From NCBI GenBank assembly GCA_964030475.1, contig CAXIPT010000001.1:3589249-3653248 (forward strand): DNA of 64,000 nucleotides, read 5' to 3'. The position numbers and the translations under genes are program-made. Positions 1-64,000 of this stretch are shown one piece after another. Numbering within the stretch: position 1 is the first letter of the stretch; every line of letters begins with the position of its first letter. A model generated the notes under the pieces. It saw only the letters and a program-made list of their open reading frames with translations. It was not told the origin of the DNA and did no database searches. This stretch comes from Tethya wilhelma (taxonomy: Eukaryota; Porifera; Demospongiae; Tethyida; Tethyidae).

Positions 1-89
1 TAGCACACAACACAACAGGTACAATTCACTATAATTATACTGATAGGGAACAACACAATACTCTACATCAAGAGTGAACTCTCACACAC

Positions 90-604
90 CTCTGCTCCTC
101 ATTCCCTTTACTGCTAAACGAATGGTGTGGAATGCTGCTGACAAATTGAGTGCTATTACTTTGTTGTACATTTCAGTTGGGAAATCTTCAACAGGCGATA
201 CAAACTGGCCACCTGTGGAATGCAATGAGTTGTTAATATGTCAGATGCATTTGCAATGCAGTACAGTAGTACCTGCATTATTTACGACTATATCAGGTGT
301 ATGGCCAAACTTTTGGCCAGCAAACTCAAACATAGATTCAATTTGCCCTGGGTCACAGAGATCAGCTCCATGATGTTCTATTTGCTTGGCTCCCATTGCT
401 CTACAGTCATCTAGGGCAGATGTAATTTCTTCAGGCTCTCCAAACCCATTCAGAATGATGCTGTGACCCTTTCCAGACAGCATCTGTGCCATTTTAAGAA
501 AGCAAGGTTATATTGCACCAATATAACATTGTGTTGATCAATACCTTAGCTATACTTAGTCCTATACCTCGAGTAGAGCCCGTGATCAGAGCTAGCCTTG
601 CCAT
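90..604 (-). CDS. Short-chain dehydrogenase, 3-hydroxybutyrate dehydrogenase-like (partial, 3' end off the left edge)
   Basis: Three exons can be read on the minus strand: 604-545, 483-273 and 212-90, joined at GT-AG sites; further exons lie beyond position 1. The first exon gives MARLALITGSTRGIGLSIAK, which carries the Rossmann TGxxxGIG dinucleotide motif. The next exon has the NNAG motif, and the third reads on through VSPVEDFPTEMYNKVIALNL. This pattern is closest to the bacterial-type D-3-hydroxybutyrate dehydrogenases (ketone-body/PHB metabolism, NAD-dependent). The catalytic S-Y-K lies off the edge, so substrate is inferred from overall resemblance only. Introns show it is a nuclear gene rather than bacterial contamination. 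Confidence 0.8.
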
Positions 605-908
605 AGCTCTTTATTCCAATTGATGCCCAGCAGAGCTTGAACTTTGCACTGCAAGGGGGTGTGGTAATCTCACATGTTGCACTCTATGCTCATAATGGTA
701 ATTATACAAATACTCAAAAAGGCATGAGAATCCAATCATATAACTCTAAGAAAGTCAATTCAGTCTGCACTACATGCACAAAGACTAGTCCACTACAGTT
801 TCAGGGAGTTCAAAATCACTTGAGTCATCTTGTACTTCTTGCACGTCAGCAATAAGAGTAGTATACGTCATTTCATCTGCAACTGCAAAAGTTTGGAAGA
901 ACACACAA
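605..908. other. Intergenic spacer
   Basis: About 300 bp between two minus-strand genes. No supported coding region; a 72-codon plus-strand frame here has no recognisable features. Confidence 0.5.
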
Positions 909-2564
909 TTACGGTCTCACTTCACTACTCCACCATACATTGTAGTGTTCCATACCTGCTGTGGGGTCCTGGTCATCAACAGTCACTGTTGGATCACTGA
1001 TGCACACAGTGGTAGTTGCAGGCATTTTGTAGCTAGGATCGATCATCCACGAGGGAAGAGTCGATGGGGGCTGTGAGGTCGAGGGCAGTCCAGCCACACG
1101 CTCACGTTTTACAGTAGAACCTGAGCCTGGTTTCTTACTCTTTTCATAACGACTGTCCAACTTCTGAATGAACTGGTTCATAACTGTGTGAGTGAGTGTA
1201 CAGTCAGGTATATAGAATTAGTGAAAAACCAGAAACATACATTCTGATCTCCAAAGCAGTTGGTGGGTGACTATTTTCTCCCCGTTCTCTGAATCAGACT
1301 CCTCAGTCATCAGAGCTGGTGTCACTTGCTCCCAGTACCTTGCTTCAGATTCACGCACAAACTTCTTTCTCCTAAAGGTAAAGTGGAGCCACAAAAGTAA
1401 GAGGACAACCTACCTAGACCGCACCACTTGCGACATCAAGTATCAAACAATAACAACACACCTATCAAATGATCTCTGCTGACGTGCTCTGTACTTTCTT
1501 TTCTTTCGTTGTTCAGCTGCCTTCTCCTGGCGTTCTGGTAGCTCCTCAATCCCAAGACGGCGTCGTGACTCATAGTAGCGATGAACAGCACGCTTTATCT
1601 CCTTCACAGTGTAGATTCCACTGGTGTCATTGTACACACTATCAATGAGTGAGTCCGTCACACGCTGATTGGCCGGGCTAAGGAACCTGAAAATGAGATG
1701 AAACCACAGACAATAATTATGAACAAGAAACAATGATGTTAAGATGATGTATATACCTTTCGTCAATTTTGAAATCCAAATTGAGAGAGTGATAGGTAGA
1801 CCGAACTTTACTCTACAACATCAATTTTGTAAAAGGGAACAAGTCAAGTTATTAAATACTCAAAAGCGATTATAGTACACAGAAATTTAATATGTACAGA
1901 GAGTGACACTTACACACAATTCCCGTGGCAGTTTCTTTTTCTTCCCGTCACTTCCAGCACTCAAATCCAGTGCAGAAACCTGGAGCTGTTGGGATGGACG
2001 GATCGGAGTACCAAGACCTGGCGAGAGTTGCTGGGGTGGTTGAGGTGCCTGCTGCTGGTGAGTCTGTTGTTGAGTCTGTTGAACTTGATTCTTGACCGCA
2101 TCTTCTTGGGCCTTCTGTTGAATCAAGCTGTTCAGGGTCCTCTCGATAGCATCCAGTCGTTGGTTTATGGCCTCTGTCTGCTGGGCAAGCTGAAGTTGAC
2201 ATTGAAATTGTTCCAGTGCTTGCTGTTGAGCGTTGAGGATTTCTGTCAGGTTGAGTGAATTAGATGCAATGTTTAGAAGTGCAGTGGAAGCTCTGTCAGT
2301 GATTGAGGCTGCTGCCCCACTGTCTTGAACGGAGATGCTTGCACCAACAGCTGGGGGGATGGCATGTGTATCTGTCACGTTTACAGTAAGCTGGGGCGGT
2401 TGTGGGAGCGGTACAGGACTCACGGGGGCTACATTCGGGAGGGAGACTCCACCAACGTGTTGAACAATCGTTTGATGAACTGGTTCTGAGGTGCTCACGG
2501 AGAGAGTCTCAGCTACCGTAGTCGGATGAATATCCGAGATATCTGGTTCTTGAGATGCGGACAT
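909..2564 (-). CDS. Unrecognised coiled-coil, Q-rich nuclear-type protein
   Basis: Five or more exons are visible. Exon 1 (2564-1914) starts MSASQEPDISDIHP and encodes a Pro/Ser/Val-rich region, then a Gln-rich coiled coil (LNAQQQALEQFQCQLQLAQQ, about residues 110-165) and a basic KKKKLPREL end. Exon 2 (about 1807-1759) and exon 3 (about 1683-1463) give a conserved-looking helical, basic domain with VTDSLIDSVYNDTSGIYTV, RAVHRYYESRRR and a KKRKYRARQQR basic stretch. The next exons hold an acidic EESDSENGE segment and MNQFIQKLDSRYEKSKK, and the frame stops at TAA 909-911. The basic stretches suggest a nuclear, possibly DNA- or chromatin-associated protein. I do not recognise the family, and the junction near 1180-1240 is uncertain. 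It shares a short divergent promoter with TMEM245. Confidence 0.65.
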
Positions 2565-2684
2565 ATCTCGAGAGACAAACGAGAAGTGTCACAAAAAATG
2601 GCCGACCGTATTCTTTTGTGACGTGAGAGTCACGTGCGAAATTTAATAATCACAGGGTCAAGTTTAGTTTTCCCCATTTGACCA
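2565..2684. promoter_or_regulatory. Bidirectional promoter between coiled-coil gene and TMEM245
   Basis: Only about 120 bp separate the two divergent start codons. The interval carries a GTGACGTGAG CRE-like site followed closely by an AGTCACGTGC E-box (CACGTG core). No TATA box is evident. Factor binding is inferred from the sites only. Confidence 0.5.
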
Positions 2685-6180
<3,496 letters not shown>

Positions 6181-6388
6181 TCCTGATTGTACCTGCACAC
6201 AGCAGTTGCATGAACACTTAAATCTTGATATCTGCACACAAGTCATGATGGTAGTTATATAGTATAATAATTATATGCTGCATTTTTGAACACACTCTTT
6301 ATTTTACTCTCAAATAATTATAAGGTACACAATAATTATTATAGCACGCAAACATTTAAATGTACACAATAAAAAATGTCATATAAGG

Positions 6389-7960
6389 CTACGATTCTTT
6401 GTGAATTGGGTGGGTAAATACTAAAGTGTCAGAAGGTGCTGGAGAGTTGGAGCCAAATGGGATACTATTCGACTGAAATGCTGTTGCTAACAGCCAGCCA
6501 TGCTGGGTGAAAAGATTAAGCACAGTCGTGTGTGGCAGTGGGTTGTCTATGAACCTGCATGGAAGAAGAGAGAGAAAGATGAAGCTTACATGTAAACATT
6601 AGGCACATTTTTTTTTTACTGTCAGAACTCACATTCCCCTATCATCAGTGACTTTCTTCGATGATGGTGAAGAGAGTTGAGTCACTAGCACTGTACCAAT
6701 GTCACCATTGACCCGAATGCCCTTGTTCACAAACACGTCGACTGTGGCATAGTGGATTTCAGGAACTTGAGGAACTATACATTATGGAAGTGTTTGTATG
6801 TAACCAGTTGTGTGAAATGTATGTTGTGTACACCAAAATCTACACAATAAACAAGACACTTTTGTGCACTCAAGTGATTCGCTACATCAACAGTAAACAA
6901 AACATACGTTCAGATCGATACTGTTCAAGAAGAGACTTCACTTTCTTGACCCACTCCTCCTATGAAGAGAGCAAACACAGCCACCATTATGAAGGGAAAG
7001 CCACAATGTGATAATGGTTGAGCATTGCAAAGACATACCCGTTTGGCAGCTGTCGGAGCATTGAACACATAGTCCCGTCCCTTGGTTATCAGCTTGAAAA
7101 TGAATCCATACTGTACAGTAACACAAAATGTGTATACAACTTTAAACCACGCCATCTTGAGAGCATTATATCAAACTAGTAGTGCATCTAGCACTCCTAG
7201 TCGTCCAGATCTAGTCACCTAGATTTTTCATTATTTTGCTAAGTTTGATATTTGAATCCAACCTTTGCTGGATCTTTTTGAGACTCATGATAGTCTTCAT
7301 AGGCATCTTCAATGTCTTCGCCAAAGATGGTGCCTGCTGGTGTGCTGTCCTGTACATGTGGTAGTTGGATTCAAGATTAAAACGATAGCTTTAGTATTTT
7401 ATATTGACATACAGAATCACTCTTGTAGTATCTGAACATCTTGTCACTCAGTATACACCATCTCTTCTTCCATCCCTATACGTACAAATGAAAAAATAAT
7501 AATCAGACGAGATATATAAATTTTCAACTTCAACAAGATACTCAGTGATAACGTATTACTCTAGCATCTCATGGGATAGTAGAGTGAGAAGCAATAACAA
7601 AGGAAAGCCCTTTCATACAAAGGCCTCCCTCACACTAGTCAAGGCATCTGTGGTTTAGGAACACAAATTTATACATGCTGTACTCAAGTTTTACTTTTGA
7701 GGCATCCTGTCCTCCTCTCTTGTCCAGCCATCCACTCATTGTAATGTCAGCCTGTAGTTCGGAAGAAATACTTCGCAAATTATAGAGCTCAGCACAACTA
7801 TGTAGCTATATGGACGACTGATGGGGTTGTGTGTGCATCACAAGTCGGCACATACAGTCTCATAGTCTAAAACACAGGCCCAAATTCACGCAATTTCAGC
7901 TAACAGCCGTCAGTCCGTTCACTTCCTTAGGCAGTTGTGTAATATTAAATGTCTTACCAT
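6389..7960 (-). CDS. Small PH-domain protein
   Basis: The start codon lies alone at the end of exon 1: ATG at 7960-7958 is followed directly by GTAAG. Exon 2 (from about 7753) continues ADITMSGWLDKRGGQDASK. Later exons give GWKKRWCILSDKMFRYYKSD, an acidic insert (IFGEDIEDAYEDYHESQKD), YGFIFKLITKGRDYVFNAPT and EEWVKKVKSLLEQYRSE. Together these make a complete pleckstrin homology domain (strand 1 G-W-L, strand 2 K-K-R-W, C-terminal helix with invariant W). About 100 further residues follow with no domain I recognise, ending HPIHKES-stop at 6389-6391. A role in membrane or phosphoinositide binding is inferred from the domain only. Confidence 0.75.
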
Positions 7961-9095
7961 TTTTACGTCATCAAAAAAACAAACAACCCGACTACAGCAC
8001 TTTCTCTTTTCTGCTCTTCTTGGCTTCATAAGGTTGTACTTTGACCTTTAATTTGGCATTACATCATTATGTGCCGGATTTCCGGGAAGTTGAATAATCT
8101 TATTTAGCGAAAGAAATTCTTTAACTTCTTGGAAGGTTCAAGCATGTCTCGTTTCTAGAATTCTGTGGATTTTGGTGATTTCAAAGAACTTGATAACAAT
8201 TCCCAAACGATAGATATTTGTTGTTGGTGTTGTTCTGTAAGGTAGCTACTAAACTCTGCTCTTACTGGAGGCTGTAAAGTTCTACTGAAACAGAAAATAG
8301 CACAATTCTTCAGGGGAGAGTTCTTCAAGTTCACCAGTTTCCAGGAGAAAGCCAAAAGAGTCTTCTTTTGTGTTCCGCGGGCGTGCTTCGTATTCTACTG
8401 AAATTTTAATTGTGAGTTAGTTTTAAGTGAATTTGGTGTTGTTGTTTGTAATATAAACACATACCTAGAGTAACTCTTCCCATCATGTAATTATGTACTT
8501 GTCTTTGCACAGTAATTACCACAACCCTTTAATGTCATACATTTGTTATTGGCTAGGGTGATACAATGTATTAAAGGATGCTGATTCTGGCTGTGTATTG
8601 TGTTTCATTTTAGCTTGGCAACCTACAACAATAGTGTTAGCTCACCCCTGGGGTTGTTATGATAAATTTCTCCATTTACCCTTTGGTTGTTTGTGATTTG
8701 TACCAACTGTAAAAAAAAAAGTTTCGTCTATCAGTTTGCCTCCCCTTTAGCTCCCTATAGCCGCATTAATTCAGTAGAGAACTGTTGTATCTGTCTAAGG
8801 TGCTTGGCATTCTTCAGATCCTCTTCTTAACAGTCCCATTGAACACTACTATAGAAACTCAGCTGCATGAGCTGTTTATTCACTGGAATGTTTGTTTGTA
8901 GTGGACTTTAATACTCCAGTTGTAAAGTGAAACATTCCCCAGGAGATTGTCAGTTGCTGCGGGTTGTTGGCCATCATCTGTGGCTTTTACGGTCACTCAT
9001 TTTGTGGCCTGCTTTGTGTGTTGTTCTGACCATACTTTGTGTCACCTAATTATCATGGAAAGGTCATGCTTAATGATGTGTGTGGGTCATTGCAG
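7961..9095. other. Intergenic region with probable STAT 5' untranslated exon(s)
   Basis: No supported coding region in about 1.1 kb between the divergent PH-protein and STAT genes. Because a clean TTGCAG acceptor lies directly before the STAT ATG at 9096, at least one non-coding STAT exon probably sits in this interval. I cannot place it. Confidence 0.4.
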
Positions 9096-11128
9096 ATGGC
9101 TCTATGGGAGAAATCAATGCGACTCCAAGGTCCTTTGTTGGAGCAGATGAAGTCACTGTATGGCCCCAAGTTCCCCATTGAAGTCAGACACTACTTGGCC
9201 AACTGGATTGAATCCCAGTCATGGTATGAAGCTAGTTCTCTCTCTCGTCTTCTATTTTGTAGTGGTAAACCACTTCCTTCATATGTAGAAAACACATGCA
9301 CAGGCACAGTACTACCTGGTCTGTTTACTCCATTGTGTGTATACCAGTTCTCCCTTATGTACAGTATTATCTGCATTGTGTATTTTGATGTTTTATTGTA
9401 CAGATAGTTGGATACTATATCATTTTTTCCATCATAAGATAAAAATAATGATTGCCCCATCTCCCTTTCCCCCCCCCCCCTTCTTTCAGGAGTGATGTGG
9501 AACCAGATAACCCTAGTCATGAAGCAGATGCTAGGAGACTCTTTGATGGAATGCTTCAGGCCCTTCAAGATGTGAGTAACTGCTGACTGTGCATTGAACT
9601 CTTGCTGTAATGGTCTTAGGTCATCTACAATACTTGTTATTGTGTAGAACTAAATTTCCTGCTTCTGGGGTAATTGGTTGCATTCTTAGGGGGACTGTCC
9701 CTAGTTTAGTCTGGGTTTCAGTGGTTTGCTGTGAAATTTCTTTTTCCTACATGTTTCTATCTGGAATTCAAGACCATTGTGGTCACTGAAAGCACACATT
9801 ATTTATAACCACTTGAAAAACACATTTGCTAGAGTAGCTTGAATGGTAAGTGAAACGTGGCTTGAATCCTTCTTTCTTTCACATTACAGTTGATTACAAC
9901 TTATGCTACTAACTTCATCACTAAGACTCAATTGGAGGCACTCTACACACACATGACAGTGAGTTGTTGGGCCGCAGAAATAGAGTTTATGTTCACGTGT
10001 ATTACATTGCATACACAATGCACATATGTACCTACTAGAATGAGTATTATCAACAACCTCTTGAGTTAGTACGGATGGTACAGCACTGCCTCTACAAAGA
10101 GGCTGAGTTAGTGGAGAAGCAAGAGCAGCTCAACGTGAGTCCCTTCTTATCTTGATGCATATGAAAATGAGGACGATAATGAGATGTAGCTAGTAGTAGC
10201 AAACACATTCCACAAGCCAACACACCATGATATCTGCTCATCAAATCACACATGCACACATGTGTACACTAACTCCACAGGCTCCATCTCCAATGGCTCG
10301 ACAACCTCCTTCCAATGAATCTCAAATCCAAAAACATATCACAAACATTCTTTCAAAAACAGAGGTACACACTTAATACTCTGCATGCTGTAGGTATCAA
10401 CGTGTATTGTACACTATAATGCACAGAACTTTTCTGAAAAAATATTTCAACTATGTAAGCAATGAATATGTACTTAAACCCTCTTGTGTGTAGGCAATGG
10501 AGGGAGCATTTAGAGGGCTCTCTGCTAGGTTAGAGAACTTCATGCTTCAGTACCAGGAATCATATCAGATTGAAGGTATGTTGGAGAGGGAGGGATAGGG
10601 TTGGGCCCTCCAATCAGCATGATTATTGTGTACCTAGTACTGACTTCATCCCACTAATTCAACAGCAGGGGCAGTGTCTGTCTTTACTGGGGTGTAATGT
10701 AAAATGTAAGATGATATAACCCCACCATAAACAAAAATAGAAATTACTTATACCATGATTTATATGTAAAGGCATTGAGAACTAGGCTGGTCTATGCAGT
10801 AACTGTAGTAACTCTGCTTTGGTGTAAATGTGTGTCTGTGTGTGTGTGAAAGAGAGATAGAGACATAAAATTCCCAGAGAATAGGCAATGAACCAAAGTG
10901 TGGTTGATATTGGGAGGAAATTATGTATGTGCTATGGATATTCTAGGAAAGTGGTTTGTTTCATGCCTACACATGGAGGAAACAGCTCCTAGTTCCAGAT
11001 AGATTTAGGATGTGGACATTCCTTCCTTGAAATGATAGCCAGCTAATGTTGGGACTCTTATGACTTCAGCTTTGAATCATGGGAGCTTGTTTGTACTAGT
11101 ATAGGCTGGACTTGTATTAGTTAGAAAT

Positions 11129-11161
<33 letters not shown>

Positions 11162-12008
11162 ACAGCTGCATTTCAACAAGGGAACCGCATACCACCCGAC
11201 CAAGTTGGCAGATACCGTGAACGAAAGAAAATGCTCGACCAAGAGTTACAAAAGGCTGCTGAGGACATGAAAAGAACCTGTGCTGTATGTGGTATATAGC
11301 AGAAGTAATACATACATTGCTTGATATTATTGAATAGTTTCTACAACTACATTCATTGAAGTTCAATCATGTTATGGTTAGCCTGTATCACCACTGAGAG
11401 GTTCTGCTCACTGTCCACCACACCACACTGCAGGAGATGGGTCAACGTTTCACTGAGGTCCTTGAGGAGGCTCGTCACTGTCAGAACCTTCTTGTGAATC
11501 GTGAACTAGCCAATTGGAAGCACTCACAGCGACTGTTCAACTGGGAGGATGATAGAGGGAAAGTTGAGTTGAACAACATGCAGCAGTGGTGAGTGACCAA
11601 TTGTACTTCCATTGCCACTTGTTTTTACTGGCTATTTTGCTCACTTAAAGGTTTGAAGCCTTGGCTGAACTCATGTGGAGAAACAGACAGCTCTCGAAAC
11701 AGGTGCAAGACAAGTTTCTAACAAACAGAGTCTACTTTTACTAAAGTTGCACTCTACAATTCCATGTACTTATGTCTGAACAATGTGTTTTAGGTCCCAC
11801 TAGCATAGCTATTACTCCCTCTATACATGTAGTGTCATTATTCTTTGTTGTTTCATAGTTTGAATTGTTGAAGACCAGAGTGCCTCAGGGTATCCTCCCA
11901 CCAGATCAACTAGCAGGTCTTCCCCAGTTGATCACAAAACAACTGGTTGATCTTGTTCAAGCGTAAGTCCTTGTGTGTCTCAATAAGAACTGCATGTACA
12001 CTGTGTGT

Positions 12009-12045
<37 letters not shown>

Positions 12046-14906
12046 CTGAAAACATGTAGGAGTTTTGTGATAGAGAAGCAGCCTCCTCAAGTTATAAAAA
12101 CCTCCAATAGATTCTCGGCCTCTATTAGGTAAGGTTGTGTTCTTTATGTGTGTAATTGATACTTCATTCTTGGTTTCTGAACAGACTTCTAGTGGGTAGC
12201 AAGCTGCAGATTTACCTGGGCGTTCCAGAGATTGTGGTCACGATAATAAAGTAAGTACTTTGATTATGGTGTTCACATAATTATTGATCAAACCACTTTA
12301 TTATTATTATCATCATCTTTTCAGTGATAAACAAGCCAAATCGATCACCGCTGATCCCAATAAACCGTAAGCAAGCAGTTATTTAGAACAATTACTGTTC
12401 TATTGTACAAAGTTTTATGATGGTATACTTATTATGTTTTGTGAGTGGAAGAGGTAGTTATGATGAGAGGTAAAAGGTTTGAGTGGGAACACCCAGCCAG
12501 GTCGTTTGGCTCATCCCTTGTTACATCATGACTTCATTGGCTGGGATGTCGAGAGGAGCCATACATGCCAGCTTAGACATTGTAACAGACAGAAATGCAA
12601 GGGAACTGTCCTGTTTTGACACAAGCAGTTGTAAAGCCCCTCGGCTTTTTGGTATAGTGCCTTGCAACAGACCGGCTGGGCTTTCCCAGGATATGATGTC
12701 AACCTTCCTGTCTGAATCCTCTTGTGCTTGTAGTACAGTGTCTATTATTATTATCACATTTGCTAGTGTAAGACTTGTGTTCTGTTGTACACAGTATCCC
12801 CACTAACTTTGCTTCTGGTGAGATCTTAAACAACCAGAAGGCCATGGAGTACAACTCTCAGACTGGCATTCTCTCTTGCTCCTTCAACTTCATGCAACTT
12901 CGCAGGATCAAGAGAAACTCGGACAAGAAAGCCAGCGAGGTGAGATGAGTGTTGCACTGTTGTCTCTCTTCCTTGCTTACGCTTGTCTTTGAATGCAGAT
13001 GGTAACCGAGGAGAAGTTTACTCTCCTCTTTCGTACTCATTTCACCATTGGAGGTGGTGAGCTGGACATTACAGTGAGAGCAACGTCTCTGCCCGTCGTG
13101 GTGATAGTGCACGTCAACCAGCAGCCTCCAGCAGAGGCCACCATCTTCTGGGACAATGCCTTTGCCGAAGATGTAAGTTGACTCTGCTTAGCCTCGTAAA
13201 CCACGCCCTCACTGCACGCTAGCTTTTAATTGCTAAGCGTGCTTAGTAATAAGCAAAGTGGGGAAGGCCTGGTTTACGAGGCTAGACACTGCTCTCGACT
13301 CCATACACAACCACTACCACACACCACCCACGAGTGTTAATAATGTGTGCCTGTTTTTGACATACAGAACAGAGAACCGTTTTTAGTTCAAGATACTGTT
13401 CCCTGGCCTCGACTTTCAGAGGCACTCCATTGCTTCTTTCATGCCAGCACTGGGAGAGGTCTCACACCATCCAACCTGGACTACCTCGGGAGAAAACTGC
13501 TAGGACTTGGTTGGTTAATTCCATCCTCTATTTATGTGATAGTAAACTAATACTGACCATGGTACTATGTTAATGCTTCTGCATACTGTAGGAAATGAAG
13601 AAGATCTTTCAGTACAGACAGTTTCGAGACATCAGTTGTGCAAAGTAAGTTCTATAGAGCAGCTTTGCTACTGAATGGTCCATTCAATGGGCAAATGTAG
13701 TGACAATGTTTTATTGATTGTTCTCTTTTCTCAGGATCAGCTCCGTGGTCGTAACTTTACCTTCTGGGAGTGGTTTTACAAACATCTAGACCTCATCAAA
13801 ACTACGCTAAAACGAGAGTGGGTTGAGGGGTAAGTGAGTAGTGTCACAGGAGGATGAATACGATGCATTGAGCCTTCCATTGACTCCCTTCTTTGTCAGG
13901 TCCATCCAGGGATTCATGCAGAAAATGGATGCAGAGAAGTTGCTCCTTTCGTGCTCTCCAGGTACCTTCCTCATTCGGTTCAGTGAGGGAGATCCTGGAG
14001 GTATCTCTGTTGCCTGGGTCACAGGTATAGATAGTATTACAGTATGATAGTTGTTATGATTCATGAGGTTGTCTTTCGGTGGGTGCTTGTGGAGAGATGT
14101 AGTCTAGAACAAGTCAGGAGCTTTCTTTTCTCCTCTCTCCAGAGAGTGACATGGTGAGTGGGGAGAGGCAGGTGCTCAGCTTGGCTCCTTGGAACAAGCA
14201 CAACCTCAACATGAGGTCTTTTGCTGACCGTTTGCACGATTTGAACCATCTTCTCATTCTCTACCCCAACGAATCAAAGGACAAAGTCTTTGGAAAATAC
14301 TACACTCCCACACCTAGTAAGACAATGCACAGAGTGATGATTTAGTTTGTGCATTCACTTAAATTCTGTGTCATATACAGCCCCAGGCACTGATCCTGCT
14401 ACTGGTTACATCAAAGCTGATCTTATAACTGCCTTGCCAGCACAACTTACGTGAGTAATTTTATTATTTGTAAGATGTATGTTGTAGTAATGTTTTAATT
14501 ATTGCCCACCACAGTGGTAGAAGTTATGGTAGCAATCCTGCAAGTCCTGCTCCTTCTATTGTTTCTATAGGGGTGAGTGTATGACAGCGTACAGTTTAGC
14601 TTGGCATTATTGTCTCCTCAAATGTTTTGTACAATTCTTGATCTTTTGATGTGTTCTTACCATTAGACCCCAGTCTCACCACCAGTTTGGAATGTAAGTT
14701 TGCAAATATTGACTGTACATTGGATGACTTTGTGTGGTGGTTGAAATTAGAATGTATGCCTCTTTGTTTTGTTCCAGTTGGGTGGTGGTGTCAATGGTCT
14801 TGGTGAGTTTGGCCTTTCAAGCCTCGACTTTTCCAGTTCCCTCAATCCTGGCCTTGATGCAAGCGAGTTAATGCTAGAAGTGCCGAGTACTGTCCCCCCT
14901 AATTAG
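9096..14906 (+). CDS. STAT: STAT transcription factor
   Basis: About 20 short exons encode all STAT domains in order. The N-terminal interaction domain begins [20 protein letters not shown] and has [10 protein letters not shown]. It is followed by the four-helix coiled coil with [14 protein letters not shown], the DNA-binding domain ([46 protein letters not shown]), the linker ([26 protein letters not shown]) and the SH2 domain ([20 protein letters not shown], phosphotyrosine-binding Arg codon at 13976-13978). The activation tyrosine is in GYIKADL (Tyr codon 14407-14409), at the conserved site C-terminal to SH2. The tail is short and Ser/Pro-rich, ending VPSTVPPN. All key residues are present, so this looks like a functional JAK/STAT-type factor activated by tyrosine phosphorylation and dimerisation. 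Confidence 0.95.
11133..11160. repeat. (AC)n microsatellite at a STAT splice acceptor
   Basis: A run of AC dinucleotides ends immediately before CCACAG, the acceptor of a STAT coiled-coil exon, so the usual pyrimidine tract there is replaced by a dinucleotide repeat. Confidence 0.8.
12003..12042. repeat. (GT)n microsatellite in a STAT intron
   Basis: A mostly pure TG/GT run directly upstream of the exon encoding [11 protein letters not shown]. Confidence 0.8.
13189..13284. repeat. 96 bp hairpin / MITE-like element in a STAT intron
   Basis: The ends are a perfect 15 bp inverted repeat, TAGCCTCGTAAACCA and TGGTTTACGAGGCTA, with an inner imperfect stem (GCTAAGC / GCTTAGT). A related, more diverged hairpin is at 32578-32686. 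Confidence 0.7.
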
Positions 14907-15276
14907 ATGACTGGTTGATTGGTATTAAGCCCCAAATAATGACTTCAGTAGTTATTAAAGCTTAATATTTTGATATGACTTTTTTTCCTTTATACAAGAG
15001 TTTAATGCTAACATGACATTGTACAGTAATTTTTGCACCAACTTTCAAGTTGTTTTTGTTCATTCAGACATTTTTTGTGCTCTGCTTTAATTTTTGTTAT
15101 TATATATATTATACACTGCATGCATGTTTGTATTGTTATACAGCATAATGCAAAAAGTTCCATGTTTACAACAAAATCTAATGTACACTAACAGCAATAA
15201 TAGCCACATACTGTAACTATTAGCTTACATCAATGCAGGTTTTTATCTGAGTAATTACCACTACAGTATAATCAAT
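14907..15276. other. Convergent 3' interval between STAT and DNPEP
   Basis: AT-rich spacer holding both 3' untranslated regions. No coding region seen. Confidence 0.5.
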
Positions 15277-18042
15277 TTATTCAGCTGTGAACGAGGAGTC
15301 AATCTCAGGAAAACTCTCATAGAAGTGCTGTGCAAGAAATTGAAAGAAGAATTATAGTTACAATACCTTACACAACAGTTTATGCTACAGATTGTAGGCT
15401 AAAGTTGTTTGCTTCTTAGCTTTGTGTAAGAGACCATGATAGTTAGAGTAACCTTGTAAAGAGTAGTAGCCTGATAGACTCCAGAGGTGCAACACATCTC
15501 CCTGATAGAGTGCATGCTCAGCTGGGGGGTGCCAAGGTCCACTGTCCTCATACCAAGCTTGGCTGACATCAGAGGTCCTATGGTAGATCCACAAGAGCTG
15601 TCATTGCGCACCACCACCTCCTAAAATGATTGAAAGGCCGACACATTAAAGATGATCTCCTTCTAAGAAGGATGGTCAGGTATCTTCATTTGTAACAGTA
15701 TGACTAAAATAATAATAGCAAATTGATACATTTCAAGTAAGCGAATATTCAGTTTAGGAATTGTAATGTTTTCCCCCCAAATACTACACAGAAGTAATAC
15801 CTGCAATGGTACACCACCCTTCCTAGCTACTTCCTTCAGTATAGCAGCAGTAATGGCTGTAGTGGCATAGCGCTGGTTAGCATTGTACTTCACAACTACT
15901 CCTCTATGTAACATGGGCTGGTGTTGGGCCTCATGTTTCTCACTATATAAAACAGAATAACAACAAATTTCCACCATGAAATGAAAACTACTCATGATAT
16001 ACTACTTGGTGATAACATACGGGTAGTTGGGGTGAATGGCATGTGCTTGATCAGCACTGAGTAAAAAGGACTTTGGTATCGATTCTTCAAATGCCACGGT
16101 GGAGTCCGAATTGGAGCATATCCTCCTCAAAGTCCACTCAAACATGGAGGACTTGGCTCCTTGAGCACTCTCAGAACCAACCTAAGGGAAAGAGACAGGT
16201 GGGTTAGAGTGGGTTGTTGCTGTGATTCTCGTGATACACATACTTCTTCGTTGTCAAATAGAGCCAGCATTCTCACATTGGTATCACTACTCAGTGACTC
16301 CATGCTATCCAAGAGTCCCTTTACAAGAAGACAGACGACAGATAGTGTTGGTACGTATTTTCGGGCACATCCAGGCCTTGTGGCTTACCTGTAGGCCAGT
16401 GTAACAATTCATGAGATTATCTATGCGGGGAGCAAAAATGAACTCCTGTAACACTCCTCCAATAGCCTGTGCCAAGAGAGATCTAGAATAAGTTACTAAA
16501 AACTACAAACAAAATGTTATTGGTTAGTGTTGTAGAAAAACTCACAGCTGGCTGGTGGTCAGCAAGACAGAGTTCAAAATCCACAACATCAGTGGGTTTG
16601 CAGCTGAGTCTATCACACAGCATGGACAGCAATACTGGGTGATGCTCAGAGCCCTGTAGGTAAAAAAATCCAGGATGAAAATGTAGAAAAGAGAGTGACA
16701 ATCAAATGCACATACAGAGCACTCCTTCAGTCCACCCTCCAGCTGCTCCTGTACACACTGAGTGGTGGCTAACACAGGGACCCTGTTGCAATAGAATACC
16801 AAAAGGAACACTCAGCATGCAATACAATACTAGGAGTGACAAAGCCTCGATCCCAGGTCTTCCCCTTGTATTTTTGAAGAAAATATATTCACAACAAAGG
16901 AGCCTGGGAATGAGGCTAGGAGTGACATACGTGTGATTCTCAGTGTTTGGAGCAAAACCCTCTTGATGCATCTTTCTAGCAAGATGGATGCACAAATTGG
17001 GGATCTTTAGTACAGGCTCTTCAACGTGGACAAGACGATGCACCAGACCATTCTTACCCTGTCAATAGGAAACCAAACTCACACTCAAAGATTATCAAAA
17101 CTCCACAATGTCATACAGAAATTGTTTTCATTACCCTAATGACAACACGTCCAGCCAGTTTAAGATCCCGGTCAAACCAGGTATGCCAGATTCCACCACC
17201 ATATGTTTGTACTCTCACCCCAATGTAACCAGTTTTGGTACACAGACTGCGTGGTTTTAGCTATTGAAGGTTGTTTACATTGGGATGGCATAGTAACATG
17301 GTTTTACATTCACTCAATCTTGTACACAACACACAAAACACCAACTCACTCTAAAGCACGGACTGTCAGTGTGTGCTCCAACAATCGAATAACCATTTCC
17401 CGGCTTGTATTTGCCTCCAATAGCAAATGCAATGATTGTTGAAAAGTTGTTGATTACAAAGTACTAAAGGATTGTGAGTGCAATACATCAAACATGCTTA
17501 GTTTATACATATAATCTGTGGTTCGTACAACAGTGATGATCCTAAACATAGAAAAAAAATACAGACTCAAGACTATCTAGATTTATGGAGAAGTGTTGGA
17601 AACTCAAAATTTACCGTGGTCTACAAAAAATTTTTAATGTAGCATACCTTTCCAAGTGGTTCAATCTTCCATGATTCTTTTTCTTTGAGCTCCTTGAAAC
17701 CTGCTGCAGCCAATCTTGTCTTGCATTCTTCCACAACTAATCAAATGTGATATACAGTCAACATGAATTTATCACAAGTTACATATTTTCATGTTTGACA
17801 TGATATAATATTTATATGACACTTTTACCATGGTATGGAGAAGGTCCATTGTTGACGAATTTAATGAAGTCCTTTGCAGCTTCTTGGATTGCGGCCTAAA
17901 TGGATGAAGAGACTAATCACATCAAACATACCCAGATCATCTCGATCAAATCATAGCCATCATATTAGATAATAATGCTCACCCTCGACATCATGCTGAG
18001 TTTCTCAGTTCTGATCTGGGTGGAGTTGTGGGCGGAGCTCAT
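15277..18042 (-). CDS. DNPEP: Aspartyl aminopeptidase (M18 family)
   Basis: Exon 1 starts at ATG 18042 ([20 protein letters not shown]) and is followed by [20 protein letters not shown] and the S-P-Y-H stretch typical of DNPEP. Later exons give a long M18-type chain, including [20 protein letters not shown] with [24 protein letters not shown] residues (metal-site Asp/Glu region, exon near 16,150-16,330), [18 protein letters not shown], the [19 protein letters not shown] segment and a C-terminal [14 protein letters not shown]. The stop is TAA 15277-15279. The family is a cytosolic zinc peptidase that removes N-terminal Asp/Glu and forms large homo-oligomers. The gene is head-to-head with the MBD5/6-like gene. 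Confidence 0.9.
16843..16917. repeat. 75 bp hairpin of the AGCCTCG...CGAGGCT type in a DNPEP intron
   Basis: Imperfect inverted repeat with ends AGCCTCGATCCCAGG and CCTGGGAATGAGGCT. Same family as the hairpin at 35238-35303, and a lone half-copy is near 45505-45520. Confidence 0.65.
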
Positions 18043-18069
18043 TCACTAGGTGAAGGTGCGGTCTAGACT

Positions 18070-21000
18070 ATGGGTGTGGCTTTGCGCAATCGTGCGTATC
18101 AAGCGTGTGATCTCAGCTGCATGCTGGATATCCGATGGAAGAAGCCGGCCCCGTGGTCAGACTCACAGTGGTCTGGAGAAGTTGTTGTGCACACTTGCAC
18201 TACTGACACAAGAGTTGCTGTTTATGAAAAAAACCTCAGAGTTGGTCACAACTCTATAGCTAATGTAAGCAAAAATTTCTAAATTTAGTATTTTTTAATA
18301 ATAAATTTGAGGATCTACGCAAGTTCCACTGTAGTTATATAGCTAACTTGCTTTATAAATTAGTAATACTTTTATTTTCTTTTATTTGCATACACAACTG
18401 AACACTATCGTGCTTGAAACTAGCCACAGCAAGCATAATTTTTAGTCCGACCTGAGTGGTGTCCAGCTGCAACTAATTTATGGAGCGGGAACGTACTTTT
18501 ATTGTTGTGCCTCAGGGCTGGCAGAGAGAGACAGAGCAAAATACTGTGTACTACATAAGGTAGGTCATTAGTGCAATGGTACAAAGTACATGTATAGATG
18601 TACTTCATTCCAGTAGCAGTTGTAATGTACATATTTTATTAATATTATGCATACATATGACAGCCCTGATTTGCATAAACTGAGAAATTTTGAAGAAGTT
18701 TTGAGCCATCTAACTTCTCCAGGAACGTGCAAGTGTGGTCTTCGGTGTCCCTTTCGAGTTGAAGAAGTGTTTAGTTTTGATCCTGATATTCTGAGTCTTC
18801 CCGACCACATTGAACCAAAAGAGACCTTGACCTGCTGCAAAATTTTTCAGTTTTCTGAGTCTTCAACCATTGGAAATGAATTTGATATACCCACACCACT
18901 TTCACCATGCAAGCTTTCTATTGTCCCAAAAAAGCAGGTGCATGAGTTACCACTGATCTTGGGTTCAAAGCGACCACTCCCTGCTGATTTTGCTTTGCAG
19001 GGATCAGAACCTGCTAAAAGGATTGATGCTAATTTTGGATGCTTCTCTCTACAGCAAGCATTGTCTAGGTGGAGAACTCCAACAATAGTTCCTGCTCAGC
19101 CGAAGGACAAAAGATTGAATAAATTGAAGGGTCCTTCCATTGATGGATCTCGTTTTGCTAATTTAATGCGACTAGCTAGCGCTGCAGCTAATGTTAGCAA
19201 GTTGTTTGGCAAAACACTGGGACAAGGAAAGGCCATGAGAGAACCAGTAGCAACAGATATAGAGACCAATTTGACAACCGCTGTTTGCACAGTTGCTCCA
19301 ACTCACCCTGAGCAGTCACCAGTTCCAATTACCAAAATTTTCAATCCTCATCTGGATCAGAATCAACCAACAAAAGAACAATGCCATGGATCAATGAGTA
19401 GTAGTAGTCACCTTTACAAGATTTTAACAGAGAAGCCACTACAAGACACACAGACAATTAGTGGCACATGTATTGATTCAGTGGATATGACCAAGTGTCA
19501 AATGGAACACAAGCATGCTCTATCAGATTCTGCAGCAGACAGTGTGAGAGAAAATGGCCAAAAGTGTACCCTGTTAGGCCAATTCAATAGTAATGCTCCA
19601 ACTCCTCCTACTACAACATATGCAATCCCTCTTGCTGGAGGAGAGCACTCTAAACCTGTGATTTCAGATGACCAAGTTGCTGCAGATAAGAAATATTCTG
19701 AGCTTGTCAAGTTATCTTCAAGTGCCAAAGTTTCTTCGGTAGCACCGAGTGAGCTATCTTCGTCAACTATATCAGAAAAAATGCTGACTCCCACTTCTGA
19801 ATGCTTCTCACTTATTCCTCCGTCAGTTATGGTATGCAGTGTTAAATCGCAGCTTGACTCACCAACTAAGAATGTATTGAAGAACGTTGAGGTGAAAATA
19901 AACGGAAAACTTCCAGTGTCTCCTTCAAAGTTTCGTCTCAGCCCCTCTAAAGACATAGCAATGAGGCAGTTCCACATACCGATTCAACCTTTGCCAGTTT
20001 CTTCATCACCTCAGCAACAGTGTACTATTCGTGAGCTCAGATTATTAGCAAGAAATAAGCTGAAGGATGGTGTTATTTCCAAGCAGAGACAGAAAATTTT
20101 ATTTGGTAAAGGCGATTCTGCTTTGCAAGAGGTGAAAGAGAAGCAACCTCTCGAGAACAGCGATGTTCATGTCAAGACAGAATATCTAGATCACTTGCAT
20201 GATAAGGATGATGATTCGATTAGCACTGTTCTAGGAATCTTAAATTCTCCTTCTGAAGTTCTTCCATCTGTACCCTTGGTATCATCAGCTGTTACCACAA
20301 CTGTGTCCACACCTTCTGATAGCACTACCTCAACCTCTGATATCACATCCTCTTCGGACTCCAGGCCATTTTTTAATTCCATTTCCAGCATTTCAGCTTC
20401 TTCTGCTGGTAACTTGACAACTCCAGCTGATGCTGAACTGGTTTCCACTGCTGCATCAGATTCAGCTACTGATGGCTCACCATCTCCTAACCAATATGCA
20501 TTGACCACAAATTCTGTTGAGAAAGGTGCCATTGGAACACTGCTATCAAGTGATGAAACCACATCAGACCATACTACAACACCTGTGTCTCCTCTAGATG
20601 GCCCTGAACTGACAGCAGTTGCTCCAAACTGCTTAAACTCTCCAAATGTAGATGCAAATGCTTCAATTTCAGTTGCTTCTAATTCCGACAATCCTCCTTG
20701 CTGCCATGCAGTTGGGAATTCTGCCAGCAATCCTGCTTCTGAATCTGGAGATCCAATTGCAGCTGTGTTATCATCACCAACTGAAATAGACACCAATACT
20801 GATTTTGATCACCCAAGTAGTTGTAGTGGACCGACATTGACAACTGTTACACAGCACAAAACTGAATGTGGACCATCTGTTGAACAGCAAGAAGACAAAA
20901 GCGATCATGAACCATACCACCTTGAGCCTCAATCTCTTGTAACCTTACCAGCTGTTGCTGATCAACACCAATCTACTGAGTTACCTGCTTCTAATAGTCC

Positions 21001-22244
21001 CTCAGCAGACCATGTGAAGGTTGCAGTTGCAGAAAACGTTGCTAGCAATAGAAATTTGGAAGGTGAGTCTCTAGTTGAAGTCTTAAACGACGAGACTATG
21101 CTTGAGTTGAACAATCCCATTAGTTATTCAGAAGGACTTGCCGCAACTTTTTCTTCAGTAGGTGCTGACAAAGACCAAGTTCAACTAGCTCTTAATCGTG
21201 ATGACCAGCCCTCTACTTCAGCTATCATCACTGGATCAGCACAACCTAATGGTTCATCAACCATTTCATCTCCCACTAGTACTAGTTCTTATGACGTTTT
21301 TAGTAACTTTAGCGTGCACAGTTTTGCTGGATCTGAGCAGCCTCCTTTACAACCCTTTGAGTCTGAATTTAAGAGTGAAGACATCTCTCCAAGTACTAAT
21401 CCAAAGAATTTTTCTCTTATAAAGAGCGTTGATAGCTTGTTGGAACAAATAGCCCAACAAAAATCGTCTGCTTGCAAAACTCGTTCCAAAGCCCAATTTC
21501 CCGAAGTGTACTTTCCGGTAAGAAGAATTCAAACCAGATCCAGATCTCGCTCCGAGTCATCAACACAATTGGATAGAAGGGATTCCAGGTCTATCAGTGT
21601 TGATGTGATGTCAGCTGAGAGTCTACCTGTAGAGTCTGAAGGTGAAAATTCTTTCACATCAAGGTACTAGTGGTATTATAATAGCGTGCATATTTGTTTG
21701 CATGAGTGATAATCACATTTCGTATTACAGTGTTGCTGAAGAGCCTGTGAGCCTGGTTGTTTCTTTTCCACTTTCTTCCATAAAAATTAATACCAGGTCC
21801 ATTGTCCTGCCATGCAACCCCCCCACCGTCAAGATAGGCGACATTGTGTGGGCCAAAGCACCAATGCTTGCTGGCTGGCCTGCAGAAATTATTTCATCTA
21901 AAAACACACGTGGGCTCAAACGAACTCCAGTTGGAAAGGTAAGGATATTCTTTTTGTTGTTTCCTAGTGATAGCCATGGGCTCCTATATGCTCATTCTGC
22001 AGGTGTGGGTTAAGTGGATCGGTGACTCAACTGTTAGTTTGGTTGATGTAGGTGCTGTTAAGCCCTTAGAAGAGGGCATTAAACAAAGATCCCGAAGCAA
22101 AATATCAAAAAAGCTGCAAGTATCTATTGACATGGCTTTGAAGTTACATGCAGGTATGCTGTTTTTCTATCTGTTTCATGTGCATGAAATGAGACTGTTT
22201 TACTTTTAGAAAATGAAGCAATTGTACATGATCCTCAATCTTAA
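18070..22244 (+). CDS. MBD5/MBD6-like protein with MBD remnant and C-terminal PWWP domain
   Basis: The main exon (about 18664-21663) encodes nearly 1,000 residues. Near its start, SPGTCKCGLRCPFRVEEVF and SFDPD match the distinctive C-K-C-G-L-x-C-P end of the MBD of vertebrate MBD5/MBD6. A very long Ser/Thr/Pro-rich disordered region follows. Exons 21730-21939 and from 22003 encode a PWWP domain (KIGDIVWAKAPMLAGWPAEI, VWVKWIGDSTVSLV), as in MBD5, and the frame stops at 22242-22244. In vertebrates these proteins join the PR-DUB (BAP1) deubiquitinase and do not depend on methyl-CpG. The 5' end is unsettled: candidate exons at 18070-18264 and 18446-18559 are open, but the phase into the main exon does not match, and ATG 18070 lies only 27 bp from the DNPEP ATG. 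Confidence 0.75.
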
Positions 22245-22677
22245 TCAAACTCTTGAAGCTGCATCAAACCTATAATCTTATACCATAACTTCATATCAAC
22301 AGCCAATGTATTATCATTATTCTGTGATTAGCAAAAAGTATTGTGTCCATTTTGATTGCGTTTTATTTTACGGAGATATACGGAGTAAGTAGTATTCAAT
22401 ATTATTATACACGCTTCCGCTTTAGGCGGCATTTCCAAATTGAGGGTGTTGCAAATGGCGACATGTCCTCTCTGTCTGAGAGAAGAAATCAGTAGCGAAG
22501 AAAAAGGTTCGTAACTAGCCGTAGACGCATCTCTGAACATGGTGATAACGTTATTATAACGAGAAAGGACTACTCTATTTATATGTATATAAAAGAGTCG
22601 CCAAAGTGCCCAGTAAAGGCTATTTTCGGGGGCTTTTGTAAAGACTATTTTACGGCCCTTGTAACAAGATAGCCGCC
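22245..22677. other. Interval between MBD5/6-like and EPC genes
   Basis: Contains the 3' end of the upstream gene and the EPC promoter/5' UTR. A 20-codon frame beginning at ATG 22456 (MATCPLCLREEISSEEK...) ends shortly after and is not supported as a gene. Confidence 0.4.
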
Positions 22678-25600
22678 ATGAGCAAGTTGTCGTTTCGAGC
22701 CAGGGCTCTGGATGCTACTAAACCACTGCCCGTCTACCATGCCGTGGACCTTCCAGACCTTTCGGAGTACAACAACATAAACAGAACAGTGCCTCAGATG
22801 CCAACCGGCATGGAGAAGGAGGAGGAAACGGTATGTGCAGCATCCCGCCTTATTTTGATCCGCCATTTTTTAAATGGCGGACGATTTACATGTATGTGTT
22901 TTGAAGTTTTTTGGAAGTTGTACTGTATTCATGGTATTTTAATGATGAAAAAGTAATAGATGCAATGGTTTGCTTTATTTTAGAAATAAAATAAAAGTAT
23001 CTCGACGTCCAGAAAGTGACATTTTTTTGAATCTCTATTCTTGCGCATTACTTGCATATTGTATCACGTGACATTGTTCGCTACGTTTAACATTATTCAT
23101 GAGCATTTTTGATGCTTTATTGGGTTATGCTTGAGATACCAAAGAAGGTTTGTGGTTAATGTGGCTGATATATCAGTGTTGATCACATTCATTTCAGGAA
23201 CGTCATCTTCAAGATGTGATCCTAGCTCAGCAAACTAATACTCTCAATAAGAGGCTGGTCTATATTCCTACTCCTGAAGCCACCATCACTGTCAAAGACT
23301 ACGACAAGCTGACCAGATGCATTGACAAACCAACACAGTACATCAGAGTCCCAGGTTAGGGCTAGAGGATGCATCTTTCGGTGCTGTTTGTCCTTTGTAT
23401 GCATGTGAGTATGTCAGAGGATTCAGTTTATGCAAGAGAAGTCCTGATGCAGCCTGAAGTTGCTCTTTAGCTTTACTGAGTCACAAGTTGAGAATGTGTG
23501 TTTTTGGTGATTTACAGGCCGGAGATTTTGTTAGTGTAAACTCTAGTGTTTGCTGGGATTCCCCCAATTTGCCCACATTTTGATTTTGTGTTACCAAACT
23601 ACAACACTCAGCTATAATTTAATTGTGGTTTTGCTCTTCCACACAAGATGTTGTTTTAGCGTATGGTATGTACCCACTCATTCCAGGTCTTGGTCTCGAG
23701 GAGGAAGTTCCTGATTACGACTTGGACTCTGAAGATGATGAGTGGTTGAATGCTCAAAGCAACGAGAGGGTGAGTGTTAATTATGTAAGGATACAGTCAA
23801 CACAGTCTTCACACAAAGAGTTTCGGTATTGTTGAACTAATGGTAGTAGTAGTAGTATGTATATTGGTGTATTGCTGTGTGGTTAGAATTTAGTGTTTGC
23901 TTCTGCATTAGCTCATGTGTACTTAGCCTACTTGTGGTATTTCTTTCCCAGCCTCTGTCGCCCACCCACTTTGAGAGTATGATGGACAGGTTGGAGAAGG
24001 GTAGTGGAAACACTGTTCTTTCAGAGAGAGAGGCACAAGCACTGTTGAAGGATGATCAAGACCTAGTGTTGGCAGTGTACGATTATTGGCTGGCAAAGAG
24101 ACTTCGATTGGTAGGTGTAAGGGGATGCACCAACTTGTTATCGAAACTCAAGTGTTGATAGTGTAAAATTTCGCATTTGTTTTAGCGTTCTCTCTTAATG
24201 AGTGGGTGATTATATGAGCTCTCGTTCATTTGTGTATATACAGGGCCGTGCTCTGATTCCAACTGTGAAACATGAGAAGAGAGATGGGACATCAAGTGCC
24301 TCCAATCCTTACCTAGCCTTCAGAAAGAGAACTGAGAAGATGCAAACTAGAAAGGTATATCAGTTGAGTTGTATTTGTGTGGGGTTTATTTGTCCACCTG
24401 CCTCATTTCATCCATTAGAATCGGAAGAATGATGAAACAGCTTACATGCAAATGCTCAAGTTGAAGAGAGACTTGGAAAAGGCATTGTGAGTGTTGGACT
24501 GTACCCACTCTTCAACAACGAATATGATGTGTGTATTTGTTCATTGTAGATCTCTTGCTAAGTTGGTGAAAGAGAGAGAAGCAAAGAAGCATGATTTTGG
24601 TCAAGTTCACTTGGATATATTTAGAAAGAGGTATGGGGTAGCAATTGACTCTAATGTTATTGTGTAGTGATGCATCATCTACCTGTCCAGGTACATGCTG
24701 GAGGACTGGAGTGGTAGCATCATGTCATCACTCCGTCCAGTTGCCACGAGATCAGCAACAAGTAGGCAGCATTCGTCAGTGAGTGACTCGAGTTGGGATG
24801 GCAGGGCTGTTCTCATCAAGGTGAATGGGCTGCTGGTAGTCAATTGTATGTTATTTGCTAGGAGAGTCGGTCAGTGATGCCATTAATGCATGTATTACCT
24901 GATGACAGTGGACAGAGTTTCTGCCCACTGTATAGTGAATGTCAAACCAAAGACTGAGACTGACCTTTGTTTGCTTTGTGTGTCATGGGTAGTGTGTATT
25001 GTCCATTCAAACGTTCATTAGTACAATTGAATTTACTTGTTTAGATGGACAGTGACGACTTTGATACACACCACGTTGGAAGACACGAAGTGCTGGTTTC
25101 AGGGTGAGCATTAATTGGAAATACACACAATGTGTGTCATGTTATTTAGGTGTAATTTATGTTGTTGTATGCTTGTAGGTTGAAGGGCAGAAAGAGAAAG
25201 AAACATTCAAATGTAAGCAGTTCATGTTGCAATTGCAGTCATTGTATCCTGTAGATCATTCCATGGTACTTGTGCTCAGTTGTTAATCCTCTCTCACAGG
25301 CCAACATTGATGCCTCACCGATCGTAACACCTGCCACACCAGAGAAGGCCCTCAAAGACACCTCACGAGATCTCTCCACTGACAAGTTTGAAGAAGATGA
25401 TCCAGATGGCATTTTCACCTTCAAGAGGAAACTCCACGTCAAATACCATCATGTATGTTGAAAGCACACACCATTGTTTGATGCTTCCTAATGATGTATC
25501 GTGTCCTATCTACTCTAGACTCAAGATCGGTTGGGCATGTGGCCCTGGCATGGTGACGATGAACTTGAAGCTGCCTTAGCTGATGGGGAAGGAGAGGTGG

Positions 25601-27839
25601 AACAGAGCGCCAGAAATGATGGTGGCTTTAGAGCGTCTTGTAGAAAAATATTTCGTTTTTCTCGAACTTCTCTCTCTGGTCGCATCGTTGGGAGGACACG
25701 GAGACGGATCGGAAGAGGTGGACGGTATGTAGTGTGTGTGTTGTAGTTTGAGTGTTACTACATATAGTGTACAGTGTGTTCAAAATCACTACATTCGCCA
25801 CACATGTATTCTTCAGGGCAATGTGGGATTGCATTCCACTGAGCAATGATGAAGATCCCATGGATCTTGATCCAGAAGAACCGATTGCTAGTATGGTTGA
25901 ACCAGTTGCTACCGCAGCTAGTATCTCCAGTCCGTTACCTGGTACTCCAGTTGACTCTAGCCTGACTAGTGGAGAGGCACTGAAGACTCACGACCAACCT
26001 CTGCAGAAACAGGGAGGAGACAACCAATCATCAGCTCAGAGTAGACAAGAAGAGAAGCCAGCTATGAAATGGTGAGGTCTTGTGCACTGTGTATATGCAC
26101 GTATAAATGTAATACACTAATGCATGCATGCACACGTGGTACAAACAGTCTACATTTCCTGGCAAGATCGCCTTCTCCTTCCAACAAGATGGACGTGAAC
26201 TCATTGCCGTTCATTGAACACACCGCTCACAGCAGTGCAGGCAGTTCAGTGGGGGACAATACACACAACCCCATGTCGTTTACAATAGGACGATTCCCGT
26301 TCAGAAGACTACCATCAGAAGATGATGCTCTCTCGTTCTCTAGTCTCCCAACCTCACAGTTTTCTCTCAAACCGTCCAGTATGGACGTGGAGTGTCAGGA
26401 GCCACCTTCCTTCTCTTGGCAGAAGTCTCTCATAGGTACTGATTTCAACACTTTCAATCAAAACGATCGCGAAAGGAGTGCTACTTTACGTCAGTTTGGC
26501 TCCAATGATTATTACAGTACGAGTAATTATCCCCTACCCTCATCCACCCCCAATGATAATATCGGATCTACTGGTAGTAGTTCTTCTATGTTATCGACGA
26601 ACAAAGGAGCCTCATCGACCACACAACAGGTACACAGTCATGCTGAGCCAGTGGACATGAGCAGGTCGTCTCTCTCAGTGGCTGACAGTAAGACGATAAT
26701 CCTTTCCAATGCACCCTCCACCACTCCTTCTAACGAAAGACTCAAACTCCCTTCGTCTCAGCAACAAAGCATGACACAGTCTACCAGCACCAGGCCGACA
26801 AGTCTTGTTCAAGGACAGTTGACACCGCAGAGCGCAGAGGCTGTGGCTGCTCCAGGAACACCGAGTGTCAATAGTGGAGCTACTCCACTTAATAGTGCAA
26901 CTCTATCTAGTGGTGCACAGAGTTCCACTACTGTCAATCCAAAACGGGCCACTCAGTCACCTGTCCCTGTAACCAGTGATGGTAGCAGTAGTAGTTCTAC
27001 TCTGGAGAAGACTGAGCCAAAGCCCTCTTCTGTTCCTCCTCCTTCCGTTGACATGGATACCACCACTACACCTACACCCAGTGCCACACCAACTGTGAGT
27101 GCATCTAGCACTACTGTAGAACCAAAGAACAAAGTAGTTCACAATACCTGGTTGTTAGATGGTCCTGATTTAAGCTTGCTGCAACTCAGCAAGTTGCCGA
27201 TGCAGTTAGGAGAAGATGCAACAAAAGGAGGGCGATCTGCTTTTGCTACGGTCGATAGTGCACTCTCGGTTACATCTCAATTTCAACGTATCTTAAAGAA
27301 AAAGGATGAGATTTTGTCTCCGAGTCAAGTTGTCCAGGTACACAACTCCACAGCACCACCACGGAGTACTACCAGCATGCCTGTGGTCACCTCTACTGAC
27401 ACAGCCCCCCAGCCTCACTTGAAACCATCTGGCATAGGGAGCAATGTAGGTGCAAACACTCTGAAACTGGCCACCGAGTTGAATCAGGACAAAGTAGCAC
27501 CTGCGCCGTTGGTAGTGGACAAAAGAACTAGTGGAATTGCTACTGGACAAGGTCTGCCTACAGCTCTTGTTGCTCGGAGGACCTCTACTGGTACGAACGG
27601 AACCAACTACCAGGAGATTTTCCACACTGCTCACAGACTCTCCGAGACTACTGAGAGGGGGTTGAAGCAGGCATTGGCAGGGTCAGTATGATTGACCTCT
27701 CGTTGCTGTAGTGAAAATGTAATGTGGTTTTAAAGGTACTCTTCTTCCCTTTGATTACAGGAGCATGATGAACCACAACAGTTTGCTTGAGTCAGCAGCC
27801 AATTTAGTTCAACTTGGAAATTCCTCTGAAGTCACCTAA
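22678..27839 (+). CDS. EPC: Enhancer of polycomb (NuA4/TIP60 subunit)
   Basis: The start is MSKLSFRARALDATKPLPVY, the invariant EPC N-terminus, in a GCCGCCATGA context. Exons then give YNNINRTVPQMPTGMEKEEE, RLVYIPTPEATITVKDYD, VPDYDLDSEDDEWL and FESMMDRLEKGSGNT, followed by ALLKDDQDLVLAVYDYWLAK, NPYLAFRKRTEKMQTRKNRK and a basic helix REAKKHDFGQVHLDIFRKR. This is the complete EPcA/EPcB core that bridges the acetyltransferase module in NuA4/TIP60. The large 3' exons (25,800-27,700) are Ser/Thr/Gln/Pro-rich and end MNHNSLLESAANLVQLG...VT-stop at 27837-27839, a conserved EPC C-terminal motif. One gene stands where vertebrates have EPC1 and EPC2. Confidence 0.95.
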
Positions 27840-28216
27840 CCCATCCCTCTATCATTCATCATAATAGTTTGTCTGTCTTCTTTTTTGTTGTTGAATGATA
27901 CTAACCAAACGAGCAAGAGAGTTGCACACTAATCACTGCTATAGTAACACTGCTGCTTTTTTTCTCTTTGAATTTTCATCTTTGTTGCCTCTATTCTTTT
28001 AATTCTTATCCAGATAGACTAATACTGTTATTGACTTAACATTTTGTGTGGTGTGAAAATTTGTGTGTCTAAATATTCTGTGTGGTCAGTGTGAGTGCAC
28101 TAAATTGTATGTGAATGCATCTGTTCATAATGTTCTTTCTTCTGTGTTACCACTTTATTACATGACAAAAATTTCTGATAACAAACAAAATATATTTAAA
28201 AAAAAACATTACCATA
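27840..28216. other. EPC 3' flank
   Basis: AT-rich untranslated/intergenic sequence, no coding region. It ends against a mobile element. Confidence 0.4.
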
Positions 28217-28932
28217 ATAATGAAAGCACCAAGGTGCATAAGCCTCGGCGCACTCACATGTATGCGTGACATATGATCAGCACGGTCCACTGAGAGGTGT
28301 CAGCGGCCGAGCAAATTCAAGCCTGCTGCAATTGACCTGTGGTTAACCTAGTTATATTTAAACCTTTGTTTTGGAATTCATTGAATATACTTTTGATGCT
28401 TGTAGTACTTAGTACTTACACTTTAATGCTCAGCTCACAGTGAACTAGTCAGCCGGAGTCAGCCAGGCTGACAGGCATTGATAAAAAACACACAACTAAC
28501 CTACTATGATAGATACTTCTACACAAAGCTATATTCAACTTGCAATCATTGAGTTACTTACCTGTACTGTCCAAGCAGCAGGCTAAGCCAGCCTAGCTAG
28601 CTGCCAAACACACAAACTCAAGTCCACGATTCAAGCTGTATTGTTTCTAGATAACGCACACTACACGGGGCGTGATCAATGGGTGCGGTTTCGAAGCTAA
28701 GCGCTCAGAGAAGCACAAAAGCCTCAAATCTCAGAAACTACAGCGTTTTGCAAGATTCTACACAACAAATTTCTAGATAATTTCGAATTATGAACGTAAG
28801 TACCTTTCATTTGGACCATAGAGCGGCCATTCTTCAGATAATCTAGTAACAGACAGACAGACAGACACACACACACACAAAACGACTACCGTAACCCTCT
28901 GCACGTGCTACGCACGCGCCGAGGCTTAATTA
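28217..28932. mobile_element. ~0.7 kb non-autonomous TIR element, copy 1
   Basis: Sequence at 28239-28251 (TAAGCCTCGGCGC) is the inverted complement of 28916-28928 (GCGCCGAGGCTTA). A second copy lies at 46561-47266 in opposite orientation. Both share an inner CAGACAGACAG plus CA-repeat tract, the ACGACTACCGTAA segment and the flank GGTGCATAAGCC, so homology extends slightly beyond the TIR on one side. No coding capacity. The end touches the HSPBAP1 stop codon, so the element may supply that gene's 3' UTR. Confidence 0.75.
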
Positions 28933-30380
28933 TTAGCGAATAAGTTTCTCAGCTATTATGTCCACTACTTCACGACTGGTCAGTGCACTGAGAAAGTCTT
29001 GTGTTGTGAGCGAGCTTGAGTTACTGGAGTCTGAAGTTGTTGACATCTGCTGTCTTCGTTCTTCACATGTTAATGACAGCAAATGAATGTTCTCCTCTGT
29101 AGGAAAGAGCTCCTGCACACATACACACAGTGCATGATTGCATACAAAGTAAAAATGAAGCTTATACCTCGTTGGGATTTATCCACTCTGGGTGAGCAGT
29201 CTCTCCGTATGAAAAAGCAGAAATCTGTGTAACAAATTATGCCGCAGTATTTATAAACGATATTCCACCTTGAAAATCAAGCTGAAAGGTATGTATACAT
29301 ACAAGAGTTCGAACTATTGCTTCTTTAAGTCTCTCGTGGACATCAGAATGCTATTAGAGGAGATGGTGAACTGTCAACACAGTACTGCTATTCACAACAA
29401 AGAGGCAACACCTTACCAACTCAATCCATGTGTTGACACTCACGGTTGCATCCACCCCTATGCTCTCCACATAATGCCACCATTGTCTCGGTACAAAGAG
29501 TACATCACCAGGTTCAAGGACCACCTGGACAAATCAGAGTACAACTGTGAGATACTTCAACAATCACATTAAACTGGCCTACCTCGTAGGGTTTTGCATC
29601 TACAAACTTTGGATATTGTTTTAGATCTGGATTGGTCACATTAACAGAACTGAATACACTAGATTCCTCATACGGAATACGAGTTGGGTAGAGCTTATCA
29701 GAATCAGCTGGACTGTACAGGATCCATTTCTTTCTACCACTGAGCCGAGCAACAAGATTACAACCGTAAGTATCGTAATGACAAGGAGTGTAAGCTCCCT
29801 CTGATCCAATCCACAGAGTAGACTTCTCCCCATCTCTTCCGTCAAACCCAAACAAACTCCAATCGACAGCAGATAGAAGATCAGGCATATCGTTGCACAA
29901 ATGGCACATGTATTTATAGTCAGCGTATATCCAATATTCTGAACTGGGGTACTTCAACAAGGGATTACCATTACTCTCTGTTTGCTTGCTAATGTCCTGT
30001 GCCGGGGTTGGAGTGTCAAGCTTCATTTGCTTGACTGGTTTCTCGGCATCACTAGTAGAACCACTATCTACTGTTAACCACTCATGGAAATCTGAATATG
30101 TTGTTTTGACATACTCACACTGAGTTTCAAAAACAATACTCTTGTCTTCTTGAAAATGGTGCTGAAAAGCTGCTGTTCCACTTCTTGGACAAATCTTGAA
30201 GCTTGTCGTTTTGTCACCAAGAAGACCACACAATTCTTGAGGAGCCCACGATCTCTTGGCCATCCAAGATGATAGCTGACCTTTGATAACAAGTGGAAGC
30301 TTTCTTCCGTTCAAAATCGTATTAAACACTGCTGGAGGTAGCTGGCATGCTGGGGAAGAGAGGCAAGGTACCACTTCCAT
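28933..30380 (-). CDS. HSPBAP1: HSPBAP1-like JmjC-domain protein
   Basis: Exon 1 (from ATG 30380 to about 29590) encodes the cupin core: LPLVIKGQLSSWMAKRSW, YWIYADYKYMCHLCNDMPDL, DWSLFGFDGRDGEKSTLWIG, then CHYDTYGCNLVARLSGRKKW and YPTRIPYEESSVFSSVNVTN. The HxD iron-binding pair is in CHYDTYG. The next exon (about 29540-29413) has LEPGDVLFVPRQWWHYVESI, with the distal His in WWHYVES, and VSVNTWIEL. Three more short exons lead to a Ser-rich tail and stop at 28933-28935. HSPBAP1 belongs to the JmjC 2-oxoglutarate oxygenase fold; its substrate is unsettled. The iron ligands are all present. It is divergent from IFT54. Confidence 0.92.
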
Positions 30381-30487
30381 GTTCCTCCACGTGGTTGACC
30401 TTTGAACTCAAATGTAGACTAATAACGCATGCTCAGTAGCCAGTTACCAAGGCAACCGTTGTTCGGTACAAAAATAAAGCGGACTAC
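30381..30487. promoter_or_regulatory. Bidirectional promoter, HSPBAP1 / IFT54
   Basis: About 107 bp between the HSPBAP1 ATG and the first ATG of the IFT54 transcript. It contains CCACGTGG (E-box core) and AGTTACCAAGGCAACC, an imperfect palindrome resembling an RFX X-box (GTTRCC...GGYAAC), which fits a ciliary gene. Confidence 0.6.
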
Positions 30488-30608
30488 ATGGCAAACATCA
30501 AAGATCACATCAAAGAGTTTGGTAAGTCTCTAAGAGTACAATTTACGTGTAACTATGGCCTACAGTGAATTACTGTCATACTGAAGTCCGTTGAATGTAG
30601 GTTTATGA
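30488..30608 (+). other. Spliced upstream ORF of IFT54
   Basis: ATG 30488 opens MANIKDHIKEFG; the exon ends at 30521 before GTAAGT and rejoins at 30601 after TGTAG, where two more codons lead to TGA. The 13-codon frame ends 13 bp before the main ATG at 30622. Confidence 0.5.
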
Positions 30609-30621
30609 ATCTAAGTGAATT

Positions 30622-33600
30622 ATGGCATCCTCTGTGGATAAAGGTATCCTCCAGCGCACGAGAGACACTCTCGGAAAAGTTATCAAAAGACCTCCCCTCA
30701 CTGATAAACTTCTCAGTAGACCACCCTTTCGATATCTCCATGATATTGTTGCTGAAGTGAGTTTTGTTCTAATTAATGCGCACCAACCAAACATTTACCT
30801 GTTGTCTTCCCCAGCTTACCAAGTCCACAGGCTTCTTCAGAGGGCTGTACACACCACAGGAACTGGATGCAAAGAGTATTCAGGTTGGAAATTAGTCCTT
30901 TTTCACAAGCTAAAAGTATAAATTATTGTAATATGTTTGCAGGACAAAGATGCTAAGGTTGCGTTTCTTCAGAAGGCTATTGATACATTGTGTAAGTATA
31001 TCAGATTGTAATATTGATAATAGATATGATTGTCAATGCTACTTAACTTTCAGCATTTACAAATGGAGAACTAGTTAAAGTGAAACCTTCCAAAATAGTA
31101 GCTGGTCATGAGGTGGATAAGACCAATGAATTTCTTCAGATGCTGGCCATTGCAATACTAAAAGAGGTATGTTTGCACAAATGTAGAGAGTGTATTTATT
31201 CATGCAGTGAATGATCTTGGTAAACCGTTTCAGTTGGACTCCTCTGAAGCTGTTCGAAGAGTACTGAATGGAGAGAAACCAAGTGAAAGTCTTGTTAGAG
31301 AGAAAAAGAGAAGGTATTGTTGTTCAATATAACTGTAACAACATTTTGTTACTTTGATTACTACTTGTATGAACAGAGACAAAGGAGGCTCAAAAGAAGG
31401 TGATTCTTCAAAGAAACGATCTCGTAGCAAGGAGAGATCTGATGAGGGTAGAAAGCACTCGGGTGGCAAGGGAAAACCAAGAGACTCCTCCAAGGTTTGT
31501 ATATAATACCATGAAAATGTATGCACCAATTTCAGTTTACAGTTCTTGTCACACAGGAAGCTGCTGATAGCCCGGGATCTTTGAAAAGCAAGAGCCACAA
31601 GAATCTCCAGGAGAAACAAACGGAGAGACCAATACACAGGGTATTGCTTCATCATTGCTTTGTGTTTGTTGTCAAGTCTATGGTTTTAAATACATCATAT
31701 AGCCTTCTCGTACACGACCGCTCCCTGAGAGTGAAGCTCCAGCTCAGGATGAGAGGCAGGAGGAGTCTTCCCATGAGAACCAACAAGACGAGGATGTGCT
31801 CAGGGACAATGGAGATGATGAAGGACTGGGCAGTGAGACTCTATTGGACAGACCACCATCGGCTAAAGGGTCAAGAAAACGACCATCTCTTGATGTCGAG
31901 AGAACCGACCCTCTTTTGAATGGTCCTCACACAAGTACCACTGCTGGACTTCCTGACGATGTTCATGGGTCACATGATACTCACATGACCACTGCAACTG
32001 ATGCAGTGACGGCAACCCAATCACCTTCCCCTCCTCTTCCTCAGGGCATGGTGTAAGTAAACAGAGTACCTGGTGAAAATGTCTCTAAAGCTCATTATGT
32101 TTATGCAGTCCTCCTATGAAGCGTCCCAATAGTGCAAGACCAGCTCCTCCAAAGATTGTCAAGACATCGACTTCACATGAAGATGTGTCATCAAAGTAAG
32201 ATAATGCTTGAATGTAATTGTGATTGTGTGGTTGTACATCTCTGAGCAAGCATTGGGAGGGCTCCTTTAGGTTTGGGATTGTTTTAATATAAGACCATTT
32301 AAATACATTTGCGTACAATGATCTTGTGTGTGGTTATTTCACAGAGCCCCATCTTCTGATCTTGGTGGTGGAGCAGTCCCTCCGACTGTGATCCTAGACA
32401 CACCTGGTGAAGACGATGGCCTGGGTGATGATGATGATGACCAGTTTGTTGTGGAGGACTCTACTCATTTGATCCCTCCTCCCACCGAAGCCTTTATGAA
32501 CAGTGGTGTAGAGGGTGCAGGAATGGCCGAGCCTGAAGGTATGTACACATGTAGCAGTTTAGATGGAGTCAATGTCTAGCTTCATAAACAAGGCCTTCCC
32601 TGCTATGTTTATTGCTAAGTACTTAGCAATATATAGCGGGCAGGGAGAGCTTGGTGTATGAGGGTGTATGAGGCTATATCAGCCTACTTCATTTTCCTGC
32701 TTACCTAGGTGCTCTGACCAAGAACATTGTAGCAATGAAGCAACATTTGGAAGGTGACCTTACACTGCCGGGTGATCGACAGCAGTCTGATCAACCCACC
32801 ATTTCAGAGGCACAAAGAAGAAAAGAAAGAGAAATGGTTGCTCGAGAAGTAAGATACATCAAATAGTATAAAGTTGACATTGTTTACATTGTGTGCTGTA
32901 TAACTACACAGATTGAAAAGCTTCAAGCTAGCATTCAAACGTTGTGTAAGAGTGCTAATCCCCTTGGGAAGATCATGGACTATGTACAGGTAAAGTAAAC
33001 ACCATTGCACACTATTGGCTGTTTAGGCTATTGTGGTATTAAAAACACACATGCAGGAAGACATGGACAGCATGCAAAAGGAGCTGGAGACATGGAAACA
33101 AGAGAATGAAAGACACAATGAATCACTTAGGAAAGAACAAAAGTACGTATGAATTCATGGCTAGTCTAATCTCTTTGACCTGTAAATTATTGCCTGGCAA
33201 TGCTATTCTTATACCTCAATGTCGCCTGTGCTTGGTCATAACTTTTAGTGCCATGTCCTATTTTCCTATAGTATTACAGAGCAGGAACTGTCTCCTCTGA
33301 GGTCCCAGTTAGAAGAGTTAGAAACCAGAATAAAGGAACAGGTTCGAATGTTTGTCATGCTTTTATGAGCAAGTGTAGATGGTGCAAACCAGTTTACTGT
33401 ATTATGTAAGAGATAAACTAGATTTCATGTTGGTATGATGCAATGACCTTTAGCTGCACCCCTGATAATTTTACAAGTCAGGTAGACTGTAGATAAGTCA
33501 TGTACACTTTGTAGGAGTCATGTATACAAGTTCAAAGGTCAAACATGCTGCTTTTTGCAGGTGGATCTAATAAGCACCACCAAAGCTAACATCTTGAAGA

Positions 33601-33650
33601 ATGAAGACAAAATTCACCAACTCTTAAACTCAATGGCATTTGCTAGTTGA
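30622..33650 (+). CDS. TRAF3IP1: Intraflagellar transport protein IFT54 (TRAF3IP1/MIP-T3)
   Basis: The N-terminal calponin-homology-like tubulin-binding domain is clear over several exons: [65 protein letters not shown], then [19 protein letters not shown] and [15 protein letters not shown] middle Lys/Glu/Ser-rich linker follows (31,300-32,550). The C-terminal coiled coil ([60 protein letters not shown]) ends MAFAS-stop at 33648-33650. IFT54 is an IFT-B subunit that binds kinesin-2 and tubulin during cilium assembly. Full family length and layout are present. Confidence 0.93.
32578..32686. repeat. Imperfect hairpin element in an IFT54 intron
   Basis: Ends resemble TAGCTTCATAAAC / GTATGAGGCTA, with an inner GCTAAGTACTTAGC palindrome. 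A diverged relative of the 13189-13284 hairpin. Confidence 0.5.
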
Positions 33651-33847
33651 TATTCAACTGTATTATGTTTATAAATACACAAAATGTTGCATTGTGAGCT
33701 GCACTGTGGAATTTTTCATCTATAAAAGGAAATGATGCAATAATTATTGTTTGTATTTGAATTAGTGCACACCATTGAAACTATGCTTGTGCTTTATAAA
33801 CTGGAAGCACTCCACCGAATGCAAGTATATTTTATGGAGTTGTTAAG

Positions 33848-36677
33848 ATGTCACTTCAAACAGCAAGCAAACGCTGTACGTCATTGCTAAGAAGAGCGGC
33901 GCATGCCTCTTCGTTTAGAGTTCAAGGAAGCTCTTCAGCATTCAACTCAGCAACACTCAGGGCCAGCAGTGTGTGCTTAACGGTACCCAGTTGCTGTAGT
34001 GTGTTGAATTTCAAATGATAAAGTGCAACATCTCTCTGTGTAGTGTGCTTGTCCCCTATCAACATCTGTTCCTCGTCCAGGTGATGAGGGAGCCCCTCAC
34101 TTTAAGAGGTCATCAGTGAAGCATCCTCTAGAAGGTACCTTATTGTGTCTACACTTCTTGTTCTTCAGACATTCCATAATTTGTTTTCTTCTGTTCTATA
34201 AGGCAAAATCTCAACCATATCTAAATCACAAGATGGCCAACAACCACCCACTCCCTCCACATACCACCTCCCTCATCCTATCTGGTCCGAGGAAGAATTA
34301 CACGGAGTAGAAATCACACACACACCTCCTACCGACAAGACTGAGACAGTAGGTTCTATCATAATTATGAGCTTAGCTGTTTATTGAGTGTTGCTTGCAA
34401 GCCGAATGTTGTAACTATAGTTGTTTCCTTCCTCGTGCCATACATGCCCACTGTAGGCAGCCTACTATGCAGTACAAACTCTCCGTTGGATGTTTGATGT
34501 GTTCTCAGGGTACAAGTGGGGCTCGTGGTTTGGAACTCTAGACGAGAAGAAATGGTTAACACGAATGATCTTTCTTGAAACTGTGGCTGGAGTACCAGGT
34601 AAAGCAAATGTTTGCACTGCTGTAACACAACTTACTGAATGACAACTGTTGGTATAATCCATGACTGTAACTTGCTATAGGAATGATAGCAGCTATGACC
34701 CGACACTTGAAGTCACTTCGTTACATGCAACGGGACTATGGTTGGATCCACACGCTCTTAGAGGAGGCGGAGAATGAACGGATGCATCTACTTACTGCAA
34801 TGGAATTGAGAAATCCTGGAGTTATCTTCAAAGGAATGGTGGTTGGTGCTCAAGGTAAGCAATGATGCTTACTATTACCAGGCAGGGTAGGGTATATCTC
34901 TTGAGTTAATGTAAGCTATAATACTTAAAATAATTACTCCAAGAAGGAACTCCTCTGATTTAGTTTTCATTACAGTTACTCTTCCTTGATCTATTAAGCC
35001 TTTTCTGGTTCAACAGTTATTTTAAAGCACATCATTTCTGGTTTTCAAAACACTCCTATACACAATTATACAAGTACACTCTGTATTTTAGTGTAGAGAT
35101 GGACAATGCTTCAAAAAAAAAGTAATGAAACTATAGGCAGCTGGGAATTAATTTCTCCCTATAATTTCTCACTAGTTGCTTGTTTGCATGTCTATCCTGG
35201 GCCATGATCAGGATGTAACACAACACTGGAGACTCTGTAGCCTCGTTCCCAGGCTCCTCCTTTGTGAATATTTTCGCGAAGGAGGAGTCTGGGAACGAGG
35301 CTAAAGAATCTGTACTCATAAGATTGAAGCCCCAAAACAGGCAGTAGTAGAGGGTAGCTCGAATGGATTTTACTAATGCCCATCAATTCCTCTACTGATA
35401 TTGTTATAAACACTTGGTACTTGTTATGCATTAGTATCCAAATTGTTCCATATACTAAAGTCCATTTGCGTTCACTTGAGCCTTCAAAATTTCTTCATAA
35501 CTTGGCTGTATATCTATGAATTGCACTATTTTAGATACCATTCGATTGCAAACTTCACGTAGATTCGTTGGTGCTTTTAAAGCACTAACCCTTACCATTC
35601 AAAAGTTACGTGTATGCCCCATACATGCATTCCATTAACCACAAATACATGTGGAAAAGTAGTACTTAAGCAAAACCACACTACTTCCTGGGCTCAAGTG
35701 AACGCGAATAGACTTTAGTGTTCTCTATTTAGAGTACTATATTGTGCTCTACTTAGAATATAGAATCTGACTCATACTTCCTGTCATTATATTTTGGCTT
35801 CTGGTGCCCACTGAGAGAGTACACATTAGCCAGCTGGTAGTGAACGTTACTTCTTTAAGGTCTTTGGACTCTTTGCTTTCGTGACTAGGTAGCTATACTC
35901 TATAGGTCGTACAAAGTCTTTGATCAACCACATGGGATGAGGACCGGCCATACAGTGGTGTGGAGCTGTATTGATACACATTATTCTGTAATTCTTTTAC
36001 TCCTTGCTTACACATGGTGCCATTGTGTGGTTGCATGGACACTCTTGAGGAACTTGGGAGTGCATGCATAATGTACGCCCACACTTTGTGGCATTTTTGT
36101 TGTTACATGCACCAGATTCCTGAACTTTCTCCTCTTCCTCAGTCAAGCTTGACTCTCTTTGCCACACTCTATGTGGCTATCTCTCTATCCAATAGGTATG
36201 TTTGTGACCATGTTCTGGATAGCATACATGATCAGCCCCAGATTCTGTCACAGATTTGTTGGCTACCTGGAAGAGGAAGCCGTCAAAACATATACACGAT
36301 GCATTGAGGTATATCACAGAATTACCATTTGCCAATCATAGCTGTTATTGACCTTTTGCTCTGATATATAATACCTAATAGGCTATTGATTCAGGTGAGC
36401 TCCCAATGTGGGAAAAACTGCCAGCCCCTCCAATTGCAGTCACTTATTGGAAATTAAAGGTATAGGAGTTCACATGTAACTTTTACAAGTGTTTTTTTAA
36501 GGCCCAAACACTACACATACGTACACATTTGCTTTTTTATTTATAATCAAGGAAGGAGCATTGATGCGTGATGTAATTCTAGCAATCAGAGCAGACGAAG
36601 CTCACCATAGAGTTGTTAACCATACACTCAGCACCATGAAACCGGATGATACTAATCCATATGGACCTGGAAAATAA
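33848..36677 (+). CDS. AOX: Mitochondrial alternative oxidase
   Basis: Exon 1 starts at ATG 33848 with an Arg/Ser-rich, acid-poor leader ([20 protein letters not shown]) typical of a mitochondrial presequence. Later exons give [20 protein letters not shown], then [60 protein letters not shown] and [17 protein letters not shown]. The di-iron motifs LET, NERMHL, LEEEAV and DEAHHR all carry their Glu/His ligands. The protein ends NPYGPGK-stop at 36675-36677. AOX passes electrons from ubiquinol to oxygen at the inner membrane without pumping protons, giving respiration resistant to cyanide or sulfide. It is known in sponges, molluscs and tunicates. A large intron (34857-about 36193) is filled with repeats. 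Confidence 0.96.
35238..35303. repeat. 66 bp near-perfect hairpin in an AOX intron
   Basis: TAGCCTCGTTCCCAGGCTCC pairs with the complementary right arm ending GGGAACGAGGCTA around a small AT-rich loop. Related copies: 16843-16917 and a half-copy near 45505-45520. Confidence 0.75.
35454..35719. mobile_element. 266 bp MITE-like element in an AOX intron
   Basis: Nearly perfect ~29 bp terminal inverted repeats: left ACTAAAGTCCATTTGCGTTC... and right ...GAACGCGAATAGACTTTAGT. No coding capacity. The flanking target duplication is not clear by eye. Confidence 0.7.
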
Positions 36678-36682
36678 CAAGC

Positions 36683-36950
36683 AGGCCTATTATTTAACTG
36701 CTTAGCATGCACATTAGGTTTATCAATAGATATACCATGCATATAAGTGTTCTGCTTTTGTCACGACTGTCAAGCATGTCTATTTTGAGCATCTATTTTG
36801 ACCTGCAGATTAAGATTCAGGCCTATTATTTAACTGCTTAGCATGCACATTAGGTTTATCAATAGATATACCATGCATATAAGTGTTCTGCTTTTGTCAC
36901 GACTGTCAAGCATGTCTATTTTGAGCATCTATTTGACCTGCAGATTAAGT
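36683..36950. repeat. 136 bp tandem duplication downstream of AOX
   Basis: The segment starting AGGCCTATTATTTAACTG at 36683 is repeated from 36819 with essentially one indel (TTTT/TTT) over about 130 bp, indicating a recent duplication. The rest of 36,950-37,190 shows nothing recognisable. Confidence 0.9.
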
Positions 36951-37194
36951 TCACACACTGTCATATGTGTTGATACTTTCAGTATGTATACAAAGAGTAA
37001 CTTTAGTTTAATTAAAATCATCATTTTGCATTACTAACCGTCATGTACCATGTGTAGGTTACCAATTTTAGGAACATGTCGCTACTTTTTTGCAAACACT
37101 CTATGCTTACAGAGTAATGCAATCCAGATTAGATCTGTTACTACGTATACAATGTTTACATGAAACACAACACACCCAAGAGAGCATACACCGC

Positions 37195-37200
37195 TATAAA
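37195..37200 (+). promoter_or_regulatory. TATA box of acidic/cationic gene 1
   Basis: GCTATAAAATG lies 84 bp upstream of ATG 37279. Confidence 0.6.
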
Positions 37201-37278
37201 ATGAAAGAAAAAAGTGTTGTTTTTTTTAGCATATGCATTGTTCTTCACCAGCTCAGGATAGCGAGAAGTGGAGAGTAA

Positions 37279-38064
37279 GTGAGCAAAATGAAAGTGATCA
37301 CCCTTTTACTTGCATCTTGTGTTTTAGCTGTGGTTGAATCTGCTAGCCACAGAGGAGTTGTAAATGTTCAAAATGAACTACTGAAAGCTGAACTACAATC
37401 TTTGCTCAAGGAAGACATGAATACTGAGAAGGAATTGGTATACCAGCAACAAAATGATGACGATGATGGTATAGCAGTATTTCAGGATGATGATGACGAT
37501 CAAGCTGTGTATCAAGATGATGACGATCAGGCTGCTAACCTCCAACGGTTTAAGTTATTCAAACGTATTAAAAAAGGTTTTAGAAAAGGTGTTAAGTGGG
37601 CAAGAAAGGCACAGCAGTTTTTGAACATGATTAGAGGTATAAGGAGATGTATTCCCGGACGTGTTACAAGAGCTAGTGTGATACGTCATTCTGTTTGCAT
37701 ATACAGACATCTACCAAAAAATCTGAAAGTACTTGGTCAGATTGCACGCATTAATGAAGATGATGACGATGATCAGGCTGTGTACCAAGATGATGATGAC
37801 GATCAGGCTGTGTACCAAGATGACGATGATGATCAGGCTGCGTACCAAGATGACGACGACGATCAGGCTGTGTACCAAGATGACGATGACAATCAGGCTG
37901 TGTACCAAGATGATGATGATGACAATCAAGTCAATGCAGCTGCTGCCTTCAAGAAGAAACACCGGTTTAAACGTTTTTTCAGGCGACTTGCTCGACGTTT
38001 TAGATGCCGGCTTGCATTGAAACTTACAGGAATGCGGCACGTGTTTGGCTGTCCTTTCGAATGA
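37279..38064 (+). CDS. Secreted acidic/cationic repeat protein 1
   Basis: An intronless frame of 261 residues (258 if the ATG at 37288 is used). The signal peptide is hydrophobic (VITLLLASCVLAVVESAS). The chain then alternates charge. An acidic stretch with DDDD clusters is followed by cationic block 1 (about residues 90-160: KLFKRIKKGFRKGVKWARKA, then RRCIPGR and HSVCIYR, two Cys). A perfect-period acidic repeat, (D4-5)QAVYQ in 10-residue units, runs about 157-215, and cationic block 2 closes the chain (FKKKHRFKRFFRRLARRFRC ... FGCPFE, two Cys). The helical, Arg/Lys-rich blocks resemble cationic antimicrobial or condensing peptides held by acidic partners. The family is unrecognised and function is inferred. 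Confidence 0.7.
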   Translation: MSKMKVITLLLASCVLAVVESASHRGVVNVQNELLKAELQSLLKEDMNTEKELVYQQQNDDDDGIAVFQDDDDDQAVYQDDDDQAANLQRFKLFKRIKKGFRKGVKWARKAQQFLNMIRGIRRCIPGRVTRASVIRHSVCIYRHLPKNLKVLGQIARINEDDDDDQAVYQDDDDDQAVYQDDDDDQAAYQDDDDDQAVYQDDDDNQAVYQDDDDDNQVNAAAAFKKKHRFKRFFRRLARRFRCRLALKLTGMRHVFGCPFE

Positions 38065-38744
38065 AGCACTCTTGTGAACTGAATATATAATCACGAGAAA
38101 CAGTCACTGTAATGTTATTGTTATTAGAACTAGTATAACTATATAGCTGTAATGTAATTAGAATGTGTGACTGTACTTGTAAACTAAGCATCAAAGATTC
38201 TAATCTGGCTGTAAACTATGATTATAACTTATGGCAAGAATATCATAAGCAGTGTATGAAATCAGCTTGGTCTAAAGGATTATAATGGTGTTCATGAGCA
38301 AGCTAGGACATTGGTTACACAGTGACATTGTTTGTTTTTGTGGTGGACTATTTTCAAGTCAAGGTACTGTACTTGTCTTACACTTTGTTTACTTAGTAAT
38401 TTTGTAGCTGACATAAAGCCAAGTTGTGAGTTAATTCGATACCTTCCAGTCCTCACCTTGTATTTACTACGAACAAACTGAGCACTGATTATAAGTTTTC
38501 TGTGCAATTGTAGGAAATAAAACTGTTCGAGACTCTTGTAGTGATACTGGTACATGTGTACCAACACTACCTTCCTATTCCAATTGACCTTGTATACTAC
38601 TGAAATTGAATTCATAAAGTTGAGGGATTCTTGTAGACTACATGGACAGTTACAACTATCACACCTTGGTGATACTTTGAACTTCATCTAGTTTGTGTTG
38701 CTCATATATCGTATAGAAATTAATTTTTATGGAGAATGCTCCAG
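38065..38744. other. Intergenic interval
   Basis: Untranslated/intergenic AT-rich DNA. A 131-codon minus-strand frame (38687-38292) has no signal peptide or family resemblance and is not called. Confidence 0.4.
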
Positions 38745-38753
38745 TATATAAAG
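38745..38753 (+). promoter_or_regulatory. TATA box of gene 2
   Basis: TATATAAAG 77 bp upstream of ATG 38830. Confidence 0.65.
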
Positions 38754-38829
38754 AGCTAGGCTACTGAGGTAGAGCTACATCCAGCCTCTTCACTCCGACT
38801 GTAAGGAAAACCCTTCAGTTCACGGCAAT

Positions 38830-39378
38830 ATGAAAACAGCACTCCTTCTTTTGTCTGTTATAACGTTTGCCTTTGCAATTCCTGCACGGAAGCAGGATGA
38901 CGATGGTGATTATGCCTATCTCCAATCCATAGTCGCTAAAGAGTTAAAGGCCCAATTGCAGGAGGAAGACGATGAACCTGTCTATAATCAACAAGAAGAC
39001 GAAGAACCAGTTTCAATTGAATCAGTTGTTAGATTGCTATCAAAAGTGCAAGATGATGATGAAGAAGAGGATGGAGTACCAGCTGCATTTGTTAGAATGC
39101 TAGCAGCAAAAATGCAAGATGATGATGACGAGGAAGAGGATGGAGTACCAGCTGCATTTGTTAGAATGCTAGCAAAAGTGCAAGATGATGACGAGGAAGA
39201 GGATGGAGTACCAGCTGCATTTGTTAGAATGCTAGCAGCGAAAGTTCAAGATGATGACGAGGAAGAGAATGGCAAGCGTCGGGCAGCTGCCAAGATCCAG
39301 CACTGGTGGCACCATATCGTTCATCATGTGGTCCGCCATCTTCTCCATCATTTCTTTCCTCTGCATGGAAAGAAGTAA
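38830..39378 (+). CDS. Secreted acidic-repeat protein 2 with histidine-rich C-terminal peptide
   Basis: An intronless frame of 182 residues. The signal peptide is MKTALLLLSVITFAFAIPAR. The middle holds four units of K-x-Q-DDD(E/D)EEE(D/N)G, most followed by VPAAFVRMLAAK (period about 20-22 residues), alternating acid clusters with a short amphipathic helix. After a GKRR dibasic site the last ~30 residues are strikingly His/aromatic-rich (KIQHWWHHIVHHVVRHLLHH FFPLHGKK), predicted as one amphipathic helix with His on one face. That pattern recalls histidine-rich host-defence peptides that act at acidic pH or with metal ions. GKRR could be the cleavage site that frees it. No homologous family is recognised; the role is inferred. 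Confidence 0.72.
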   Translation: MKTALLLLSVITFAFAIPARKQDDDGDYAYLQSIVAKELKAQLQEEDDEPVYNQQEDEEPVSIESVVRLLSKVQDDDEEEDGVPAAFVRMLAAKMQDDDDEEEDGVPAAFVRMLAKVQDDDEEEDGVPAAFVRMLAAKVQDDDEEENGKRRAAAKIQHWWHHIVHHVVRHLLHHFFPLHGKK

Positions 39379-40019
39379 CAAGTTCAGTAAAAGTTGCTTC
39401 CAACATTATAATTTTCAGTAGCATAGAAAGACTAGCTGAAAAACATAGTGTAGATTGAGAGACATGCATGAAGTTTATTATAGGCCACAATTTTTTGTTG
39501 ACTTTCTTTTTCCTGTGTGAATTATATACATTGCAATCCGCAGTTATTTCCCCTTATCATGAACAATACGTACATTGATTAAAAATTGCAACAATCATCA
39601 CGTTTCCGTGTTATCTACATTAGTCTAAGGGCCCTCCCTACCTCAGTAGTTTCATTGGCATAACTTGACCTCATGCTTCTGGCCCTCAGTGTGCCAGACT
39701 CACTGTGTAATGTGCATGCATGTAGGTAATCTGCAACAAGATTAGTTCACCCATGCATGCATGCCATTACAACTGAAACACAGAAGCTATAGTTGATCTC
39801 AATGCAACATAATTATTACGTAATGTTTGTAAACATGAGATGCTCAGTTGGCTTTTGAGAGTCTATGACAATTACTTTTTCTAACTAGTAATAATACATT
39901 ATTGTGATTGTTCTACTTTAGTAATAATTTGTTCTAGAAGTAGGACCAAACTGACTAATGAGTCACTACTGTAACAGTCATGTTAATTATGTATTAAAAA
40001 TAGTTTCTGTGCAATTCTT
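39379..40019. other. Convergent intergenic interval
   Basis: AT-rich spacer between genes 2 (+) and 3 (-); no coding region seen. Confidence 0.4.
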
Positions 40020-40706
40020 CTAACCCCTGCGCCTGATCATGTAATAGTATGCTCGTCTTAGAAGGTTGTAGAGGTGACGAGCTGTGCTCCGAGTGAAATA
40101 GTAACAGTGACGCGATCGCTGAACAGTTACATCATCAGATTCACTCTTTGCTAATTCTTGTAGAGCATCTTTCAACATAACCATCTGTTCCTTTGCCTGA
40201 GCATTTTCATAGTCTTTGTATTGCACCTCAGGATAGTCATCTTCCTGCTCTCTTGCATAGTCATCTTGCTCTTTTGCCAATACATCTTTGAGAATCTCGT
40301 GCAACTCTGGATAATCACCATCGTCTTCTTCCCTAGCCAATTCCTCATAGTCAGCTTGTTTCCTTGCACGAGCTTTGGCATTCTCATAATCGTAAGCTTC
40401 TTCTTTAGCCAGTGCGTCCTTTAGGAGAGCTTCAAACTCCAGAGAATAGTCATCGTCATCCTGTTTTTTTGCATCTTCATAATCGTATTGTTTTTTTGCC
40501 CGAGCATGCTCATAATCACTTTGCTCTTTTGCCATCACACCTTTAAGAAGCGCTTCAAGTTCTTGATAATCATCATCTTGTTTCCTTGCATCTTCATATT
40601 CGTAGCCTCCCTGATTCTTTGCTCCATAATCCTCCTGGCTAGTAGGAATAGCTTGAGCCAATTGAAAGGCTGCAATAATTGCAAGAAGAAAGATAGTGTT
40701 ATTCAT
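40020..40706 (-). CDS. Secreted acidic pro-region protein 3 with Tyr/Arg-rich C-terminal peptide
   Basis: An intronless 228-residue frame with signal peptide MNNTIFLLAIIAAFQLAQA. The pro-region (about 20-190) is built from degenerate repeats of LExLLKDxLAKEQxDYE...AKKQDDDDY, acidic and rich in Asp-Tyr. It ends VQRSRHCYYFTRSTARHLYN followed by LLRRAYYYMIRRRG, a cationic, Tyr-rich ~32-residue tail with one Cys. The last residue Gly is a possible C-terminal amidation signal. The same tail pattern (R-x-x-C-Y-Y ... L-L-Y/R-x-x-x-R-x-x-Y-Y-x-x-R-R-R-x-G) recurs in gene 4, marking them as paralogues. Function inferred as precursor of a cationic peptide. Confidence 0.72.
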   Translation of the reverse strand: MNNTIFLLAIIAAFQLAQAIPTSQEDYGAKNQGGYEYEDARKQDDDYQELEALLKGVMAKEQSDYEHARAKKQYDYEDAKKQDDDDYSLEFEALLKDALAKEEAYDYENAKARARKQADYEELAREEDDGDYPELHEILKDVLAKEQDDYAREQEDDYPEVQYKDYENAQAKEQMVMLKDALQELAKSESDDVTVQRSRHCYYFTRSTARHLYNLLRRAYYYMIRRRG

Positions 40707-40761
40707 GATGATGGGCAGTAGCTAAATGAAGTTTTGAAGTAATCACAGTTTACTAGTAGTT

Positions 40762-40769
40762 TTTTTATA
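40762..40769 (-). promoter_or_regulatory. TATA box of gene 3
   Basis: CTATAAAAAAA on the minus strand, about 58 bp before ATG 40706. Confidence 0.55.
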
Positions 40770-41368
40770 GATAGATCTTAGCTTCCTACAGTATTTACAA
40801 GTTAGTTTGGTTCTGGATACACTTCAAGTAACGACATGAACATGTTGATAGGCAATGACAGCTTGTAAACTAAACAGTGGTTGAGCGAGGCAAACACTAA
40901 CTACCTATGGTAGCTATAAGTTTGATCAGTAAACAACTTTGATGTGACATGTCAACTTGATGTCATTGCATTTCTTACCATGCAGCTGCAAATGGTATGT
41001 ATACATGGTAACAGCGATGTCATGAATACATATTGTATGTAGATGCATGCCAAATCCTTTCCCACGCAATTGGCATAATTAATTATGGCTCATTCCTGAA
41101 TGATTTATCCATAGAGTTTTATTTATCATTAAATTATTATTTGACCTACCATGTTGAATCACAAAAAATACAGATCTGTGCTTATGAAACTTAAACATTA
41201 ATTTTTATTGTTGGTATGCAAAGAACACTAGTCTTATGATAATAATATAATTATTGATTTCACTATACTGAATCCATTCTATAGACCATCTAATGTACAA
41301 GTCATGTCCACACTACTATAATAATGTTATCTGTTATGAGTCTATAGTAATACATTAATTGTTAGAGT
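40770..41368. other. Intergenic interval between genes 3 and 4
   Basis: AT-rich DNA with no coding region or repeat recognised. Confidence 0.4.
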
Positions 41369-41728
41369 TTAGCCTTGACGACGACGATAGATGTAGTACA
41401 CCTTCCTAAACATTCGGTAGAGAAGTGAAAGGCTTCTTGGGGCAATGTAGTAACATCCATATCTCTGAGCTTTGGCAGCCTCTTGAGTATTTGCCATGAG
41501 GTTCTCCAGTTCTGCTAGTCCATCCCCGTCATCATAGTCTTGCTCGTTAGCTAGGATATCTTTATAATCCTCTTCTTCCCTTGCCAAAACATTATTGTAG
41601 TTATAATCACCTTGTCCTTTCACTTTCAGTATATTCTCAAGAGCCTTTTCAATATCAGTATCTTTTGAAGCTGCTGAAAGTTGAATAAAAGCAAATGCAA
41701 CCAACAAAATTATGGTAATACGATGCAT
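41369..41728 (-). CDS. Secreted acidic pro-region protein 4, short paralogue of gene 3
   Basis: An intronless 119-residue frame. The signal peptide MHRITIILLVAFAFIQLSAA is followed by a short acidic pro-region (ILKVKGQGDYNYNNVLAREE EDYKDILANEQDYDDGDG) using the same L-A-x-E-x-D-Y wording as gene 3, with fewer repeats. The C-terminal AQRYGCYYIAPRSLSLLYRM FRKVYYIYRRRQG is cationic and Tyr-rich with one Cys, and lines up with the tail of gene 3 including the terminal Gly. A repeat-expanded or repeat-contracted tandem duplicate is the simplest reading. Confidence 0.72.
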   Translation of the reverse strand: MHRITIILLVAFAFIQLSAASKDTDIEKALENILKVKGQGDYNYNNVLAREEEDYKDILANEQDYDDGDGLAELENLMANTQEAAKAQRYGCYYIAPRSLSLLYRMFRKVYYIYRRRQG

Positions 41729-41781
41729 TTTGCTAGTAGTTTGATATCATTGAAATTCAACTCTTGTTTACATGTTTGTTT

Positions 41782-41790
41782 CTTATATAC
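41782..41790 (-). promoter_or_regulatory. TATA box of gene 4
   Basis: GTATATAAGA on the minus strand, about 55 bp before ATG 41728. Confidence 0.6.
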
Positions 41791-42501
41791 CCGGCTGTAA
41801 TGTTCCAAGCTACTGTTCATCTATATGTTTTGAACAGTTCAGTTTAGTTCTGGAAACAAGTCAACTAACGACAGCCACATGTTTTGGTTGTTGACAGTTT
41901 GTCAGTGTTACCGGTAGAGACCTATGCATAATAAGTATACAATGGCAAGAATACCAGGCATTGGTCCAGGAGTATAGCTATAATAAGTATATAATTATAG
42001 TTGTAGGGGCTGACTATATGCCAGACTAGTTATTGTTTAACCATGGATGCTAAAGCATTATCATTAAATCTGTGTTGTTTAATAGCATACTCATGCAATT
42101 GCTTCAAAACAAAACTGTATGCATTCACTTCATCCTTGGAGTATGTATTATGCATAAGCAATAGCCTATGTAAAAGTAGTTATGGATAACTGATTCAGAT
42201 CAAATTACTGTTACAAAAAACCCTGTAATTTCAATTCATCTACGTATCACTGTCAATAATATTGAATTTTACATCTACCACACAGGTATCGCTTAGTATC
42301 ATGGTATTTACATGATCTGTATAATAATCTAAATCGTATGCATACATAATCCTATACATTTTCAGTCATAATATTCTTATAGTCCTTCTATACTGAGTCT
42401 CATACGTATCAGCTACAAATAATTATTATCTTTACTACATGTTCAATCATATCAGTTTGCTCTATGTCTACATATATAATTATATATCATTATGGTTCTG
42501 T
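41791..42501. other. Intergenic interval between genes 4 and 5
   Basis: AT-rich DNA; nothing recognised. Confidence 0.4.
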
Positions 42502-43254
42502 TTACTCTTTGGTCTTCTTGCATTTGCCATAAACAAGATTACACACTGTGCGTCCAATCTTGCCAGCTCTGCGTACAAATTTTTTCACCATGCCACCAAA
42601 CCTCCCAGCTTTAGACTTCAGTGTGCGATACCACCTTCCAGCTTTGCGACGAATCTTCTTATACCACCTCCCCGTTACTTTTCTTACTCTACCTATTCCT
42701 CTTCTGATTCCACCATACCACCTCCTAAATCGCCTTCCTACCCTCCTTCGGACTTTTGAATATAATTTCCTCACTCTTCCACCAATCCTACGTGCAGTCT
42801 TCCCAATCCACCTTTTAGCTCTTCGTATAACACGTGAGCGTACTTTCCTGTATGTTCTCCTTACTGCATTTCTCACTCTTCTGAATGTACGCCTAAAGCG
42901 TCGAAAAAATTGTATTGCAGCTTTTTTCTCATCATACTTTTCCGCCACTGCAGTCTCACTTTGTAACCAAGTGTGGATATCTTGTTCCAAAACTTGAGGC
43001 TTTCTTCGCAAATATTTGCACATTGCCTTTCCAGCACGTTTGGCGACAAAACTCCAGATCTGTTCTTCAGCAATTTCATCGTCATCTTGTTCACCATCAT
43101 CCTGTTGCAACTGAGCAGCTAGCTTGAGCTCACTCAGGAGCGAGTCCTCGTAATTCTCAGAGTAGGAAACATCTTGAGCACTAACCTCTGCAGACTCTGC
43201 ACATAGAGCAAACACAGCCAGAAACAAAACTACGTAAATGCTGGCGGTACTCAT
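42502..43254 (-). CDS. Secreted Arg-rich protein 5 (block A member 1)
   Basis: An intronless 250-residue protein. ATG 43254 (MSTASIYVVLFLAVFALCAE) is chosen because it opens a signal peptide and the TATA box lies at 43331-43340, so the longer open frame (to 43347) would begin upstream of transcription. An acidic segment (QQDDGEQDDDEIAEEQ) leads to a helical module, IWSFVAKRAGKAMCKYLRRK-PQVLEQDIHTWL, shared with genes 6, 7 and 9. The C-terminal half is extremely cationic: tandem ~11-13-residue units such as RRVRNAVRRTYRKVRSR, RVGRRFRRWYGGIRRGIGR, KVTGRWYKKIRRKAGRWYR, ending GRTVCNLVYGKCKKTKE. It looks like a secreted, helix-repeat cationic protein masked by an acidic pro-part. Confidence 0.72.
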   Translation of the reverse strand: MSTASIYVVLFLAVFALCAESAEVSAQDVSYSENYEDSLLSELKLAAQLQQDDGEQDDDEIAEEQIWSFVAKRAGKAMCKYLRRKPQVLEQDIHTWLQSETAVAEKYDEKKAAIQFFRRFRRTFRRVRNAVRRTYRKVRSRVIRRAKRWIGKTARRIGGRVRKLYSKVRRRVGRRFRRWYGGIRRGIGRVRKVTGRWYKKIRRKAGRWYRTLKSKAGRFGGMVKKFVRRAGKIGRTVCNLVYGKCKKTKE

Positions 43255-43330
43255 GATGGATTTATACCCTCCTTTCATGCATTTGTTATCATTCACCTCA
43301 TGAACAGTGAAGAAATAAAGTGTGATTTGG

Positions 43331-43340
43331 TTTTTTATAC
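43331..43340 (-). promoter_or_regulatory. TATA box of gene 5
   Basis: GTATAAAAAA on the minus strand, about 80 bp before ATG 43254. Confidence 0.6.
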
Positions 43341-43829
43341 TGAGCATAAGTTGTTGTTCATAGATGTTGAATGCAGGAAATTGTGTGCCTCACCTAAAGT
43401 TGCAATAATGTCACATAATGCGTGTGAAGAACAAGTTACTTAATTCACAGTGCTGTTATATTACAAACTTCCATATAGGAATCGAACCTGTAGTCAACAA
43501 TTGCAACAACAACAAAAACATGCAGCAGCAAAAAAAAGTGTGAGAACAAGAAGTCAGGATTAGCAACTCTCTTCATGTTCCACAATAATTACATTATGTA
43601 TATAATATATACATAGCAACAATTCATTTTAATACAGCTAGTCCTCACTGGGAATTATAGTTTAATTATAATAATATTATCTCAGTGTATGATACAATGT
43701 ACAAATTATTTTATGTGTAAAATGTCACTTTTGACAGATATACTGTGATTATTGTCCACACACTTGTAGCACACCCAGTTCATAAAGTTTACAGTAACAT
43801 TGATAGTTCACTCAGGATCGAGTGGTTCC
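43341..43829. other. Intergenic interval between genes 5 and 6
   Basis: AT-rich DNA; no coding region recognised. Confidence 0.4.
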
Positions 43830-44493
43830 TCATCCACTCAGACTCCATGGATACATAAACAGCTTGCACATTCCTTTCATGATCTTGCTAGCTTTACGTG
43901 TGAATATCCTCATTTTGCTTTGAAATCTACCAGCCCTCGAATTCAGTAGTCGGTACCATCTCCTGGACATATTCTGGATCCTATTGTACATTCCATTGCT
44001 GCTGCGCATTATTCCCCTTGCTCGGTTTTGTAGCCTGCGATACCATTGTCGGCTCAAACTTCGGCCCATTCCACGAAGCCGTCTCTGATAATAGTTTCTG
44101 TAGTAATTCCGGTAATAATTTCGCCAGTAATACAAGTATCTCCTGCATCGACGTCGACACCAACGTCGTCTCTGTGCCACTCATGCCTGCCCTTCCATGG
44201 TGTTAAGTTCCTGTAGCCAAGCCTTAAAATCTTGCTCTACAACTAGAGATTTTGTAGAAATTTTTTTGCATATTTTCATCAATACTCTATGCTTGGCAAG
44301 AATATTCAAGAATTGCATTTCAGCCTCATTGTCTTCATCAGAGAGTCCATTGTTTTGCTGTATTTTGGCTGCTTGGATGAGTGCATGTTCAAGAGAATTC
44401 TCATGGAATTTTGAAGCACTTACTCTAGCCAATTCAAAAGTCAGAGCAATTAAAAATAGCAAGAAAGAGAAACAGAAGTTTGCCACAACCCAT
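43830..44493 (-). pseudogene. Gene 6: acidic/Arg-Tyr-rich protein interrupted by an in-frame TGA
   Basis: Two open stretches lie in the same minus-strand frame, split by a single TGA at 44181-44183. The upstream stretch has a hydrophobic signal-like segment (FCFSFLLFLIALTFELARVS), an acidic patch (LSDEDNEAE) and the shared helical module (FLNILAKHRVLMKICKK ... VVEQDFKAWL). The downstream stretch is Arg/Tyr-rich (WCRRRCRRYLYYWRNYYRNY, then WYRLLNSRAGRFQSKMRIF, ending YPWSLSG). No in-frame ATG opens the signal segment; the nearest ATG (44493) is out of frame by one base. No TATA box is seen. The two lesions favour a recently broken gene. Readthrough or sequence error cannot be excluded. Confidence 0.6.
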
Positions 44494-44877
44494 TTTTCTG
44501 ACTCTTTGAAGCTATTGTATTCTTGTTAAGTGGGCCACATGTGGTGACTATACGCTTATTGACCCAAGAACAAGCATGAGCTTGTTTACAGTGTAGGAAT
44601 TGAATGCTCACTTGGTTCTAGTGCCCAGTCAAGTTGTGTCAACAGACAAGACACTTTAATTACAGTTACCCAATGTAAAACTGACAGTGATTATCGTTCA
44701 GTATTAACAGATACATCAAACTTTTGACACCCAAACAAGTAATGACTATGTTACAGTGTTTAGTGTTCAAAATTAATGATTTCCAAGAACCAGCCAGAAA
44801 AGCCCAAGAGTCTTGAGATTATGTGGGGTCCTTTCAATTAATGTGTACATTTACATGACCCATGGTGAATTGAGGCT

Positions 44878-45080
44878 ATGAACATGTTTATGGTCATGTT
44901 GTTCACTACAATTCATGTTTTGGTCTTGAATATGGTTAGATTAGAATTGTTTGTTTATGACTATTCGTGTGAAACAATTTTTTGTCCAATTTTACAAACA
45001 TCCTTTGTCCATTGTGATACGTACTGGTACATGTTATATGACCTGTCATTGCATGTTTACATTGTAAATTTATAGATCAT
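44878..45080 (-). pseudogene. Degenerate relic of gene 8 (block A)
   Basis: Patches match the gene 8 region in order: TTTTGGTCTTGAA (compare 49397-49409), GTGAAACAA...TTTTGTCCAATTT (compare 49434-49470) and CCATTGYGATACKTACTG (compare 49752-49770, the start-codon end). The reading frame is lost and the middle is deleted. Confidence 0.6.
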
Positions 45081-45685
45081 TATTATTATGATATGATAAG
45101 TATTATATGCATATTCTGACATGTCATGCAGGACCCCATGTAAAGCTACCTTCCTAAGACATTGTACTCAATAAACTTCCTTCACAGAGTACTAGTGATT
45201 CCCATTTATGTTCTTATGGCTTGTGGGATAACTAGACTATCAATCCTTAGCATCCTAAACTTAAGGTTCCTAGGTTCAAAGCAGAGTTATATCTAAGGAT
45301 GCATCATGGGATCATTCAACATTAGAATCCTTATTTTTCTTACAAAAGAGTATTAAATTTTGGCTGTGCTATAAAGTTAGAATCTGATAATCACCAGTTA
45401 ATTTCCTTCACCTCCCATGAACACCACCCACACCTTTACCATATCATGCCAATAGCAATTATAAGCTATGTATACTACAGCCTGTCAAGGTCAAAGGGAA
45501 GAACCTAGGAATGAGGCTATCGTATACCACCAACTCTGTTTATAATTATTATCATGGTGTTTCTTTAACTTTTACCACAAAAATAGCCAGCCAGTATTGT
45601 ATGGTCCATTAATTAATTTGGGCGAGTATCTGAATTTAACATGAAACATACATGTATGCATGCCACCCACAAGGTCATGATTTGG
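45081..45685. other. Intergenic interval in block A
   Basis: Parallels 49,900-50,400 of block B in short patches (AATAAACTTCCTTCAC..GAGT, GGCTTGTGGGATARCTA, CTCCCATRAA, CCACCCACAC), so it belongs to the duplicated block. No coding region. Confidence 0.5.
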
Positions 45686-45880
45686 GAGGAGTCACGGTTG
45701 CACCAGCTCCAATCAATCATCCAATTTTCTTTGGTAATAGCCAATTAACTTTTAAAGTATAAAGATCATAATTGCAGCAACTCTCTTCACTCTTGCCATT
45801 GTGGTTTGTCTTTCACAAGCCAAGCCAGTAAAGAGCTTGGAAGACAATCTGTTGAGCACTGTACCGTATGCATGCATGTA
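45686..45880 (+). pseudogene. Truncated relic of gene 9 (block A)
   Basis: The stretch repeats the 5' UTR and signal-peptide region of gene 9 (50,560-50,720): GCAGCAACTCTCTTCACTCT, TTTGTCTTTCACAAGCCAAG and AAGAGCTTGGAAGAC are shared. The start codon is ATA in place of ATG (AGTATAAAGATCAT), an insertion follows, and homology stops about 40 codons in. Everything downstream, including all four modules, is absent. Confidence 0.75.
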
Positions 45881-46146
45881 TCCATTAGGCGCATGCAAGC
45901 ATATGAGCCATGCAGTACATTCTAGTATAGCTAGCTTAATTGCATTAATCAGTGTATTGCACATTACAAGGCTGCATGTACATTTATTCTATCATGTGTA
46001 TTTTACTTTTAATTGTTTATGATCTAGTTATATAGGAATATACACAATGTCATTGATCTAGACACTATAATTATCTACATCAACTGTTGTGATTCAGATC
46101 TACCACTATACTATTTTTTTCGATTTGCCAACCAATTGAGTCCATT

Positions 46147-46521
46147 ATTCTCAGTGGCGGATCTAGGAAATTGAATAGGGGGGTTCTAATGAATGCGCGC
46201 GGAGCGCGCGAAAAATTTTACGTAGCCACGCCCACTTTCGGTCGCAACAGCCCCGCCCCTTTAGCGCTCGTGCAGCTAAAATTTTGCCAAAAAAGCCTGA
46301 ATGGAAGAAAAAAACGGCAAGAAAGAGACAGAAACTCTATATCTTTCATAAAAGACTAATATTCAGCGTGATTCTGAGTTGCTTTTAGTATTTTTAAGTT
46401 GAAAGGAGGGTTCCATCTTGGCCTTTTCCAATCTGCACAGTTAATTATAATGCGAGATCTTAGCTGAAAGGGGGGTTCCGTGGAACCCTTGAACCCCCCC
46501 CCTGGATCCGCCACTGATTCT
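46147..46521. mobile_element. 365 bp CAGTGGCGG-ended element with 5 bp flanking repeats
   Basis: Ends CAGTGGCGGATCTAGG (46152) and CCTGGATCCGCCACTG (ending 46516) are inverted repeats. The direct repeat ATTCT flanks both sides (46147-46151 and 46517-46521). The body holds GGGGGGTTC tracts and a GCGCGCGGAGCGCGCG palindrome and no coding frame. Such termini are common in non-autonomous DNA transposons; the superfamily is left open because the flank repeat is 5 bp rather than the 8 bp of hAT. Confidence 0.75.
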
Positions 46522-46560
46522 GGTTGAATTTTTATTGTAACAGGGATAATATAATATTAT

Positions 46561-47266
46561 TAAGCCTCGGCGCGTGCGTAGCACGTGCAGAGGATTACGG
46601 TAGTCGTTTTGTGTGTCTGTCTGTCTGTCTGTTTGTTCCATCGAAATCTCAAGAAAGACAGCTCTAGCGACAAAATTGATGGTACTTACGTTCATAAATC
46701 TGAATGATCTTGTAGAAATATATTTTTTGTTGTCTAAAATACTTTAGTTTCCGAAATTTCAGGCTTTTGTGCCTTTCTGAGCGCTTAGCTTCGAGACCAC
46801 GCCTACTAATTTGGTGTGAGTTATCCAGAATTTGTGTAGACAAGGCTCTCTGAATGGCTGCTGTTGCTGAACTGTTGGCCATTGTTGTTTGGCAAGACAG
46901 ACAGGAGTTGGCCTGCTTTATATATGTAAGCATATATATAGGGCATGGCAAAGATTTTTACATTGTGGCCAGTTTGATATAGCTAGCTAAATTAATCAGT
47001 GCCATCACTGAGTTAGACTCACTGTAGGTCCAGCAGCTAGACTTTGCTATCTGACAGCAGCTGAGTATTCCAATGCATGTATAATTATTGTAGCAAAGCT
47101 AATCTGGTTCATAGTCTGTGACATGACATTGTGCTGTTTTACCATGCACACTCAAAGTTAGCTATGAGTCTAGATGGATTAGTAAATGAGTCTCGTTGCT
47201 GAAGTTCTCAGTGATACACTCGATCTTTTGCACAGTGTGCTAGCTAGTTGAGTGCGCCGAGGCTTA
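46561..47266. mobile_element. ~0.7 kb non-autonomous TIR element, copy 2
   Basis: TIRs TAAGCCTCGGCGC (46561-46573) and GCGCCGAGGCTTA (47254-47266). Inverted relative to copy 1 at 28217-28932, with the CTGTCTGTCTG tract and GTACTTACGTTCATAA segment shared. Homology continues into TGCACCATTGGTGCCTTCATTA on the right, as in copy 1. It sits between duplicated blocks A and B. Confidence 0.75.
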
Positions 47267-47399
47267 TGCACCATTGGTGCCTTCATTATTGTTGGTTCTT
47301 GAAGTACCACTGCCAGTATGTTTCTGTTTACTCTCTAATTGATAGCTCTTCTTCAAGTTGTTTTTTCCATAAACAAGATTACACACTCTCCCAGCTTTG

Positions 47400-48215
47400 C
47401 TTATAAATTTTTCACTATGTTACCAAATTACCACTGTTTTACCAAATTTCCCAGCTTTAGACTTTAGCATGCGATACCACCTTCCAGCTTTGCGACGGAT
47501 GTTCTTATATAACCTTCCTGTTACTTTTCTTACTCTGCCCACTCCCTTTTTTATTCGCCTAGACCATTTCTTAAGCCTCCTGTGTACCTTTTTTTGGATT
47601 TTTGAAGAAAATCTCCTCACTCTTCTACGAATTCCACGCCTGACCTTTCTGAAAATTCCTCTTACTTTTCTCACTGCCCACTCCCTTTTTTATTCGCCTG
47701 TACCATTTCTTGAACCTCCTACCCACCTTCTTTCGAATTTTTGAAGAAAATCTCCTCACTCTTCTACGAATTCTACGCCTGACCTTTCTGAAAACCCTTC
47801 TAACTGGTCGGAAAATTCGTCTGCGTACTCTCCTCACTACTCTTCTGAATGCACGCCTAAAGCGTCGAAAAAATTGTATTGCAGCTTTTTTCTCATCCAC
47901 CACTGAAGTCTCACTTTGTAACCAAGTGTGGATATCTTGTTCCAAAACTTGAGGCTTTCTTCGCAAATATTTGCACAATGCCTTTCCAGCACGTTTGGTG
48001 ACAAAATTCCAGATCTGTTCTTCAGCAATTTCATCGTCATCTTGTTCACCATCATCTTGCTGCAACTGAGCAGCTAGCTTGAGTTCACTCAGGAGCGAGT
48101 CCTCGTAATTCTGAAAGTAAGAAACATCTTGAGCACTAACCTCTGCAGACGTTGACTCTGCACACGGAGCAAAGACAGCCAGAAACAAAACTATGGAGGT
48201 GCTGGCTGTACTCAT
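47400..48215 (-). pseudogene. Gene 7: frameshifted paralogue of gene 5 (block B member 1)
   Basis: ATG 48215 (MSTASTSIVLFLAVFAPCAE) opens a frame nearly the same as gene 5 through the acidic segment and the module IWNFVTKRAGKALCKYLRRK-PQVLEQDIHTWL, then into Arg-rich repeats (RRRVRRFSSKIRKKVGRRFK). Near 47,670 a two-base loss within the repeat array (compare GGGCAGTGAG with GGGCAGAGTAAG) shifts the frame, which ends at 47625. The out-of-frame continuation (47674-47420) still reads as family repeats. It is broken again near 47,420, and the Cys-containing C-terminus is present only as fragments. The TATA position is degenerate (TTAAGTAAAC). The intact 196-residue first part could still be made. 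Confidence 0.65.
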
Positions 48216-48479
48216 GACAAATTTACCCTCCTTTCGTGCATTTGTTATCATTCTCAGCGCAGACTCTGAGAGTTTGTTCCTATAATTATGTTTAACCAAG
48301 AATTATGCCGCAGTTTACTTAAAAGTTGTAAACAATGTCACATTGTATGTGAAGAACAAGTTACTTAATCTACAGTGTTGTATTATCACAACTTTCCGTG
48401 TAGGAACAAGAACCTATAACGGCCATGATGATCCATAGATACACTGATTAATAATCATGCAGCTTGATAATGGTGATTT
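48216..48479. other. Intergenic interval in block B
   Basis: No coding region. Shares patches with the flank of gene 5 (ACATTGTATGTGAAGAACAAG, trimmed, versus 43,410-43,440). Confidence 0.4.
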
Positions 48480-48860
48480 CACTTCCACTCCAGCTCTGGA
48501 TTTGCTAGCGTTACACATATGCAGACATCCTATCCTCACTTTCTTTAAAAATCTACTATATATATATATATAGCTTTTTAATTCAGTTTCCACAATCAGG
48601 CTACAATATTGAGTAATTAAGAGAGATAATGTGCAGCAGCAATGGAATGTACAATAGAATCCAGAACATGTCTAGGAGATGGTGCATACTGGGCTATTGT
48701 TGGCTCAAACCATAGCCCATTCCACAAAGCCACCTCTGATAGTAGCCTGAGTTTCTGCAATATCTCTAATCTTAAAATCTTTCTCTATAATAGGGCTTAA
48801 GGTTCTCTTGCAAATTTTTACACGTTTTCTGAATGCTATTCTTGAGAGAAGAATTTTCGT
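48480..48860 (-). pseudogene. Degenerate relic of gene 6 (block B)
   Basis: Ordered matches to the Arg/Tyr-rich half of gene 6: AGCAATGGAATGTACAATAG, AGGAGATGGT, TGTTGGCTCAAAC, CCCATTCCACRAAGCC and CTCTGATARTAG, then a match to the module region (AAAATCTTKCTCTA). Many indels, no open frame. Confidence 0.7.
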
Positions 48861-49365
48861 TTTGAATTCTTGCTACTTAAGTCACAGTCACTACAATACA
48901 CTAATTTATACATTGACCCAACATTTTGCATAGAGGAATTGAATTCTCATTATTTATAATTGCATCGCTCTATATAGTGTCTAGACAAATTGTGTCAATG
49001 GACAATAATTTTATTATTAAGTACACCCAGTACTCAATGCAAAACTAACAAAAAATATTATTAAGTATCATGCAATAATTTTATAATAGGTGTATATCAA
49101 TTTATTTTTTTTTACAATACAAACAAGTAATAGAAATAGTAACTGTTTTTGTTGTTTAGTTTTCAAAAAAAAAAGTGCAAACATGTACATTTTAAAGTGA
49201 ATGACTCATGAAGCACTGAAGCTATGAACATCATGCATGTCTATGATGATATTGCTTACTAGGGTCACTTCACGGGTACATTTTGCAAAAAGCGGTGATG
49301 AAGATCCAAGAATTAAGTAAGTTTAACTTGTTAGAAAGTATTCCCTACTTGGTTACTCTAAACTA
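48861..49365. other. Intergenic interval in block B
   Basis: AT-rich with short homologies to 44,560-44,880; no coding region. Confidence 0.4.
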
Positions 49366-49755
49366 TCAGGAGGAGAAAAGGGCCGTAGGGTTTGTATTTT
49401 GGTCTTGAACAGAACTTTGTTTAGGACCTTTCTTGTGAAACAAATTGCGAATTTTGTGTCCAATTTCACTAAAAATTGATTGTTCATCACTAGACATGTC
49501 CATTCCTTGACTGCGTGCTGAAACTAATCTTTGAATAACTTTTGCCAACTTGCTCAGACGTTCTTCTTTTGGCACTGTTTTCAAAAATTTATCGATAAAC
49601 TTAGAATGTCTCCTTGCTTGCTTTTCTTGATGATGCCCTTCATTGAACTGCTCAGACTGCAACAAAGCATTCTGTGCATGTGAAGGTATTTTCTTAGAGT
49701 CCACAATAACAGTCAAAGTTACAAGTATACACACAAGGAAAAGGTTCCTATCCAT
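49366..49755 (-). CDS. Gene 8: small secreted basic protein (block B)
   Basis: An intronless 129-residue frame starting MDRNLFLVCILVTLTVIVDS, a clean signal peptide. The mature part is Lys/Arg/His-rich and helical (RRHSKFIDKFLKTVPKEERL, SKLAKVIQRLVSARSQG), then an acidic turn and IGHKIRNLFHKKGPKQSS, a short cationic amphipathic stretch, with a neutral NTNPTALFSS end. Unlike its neighbours it has no long Asp/Glu run and no Cys in the mature part. The family is unrecognised. The signal peptide and position in the cluster make a secreted product likely. Confidence 0.6.
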   Translation of the reverse strand: MDRNLFLVCILVTLTVIVDSKKIPSHAQNALLQSEQFNEGHHQEKQARRHSKFIDKFLKTVPKEERLSKLAKVIQRLVSARSQGMDMSSDEQSIFSEIGHKIRNLFHKKGPKQSSVQDQNTNPTALFSS

Positions 49756-50532
49756 TGCGATACTTACTGATATGACCTCTCACTGTAACCTGCAGTGTTG
49801 ATGTAAATATGAAATTCAATATGAAAAAAACATGCATGTTTACTTTGACCTGACAGGAACAATGATGAGTAAATGTATACCTTCCTTTAAATGTTATAAG
49901 ACGCTAACTAACTTGTAAATTGTATGGTTTAACTGTAGTGAATAAACTTCCTTCACTGAGTGATTCCCGATTTACAGTATTATGGCTTGTGGGATAGCTA
50001 TACTATCAATTCATCCTTAGCAACACACTGAAGGTTCCTGGAGTCAAAACTTAGGATGCACAATTATTACTAATGCTATGTACTGCATTATAAAATTATT
50101 GTTTACGTTATGGAAGGGTTTCACTTGTGGCAACAAGTTACTATCACCAGTTGATTTCCTTCTCCTCCCATAAATAGACCTCTTATATCACCACCCACAC
50201 TCTTTTGGGGTATTTCCTCAACCTTTACCACAAATTAATGTTATTACTGATTCTCAATAGCCAGCCACTATTATTATATGGTCCATTACAAAATTATTTG
50301 AGTGAGTATGAGTATAAAGAATTTTAAATGCACCGTGTATGCCACCCACAGGGTCATAATTAAGGATGAATGTTGTGTCCTCTGACAGCTGGTAAAGTAA
50401 AACAAGTATCTTGGAAAGGTCTCTGTGGCAGGATGGAGGACCATTGGAGGCAACAGTTGAATAGTTTGTGGGATGGTGTATTATGTATAAATTATATTGT
50501 TCTGTCTATAGACTTTTTAAGGGCTGGATGAC
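49756..50532. other. Divergent intergenic interval between genes 8 and 9
   Basis: Promoter region for both genes. It is partly duplicated at 45,081-45,700. No coding region. Confidence 0.4.
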
Positions 50533-50539
50533 TATAAAA
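50533..50539 (+). promoter_or_regulatory. TATA box of gene 9
   Basis: ACTATAAAAG, 81-87 bp upstream of ATG 50620. Confidence 0.7.
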
Positions 50540-50619
50540 GAGATTGTACTTGAGAAGCTAGCTCCAACCAGCCATCCAATCTTCTTTGGTAGCAGCCAAC
50601 TTTGGATCAATTTCAAAGT

Positions 50620-52167
50620 ATGAAGATCATTGCAGCAACTCTCTTCACTCTTGCCATTGCGGTTTGTCTTTCACAAGCCAAGCCCGCAGCAAAGAGCTTG
50701 GAAGACGATCTGCTGAGCAGTCTCATCAGTGTACAAGATCTCATTGATGAAGATGATGGTAAAGCGTTGAAACAGCAAAATGATGAGGACGAGGATGATG
50801 AAGATTATGATGATGAAGTTGCAGCTCAGTTCTGGGGATTTCTTGCTAGACATGCTGGTCGCCTAGCCTGCAAGCATCTCAACAGAAGACCTGAAGCTCT
50901 TGAGCAGCAAATCGATGACTGGCTTGACAAAGATGCAAAAATAATGGAAGAAGATGAAGATGAAGATGAAGAAGCTGAATACCAAAAATGGCGTTTTGGA
51001 CGAAAAATTAGAAAATTCTTCAAGAAGCACGGAAAAACAATCCGTAGAGTGGGACGTGGAGTGTGCAAAGCTGTAGGCTACCACAATGTCGAGGTACAGG
51101 ATTATGATGATTTGGACGATGATGAAGATGATGAAGCTGGAGTGCAATTCTGGAGATTTATTGCTAAACATGCTGGTCGCCTAGCCTGCAAGCATCTCAA
51201 CAAAAGACCTGAAGCACTTGAGCAGCAAATCGATGACTGGCTCAACAAAGATGCAAAAATGATGGAAGAAGATGAAGATGACAGTGAAAAGGTTGAATTC
51301 CAAAGATGGCGTTTTGGACGAAAGATTCGGAATTTCTTCAAGAAACACGGAAAAATAATCCGTAGGGTAGGACGTGGAGTGTGCAGAGCTGTAGGCTACC
51401 ACAATGTTGAGGAGCAAGATGATGATGATGATTCAACTTCTCTTGTAGTGAAACTCCAGCAGATTGCAGATGATTATGATGGCAAGGCACTCAAACAACA
51501 AGACGATGATGAGGATGAAGATGATGAAGATGATGAAGATGATGAAGTTGCAGCTCAGTTCTGGGGATTTCTTGCTAGACATGCTGGTCGCCTAGCTTGC
51601 AAGCATCTCAACAGAAGACCTGAAGCTCTTGAGCAGCAAATTGATGACTGGCTTGACAAAGATGCAAAAATAATGGAAGAAGATGAAGATGAAGATGAAG
51701 ATGATGATGATGAGGCTGAATACCAGAGGTGGCGTTTTGGACGAAGGTTAAAGAAATTCTTCAAGAAAGCTGGAAAGGCAATCCGGAGGGTAGGACGTGG
51801 AGTGTGCAGAGCTATCCACCACAATGTGGAGGAACAGGACTATGATTATGACGAGCCTTCATATGCTGTTCAGCTTCAGCAAGATGATCCCGAAGAAGCT
51901 GAATCTCAACGTTTCTGGAGGTTCTTTGGAAAACATGCTGGCCGCCTTGCTTGCAGGTATCTCAGAGCCAAGCCTGGGGTCCTAGAACAGAGCGTCGATG
52001 TTTGGCTCAAGAAGGATGCCCAGATTATGGAGGAGATAGACGATGAAGATGTTTACAATCAGAGATTCCGTTTCCCCAAACCAAACATCAAGTATTTCAT
52101 CAAGAAGCACGGACCCACCATACGCAAAATAGGCCGTGGAGTGTGCAAAGCTATCTACCATCAGTAG
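50620..52167 (+). CDS. Gene 9: secreted protein with four tandem acidic/helical/cationic modules
   Basis: An intronless 515-residue frame. ATG 50620 is chosen because it opens the signal peptide MKIIAATLFTLAIAVCLSQA; the codon at 50602 in the same frame is TTG. Four modules follow, beginning near residues 68, 174, 310 and 428. Each has a helical part (QFWGFLARHAGRLACKHLNR, RPEALEQQIDDWLDKDAK), an Asp/Glu run, and a cationic part beginning W-R-F-G-R-K-I (residues ~124, 230, 370, 481). The cationic part reads RKFFKKHGKTIRRVGRGVCK and ends AVGYHN or similar. Each module has exactly one Cys in each part, so intramodule disulfides are possible. The cationic parts look like linear antimicrobial peptides; the acidic runs would neutralise them before processing. 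Modules 1 and 3 are nearly identical in DNA. No known family is recognised. Confidence 0.75.
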   Translation: MKIIAATLFTLAIAVCLSQAKPAAKSLEDDLLSSLISVQDLIDEDDGKALKQQNDEDEDDEDYDDEVAAQFWGFLARHAGRLACKHLNRRPEALEQQIDDWLDKDAKIMEEDEDEDEEAEYQKWRFGRKIRKFFKKHGKTIRRVGRGVCKAVGYHNVEVQDYDDLDDDEDDEAGVQFWRFIAKHAGRLACKHLNKRPEALEQQIDDWLNKDAKMMEEDEDDSEKVEFQRWRFGRKIRNFFKKHGKIIRRVGRGVCRAVGYHNVEEQDDDDDSTSLVVKLQQIADDYDGKALKQQDDDEDEDDEDDEDDEVAAQFWGFLARHAGRLACKHLNRRPEALEQQIDDWLDKDAKIMEEDEDEDEDDDDEAEYQRWRFGRRLKKFFKKAGKAIRRVGRGVCRAIHHNVEEQDYDYDEPSYAVQLQQDDPEEAESQRFWRFFGKHAGRLACRYLRAKPGVLEQSVDVWLKKDAQIMEEIDDEDVYNQRFRFPKPNIKYFIKKHGPTIRKIGRGVCKAIYHQ

Positions 52168-52420
52168 AAAGTCAATCACCTTTACTAACAGTGAACTGCA
52201 ATAAGTATTGACACTGACATGTTAATAATCATTAGGCTGCTGTATTTTATCCATGTTCAAACACATTTTGCTTCTTAAGTTTCATTTGTGTAACACCAAA
52301 CAGTACACACATAATTCAAAATAAATATATCGTTGTGAATAATAGATGAAACTTGACCTATGAAACAGCGGCACTTTGGGTTCAAATATGCAGTACATTT
52401 TCATGTGTGCATGTAGTTAG

Positions 52421-53808
52421 CTAAGTCCAGGCATCAACTAGATACCTTCCACTTTCCTTCAGTTCTGTAAACACTTGGTTAGGATTTAGTTCTAAACCTA
52501 GTGTAACAGGAAAAAAATAGTAATTATGATCAATAGAATGAAGCTAAGCATGCCAACCTACAGCACTTTAAAGTGCATGAACTGAATACCTGGTTTATGA
52601 TCGATATACTTGGCAATGATGTCTGTTACTGCTCCTTGGACATCTTTGGACATGTTTTTAGCATCTCTGAAGGAAAAAAAAAAAAAAAAGAAGAGAGGCA
52701 AACTACAGCAGTGAAAAGAAACAAAATTGCCTTGAGTCAAATAATCCCTAATTCTAATTAATGCTCACCCACACACATATACAACAGCATTCTCCTCCAT
52801 GATCCACTGTGCCAGTTCCTCCCAGTGGAGTCTCATGTTCTCCTGTACATAGCGAGGAGGTGGGTCCTCTCCACCTGCTGGAGGAGTCCATCGCGAGAAA
52901 CACACATGACAGTGTGTCAAAATCCCAGAGGCTGTAAAACTCTCCATCTCATCTCTATCATATCATTACACGAACACAATCGTGATGGCTTAGCTACAAC
53001 GTACAATAAACAACACACCACATGCATTACACACTTGTACAAGAAGTCTCTGTCAGGATGTCGGCACCCAAAGAACAGCCAAGCTTTACCCATGAACAGT
53101 GGTTTGTCACCGTTGGAAGGGGACACTGCTCTTAGCCTATCACGGTGATGAAGAAATCCAATGAAAGGAGAGACACCCGTTCCAGGGCCTATCATTATGA
53201 TTGGTTGGTGTAGATCGTTGGGCAGGTGGAATGGATTGAGAATACGTGGAAATAATGGTACCTACACGTGTATCAATTAACCACAAATGCATTAGAAATC
53301 AAGACTCTGCCTACATGTATATACACGTGTATTTATAATTAACCATCAATCAAGGCCATTGTTAAGGCTACCAAGCAGACCCTCCCTTCACTTTGCACAT
53401 GCTGAGAAAAAAAGGCTTCTTTATTTGTCATGTGTGAAGTCAAGTAGCGTCTAGCTCAATAGACTAAACATCATTATAAATTATAGATTACTTTGAGGCC
53501 AGAAGGGGGAAACGATGAGGTGGTTCTGTCAAACCATCCCGTTGCTAGACCAAGTCTCTTTGTCCCTATTCTTCTTACATCCTGCCATCTTCTTGAGGGC
53601 AGCTGCTCAACATTGAAGGCAATTCTTAGCTTTTTTGTAAGTTCAAGTGGAGAACTGTCAGAGAATTTTAAACAGTATTAATTCTTGTCCTGTGCAGTTC
53701 AAGAGGCAATACCTACCTGGCAGCAGAGTAGTACCTTGGCTGTAGTCTTGGCAACAACTCTGGAGGGTGAATTATTTATGTAACATCCATTATTATTGAT
53801 TCTTTTTA

Positions 53809-53844
<36 letters not shown>

Positions 53845-56273
53845 TGTCTTACCTACAAGTCTTCCAAGTGGAGGCATACAAGACGGAAAGAAATGAAGCA
53901 CATCGAGAAAGTTTGTATACTGCACAGTAATTAACTCAGTGTAGTCTTTAGCTCCTATAAACAGAAGCAGAAAAATGAAATAAATATTTAATTTAAATCA
54001 TATTTAATGACTTCTCACCTTGTCTACTTGAAAGCTCGTGGAGTCTTCGAGCTTCAAGGGAATCAGAACAACAGGAAGCAAGAAAACACAACAGTGCCTG
54101 AGGAACGAAGCAAACAGGACATAGCAAGATGAGTGAGTAAACAATACCCAGACAGAACACATGTGTACACCAACCTTTTTTGGCACACATCTGATGTCAG
54201 CACAGTGGGTGAAGAAGTCCAGTACAGAACAGGGATTGGGAATGTGTTTGCCTACGATCGGATCTAGTTATAGAAGTAGAAGAGCAGCACTGTGACTGAG
54301 CAGTTTGAGGATCACTGCATCACACATCAACCAATAATAATGGCATACTTCTTTTCGTTGTCCCTGGTAGGATACTTAACCTCATTAGTTTGTGGAGCTC
54401 CAACGACAGCTGCAGCCTGCGAAACAAAGTTTATATCTTTATTGTTCTACACTTGTTTTATTAGCTAATAACCTCTCCACTAGCCATTGCACTTCTTCTG
54501 GATCATTTGGACATATGAAGCCAAATGCATCCCCAGGCTGATAGACCAGCTCAGGACAGTCCTACACAAGATACATAGCAGTATTATAATATTTTAGTTC
54601 TGATTGACATGGATCGCACATCGGCAACCAAACTCACCTCCAATGATATCTCCAGCTCTGTAGTCTTTTTCACTGATCCCTCTCGTGTTAAGATATGTGA
54701 ATTGACAATAGATGCTATGGAAACAGACGTCTTGAAACCATAAGTGACCTTATCGTATGGAAACTCTTCTTGGGCTGTCATCTATAGTGTAGAGAGTGTT
54801 GCATAATGATATGCAATCATGCAGCAGTAGCAAGTGACAGATGACACACGAAACAGACCTCCTCCATTTTGACATCAATGTATGGAGGTTGTACAGAGGG
54901 GAGAGTGAGGGAGACACTGGATAGGTGAGCAGATGGAGTCCGTAGATCATCACAGCTGCCCAAGTCATTAGACACAGTCAGTGTTTGTTTCACATCATTG
55001 GTCAAGCTCTCCATTGTGCCAACATTATCTCTATCTTCTTTAGTTCTGTCAGCCTCTAGAATTGGAGACACCTTCTCAACTTGAAGCTGATCCTCCTGCT
55101 GAGTGGCACCAGAGGAAGAGGAGGGGGCATGGTCACACTCTTCCTTGCTGCTCCCTGCATTGATCTTTACCAGCTGTTCACTTGGAGATGTGTCCACTTT
55201 GATGTGACCAGTATTTTCAACAACTTCTGAAGCGTTACCTGTCTTACCCTTGGCTTCAGAAACAGAGTCCTCAACAATCTCTCTCTGTTCACCCTTAGTA
55301 GCTGCTGTGAGATGACCAGTGGGTCTTTCCACACCACACCCACTGCTTAGAGTCTGAGATTTTGAAGCTAGAAGAGCTTCTAGAGGTTCCAACAGTCCAT
55401 CAATCCAAGGCTCAACAACAATCTCCAAACTATTACCAATAGAGATATAAAGGTAGAATGCTTGCATACTAGAGGCTAAAATACAAATACTGCAGGCAAA
55501 GAAAGATCGGAGGTGAATTTATGTAGCTTGTACACATTTGCCAAGGTTGATGCAGACAGAAATTAATGTCTCTGTATACCAATAGTTTCACTGTCACTGA
55601 GTGTAGAGACAGGGAGAATGTGGTGTTGGTATATAACTGTTATCTTAATGTAGTACATCATGTCTGACTCACCCCACTCCATCATCAGCAAACCCAGGAG
55701 GATAGAAGTGCACTGCACTGAGTTCCAAGAGTCTCTTATCCAGCATTTTACCCATGTTGCAAAAGTTTGTGTAATTTGAGTCACCCAAACCTAGAATAGG
55801 CACAAATTATGTTGTGTGATATATTTTCCATTCAAATTGTCAACCATGCAGTCGCAGTGGCTAGACTATACATAGTATATTAGTATTGTAATGTAGGACT
55901 AATATCTATGGGCCTACCAAGGAGGGCATACTGGCAGAGAGAGAGGTGGTCTTTGGGGACTGTCTTTCTCTTCAGTTTCCTCCAGAATTTGGAGATTGTT
56001 TCAGGTGGCTCTCCATCTCCTGTGGTACTCACTACAACCACAAACACAGGCTCTTTCTCCAAATTAAACTATTACAACAGAACATCTATGGACATGCTTC
56101 TGCAGAATCAAATTTGGAAGGTGCCATACCTTCTTTTCAGATTGGCTGAGGCAGTATAGATCGGGCTGGAGTCCTCTCTTGGTAGCTCTCTCGCATATTT
56201 CTTCAGCTATTGCCTTAGCCTGACCTGTTTGGGAGCCATAAAGCAACAGAAAACGTTTATTGGTTGTGGACAT
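52421..56273 (-). CDS. MTRR: Methionine synthase reductase
   Basis: The N-terminal flavodoxin domain starts at ATG 56273: [20 protein letters not shown] (FMN phosphate loop), [61 protein letters not shown] long Ser/Glu-rich linker follows (about 55,350-54,850), then the FAD domain ([19 protein letters not shown]), and the NADPH domain has [53 protein letters not shown] and a C-terminal [13 protein letters not shown] with the terminal aromatic. MTRR reductively reactivates cobalamin-dependent methionine synthase. The long linker and FLHHR wording separate it from NDOR1 and POR. An in-frame ATG at 56399 overlaps the LSM10 start and is less likely. Confidence 0.9.
53810..53842. repeat. (TTA)n microsatellite in an MTRR intron
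   Basis: About eleven TTA/ATT units in an intron of MTRR. Confidence 0.85.
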
Positions 56274-56397
56274 GACCAACCAGGTGGGCATTAAATATGA
56301 AAATGTTGACGTGGCAATAATTTGACAAGGAGACGATTCGACCCTTTCCCAATTAACTGTTTCACTTGCACCAAGCAACCAGTTGGTTTGACGGTTC
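56274..56397. promoter_or_regulatory. Bidirectional promoter, MTRR / LSM10
   Basis: 124 bp between divergent start codons; contains CTTTCCCAATTAA (CCAAT-like on the opposite strand) and TGACGTGGC (CRE-like). No TATA box. Confidence 0.45.
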
Positions 56398-57071
56398 ATG
56401 GCAACAAAAACAGAGAGGGTAAAAACTTGTCAGACATTGGCCTGTCTTCTCAAAGCTCTCTGTGGACAATCAACTACCATTGAACTGCGCAATGAGCTTG
56501 TTGTTGAAGGAAAGATATCAGATGTGGACAGCCACATGAAGTAGGAAGTAGGGCATGCATGAGTCATACTTGCATGATTCACTTTAATACTCCTGTTTAT
56601 TGATGCAGTGTTACAGTTGTGAATGCAACATTCAGAAAGTTAAACGTAAGAATTGACTCTTAATTTACTCTCTCTATGTCTACTACCCATGCACTTCTTT
56701 CAGTCATAATATCGCTATGTACTTTTAATAGGGTGAATCCACAAAATTTGATCAGATGTTCATCCTTGGCAATCAGATTAGATATGTCCACGTAAGTTTG
56801 CAAATTTATAATACAGTAGTGAACACACAGTATGTACATCGTCTATACTGCATTGCATTGTAAATCTTCTAATGTAAATGTACAGTTACCAGAAGACCTG
56901 GATGTGATGGCTGCCATCACCTCTCAAATCAGTGCTCTCCTTGATCATTCTAAGAAAGGAGAGTTCAAAAGGTCAAGAATGCAGCGGTCAAAACTGGACA
57001 AGCATCAGCAACAACTTGCAGCTGCCAGAGCTTTCAAGATGGGCAGGGGGAGAGGACGGGGACTGGTATAG
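56398..57071 (+). CDS. LSM10: U7 snRNA-associated Sm-like protein LSM10
   Basis: Four exons (56398-56540, 56609-56645, 56732-56791, 56886-57071) give 141 residues with matching phases. The Sm fold reads [20 protein letters not shown], then [11 protein letters not shown] (Sm1) and [18 protein letters not shown] (Sm2, with G-N-x-I-R-Y). A basic C-terminal tail follows ([10 protein letters not shown] ... [10 protein letters not shown]). LSM10 with LSM11 replaces SmD1/SmD2 in the U7 snRNP that processes replication-dependent histone mRNAs. The V-H-L-P-E-D segment after Sm2 and D-V-D-S-H-M-N favour LSM10 over SmD1. Convergent with MARS1, 137 bp apart. Confidence 0.88.
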
Positions 57072-57207
57072 CTACTATAGCACTCAGTATGTAGTTTTAA
57101 ATTAATATCTTCAATCACTGATTATATATTATTCAAAACCTCACATCATCTTATATACAATAAAATAAACATTCTAACACTTTAATATTTAGTTATAAAC
57201 TTTAATG

Positions 57208-60497
<3,290 letters not shown>

Positions 60498-60944
60498 TGT
60501 ATTTGGAGCGCACCGAATAAAACCACATGGAACACAAAAATTCTGCCACGTGTGCATATAATCATACATACTCAGTAACAAATGGGGGCGGGGCAGCATA
60601 GCAGGTGAGCCTGGTGGGAGAAATGGATTCAGAAAGGAGTACCCCATCCAAGAAGGACGAACATCCTGCACAGTAAGATTCACTTTGTCAATTTAGCTTA
60701 TTTGGTTTGTCAATTGGCAAAAATTAAGATATTTTTCCACATACCTCACAGCACAAACATGTTACATCACTTTGTTTACCCTTGTATCAGCAGCTGTGAA
60801 GTATTATCAAAGCAGACAAGCTGTGACGTGAACATATTTAATACCAGAACCAATTCAACACACACACTACACATGCACACACACTACACACATGACAGAG
60901 ATATAGAGCAGCAATATGAAGACCCATTCATGCTACGACCAGAG

Positions 60945-63900
60945 CAGAGGATGATGATGAGGAGTGTACCATTCTTTGTTTTGCCTACATATGAGAATAC
61001 ACCAAAGACTTCTCACATCAAGCCCAAGGTGGATACCCACAATCCCAGGCAAGTCACAACAGGGCCTCGAGAGACTGTAAACAACCAGGAAACCATCCAG
61101 CTGTTCATTTGATTTGCATTCGCAGGCCTCAACATACCATGCATGGAATTTGCACATGTTGCATGCAGATAACTTTCAATGTCATCACAACAATAAACTA
61201 CCATATTTATTATTGTGTAAAATGCTCAACGTATGACCTAATTCTACAGCTATGCACCAAGATCCAGTAGTGCTACACAGATACGTGTTTCCTCAAACAA
61301 GACAGACTATAGCCATATCAAGGCAAGGGTTGATGCCGGACGTCCAACATCTTCAAGCAAAGGTGTGCCAACAACATCAACACCAAAGAGAAAAGGAAGT
61401 GGTGATGAGGTATGCATGTAGCCATCATTCCATGGAGTTTGTTTGTTATTGTTGATGACATTGTCTAACAGCTATATACTCTCAGGGGGGTGATTTGAAA
61501 GGGAGTCTGTAGGCAAACAAATTAGCTACACGACCAGGATAACTTGACAATAGTTACTGATATGCTGCACAAGCCCGGAGGTCATGTAACCATTAGTTGT
61601 TTACAAGTTTGTGAAGAGTGTGCAATTTATTAATTTTAGCTTGTGTGTGTCCCATGCTGTGACTACATGTGTGAATGTGTGCCAGTTTTTTGTTATCCTT
61701 CCTTCTATGTTTGAAAACACAATCCATTAGCAGTATAGTTTACGACACCATGTGTGTTGTCATTGCACTCCAGCTCCTACAGCTTGTGCAAACACAGAAG
61801 ATGTGGTACATACAAAACACACACACACATCATTGTATGAGCCATTAAAGGCATGTAATCCAACATAGCCGTTCCACTAGCTCACAATGGAAAGACACAA
61901 GTGCAAATGTTACAGTGTATGTTCATGTAGATGGCAAGTAATTGGATCTCTGTATGTTTGTGATATAGAAGCCCGTCGTGTGTGGAATGTACAAGTGGCA
62001 AGGCCACCAGTTAGTATGAATAGATGTGTGTATTATCCTTCTATATATAGAACTGGATTCAGCACTTGCATGATAGACAAGCAATTTAACTATATTGAGT
62101 TATTGTGCATATTGAATTATGTTTTGGACCGCATAGCTACCCAAAAAGTGTGTATGGTATAGCATAACTGTAATATTTTTCAGACTGAGTACAGCTAGAG
62201 GTAGGTTAATCGTCAGTTTGAAATTTAAGAATGATATGTTTTGATCGTGCTGTTTTGATATGAGACTTAGGAGTGTATAAAGTTATTGTAAAGTATTATA
62301 TAGACTAAAGTGAGATCAGTCTGGTGCTATAGCTCTCAAAAATAACACTGTAGCTGTTCATTTCATAACAGCTGCTTTACAATGTAAACAAAGAGTCTAA
62401 GTATAAACAAATATTGATTTTCAATTACAGCTACAACATTCAAGAGTGAATAACCTGAGAAGGGACTGTAGAAGACCAAAGAGTGCAGGCTCTTTACAGC
62501 ACCCACAAAGAAACTTCCAGTTCACTGCTACAACCCAATTCCCACCAGCTGTGGTAAGTCAGGTCATAATAATCTGCATCCTTTGTTGCTCGTGTGATGC
62601 ATGTTTGGTGCATAGAAACAGTAAATGTACATGGGAATACAACCCACATGGGTATTGAGCCCTCTCCCATGATAATGACATTAGGGACTCAGACATTAGA
62701 GCACTAGCTATATCTCTTGTATTGTGTAATAATTACTTGTCTGCCAACAGCGAAAGCTGCCATCTTCTGAAAGAAAGTATAAGAACATTTCATCAAAAAT
62801 TGGATCACTGGACAACATTCACCACAGACCAGGTAAATAGATCTAGTATGGTAATTATAGTCATAACTATAGGTTTTGGTCAACTTGTGTAATGTGACCT
62901 ATAGTAGCGAGTAAGCAGAGTGACTCCCTGACTGTGCATGTAGAGTCTTTCAAACTGGCTTGCATTACATGGCTTCACAACAGGCTGTGGCGACTTCTCA
63001 AAACATGTGGCTTGCATTATCTTATCTGTGTATGCATATAGCGAAGGGAGATTCACAGGTGTCTTCCATACTTCCTGCATGCGGTATGCATTGCTCATGC
63101 ATGCACTACGATGAATTTGTCATCACAAAGCTATAAACTGGCAAAACTTTTTGAATAGGTGGTGGTACAGCTGCAATTAAAAAAGGAAGTCCAGACAGTG
63201 CTGCTAGACCTATTGCTCAAAAGGAAAGAAATCCAGTAAAGGTAAAGCAAAATACTTGTCATGCATGTTGTGTTGATAAAGTTCAGGATATGGCTGAAGT
63301 AGTCATAATAAAAAGTTCATAGTGTGATCTCTGCATAACTGCTAGGAATTTCCTCTCTTCCAGGAAAATTAAATGCTTAATTCTAAGGATAGGTAGAATA
63401 GGAAGTTGCATCAAAGTTCTTATAGTAGAGTCTGTAGAAAACCTGTCAGTAATTCAGTCCTATTCAAGTAAGCACATGATGCCTGTAGGTTACAATGACT
63501 TGTCTGTTATAGCAGCTAGAGTGCCCAAGAGTCTATAGTTGTTCAGGTTGAAGTAAAATCCAGATGATATTGACTGAAATTAGTAAACTCTGTTCAGATC
63601 TGTGTGGCACTATAACATAATTTTTTTGCTTCAGGTAGCAAAATCCAAAGTGACAAGGCCCTCTATAAAAGGAAAAGTGAAATCAAGAATTGATCAAAGT
63701 GATCCAAATCCTGCTCATAAATTGAGTCATTCACTTGAGGAGCTGACTATTCCTGAAGGTCAAACACTCAACCCAAGGTTTCAAGCCAGGAAGGGGCTAC
63801 CACAGCTCTCTTGTAGTATCCAGAAATCTCGTACTTTTGAATCAATCAGTCAGTTGCTCAAAGAAGAAGAGGCTGATTCTTCAATTTCTGATTCCCAGGC

Positions 63901-64000
63901 TGCACTACCTAGGTCAGCTACATTTGAATTTCTGTCAAGAATTGAACCCTTGGAAGATCCTGAGAGACAATCTGATAGTACATTATCTCAATCAGTCGGG
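60945..64000 (+). CDS. Tau/MAP2/MAP4-like microtubule-binding protein (partial, runs off the right edge)
   Basis: Exons at about 60945-61076, 61250-61410, 62431-62553, 62751-62831, 63159-63241 and 63635 onward carry repeated tau-type motifs: SHIKPKVDTHNP, TDYSHIKARVDAGRP, YKNISSKIGSLDNIHHRPGG-G and VKSRIDQSDPNP. The third is nearly the canonical V-x-S-K-I-G-S-x-D-N-x-x-H-x-PGGG repeat that binds microtubules in tau, MAP2 and MAP4, with the PGGG formed across an intron. The surrounding sequence is basic and Ser/Pro-rich as expected. Beyond the repeats lie SHSLEELTIPEG and ESISQLLKEEEADSS, then the window ends. The start codon (ATG 60945 is one option) and the first junction are unsettled because the phases do not match. 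Confidence 0.65.
61411..62430. other. Long intron of the tau-like gene
   Basis: AT-rich, with a short CA tract near 61,820. No coding or repeat structure supported. Confidence 0.4.

Follow-up and report, generated by a model that had tools for sequence, protein, structure and literature searches.

What kind of gene product is encoded by the nine neighbouring genes or gene relics that occupy 15 kb of the Tethya wilhelma genome, and whose proteins alternate strongly acidic with strongly cationic segments? Because a preliminary description had read them as precursors of host-defence peptides with acidic masking domains, we analysed the window (the whole stretch of 64,000 nucleotides, to whose first letter all positions refer) together with related loci. 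The DNA displays a recurrent architecture, coding constraint, homologous modules, amphipathicity, conserved Gln and Cys residues, duplication with decay, and TATA boxes. From these sequences, the locus probably belongs, as one cluster, to a dispersed and fast-evolving repertoire of secreted antimicrobial peptide (AMP) precursors in a siliceous demosponge.

A cluster of single-frame genes with alternating charge

The nine genes or relics claimed between 37195 and 52167 are present there. The cluster, at 37.2-52.2 kb, consists of seven intact single-ORF genes (genes 1, 2, 3, 4, 5, 8 and 9) and several relics of genes for secreted-type proteins in which Asp/Glu runs alternate with cationic segments; gene 6 has an in-frame TGA, and the frame of gene 7 is broken before its 3' end.

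37195..37200, + strand: gene 1 TATA box, TATAAA, 93 bp upstream of the start codon
37288..38064, + strand: gene 1, 258 aa; hydrophobic N-terminus, C-terminal cationic segment
38830..39378, + strand: gene 2, 182 aa; acidic repeats of 21/22 aa precede a His-rich C-terminal segment (QHWWHHIVHHVVRHLLHHFF)
40020..40706, - strand: gene 3, 228 aa; acidic repeats, then a Tyr/Arg-rich C-terminal segment with one Cys
41369..41728, - strand: gene 4, 119 aa; layout of gene 3, shorter; ends RRRQG; TATA 61 bp upstream
42502..43254, - strand: gene 5, 250 aa from a signal-type Met; TATA 85 bp upstream
43830..44525, - strand: gene 6 (relic), related to gene 5; one in-frame TGA
47314..48215, - strand: gene 7, duplicate of gene 5; frame breaks in the cationic repeat
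49366..49755, - strand: gene 8, 129 aa; mildly cationic, with a hydrophobic N-terminus
50533..50540, + strand: gene 9 TATA box, TATAAAAG, 87 bp upstream of the start codon
50620..52167, + strand: gene 9, 515 aa; signal-type N-terminus, acidic pro-region, four modules

As had been described, most genes combine a hydrophobic, signal-type N-terminus (assigned by eye) with acidic parts, gene 8 having no acidic run. In gene 1, acidic (Q)DDDD repeats flank a cationic, helix-like segment (QRFKLFKRIKKGFRKG...). Gene 3 ends in RRRG and is 37% identical to gene 4 in the pro-region and 34% in the cationic part, so that the pro-region is not clearly better conserved in this pair.

We then scored charge alternation in ORFs of at least 85 aa, taken from stop to stop, requiring that the same ORF contain a 30-mer with a net charge of at least +8 and another of at most -8. 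This pattern occurred in 6 of the 32 ORFs touching the cluster (genes 1, 3, 4, 5, 7 and 9), compared with 0 of 80 elsewhere in the window. Gene 2 does not qualify, since its cationic part is rich in His and scores +5 when Lys and Arg alone are counted, and gene 8 reaches neither threshold. The claim that this layout is unlike that of the surrounding genes thus holds within the window, but similar precursors occur elsewhere in the genome. Similarly, the cluster genes are single-ORF, as noted before, but this is not peculiar to them: the window also contains long, uninterrupted frames of 1014 and 548 aa that lack the charge pattern and may be complete genes.

The six TATA boxes reported earlier were recovered as TATAWA in genes 1-5 and 9, albeit 61-93 bp before the ATG rather than 55-87 bp (63 bp upstream for gene 3 and 85/83 bp for gene 2). 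This corresponds to six of the eight cluster genes tested (gene 6 left out), whereas 5.6% of background positions have such a motif at 50-100 bp. At this fixed distance, TATAWA was not enriched in 11 genes outside the window (2/11, p 0.12); at 40-135 bp, a range widened post hoc after seeing the data, it preceded 16 of 19 genes compared with 10% of background positions. In the TATA tests, as well as in the cationic-stretch and amphipathicity tests below, gene 7 was included up to its stop, and the gene set excluded gene 6 and the small relics.

Genes 5 to 8 and the 5' end of gene 9 lie in a degraded tandem duplication

Gene 5 encodes, in order, an acidic pro-region, a one-Cys segment A (QIWSFVAKRAGKAMCKYL) and a long Arg-rich repeat segment that ends in a GRTVC motif. 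Its duplicate, gene 7, is open from a signal-type Met to 47625, and dN/dS between the two was 0.31 and 0.37. A tandem segmental duplication, now degraded, comprises 42.5-45.9 kb and 47.3-50.7 kb and adds relics at about 44.95, 45.7 and 48.6 kb.

42488..45858, no strand: duplication copy A, collinear with 47314-50719; contains intact gene 5
44950..45012, - strand: decayed fragment matching gene 8 (72% over 72 columns)
45705..45858, + strand: decayed copy of the 5' end of gene 9, covering its promoter region and signal peptide (83% over 163 columns)
47314..50719, no strand: duplication copy B; contains intact gene 8 and the 5' end of intact gene 9
48597..48745, no strand: decayed pieces with a match to gene 6, one in inverted orientation

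Gene 8 has no acidic run, no amphipathic segment and no TATAWA within 400 bp, and it does not fit the AMP-precursor pattern.

The cationic segments are strongly amphipathic

Next we examined Asp/Glu-free cationic stretches, dropping those with fewer than 20 residues, fewer than three Lys/Arg or a start within the first 10 residues (signal peptides; this last filter was not used on database proteins P0001, P0003 and P0004). This yielded 54 stretches of 20-140 aa from 18 of 19 genes of the genome and all six database proteins, of which 20 were removed as redundant. The mean alpha-helical moment of the remaining 34 was z 2.42, with 85% above 1, compared with 0.20 in 17 peptidase stretches and -0.05 in a sample of 150 out of 227 control stretches. 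Because the moment of the cationic stretches at 160 degrees was -0.53, the periodicity is helical. The 14 stretches from the window had a mean z of 2.14. Further, Gln occurred within the first six residues of 26 of the 34 stretches and of 31 of the 150 controls.

Structure models do not settle the fold. The model of a module was helical but poor (mean pLDDT 55), too poor for a structure search; segment B, modelled alone and without an alignment, gave an unexpected helix plus strands at pLDDT 83, which we do not rely on and which had no PDB match at E <= 0.001.

Peptides that are cationic and amphipathic can also signal or precipitate silica, and they often lyse eukaryotic cells as well. The latter counts for a reading in which the peptides would be cytolytic or deterrent agents directed against eukaryotes (predators, competitors or parasites) and not mainly against microbes. 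However, several segments are very Arg-rich (genes 5 and 7), high Arg content usually accompanying bacterial selectivity, and no sequence feature points to a eukaryotic target. We consider this reading quite unlikely, even though ASABF of Suberites, a demosponge AMP, is described as lysing erythrocytes and repelling gastropods (PMC3210614).

Gene 9 and its relatives are predicted multi-module precursors

Each of the four modules of gene 9 consists of a one-Cys A segment, an acidic linker and a one-Cys B segment.

50815..51087, + strand: gene 9 module 1
51133..51405, + strand: gene 9 module 2
51544..51825, + strand: gene 9 module 3
51895..52164, + strand: gene 9 module 4

The modules are under coding constraint: dN/dS was 0.15-0.40 in all six pairs of gene 9 modules and 0.17-0.60 in 10 of 12 comparisons with the three-module relative C15, the other two being saturated. 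Among eight modules compared, both Cys and the Gln of segment B were invariant and the Gln of segment A was retained, shifted by one residue in one module; in five diverged proteins, two Gln and two Cys were invariant. A four-module protein in another assembly is 68% identical over 97% of the length of gene 9.

These results bear on whether the frames could encode packaging proteins of a nucleic-acid or protamine-like kind, or be chance ORFs where the DNA is of low complexity. Gene 5 does consist of 26% Lys/Arg, and the acidic runs arise partly from simple GAT/GAA repeats; however, the signal-type N-termini, the module dN/dS below 1 and the retention of a 515-aa frame in that other assembly make either origin extremely improbable.

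We also considered peptide-hormone-like precursors, in which acidic spacers would precede an N-terminal Gln and QRWRFGRK of gene 9 would be an RFamide-type peptide. In cnidarian preprohormones, acidic residues, among others, are described as preceding peptide N-termini (PMC7523074), and an RFG(R/K)-type string is found in three of the four modules of both gene 9 (QKWRFGRK, QRWRFGRK or QRWRFGRR) and P0001 (QRWRFGRR). The corresponding segment of C15, however, begins QRFKRLKK or QLFKRLRN. Because the string is lacking in the fourth modules and in all three C15 modules, it is not the conserved feature, and a cnidarian-type neuropeptide identity was rejected on its absence from the fourth gene 9 module and C15. 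The cationic stretches, moreover, are not short, and amphipathicity and Cys are conserved instead, so that we judge a hormone-like role very unlikely.

Multi-module precursors with two single-Cys segments per module are, as read from the predicted proteins, the special feature of this locus. Because each segment holds one conserved Cys, A and B may leave the precursor as a disulfide-linked pair. We tentatively suggest that gene 9-type polyproteins could be cut or trimmed at acidic residues to Gln, releasing A and B chains that would act, joined through Cys, as two-chain AMPs, a possibility to which we give less than even weight. If so, one precursor would give up to four heterodimers, kept inactive before processing by the acidic linkers, and the sponge would have an AMP architecture of its own within a genome-wide repertoire.

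Relatives share a layout, without a convincing match to a named family

The precursor layout recurs at other sites of the same 124.6-Mb genome, which was searched with genes 1, 2, 3, 5 and 9 and two relatives (genes 4 and 8 were left out); genes 2 and 3 had no paralogue in this search. Because the C4 group matched gene 9 only weakly (E 2.6e-4) and the matches of gene 1 at C1:4.49 Mb cover acidic repeats only, the likeness among all groups is one of layout and not of established common descent. Among approximately 8,000 candidates scored in a protein database, gene 9 gave one match and the C4-family profile (A3) five, and the profile of single-module proteins (A2) gave no match in that database. 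No relative was found among viral contigs, in a weak search whose patterns all came from acidic stretches, or among prokaryote genome contigs, searched with one pattern.

Pro-regions and mature parts were compared in 10 genes and three of the six database proteins. In the C4/C11 and C1:4.49 Mb groups, the cationic part is more variable than the signal/pro-region preceding it: in all six pairs of the C1:4.49 Mb group, pro-regions were 76-88% identical compared with 22-48% for the aligned mature parts, on a boundary rule defined by charge, with acidic repeats that align easily and some mature alignments short (9-76 residues). For the C1:4.49 Mb genes, dN/dS over the first 60 codons (0.54 and 1.38) is uninformative because it rests on six changes per pair. 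A C-terminal Gly was present in 7 of the 25 proteins analysed.

The preliminary description recognised no named family, and profile and structure searches bore this out, giving no convincing family or solved-structure match. The matches from Pfam, NCBIfam and PDB sequence searches were all weak, reflected acidic or helical composition and were treated as chance; they include that of P0001 to Pfam T2SSK_1st, slightly above the threshold (27.9 versus a cut-off of 26.2 bits), and that to spectrin in the PDB search (E 0.0035). No AMP family was found by the Pfam and NCBIfam scans, and no CAP match by Pfam in the proteins scanned. We rejected an ASABF/defensin identity on the single Cys per A or B segment and the lack of a Pfam defensin match, a myticalin identity because the acidic parts lie N-terminal to and between the cationic parts and not C-terminal after a dibasic site, and a silicatein identity because the cluster proteins have no Peptidase_C1 match, silicatein being a papain-like domain with Ser replacing the catalytic Cys.

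The role in matrix or biosilica that had been put forward as the alternative stays as a rival because the host has silicatein-type exons, which are separate from the cluster and mark the host as a siliceous demosponge. Under this reading, polycation and polyanion blocks would template silica or cross-link extracellular matrix, comparable with the His/Asp-rich glassin of glass sponges. Asp-rich parts are indeed found in most members, and His-rich parts in gene 2 and the C1:2.79 Mb protein, the only ones among the proteins read; glassin and perisilins are described with signal peptides, and glassin and some perisilins with His-rich silicifying regions, glassin being also Asp-rich (PMC10772126). 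However, the silica-active regions of these proteins are described as having no three-dimensional structure (PMC10772126), in contrast to the strong helical amphipathicity seen here, and the same source attributes demosponge skeletal diversity to silicatein isoforms and not to several unrelated silicifying proteins. A single conserved Cys per segment, several distinct cationic types and, in two groups, variable cationic parts after more conserved pro-regions also argue against it. A role in biosilica or matrix, which accounts less well for the amphipathicity and the variability, is therefore unlikely.

A candidate AMP-precursor repertoire and its counterparts

The reading as host-defence peptide precursors with acidic masking is supported by the amphipathicity, the contrast between pro-region and mature part in two groups, duplication with decay and the retention of gene 9. 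The features of bipartite-charge AMP precursors found here are a signal-type N-terminus (as judged by eye) followed by acidic and cationic parts, computed amphipathicity and clustered tandem paralogues; gene 8 lacks the first two. We infer secretion, processing, A/B pairing and antimicrobial activity from these sequences. Each gene would be a short transcription unit, often TATA-driven, giving a pre-pro-protein that would enter the secretory pathway by its signal peptide. The Asp/Glu runs could neutralise the cationic amphipathic segments in storage and may mark cut sites, as cationic segments typically begin with Gln right after an acidic run; cutting or trimming to Gln would give peptides with N-terminal Gln or pyroglutamate, some with a C-terminal Gly fit for amidation. 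Once released, the peptides would act by binding to microbial membranes and permeabilising them. The precursors of the gene 9 type would be polyproteins, each module supplying a hydrophobic-cationic A and a strongly cationic B.

Sponges filter microbes continuously and host dense communities of symbionts. To our knowledge, few host-encoded sponge AMPs have been described; peptides in the AMP literature include the defensin-like ASABF and, from a sponge, knottins. If the reading as AMP precursors is correct, the bipartite-charge strategy would be known from three non-bilaterian phyla, sponges joining Cnidaria and Placozoa, and the steering of its microbiome by a sponge would become directly testable.

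Disulfide-linked two-chain AMPs of the halocidin/distinctin type have one Cys per chain joining two cationic peptides. The pairing proposed for A and B resembles theirs and is suggested here solely by the conserved single Cys. The ASABF-type (defensin-related) AMP of Suberites domuncula is likewise host-encoded in a demosponge, but it is described as a 64-aa peptide with a Cys-stabilised alpha-beta fold, with acidic masking not mentioned in the available part of the source (PMC3210614), whereas the A and B segments have one Cys each. Glassin and perisilin, silica proteins of hexactinellids, are similarly secreted with His-rich regions, glassin being also Asp-rich, but differ in their unstructured silica-active parts and the CAP-like domain of perisilins, no amphipathic cationic helices being described in the available text (PMC10772126). 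The mussel myticalins and modiocalins share a conserved signal and anionic pro-region, a hypervariable cationic mature peptide and multigenic organisation; they differ in a C-terminal anionic part cut at dibasic Lys-Arg, in having introns and in a mature part described as without predictable secondary structure (PMC5577615).

The closest counterparts, likened by description, come from other phyla. Most Hydra AMPs have a bipartite charge, belong to clustered sets of paralogues and are of restricted taxonomic range, and arminins and periculins, like the proteins here, have a signal peptide, a strongly biased distribution of negative and positive residues and tandem-duplicated, clustered paralogues, as described in PMC10945409; they differ in phylum, and many genes here alternate several times between acidic and cationic parts, with as many as four modules. 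The arminin-like putative AMPs of Trichoplax, also compared by description, share their layout with the sponge proteins: 150-250 aa, a signal peptide, a highly acidic N-part, a basic C-part, acidic cleavage motifs and a C-terminal Gly; the available description gives them a single cationic part, without Cys-bearing A/B modules (PMC12013895). Overall, by this comparison, the sponge genes most likely encode an antimicrobial repertoire whose design resembles that described for the AMPs of Hydra and the putative AMPs of Trichoplax.

A cluster of charge-alternating precursor genes

The window (positions 3589249-3653248 of contig C1, in a genome of 124.6 Mb and 204 contigs) contains, between 37.2 and 52.2 kb, seven intact single-ORF genes (genes 1-5, 8, and 9) together with relics. 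A charge-alternating layout had been proposed for this cluster in the preliminary description. We scored ORFs by a charge rule, a net charge of at least +8 in one 30-residue window and of -8 or less in another, with Lys and Arg counted as positive. Both types of window occurred together in 6/32 ORFs touching the cluster versus 0/80 elsewhere in the window. These ORFs are genes 1, 3, 4, 5, 7, and 9, and the proposed clustering of secreted-type, charge-alternating genes stands for them. Gene 2, the cationic part of which is His-rich, escapes the Lys/Arg rule, and gene 8 has no acidic run. Signal peptides of the cluster proteins were judged by eye.

The TATA box described before six genes was recovered: TATAWA lies 61-93 bp upstream of the ATG in genes 1-5 and 9 (6/8 genes tested), and it is found at 50-100 bp for 5.6% of background positions. 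Outside the window, TATA enrichment appears only with a distance range picked post hoc. The seven intact genes are single ORFs, but long uninterrupted frames are not confined to the cluster: frames of 1014 and 548 aa, neither with a Pfam match, lie outside it.

Features of the window in and around the cluster
18626-21670 and 26045-27691, (+) strand: Ser/Thr-rich open frames, 1014 and 548 aa
29514-30407, (-) strand: open frame, Cupin_8 domain (PF13621)
36682-36953: a 136-bp unit duplicated in tandem, almost perfectly, directly upstream of gene 1
42488-45858: duplicated block, copy A, which keeps gene 5
46150-46520: sequence resembling an inserted repeat element, between the duplicated blocks
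47314-50719: duplicated block, copy B, which keeps genes 8 and 9
52917-53261, (-) strand: frame resembling an exon, with the NAD-binding domain of an oxidoreductase (PF00175); an ordinary flanking gene

Copies A and B align in order through 11 matches, 10 of which are collinear in position (one inverted) and 1 of which is off the line. Genes 6 and 7 are decayed, as are fragments of genes 6, 8, and 9. The duplicated blocks and their decay are a case of birth-and-death evolution. In this they are like the AMP clusters of Hydra, described as having arisen by tandem duplication (PMC10945409).

Related precursors elsewhere in the genome

Whole-genome searches were conducted with five query proteins from the cluster (genes 1, 2, 3, 5, and 9), followed by a second round with one query each from the groups at C4 and C1:4.49 Mb. 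Genes 2 and 3 matched only themselves. The layout did not prove peculiar to the cluster. A clear homologue of 413 aa with three modules is encoded at C15:0.146 Mb (E 2.7e-84), and weaker homologues that align with the module are found at C1:21.46 Mb (214 aa, E 1.4e-6) and C1:2.79 Mb (228 aa, E 6.8e-5). A similar precursor of 357 aa at C4:0.52 Mb matched weakly (E 2.6e-4), and the C1:4.49 Mb group matched in its acidic repeats. The second round added a 205-aa precursor at C11:2.267 Mb, extended the C4 group, and filled in the C1:4.49 Mb group. The precursor groups share a layout across the genome; shared descent of all of them is not established.

The larger C4 cluster (518.8-532.3 kb; L014) consists of precursors with Gly-rich tails, with three ORFs read and at least several further matches up to 532 kb. 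At C1:4489-4499 kb (L032, L033), four precursors were read and one more is broken; their acidic repeats are of the DDDDGMIQ type, and their cationic ends differ greatly, one being a Pro/Arg repeat, RRPIIRPRPILRRP, which we take to resemble proline-rich AMPs. A module relative at L013 4167-4853 has a His/Pro-rich insert (PHHYHLTPPHPHPHHHW) between segments A and B. A lone copy of segment B (74% over 35 aa) lies at C3:11826897-11827001 (L011 4398-4502); with no surrounding precursor, and no signal peptide or segment A beside it among the ORFs of 3500-5500 within the 9 kb covered, it is a stray fragment.

Pro-regions are more conserved than cationic parts in two groups

In the C1:4.49 Mb group, identity of aligned residues was 76-88% in the pro-region versus 22-48% in the cationic part (6/6 pairs), and in the C4/C11 group it was 60-87% versus 31-58% (6/6 pairs). 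Two of the three pairs of database proteins gave 89-91% versus 21-31%, and the third a smaller contrast (98% versus 79%). Genes 5 and 7 differed similarly (91% versus 64%); genes 3 and 4 showed no contrast (37% versus 34%). The variable parts comprise Pro/Arg repeats, His-rich stretches, Gly-rich tails, and plain amphipathic Lys/Arg segments. C4b/C11 gave a dN/dS of 0.38 for the pro-part, compared with 0.62 for the mature part.

Amphipathicity and predicted processing

For AMPHIPATHICITY and processing, we collected all stretches that lack Asp and Glu, span at least 20 residues, and contain at least 3 Lys/Arg, signal peptide excluded, which yielded 54 stretches, or 34 once redundancy was removed. 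The helical hydrophobic moment of these 34 exceeded that of shuffled versions of each stretch by 2.42 s.d. on average, with 85% above 1, compared with a mean of -0.05 for 150 controls sampled from 227 (window ORFs outside the cluster and two 10-kb flanks) and 0.20 for 17 peptidase-frame stretches. At 160 degrees, the family mean was -0.53. The window's own 14 non-redundant stretches averaged 2.14; neither stretch of gene 8 is amphipathic (0.91 and -0.09).

Gln occurs within the first six residues in 26/34 family stretches versus 31/150 controls, and a C-terminal Gly is present in 7/25 proteins (genes 3 and 4, the C15 protein, one C1:4.49 Mb member, and the database proteins P0001, P0003, and P0004). 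Acidic residues, among others, are reported to precede peptide N termini in cnidarian preprohormones (PMC7523074), and arminins described as amidated end in Gly (PMC12013895). Taken together, these points make reasonable a predicted model in which the precursor would be cut, or trimmed back, to Gln, releasing the cationic peptide.

The gene 9 module

Gene 9 is built of a unit repeated four times: segment A (QFWGFLARHAGRLACKHLNRRPEALEQQIDDWLDKDAKIMEE), then an acidic linker, then segment B (QKWRFGRKIRKFFKKHGKTIRRVGRGVCKAVGYHN). In eight modules drawn from three loci, neither Cys varies and segment B always begins with Gln; the Gln of segment A is retained as well, although module 4 has it displaced by one residue. 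Five diverged proteins have two Gln and two Cys as invariant columns, the second Gln falling within a Gln run in the C1:2.79 Mb protein. The single Cys in each segment suggests that A and B may pair through them. Structure models of the module and of segment B do not settle the fold.

Values of dN/dS were 0.15-0.40 for gene 9 module pairs (6/6) and 0.17-0.60 for gene 9 versus C15 (10/12 pairs; 2 saturated); for genes 5 and 7 they were 0.31 and 0.37. A 513-aa protein in another assembly has 68% identity to gene 9 over 97%. The low dN/dS and this protein indicate that gene 9 is a conserved protein and rule out a chance frame. In modules 1-3, segment B (window 50977-51090 and counterparts) begins QKWRFGRK, QRWRFGRK, or QRWRFGRR; a pQ..RFamide reading was rejected because the string is not conserved in module 4 or C15.

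Probable function and comparison with known systems

A secretion signal, acidic parts alongside amphipathic cationic ones, variability of the mature parts, and the clustering and decay of the genes together argue that the cluster proteins are probably AMP precursors with masking pro-regions, in agreement with the host-defence role first proposed.

The host, however, makes silica. CGASYAF is encoded at four places on C2 (3.856, 20.684, 20.687, and 20.690 Mb), all within Peptidase_C1 matches. Two of them, in L053 and L056, read as exons, and the L053 exon has silicatein alpha as its top PDB match (E 2.3e-16). The DNA pattern by itself is no evidence (85 matches versus 179 with the reversed control). 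In silicateins, Ser replaces the catalytic Cys. From these silicatein-type exons, which lie amid cathepsin-like matches (C2:20684364-20690976 and C2:3.85-3.86 Mb), we take the host as a siliceous demosponge. A role as biosilica or matrix proteins is nonetheless unlikely: it leaves the conserved amphipathicity and Cys unexplained, and glassin and perisilin are described as having silica-active parts that lack structure (PMC10772126). Cytolysins against eukaryotes are a lesser rival, slightly less probable again, and signalling peptides are another, less probable still.

In the part of the open-access titles and abstracts on sponge AMPs that was covered, we found no such precursor genes. The cluster proteins differ from sponge ASABF as described (PMC3210614) and from myticalins, for which a C-terminal anionic part and a dibasic site are reported (PMC5577615). 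They would work like the precursors of the arminin family, a likeness drawn from description that implies no membership.
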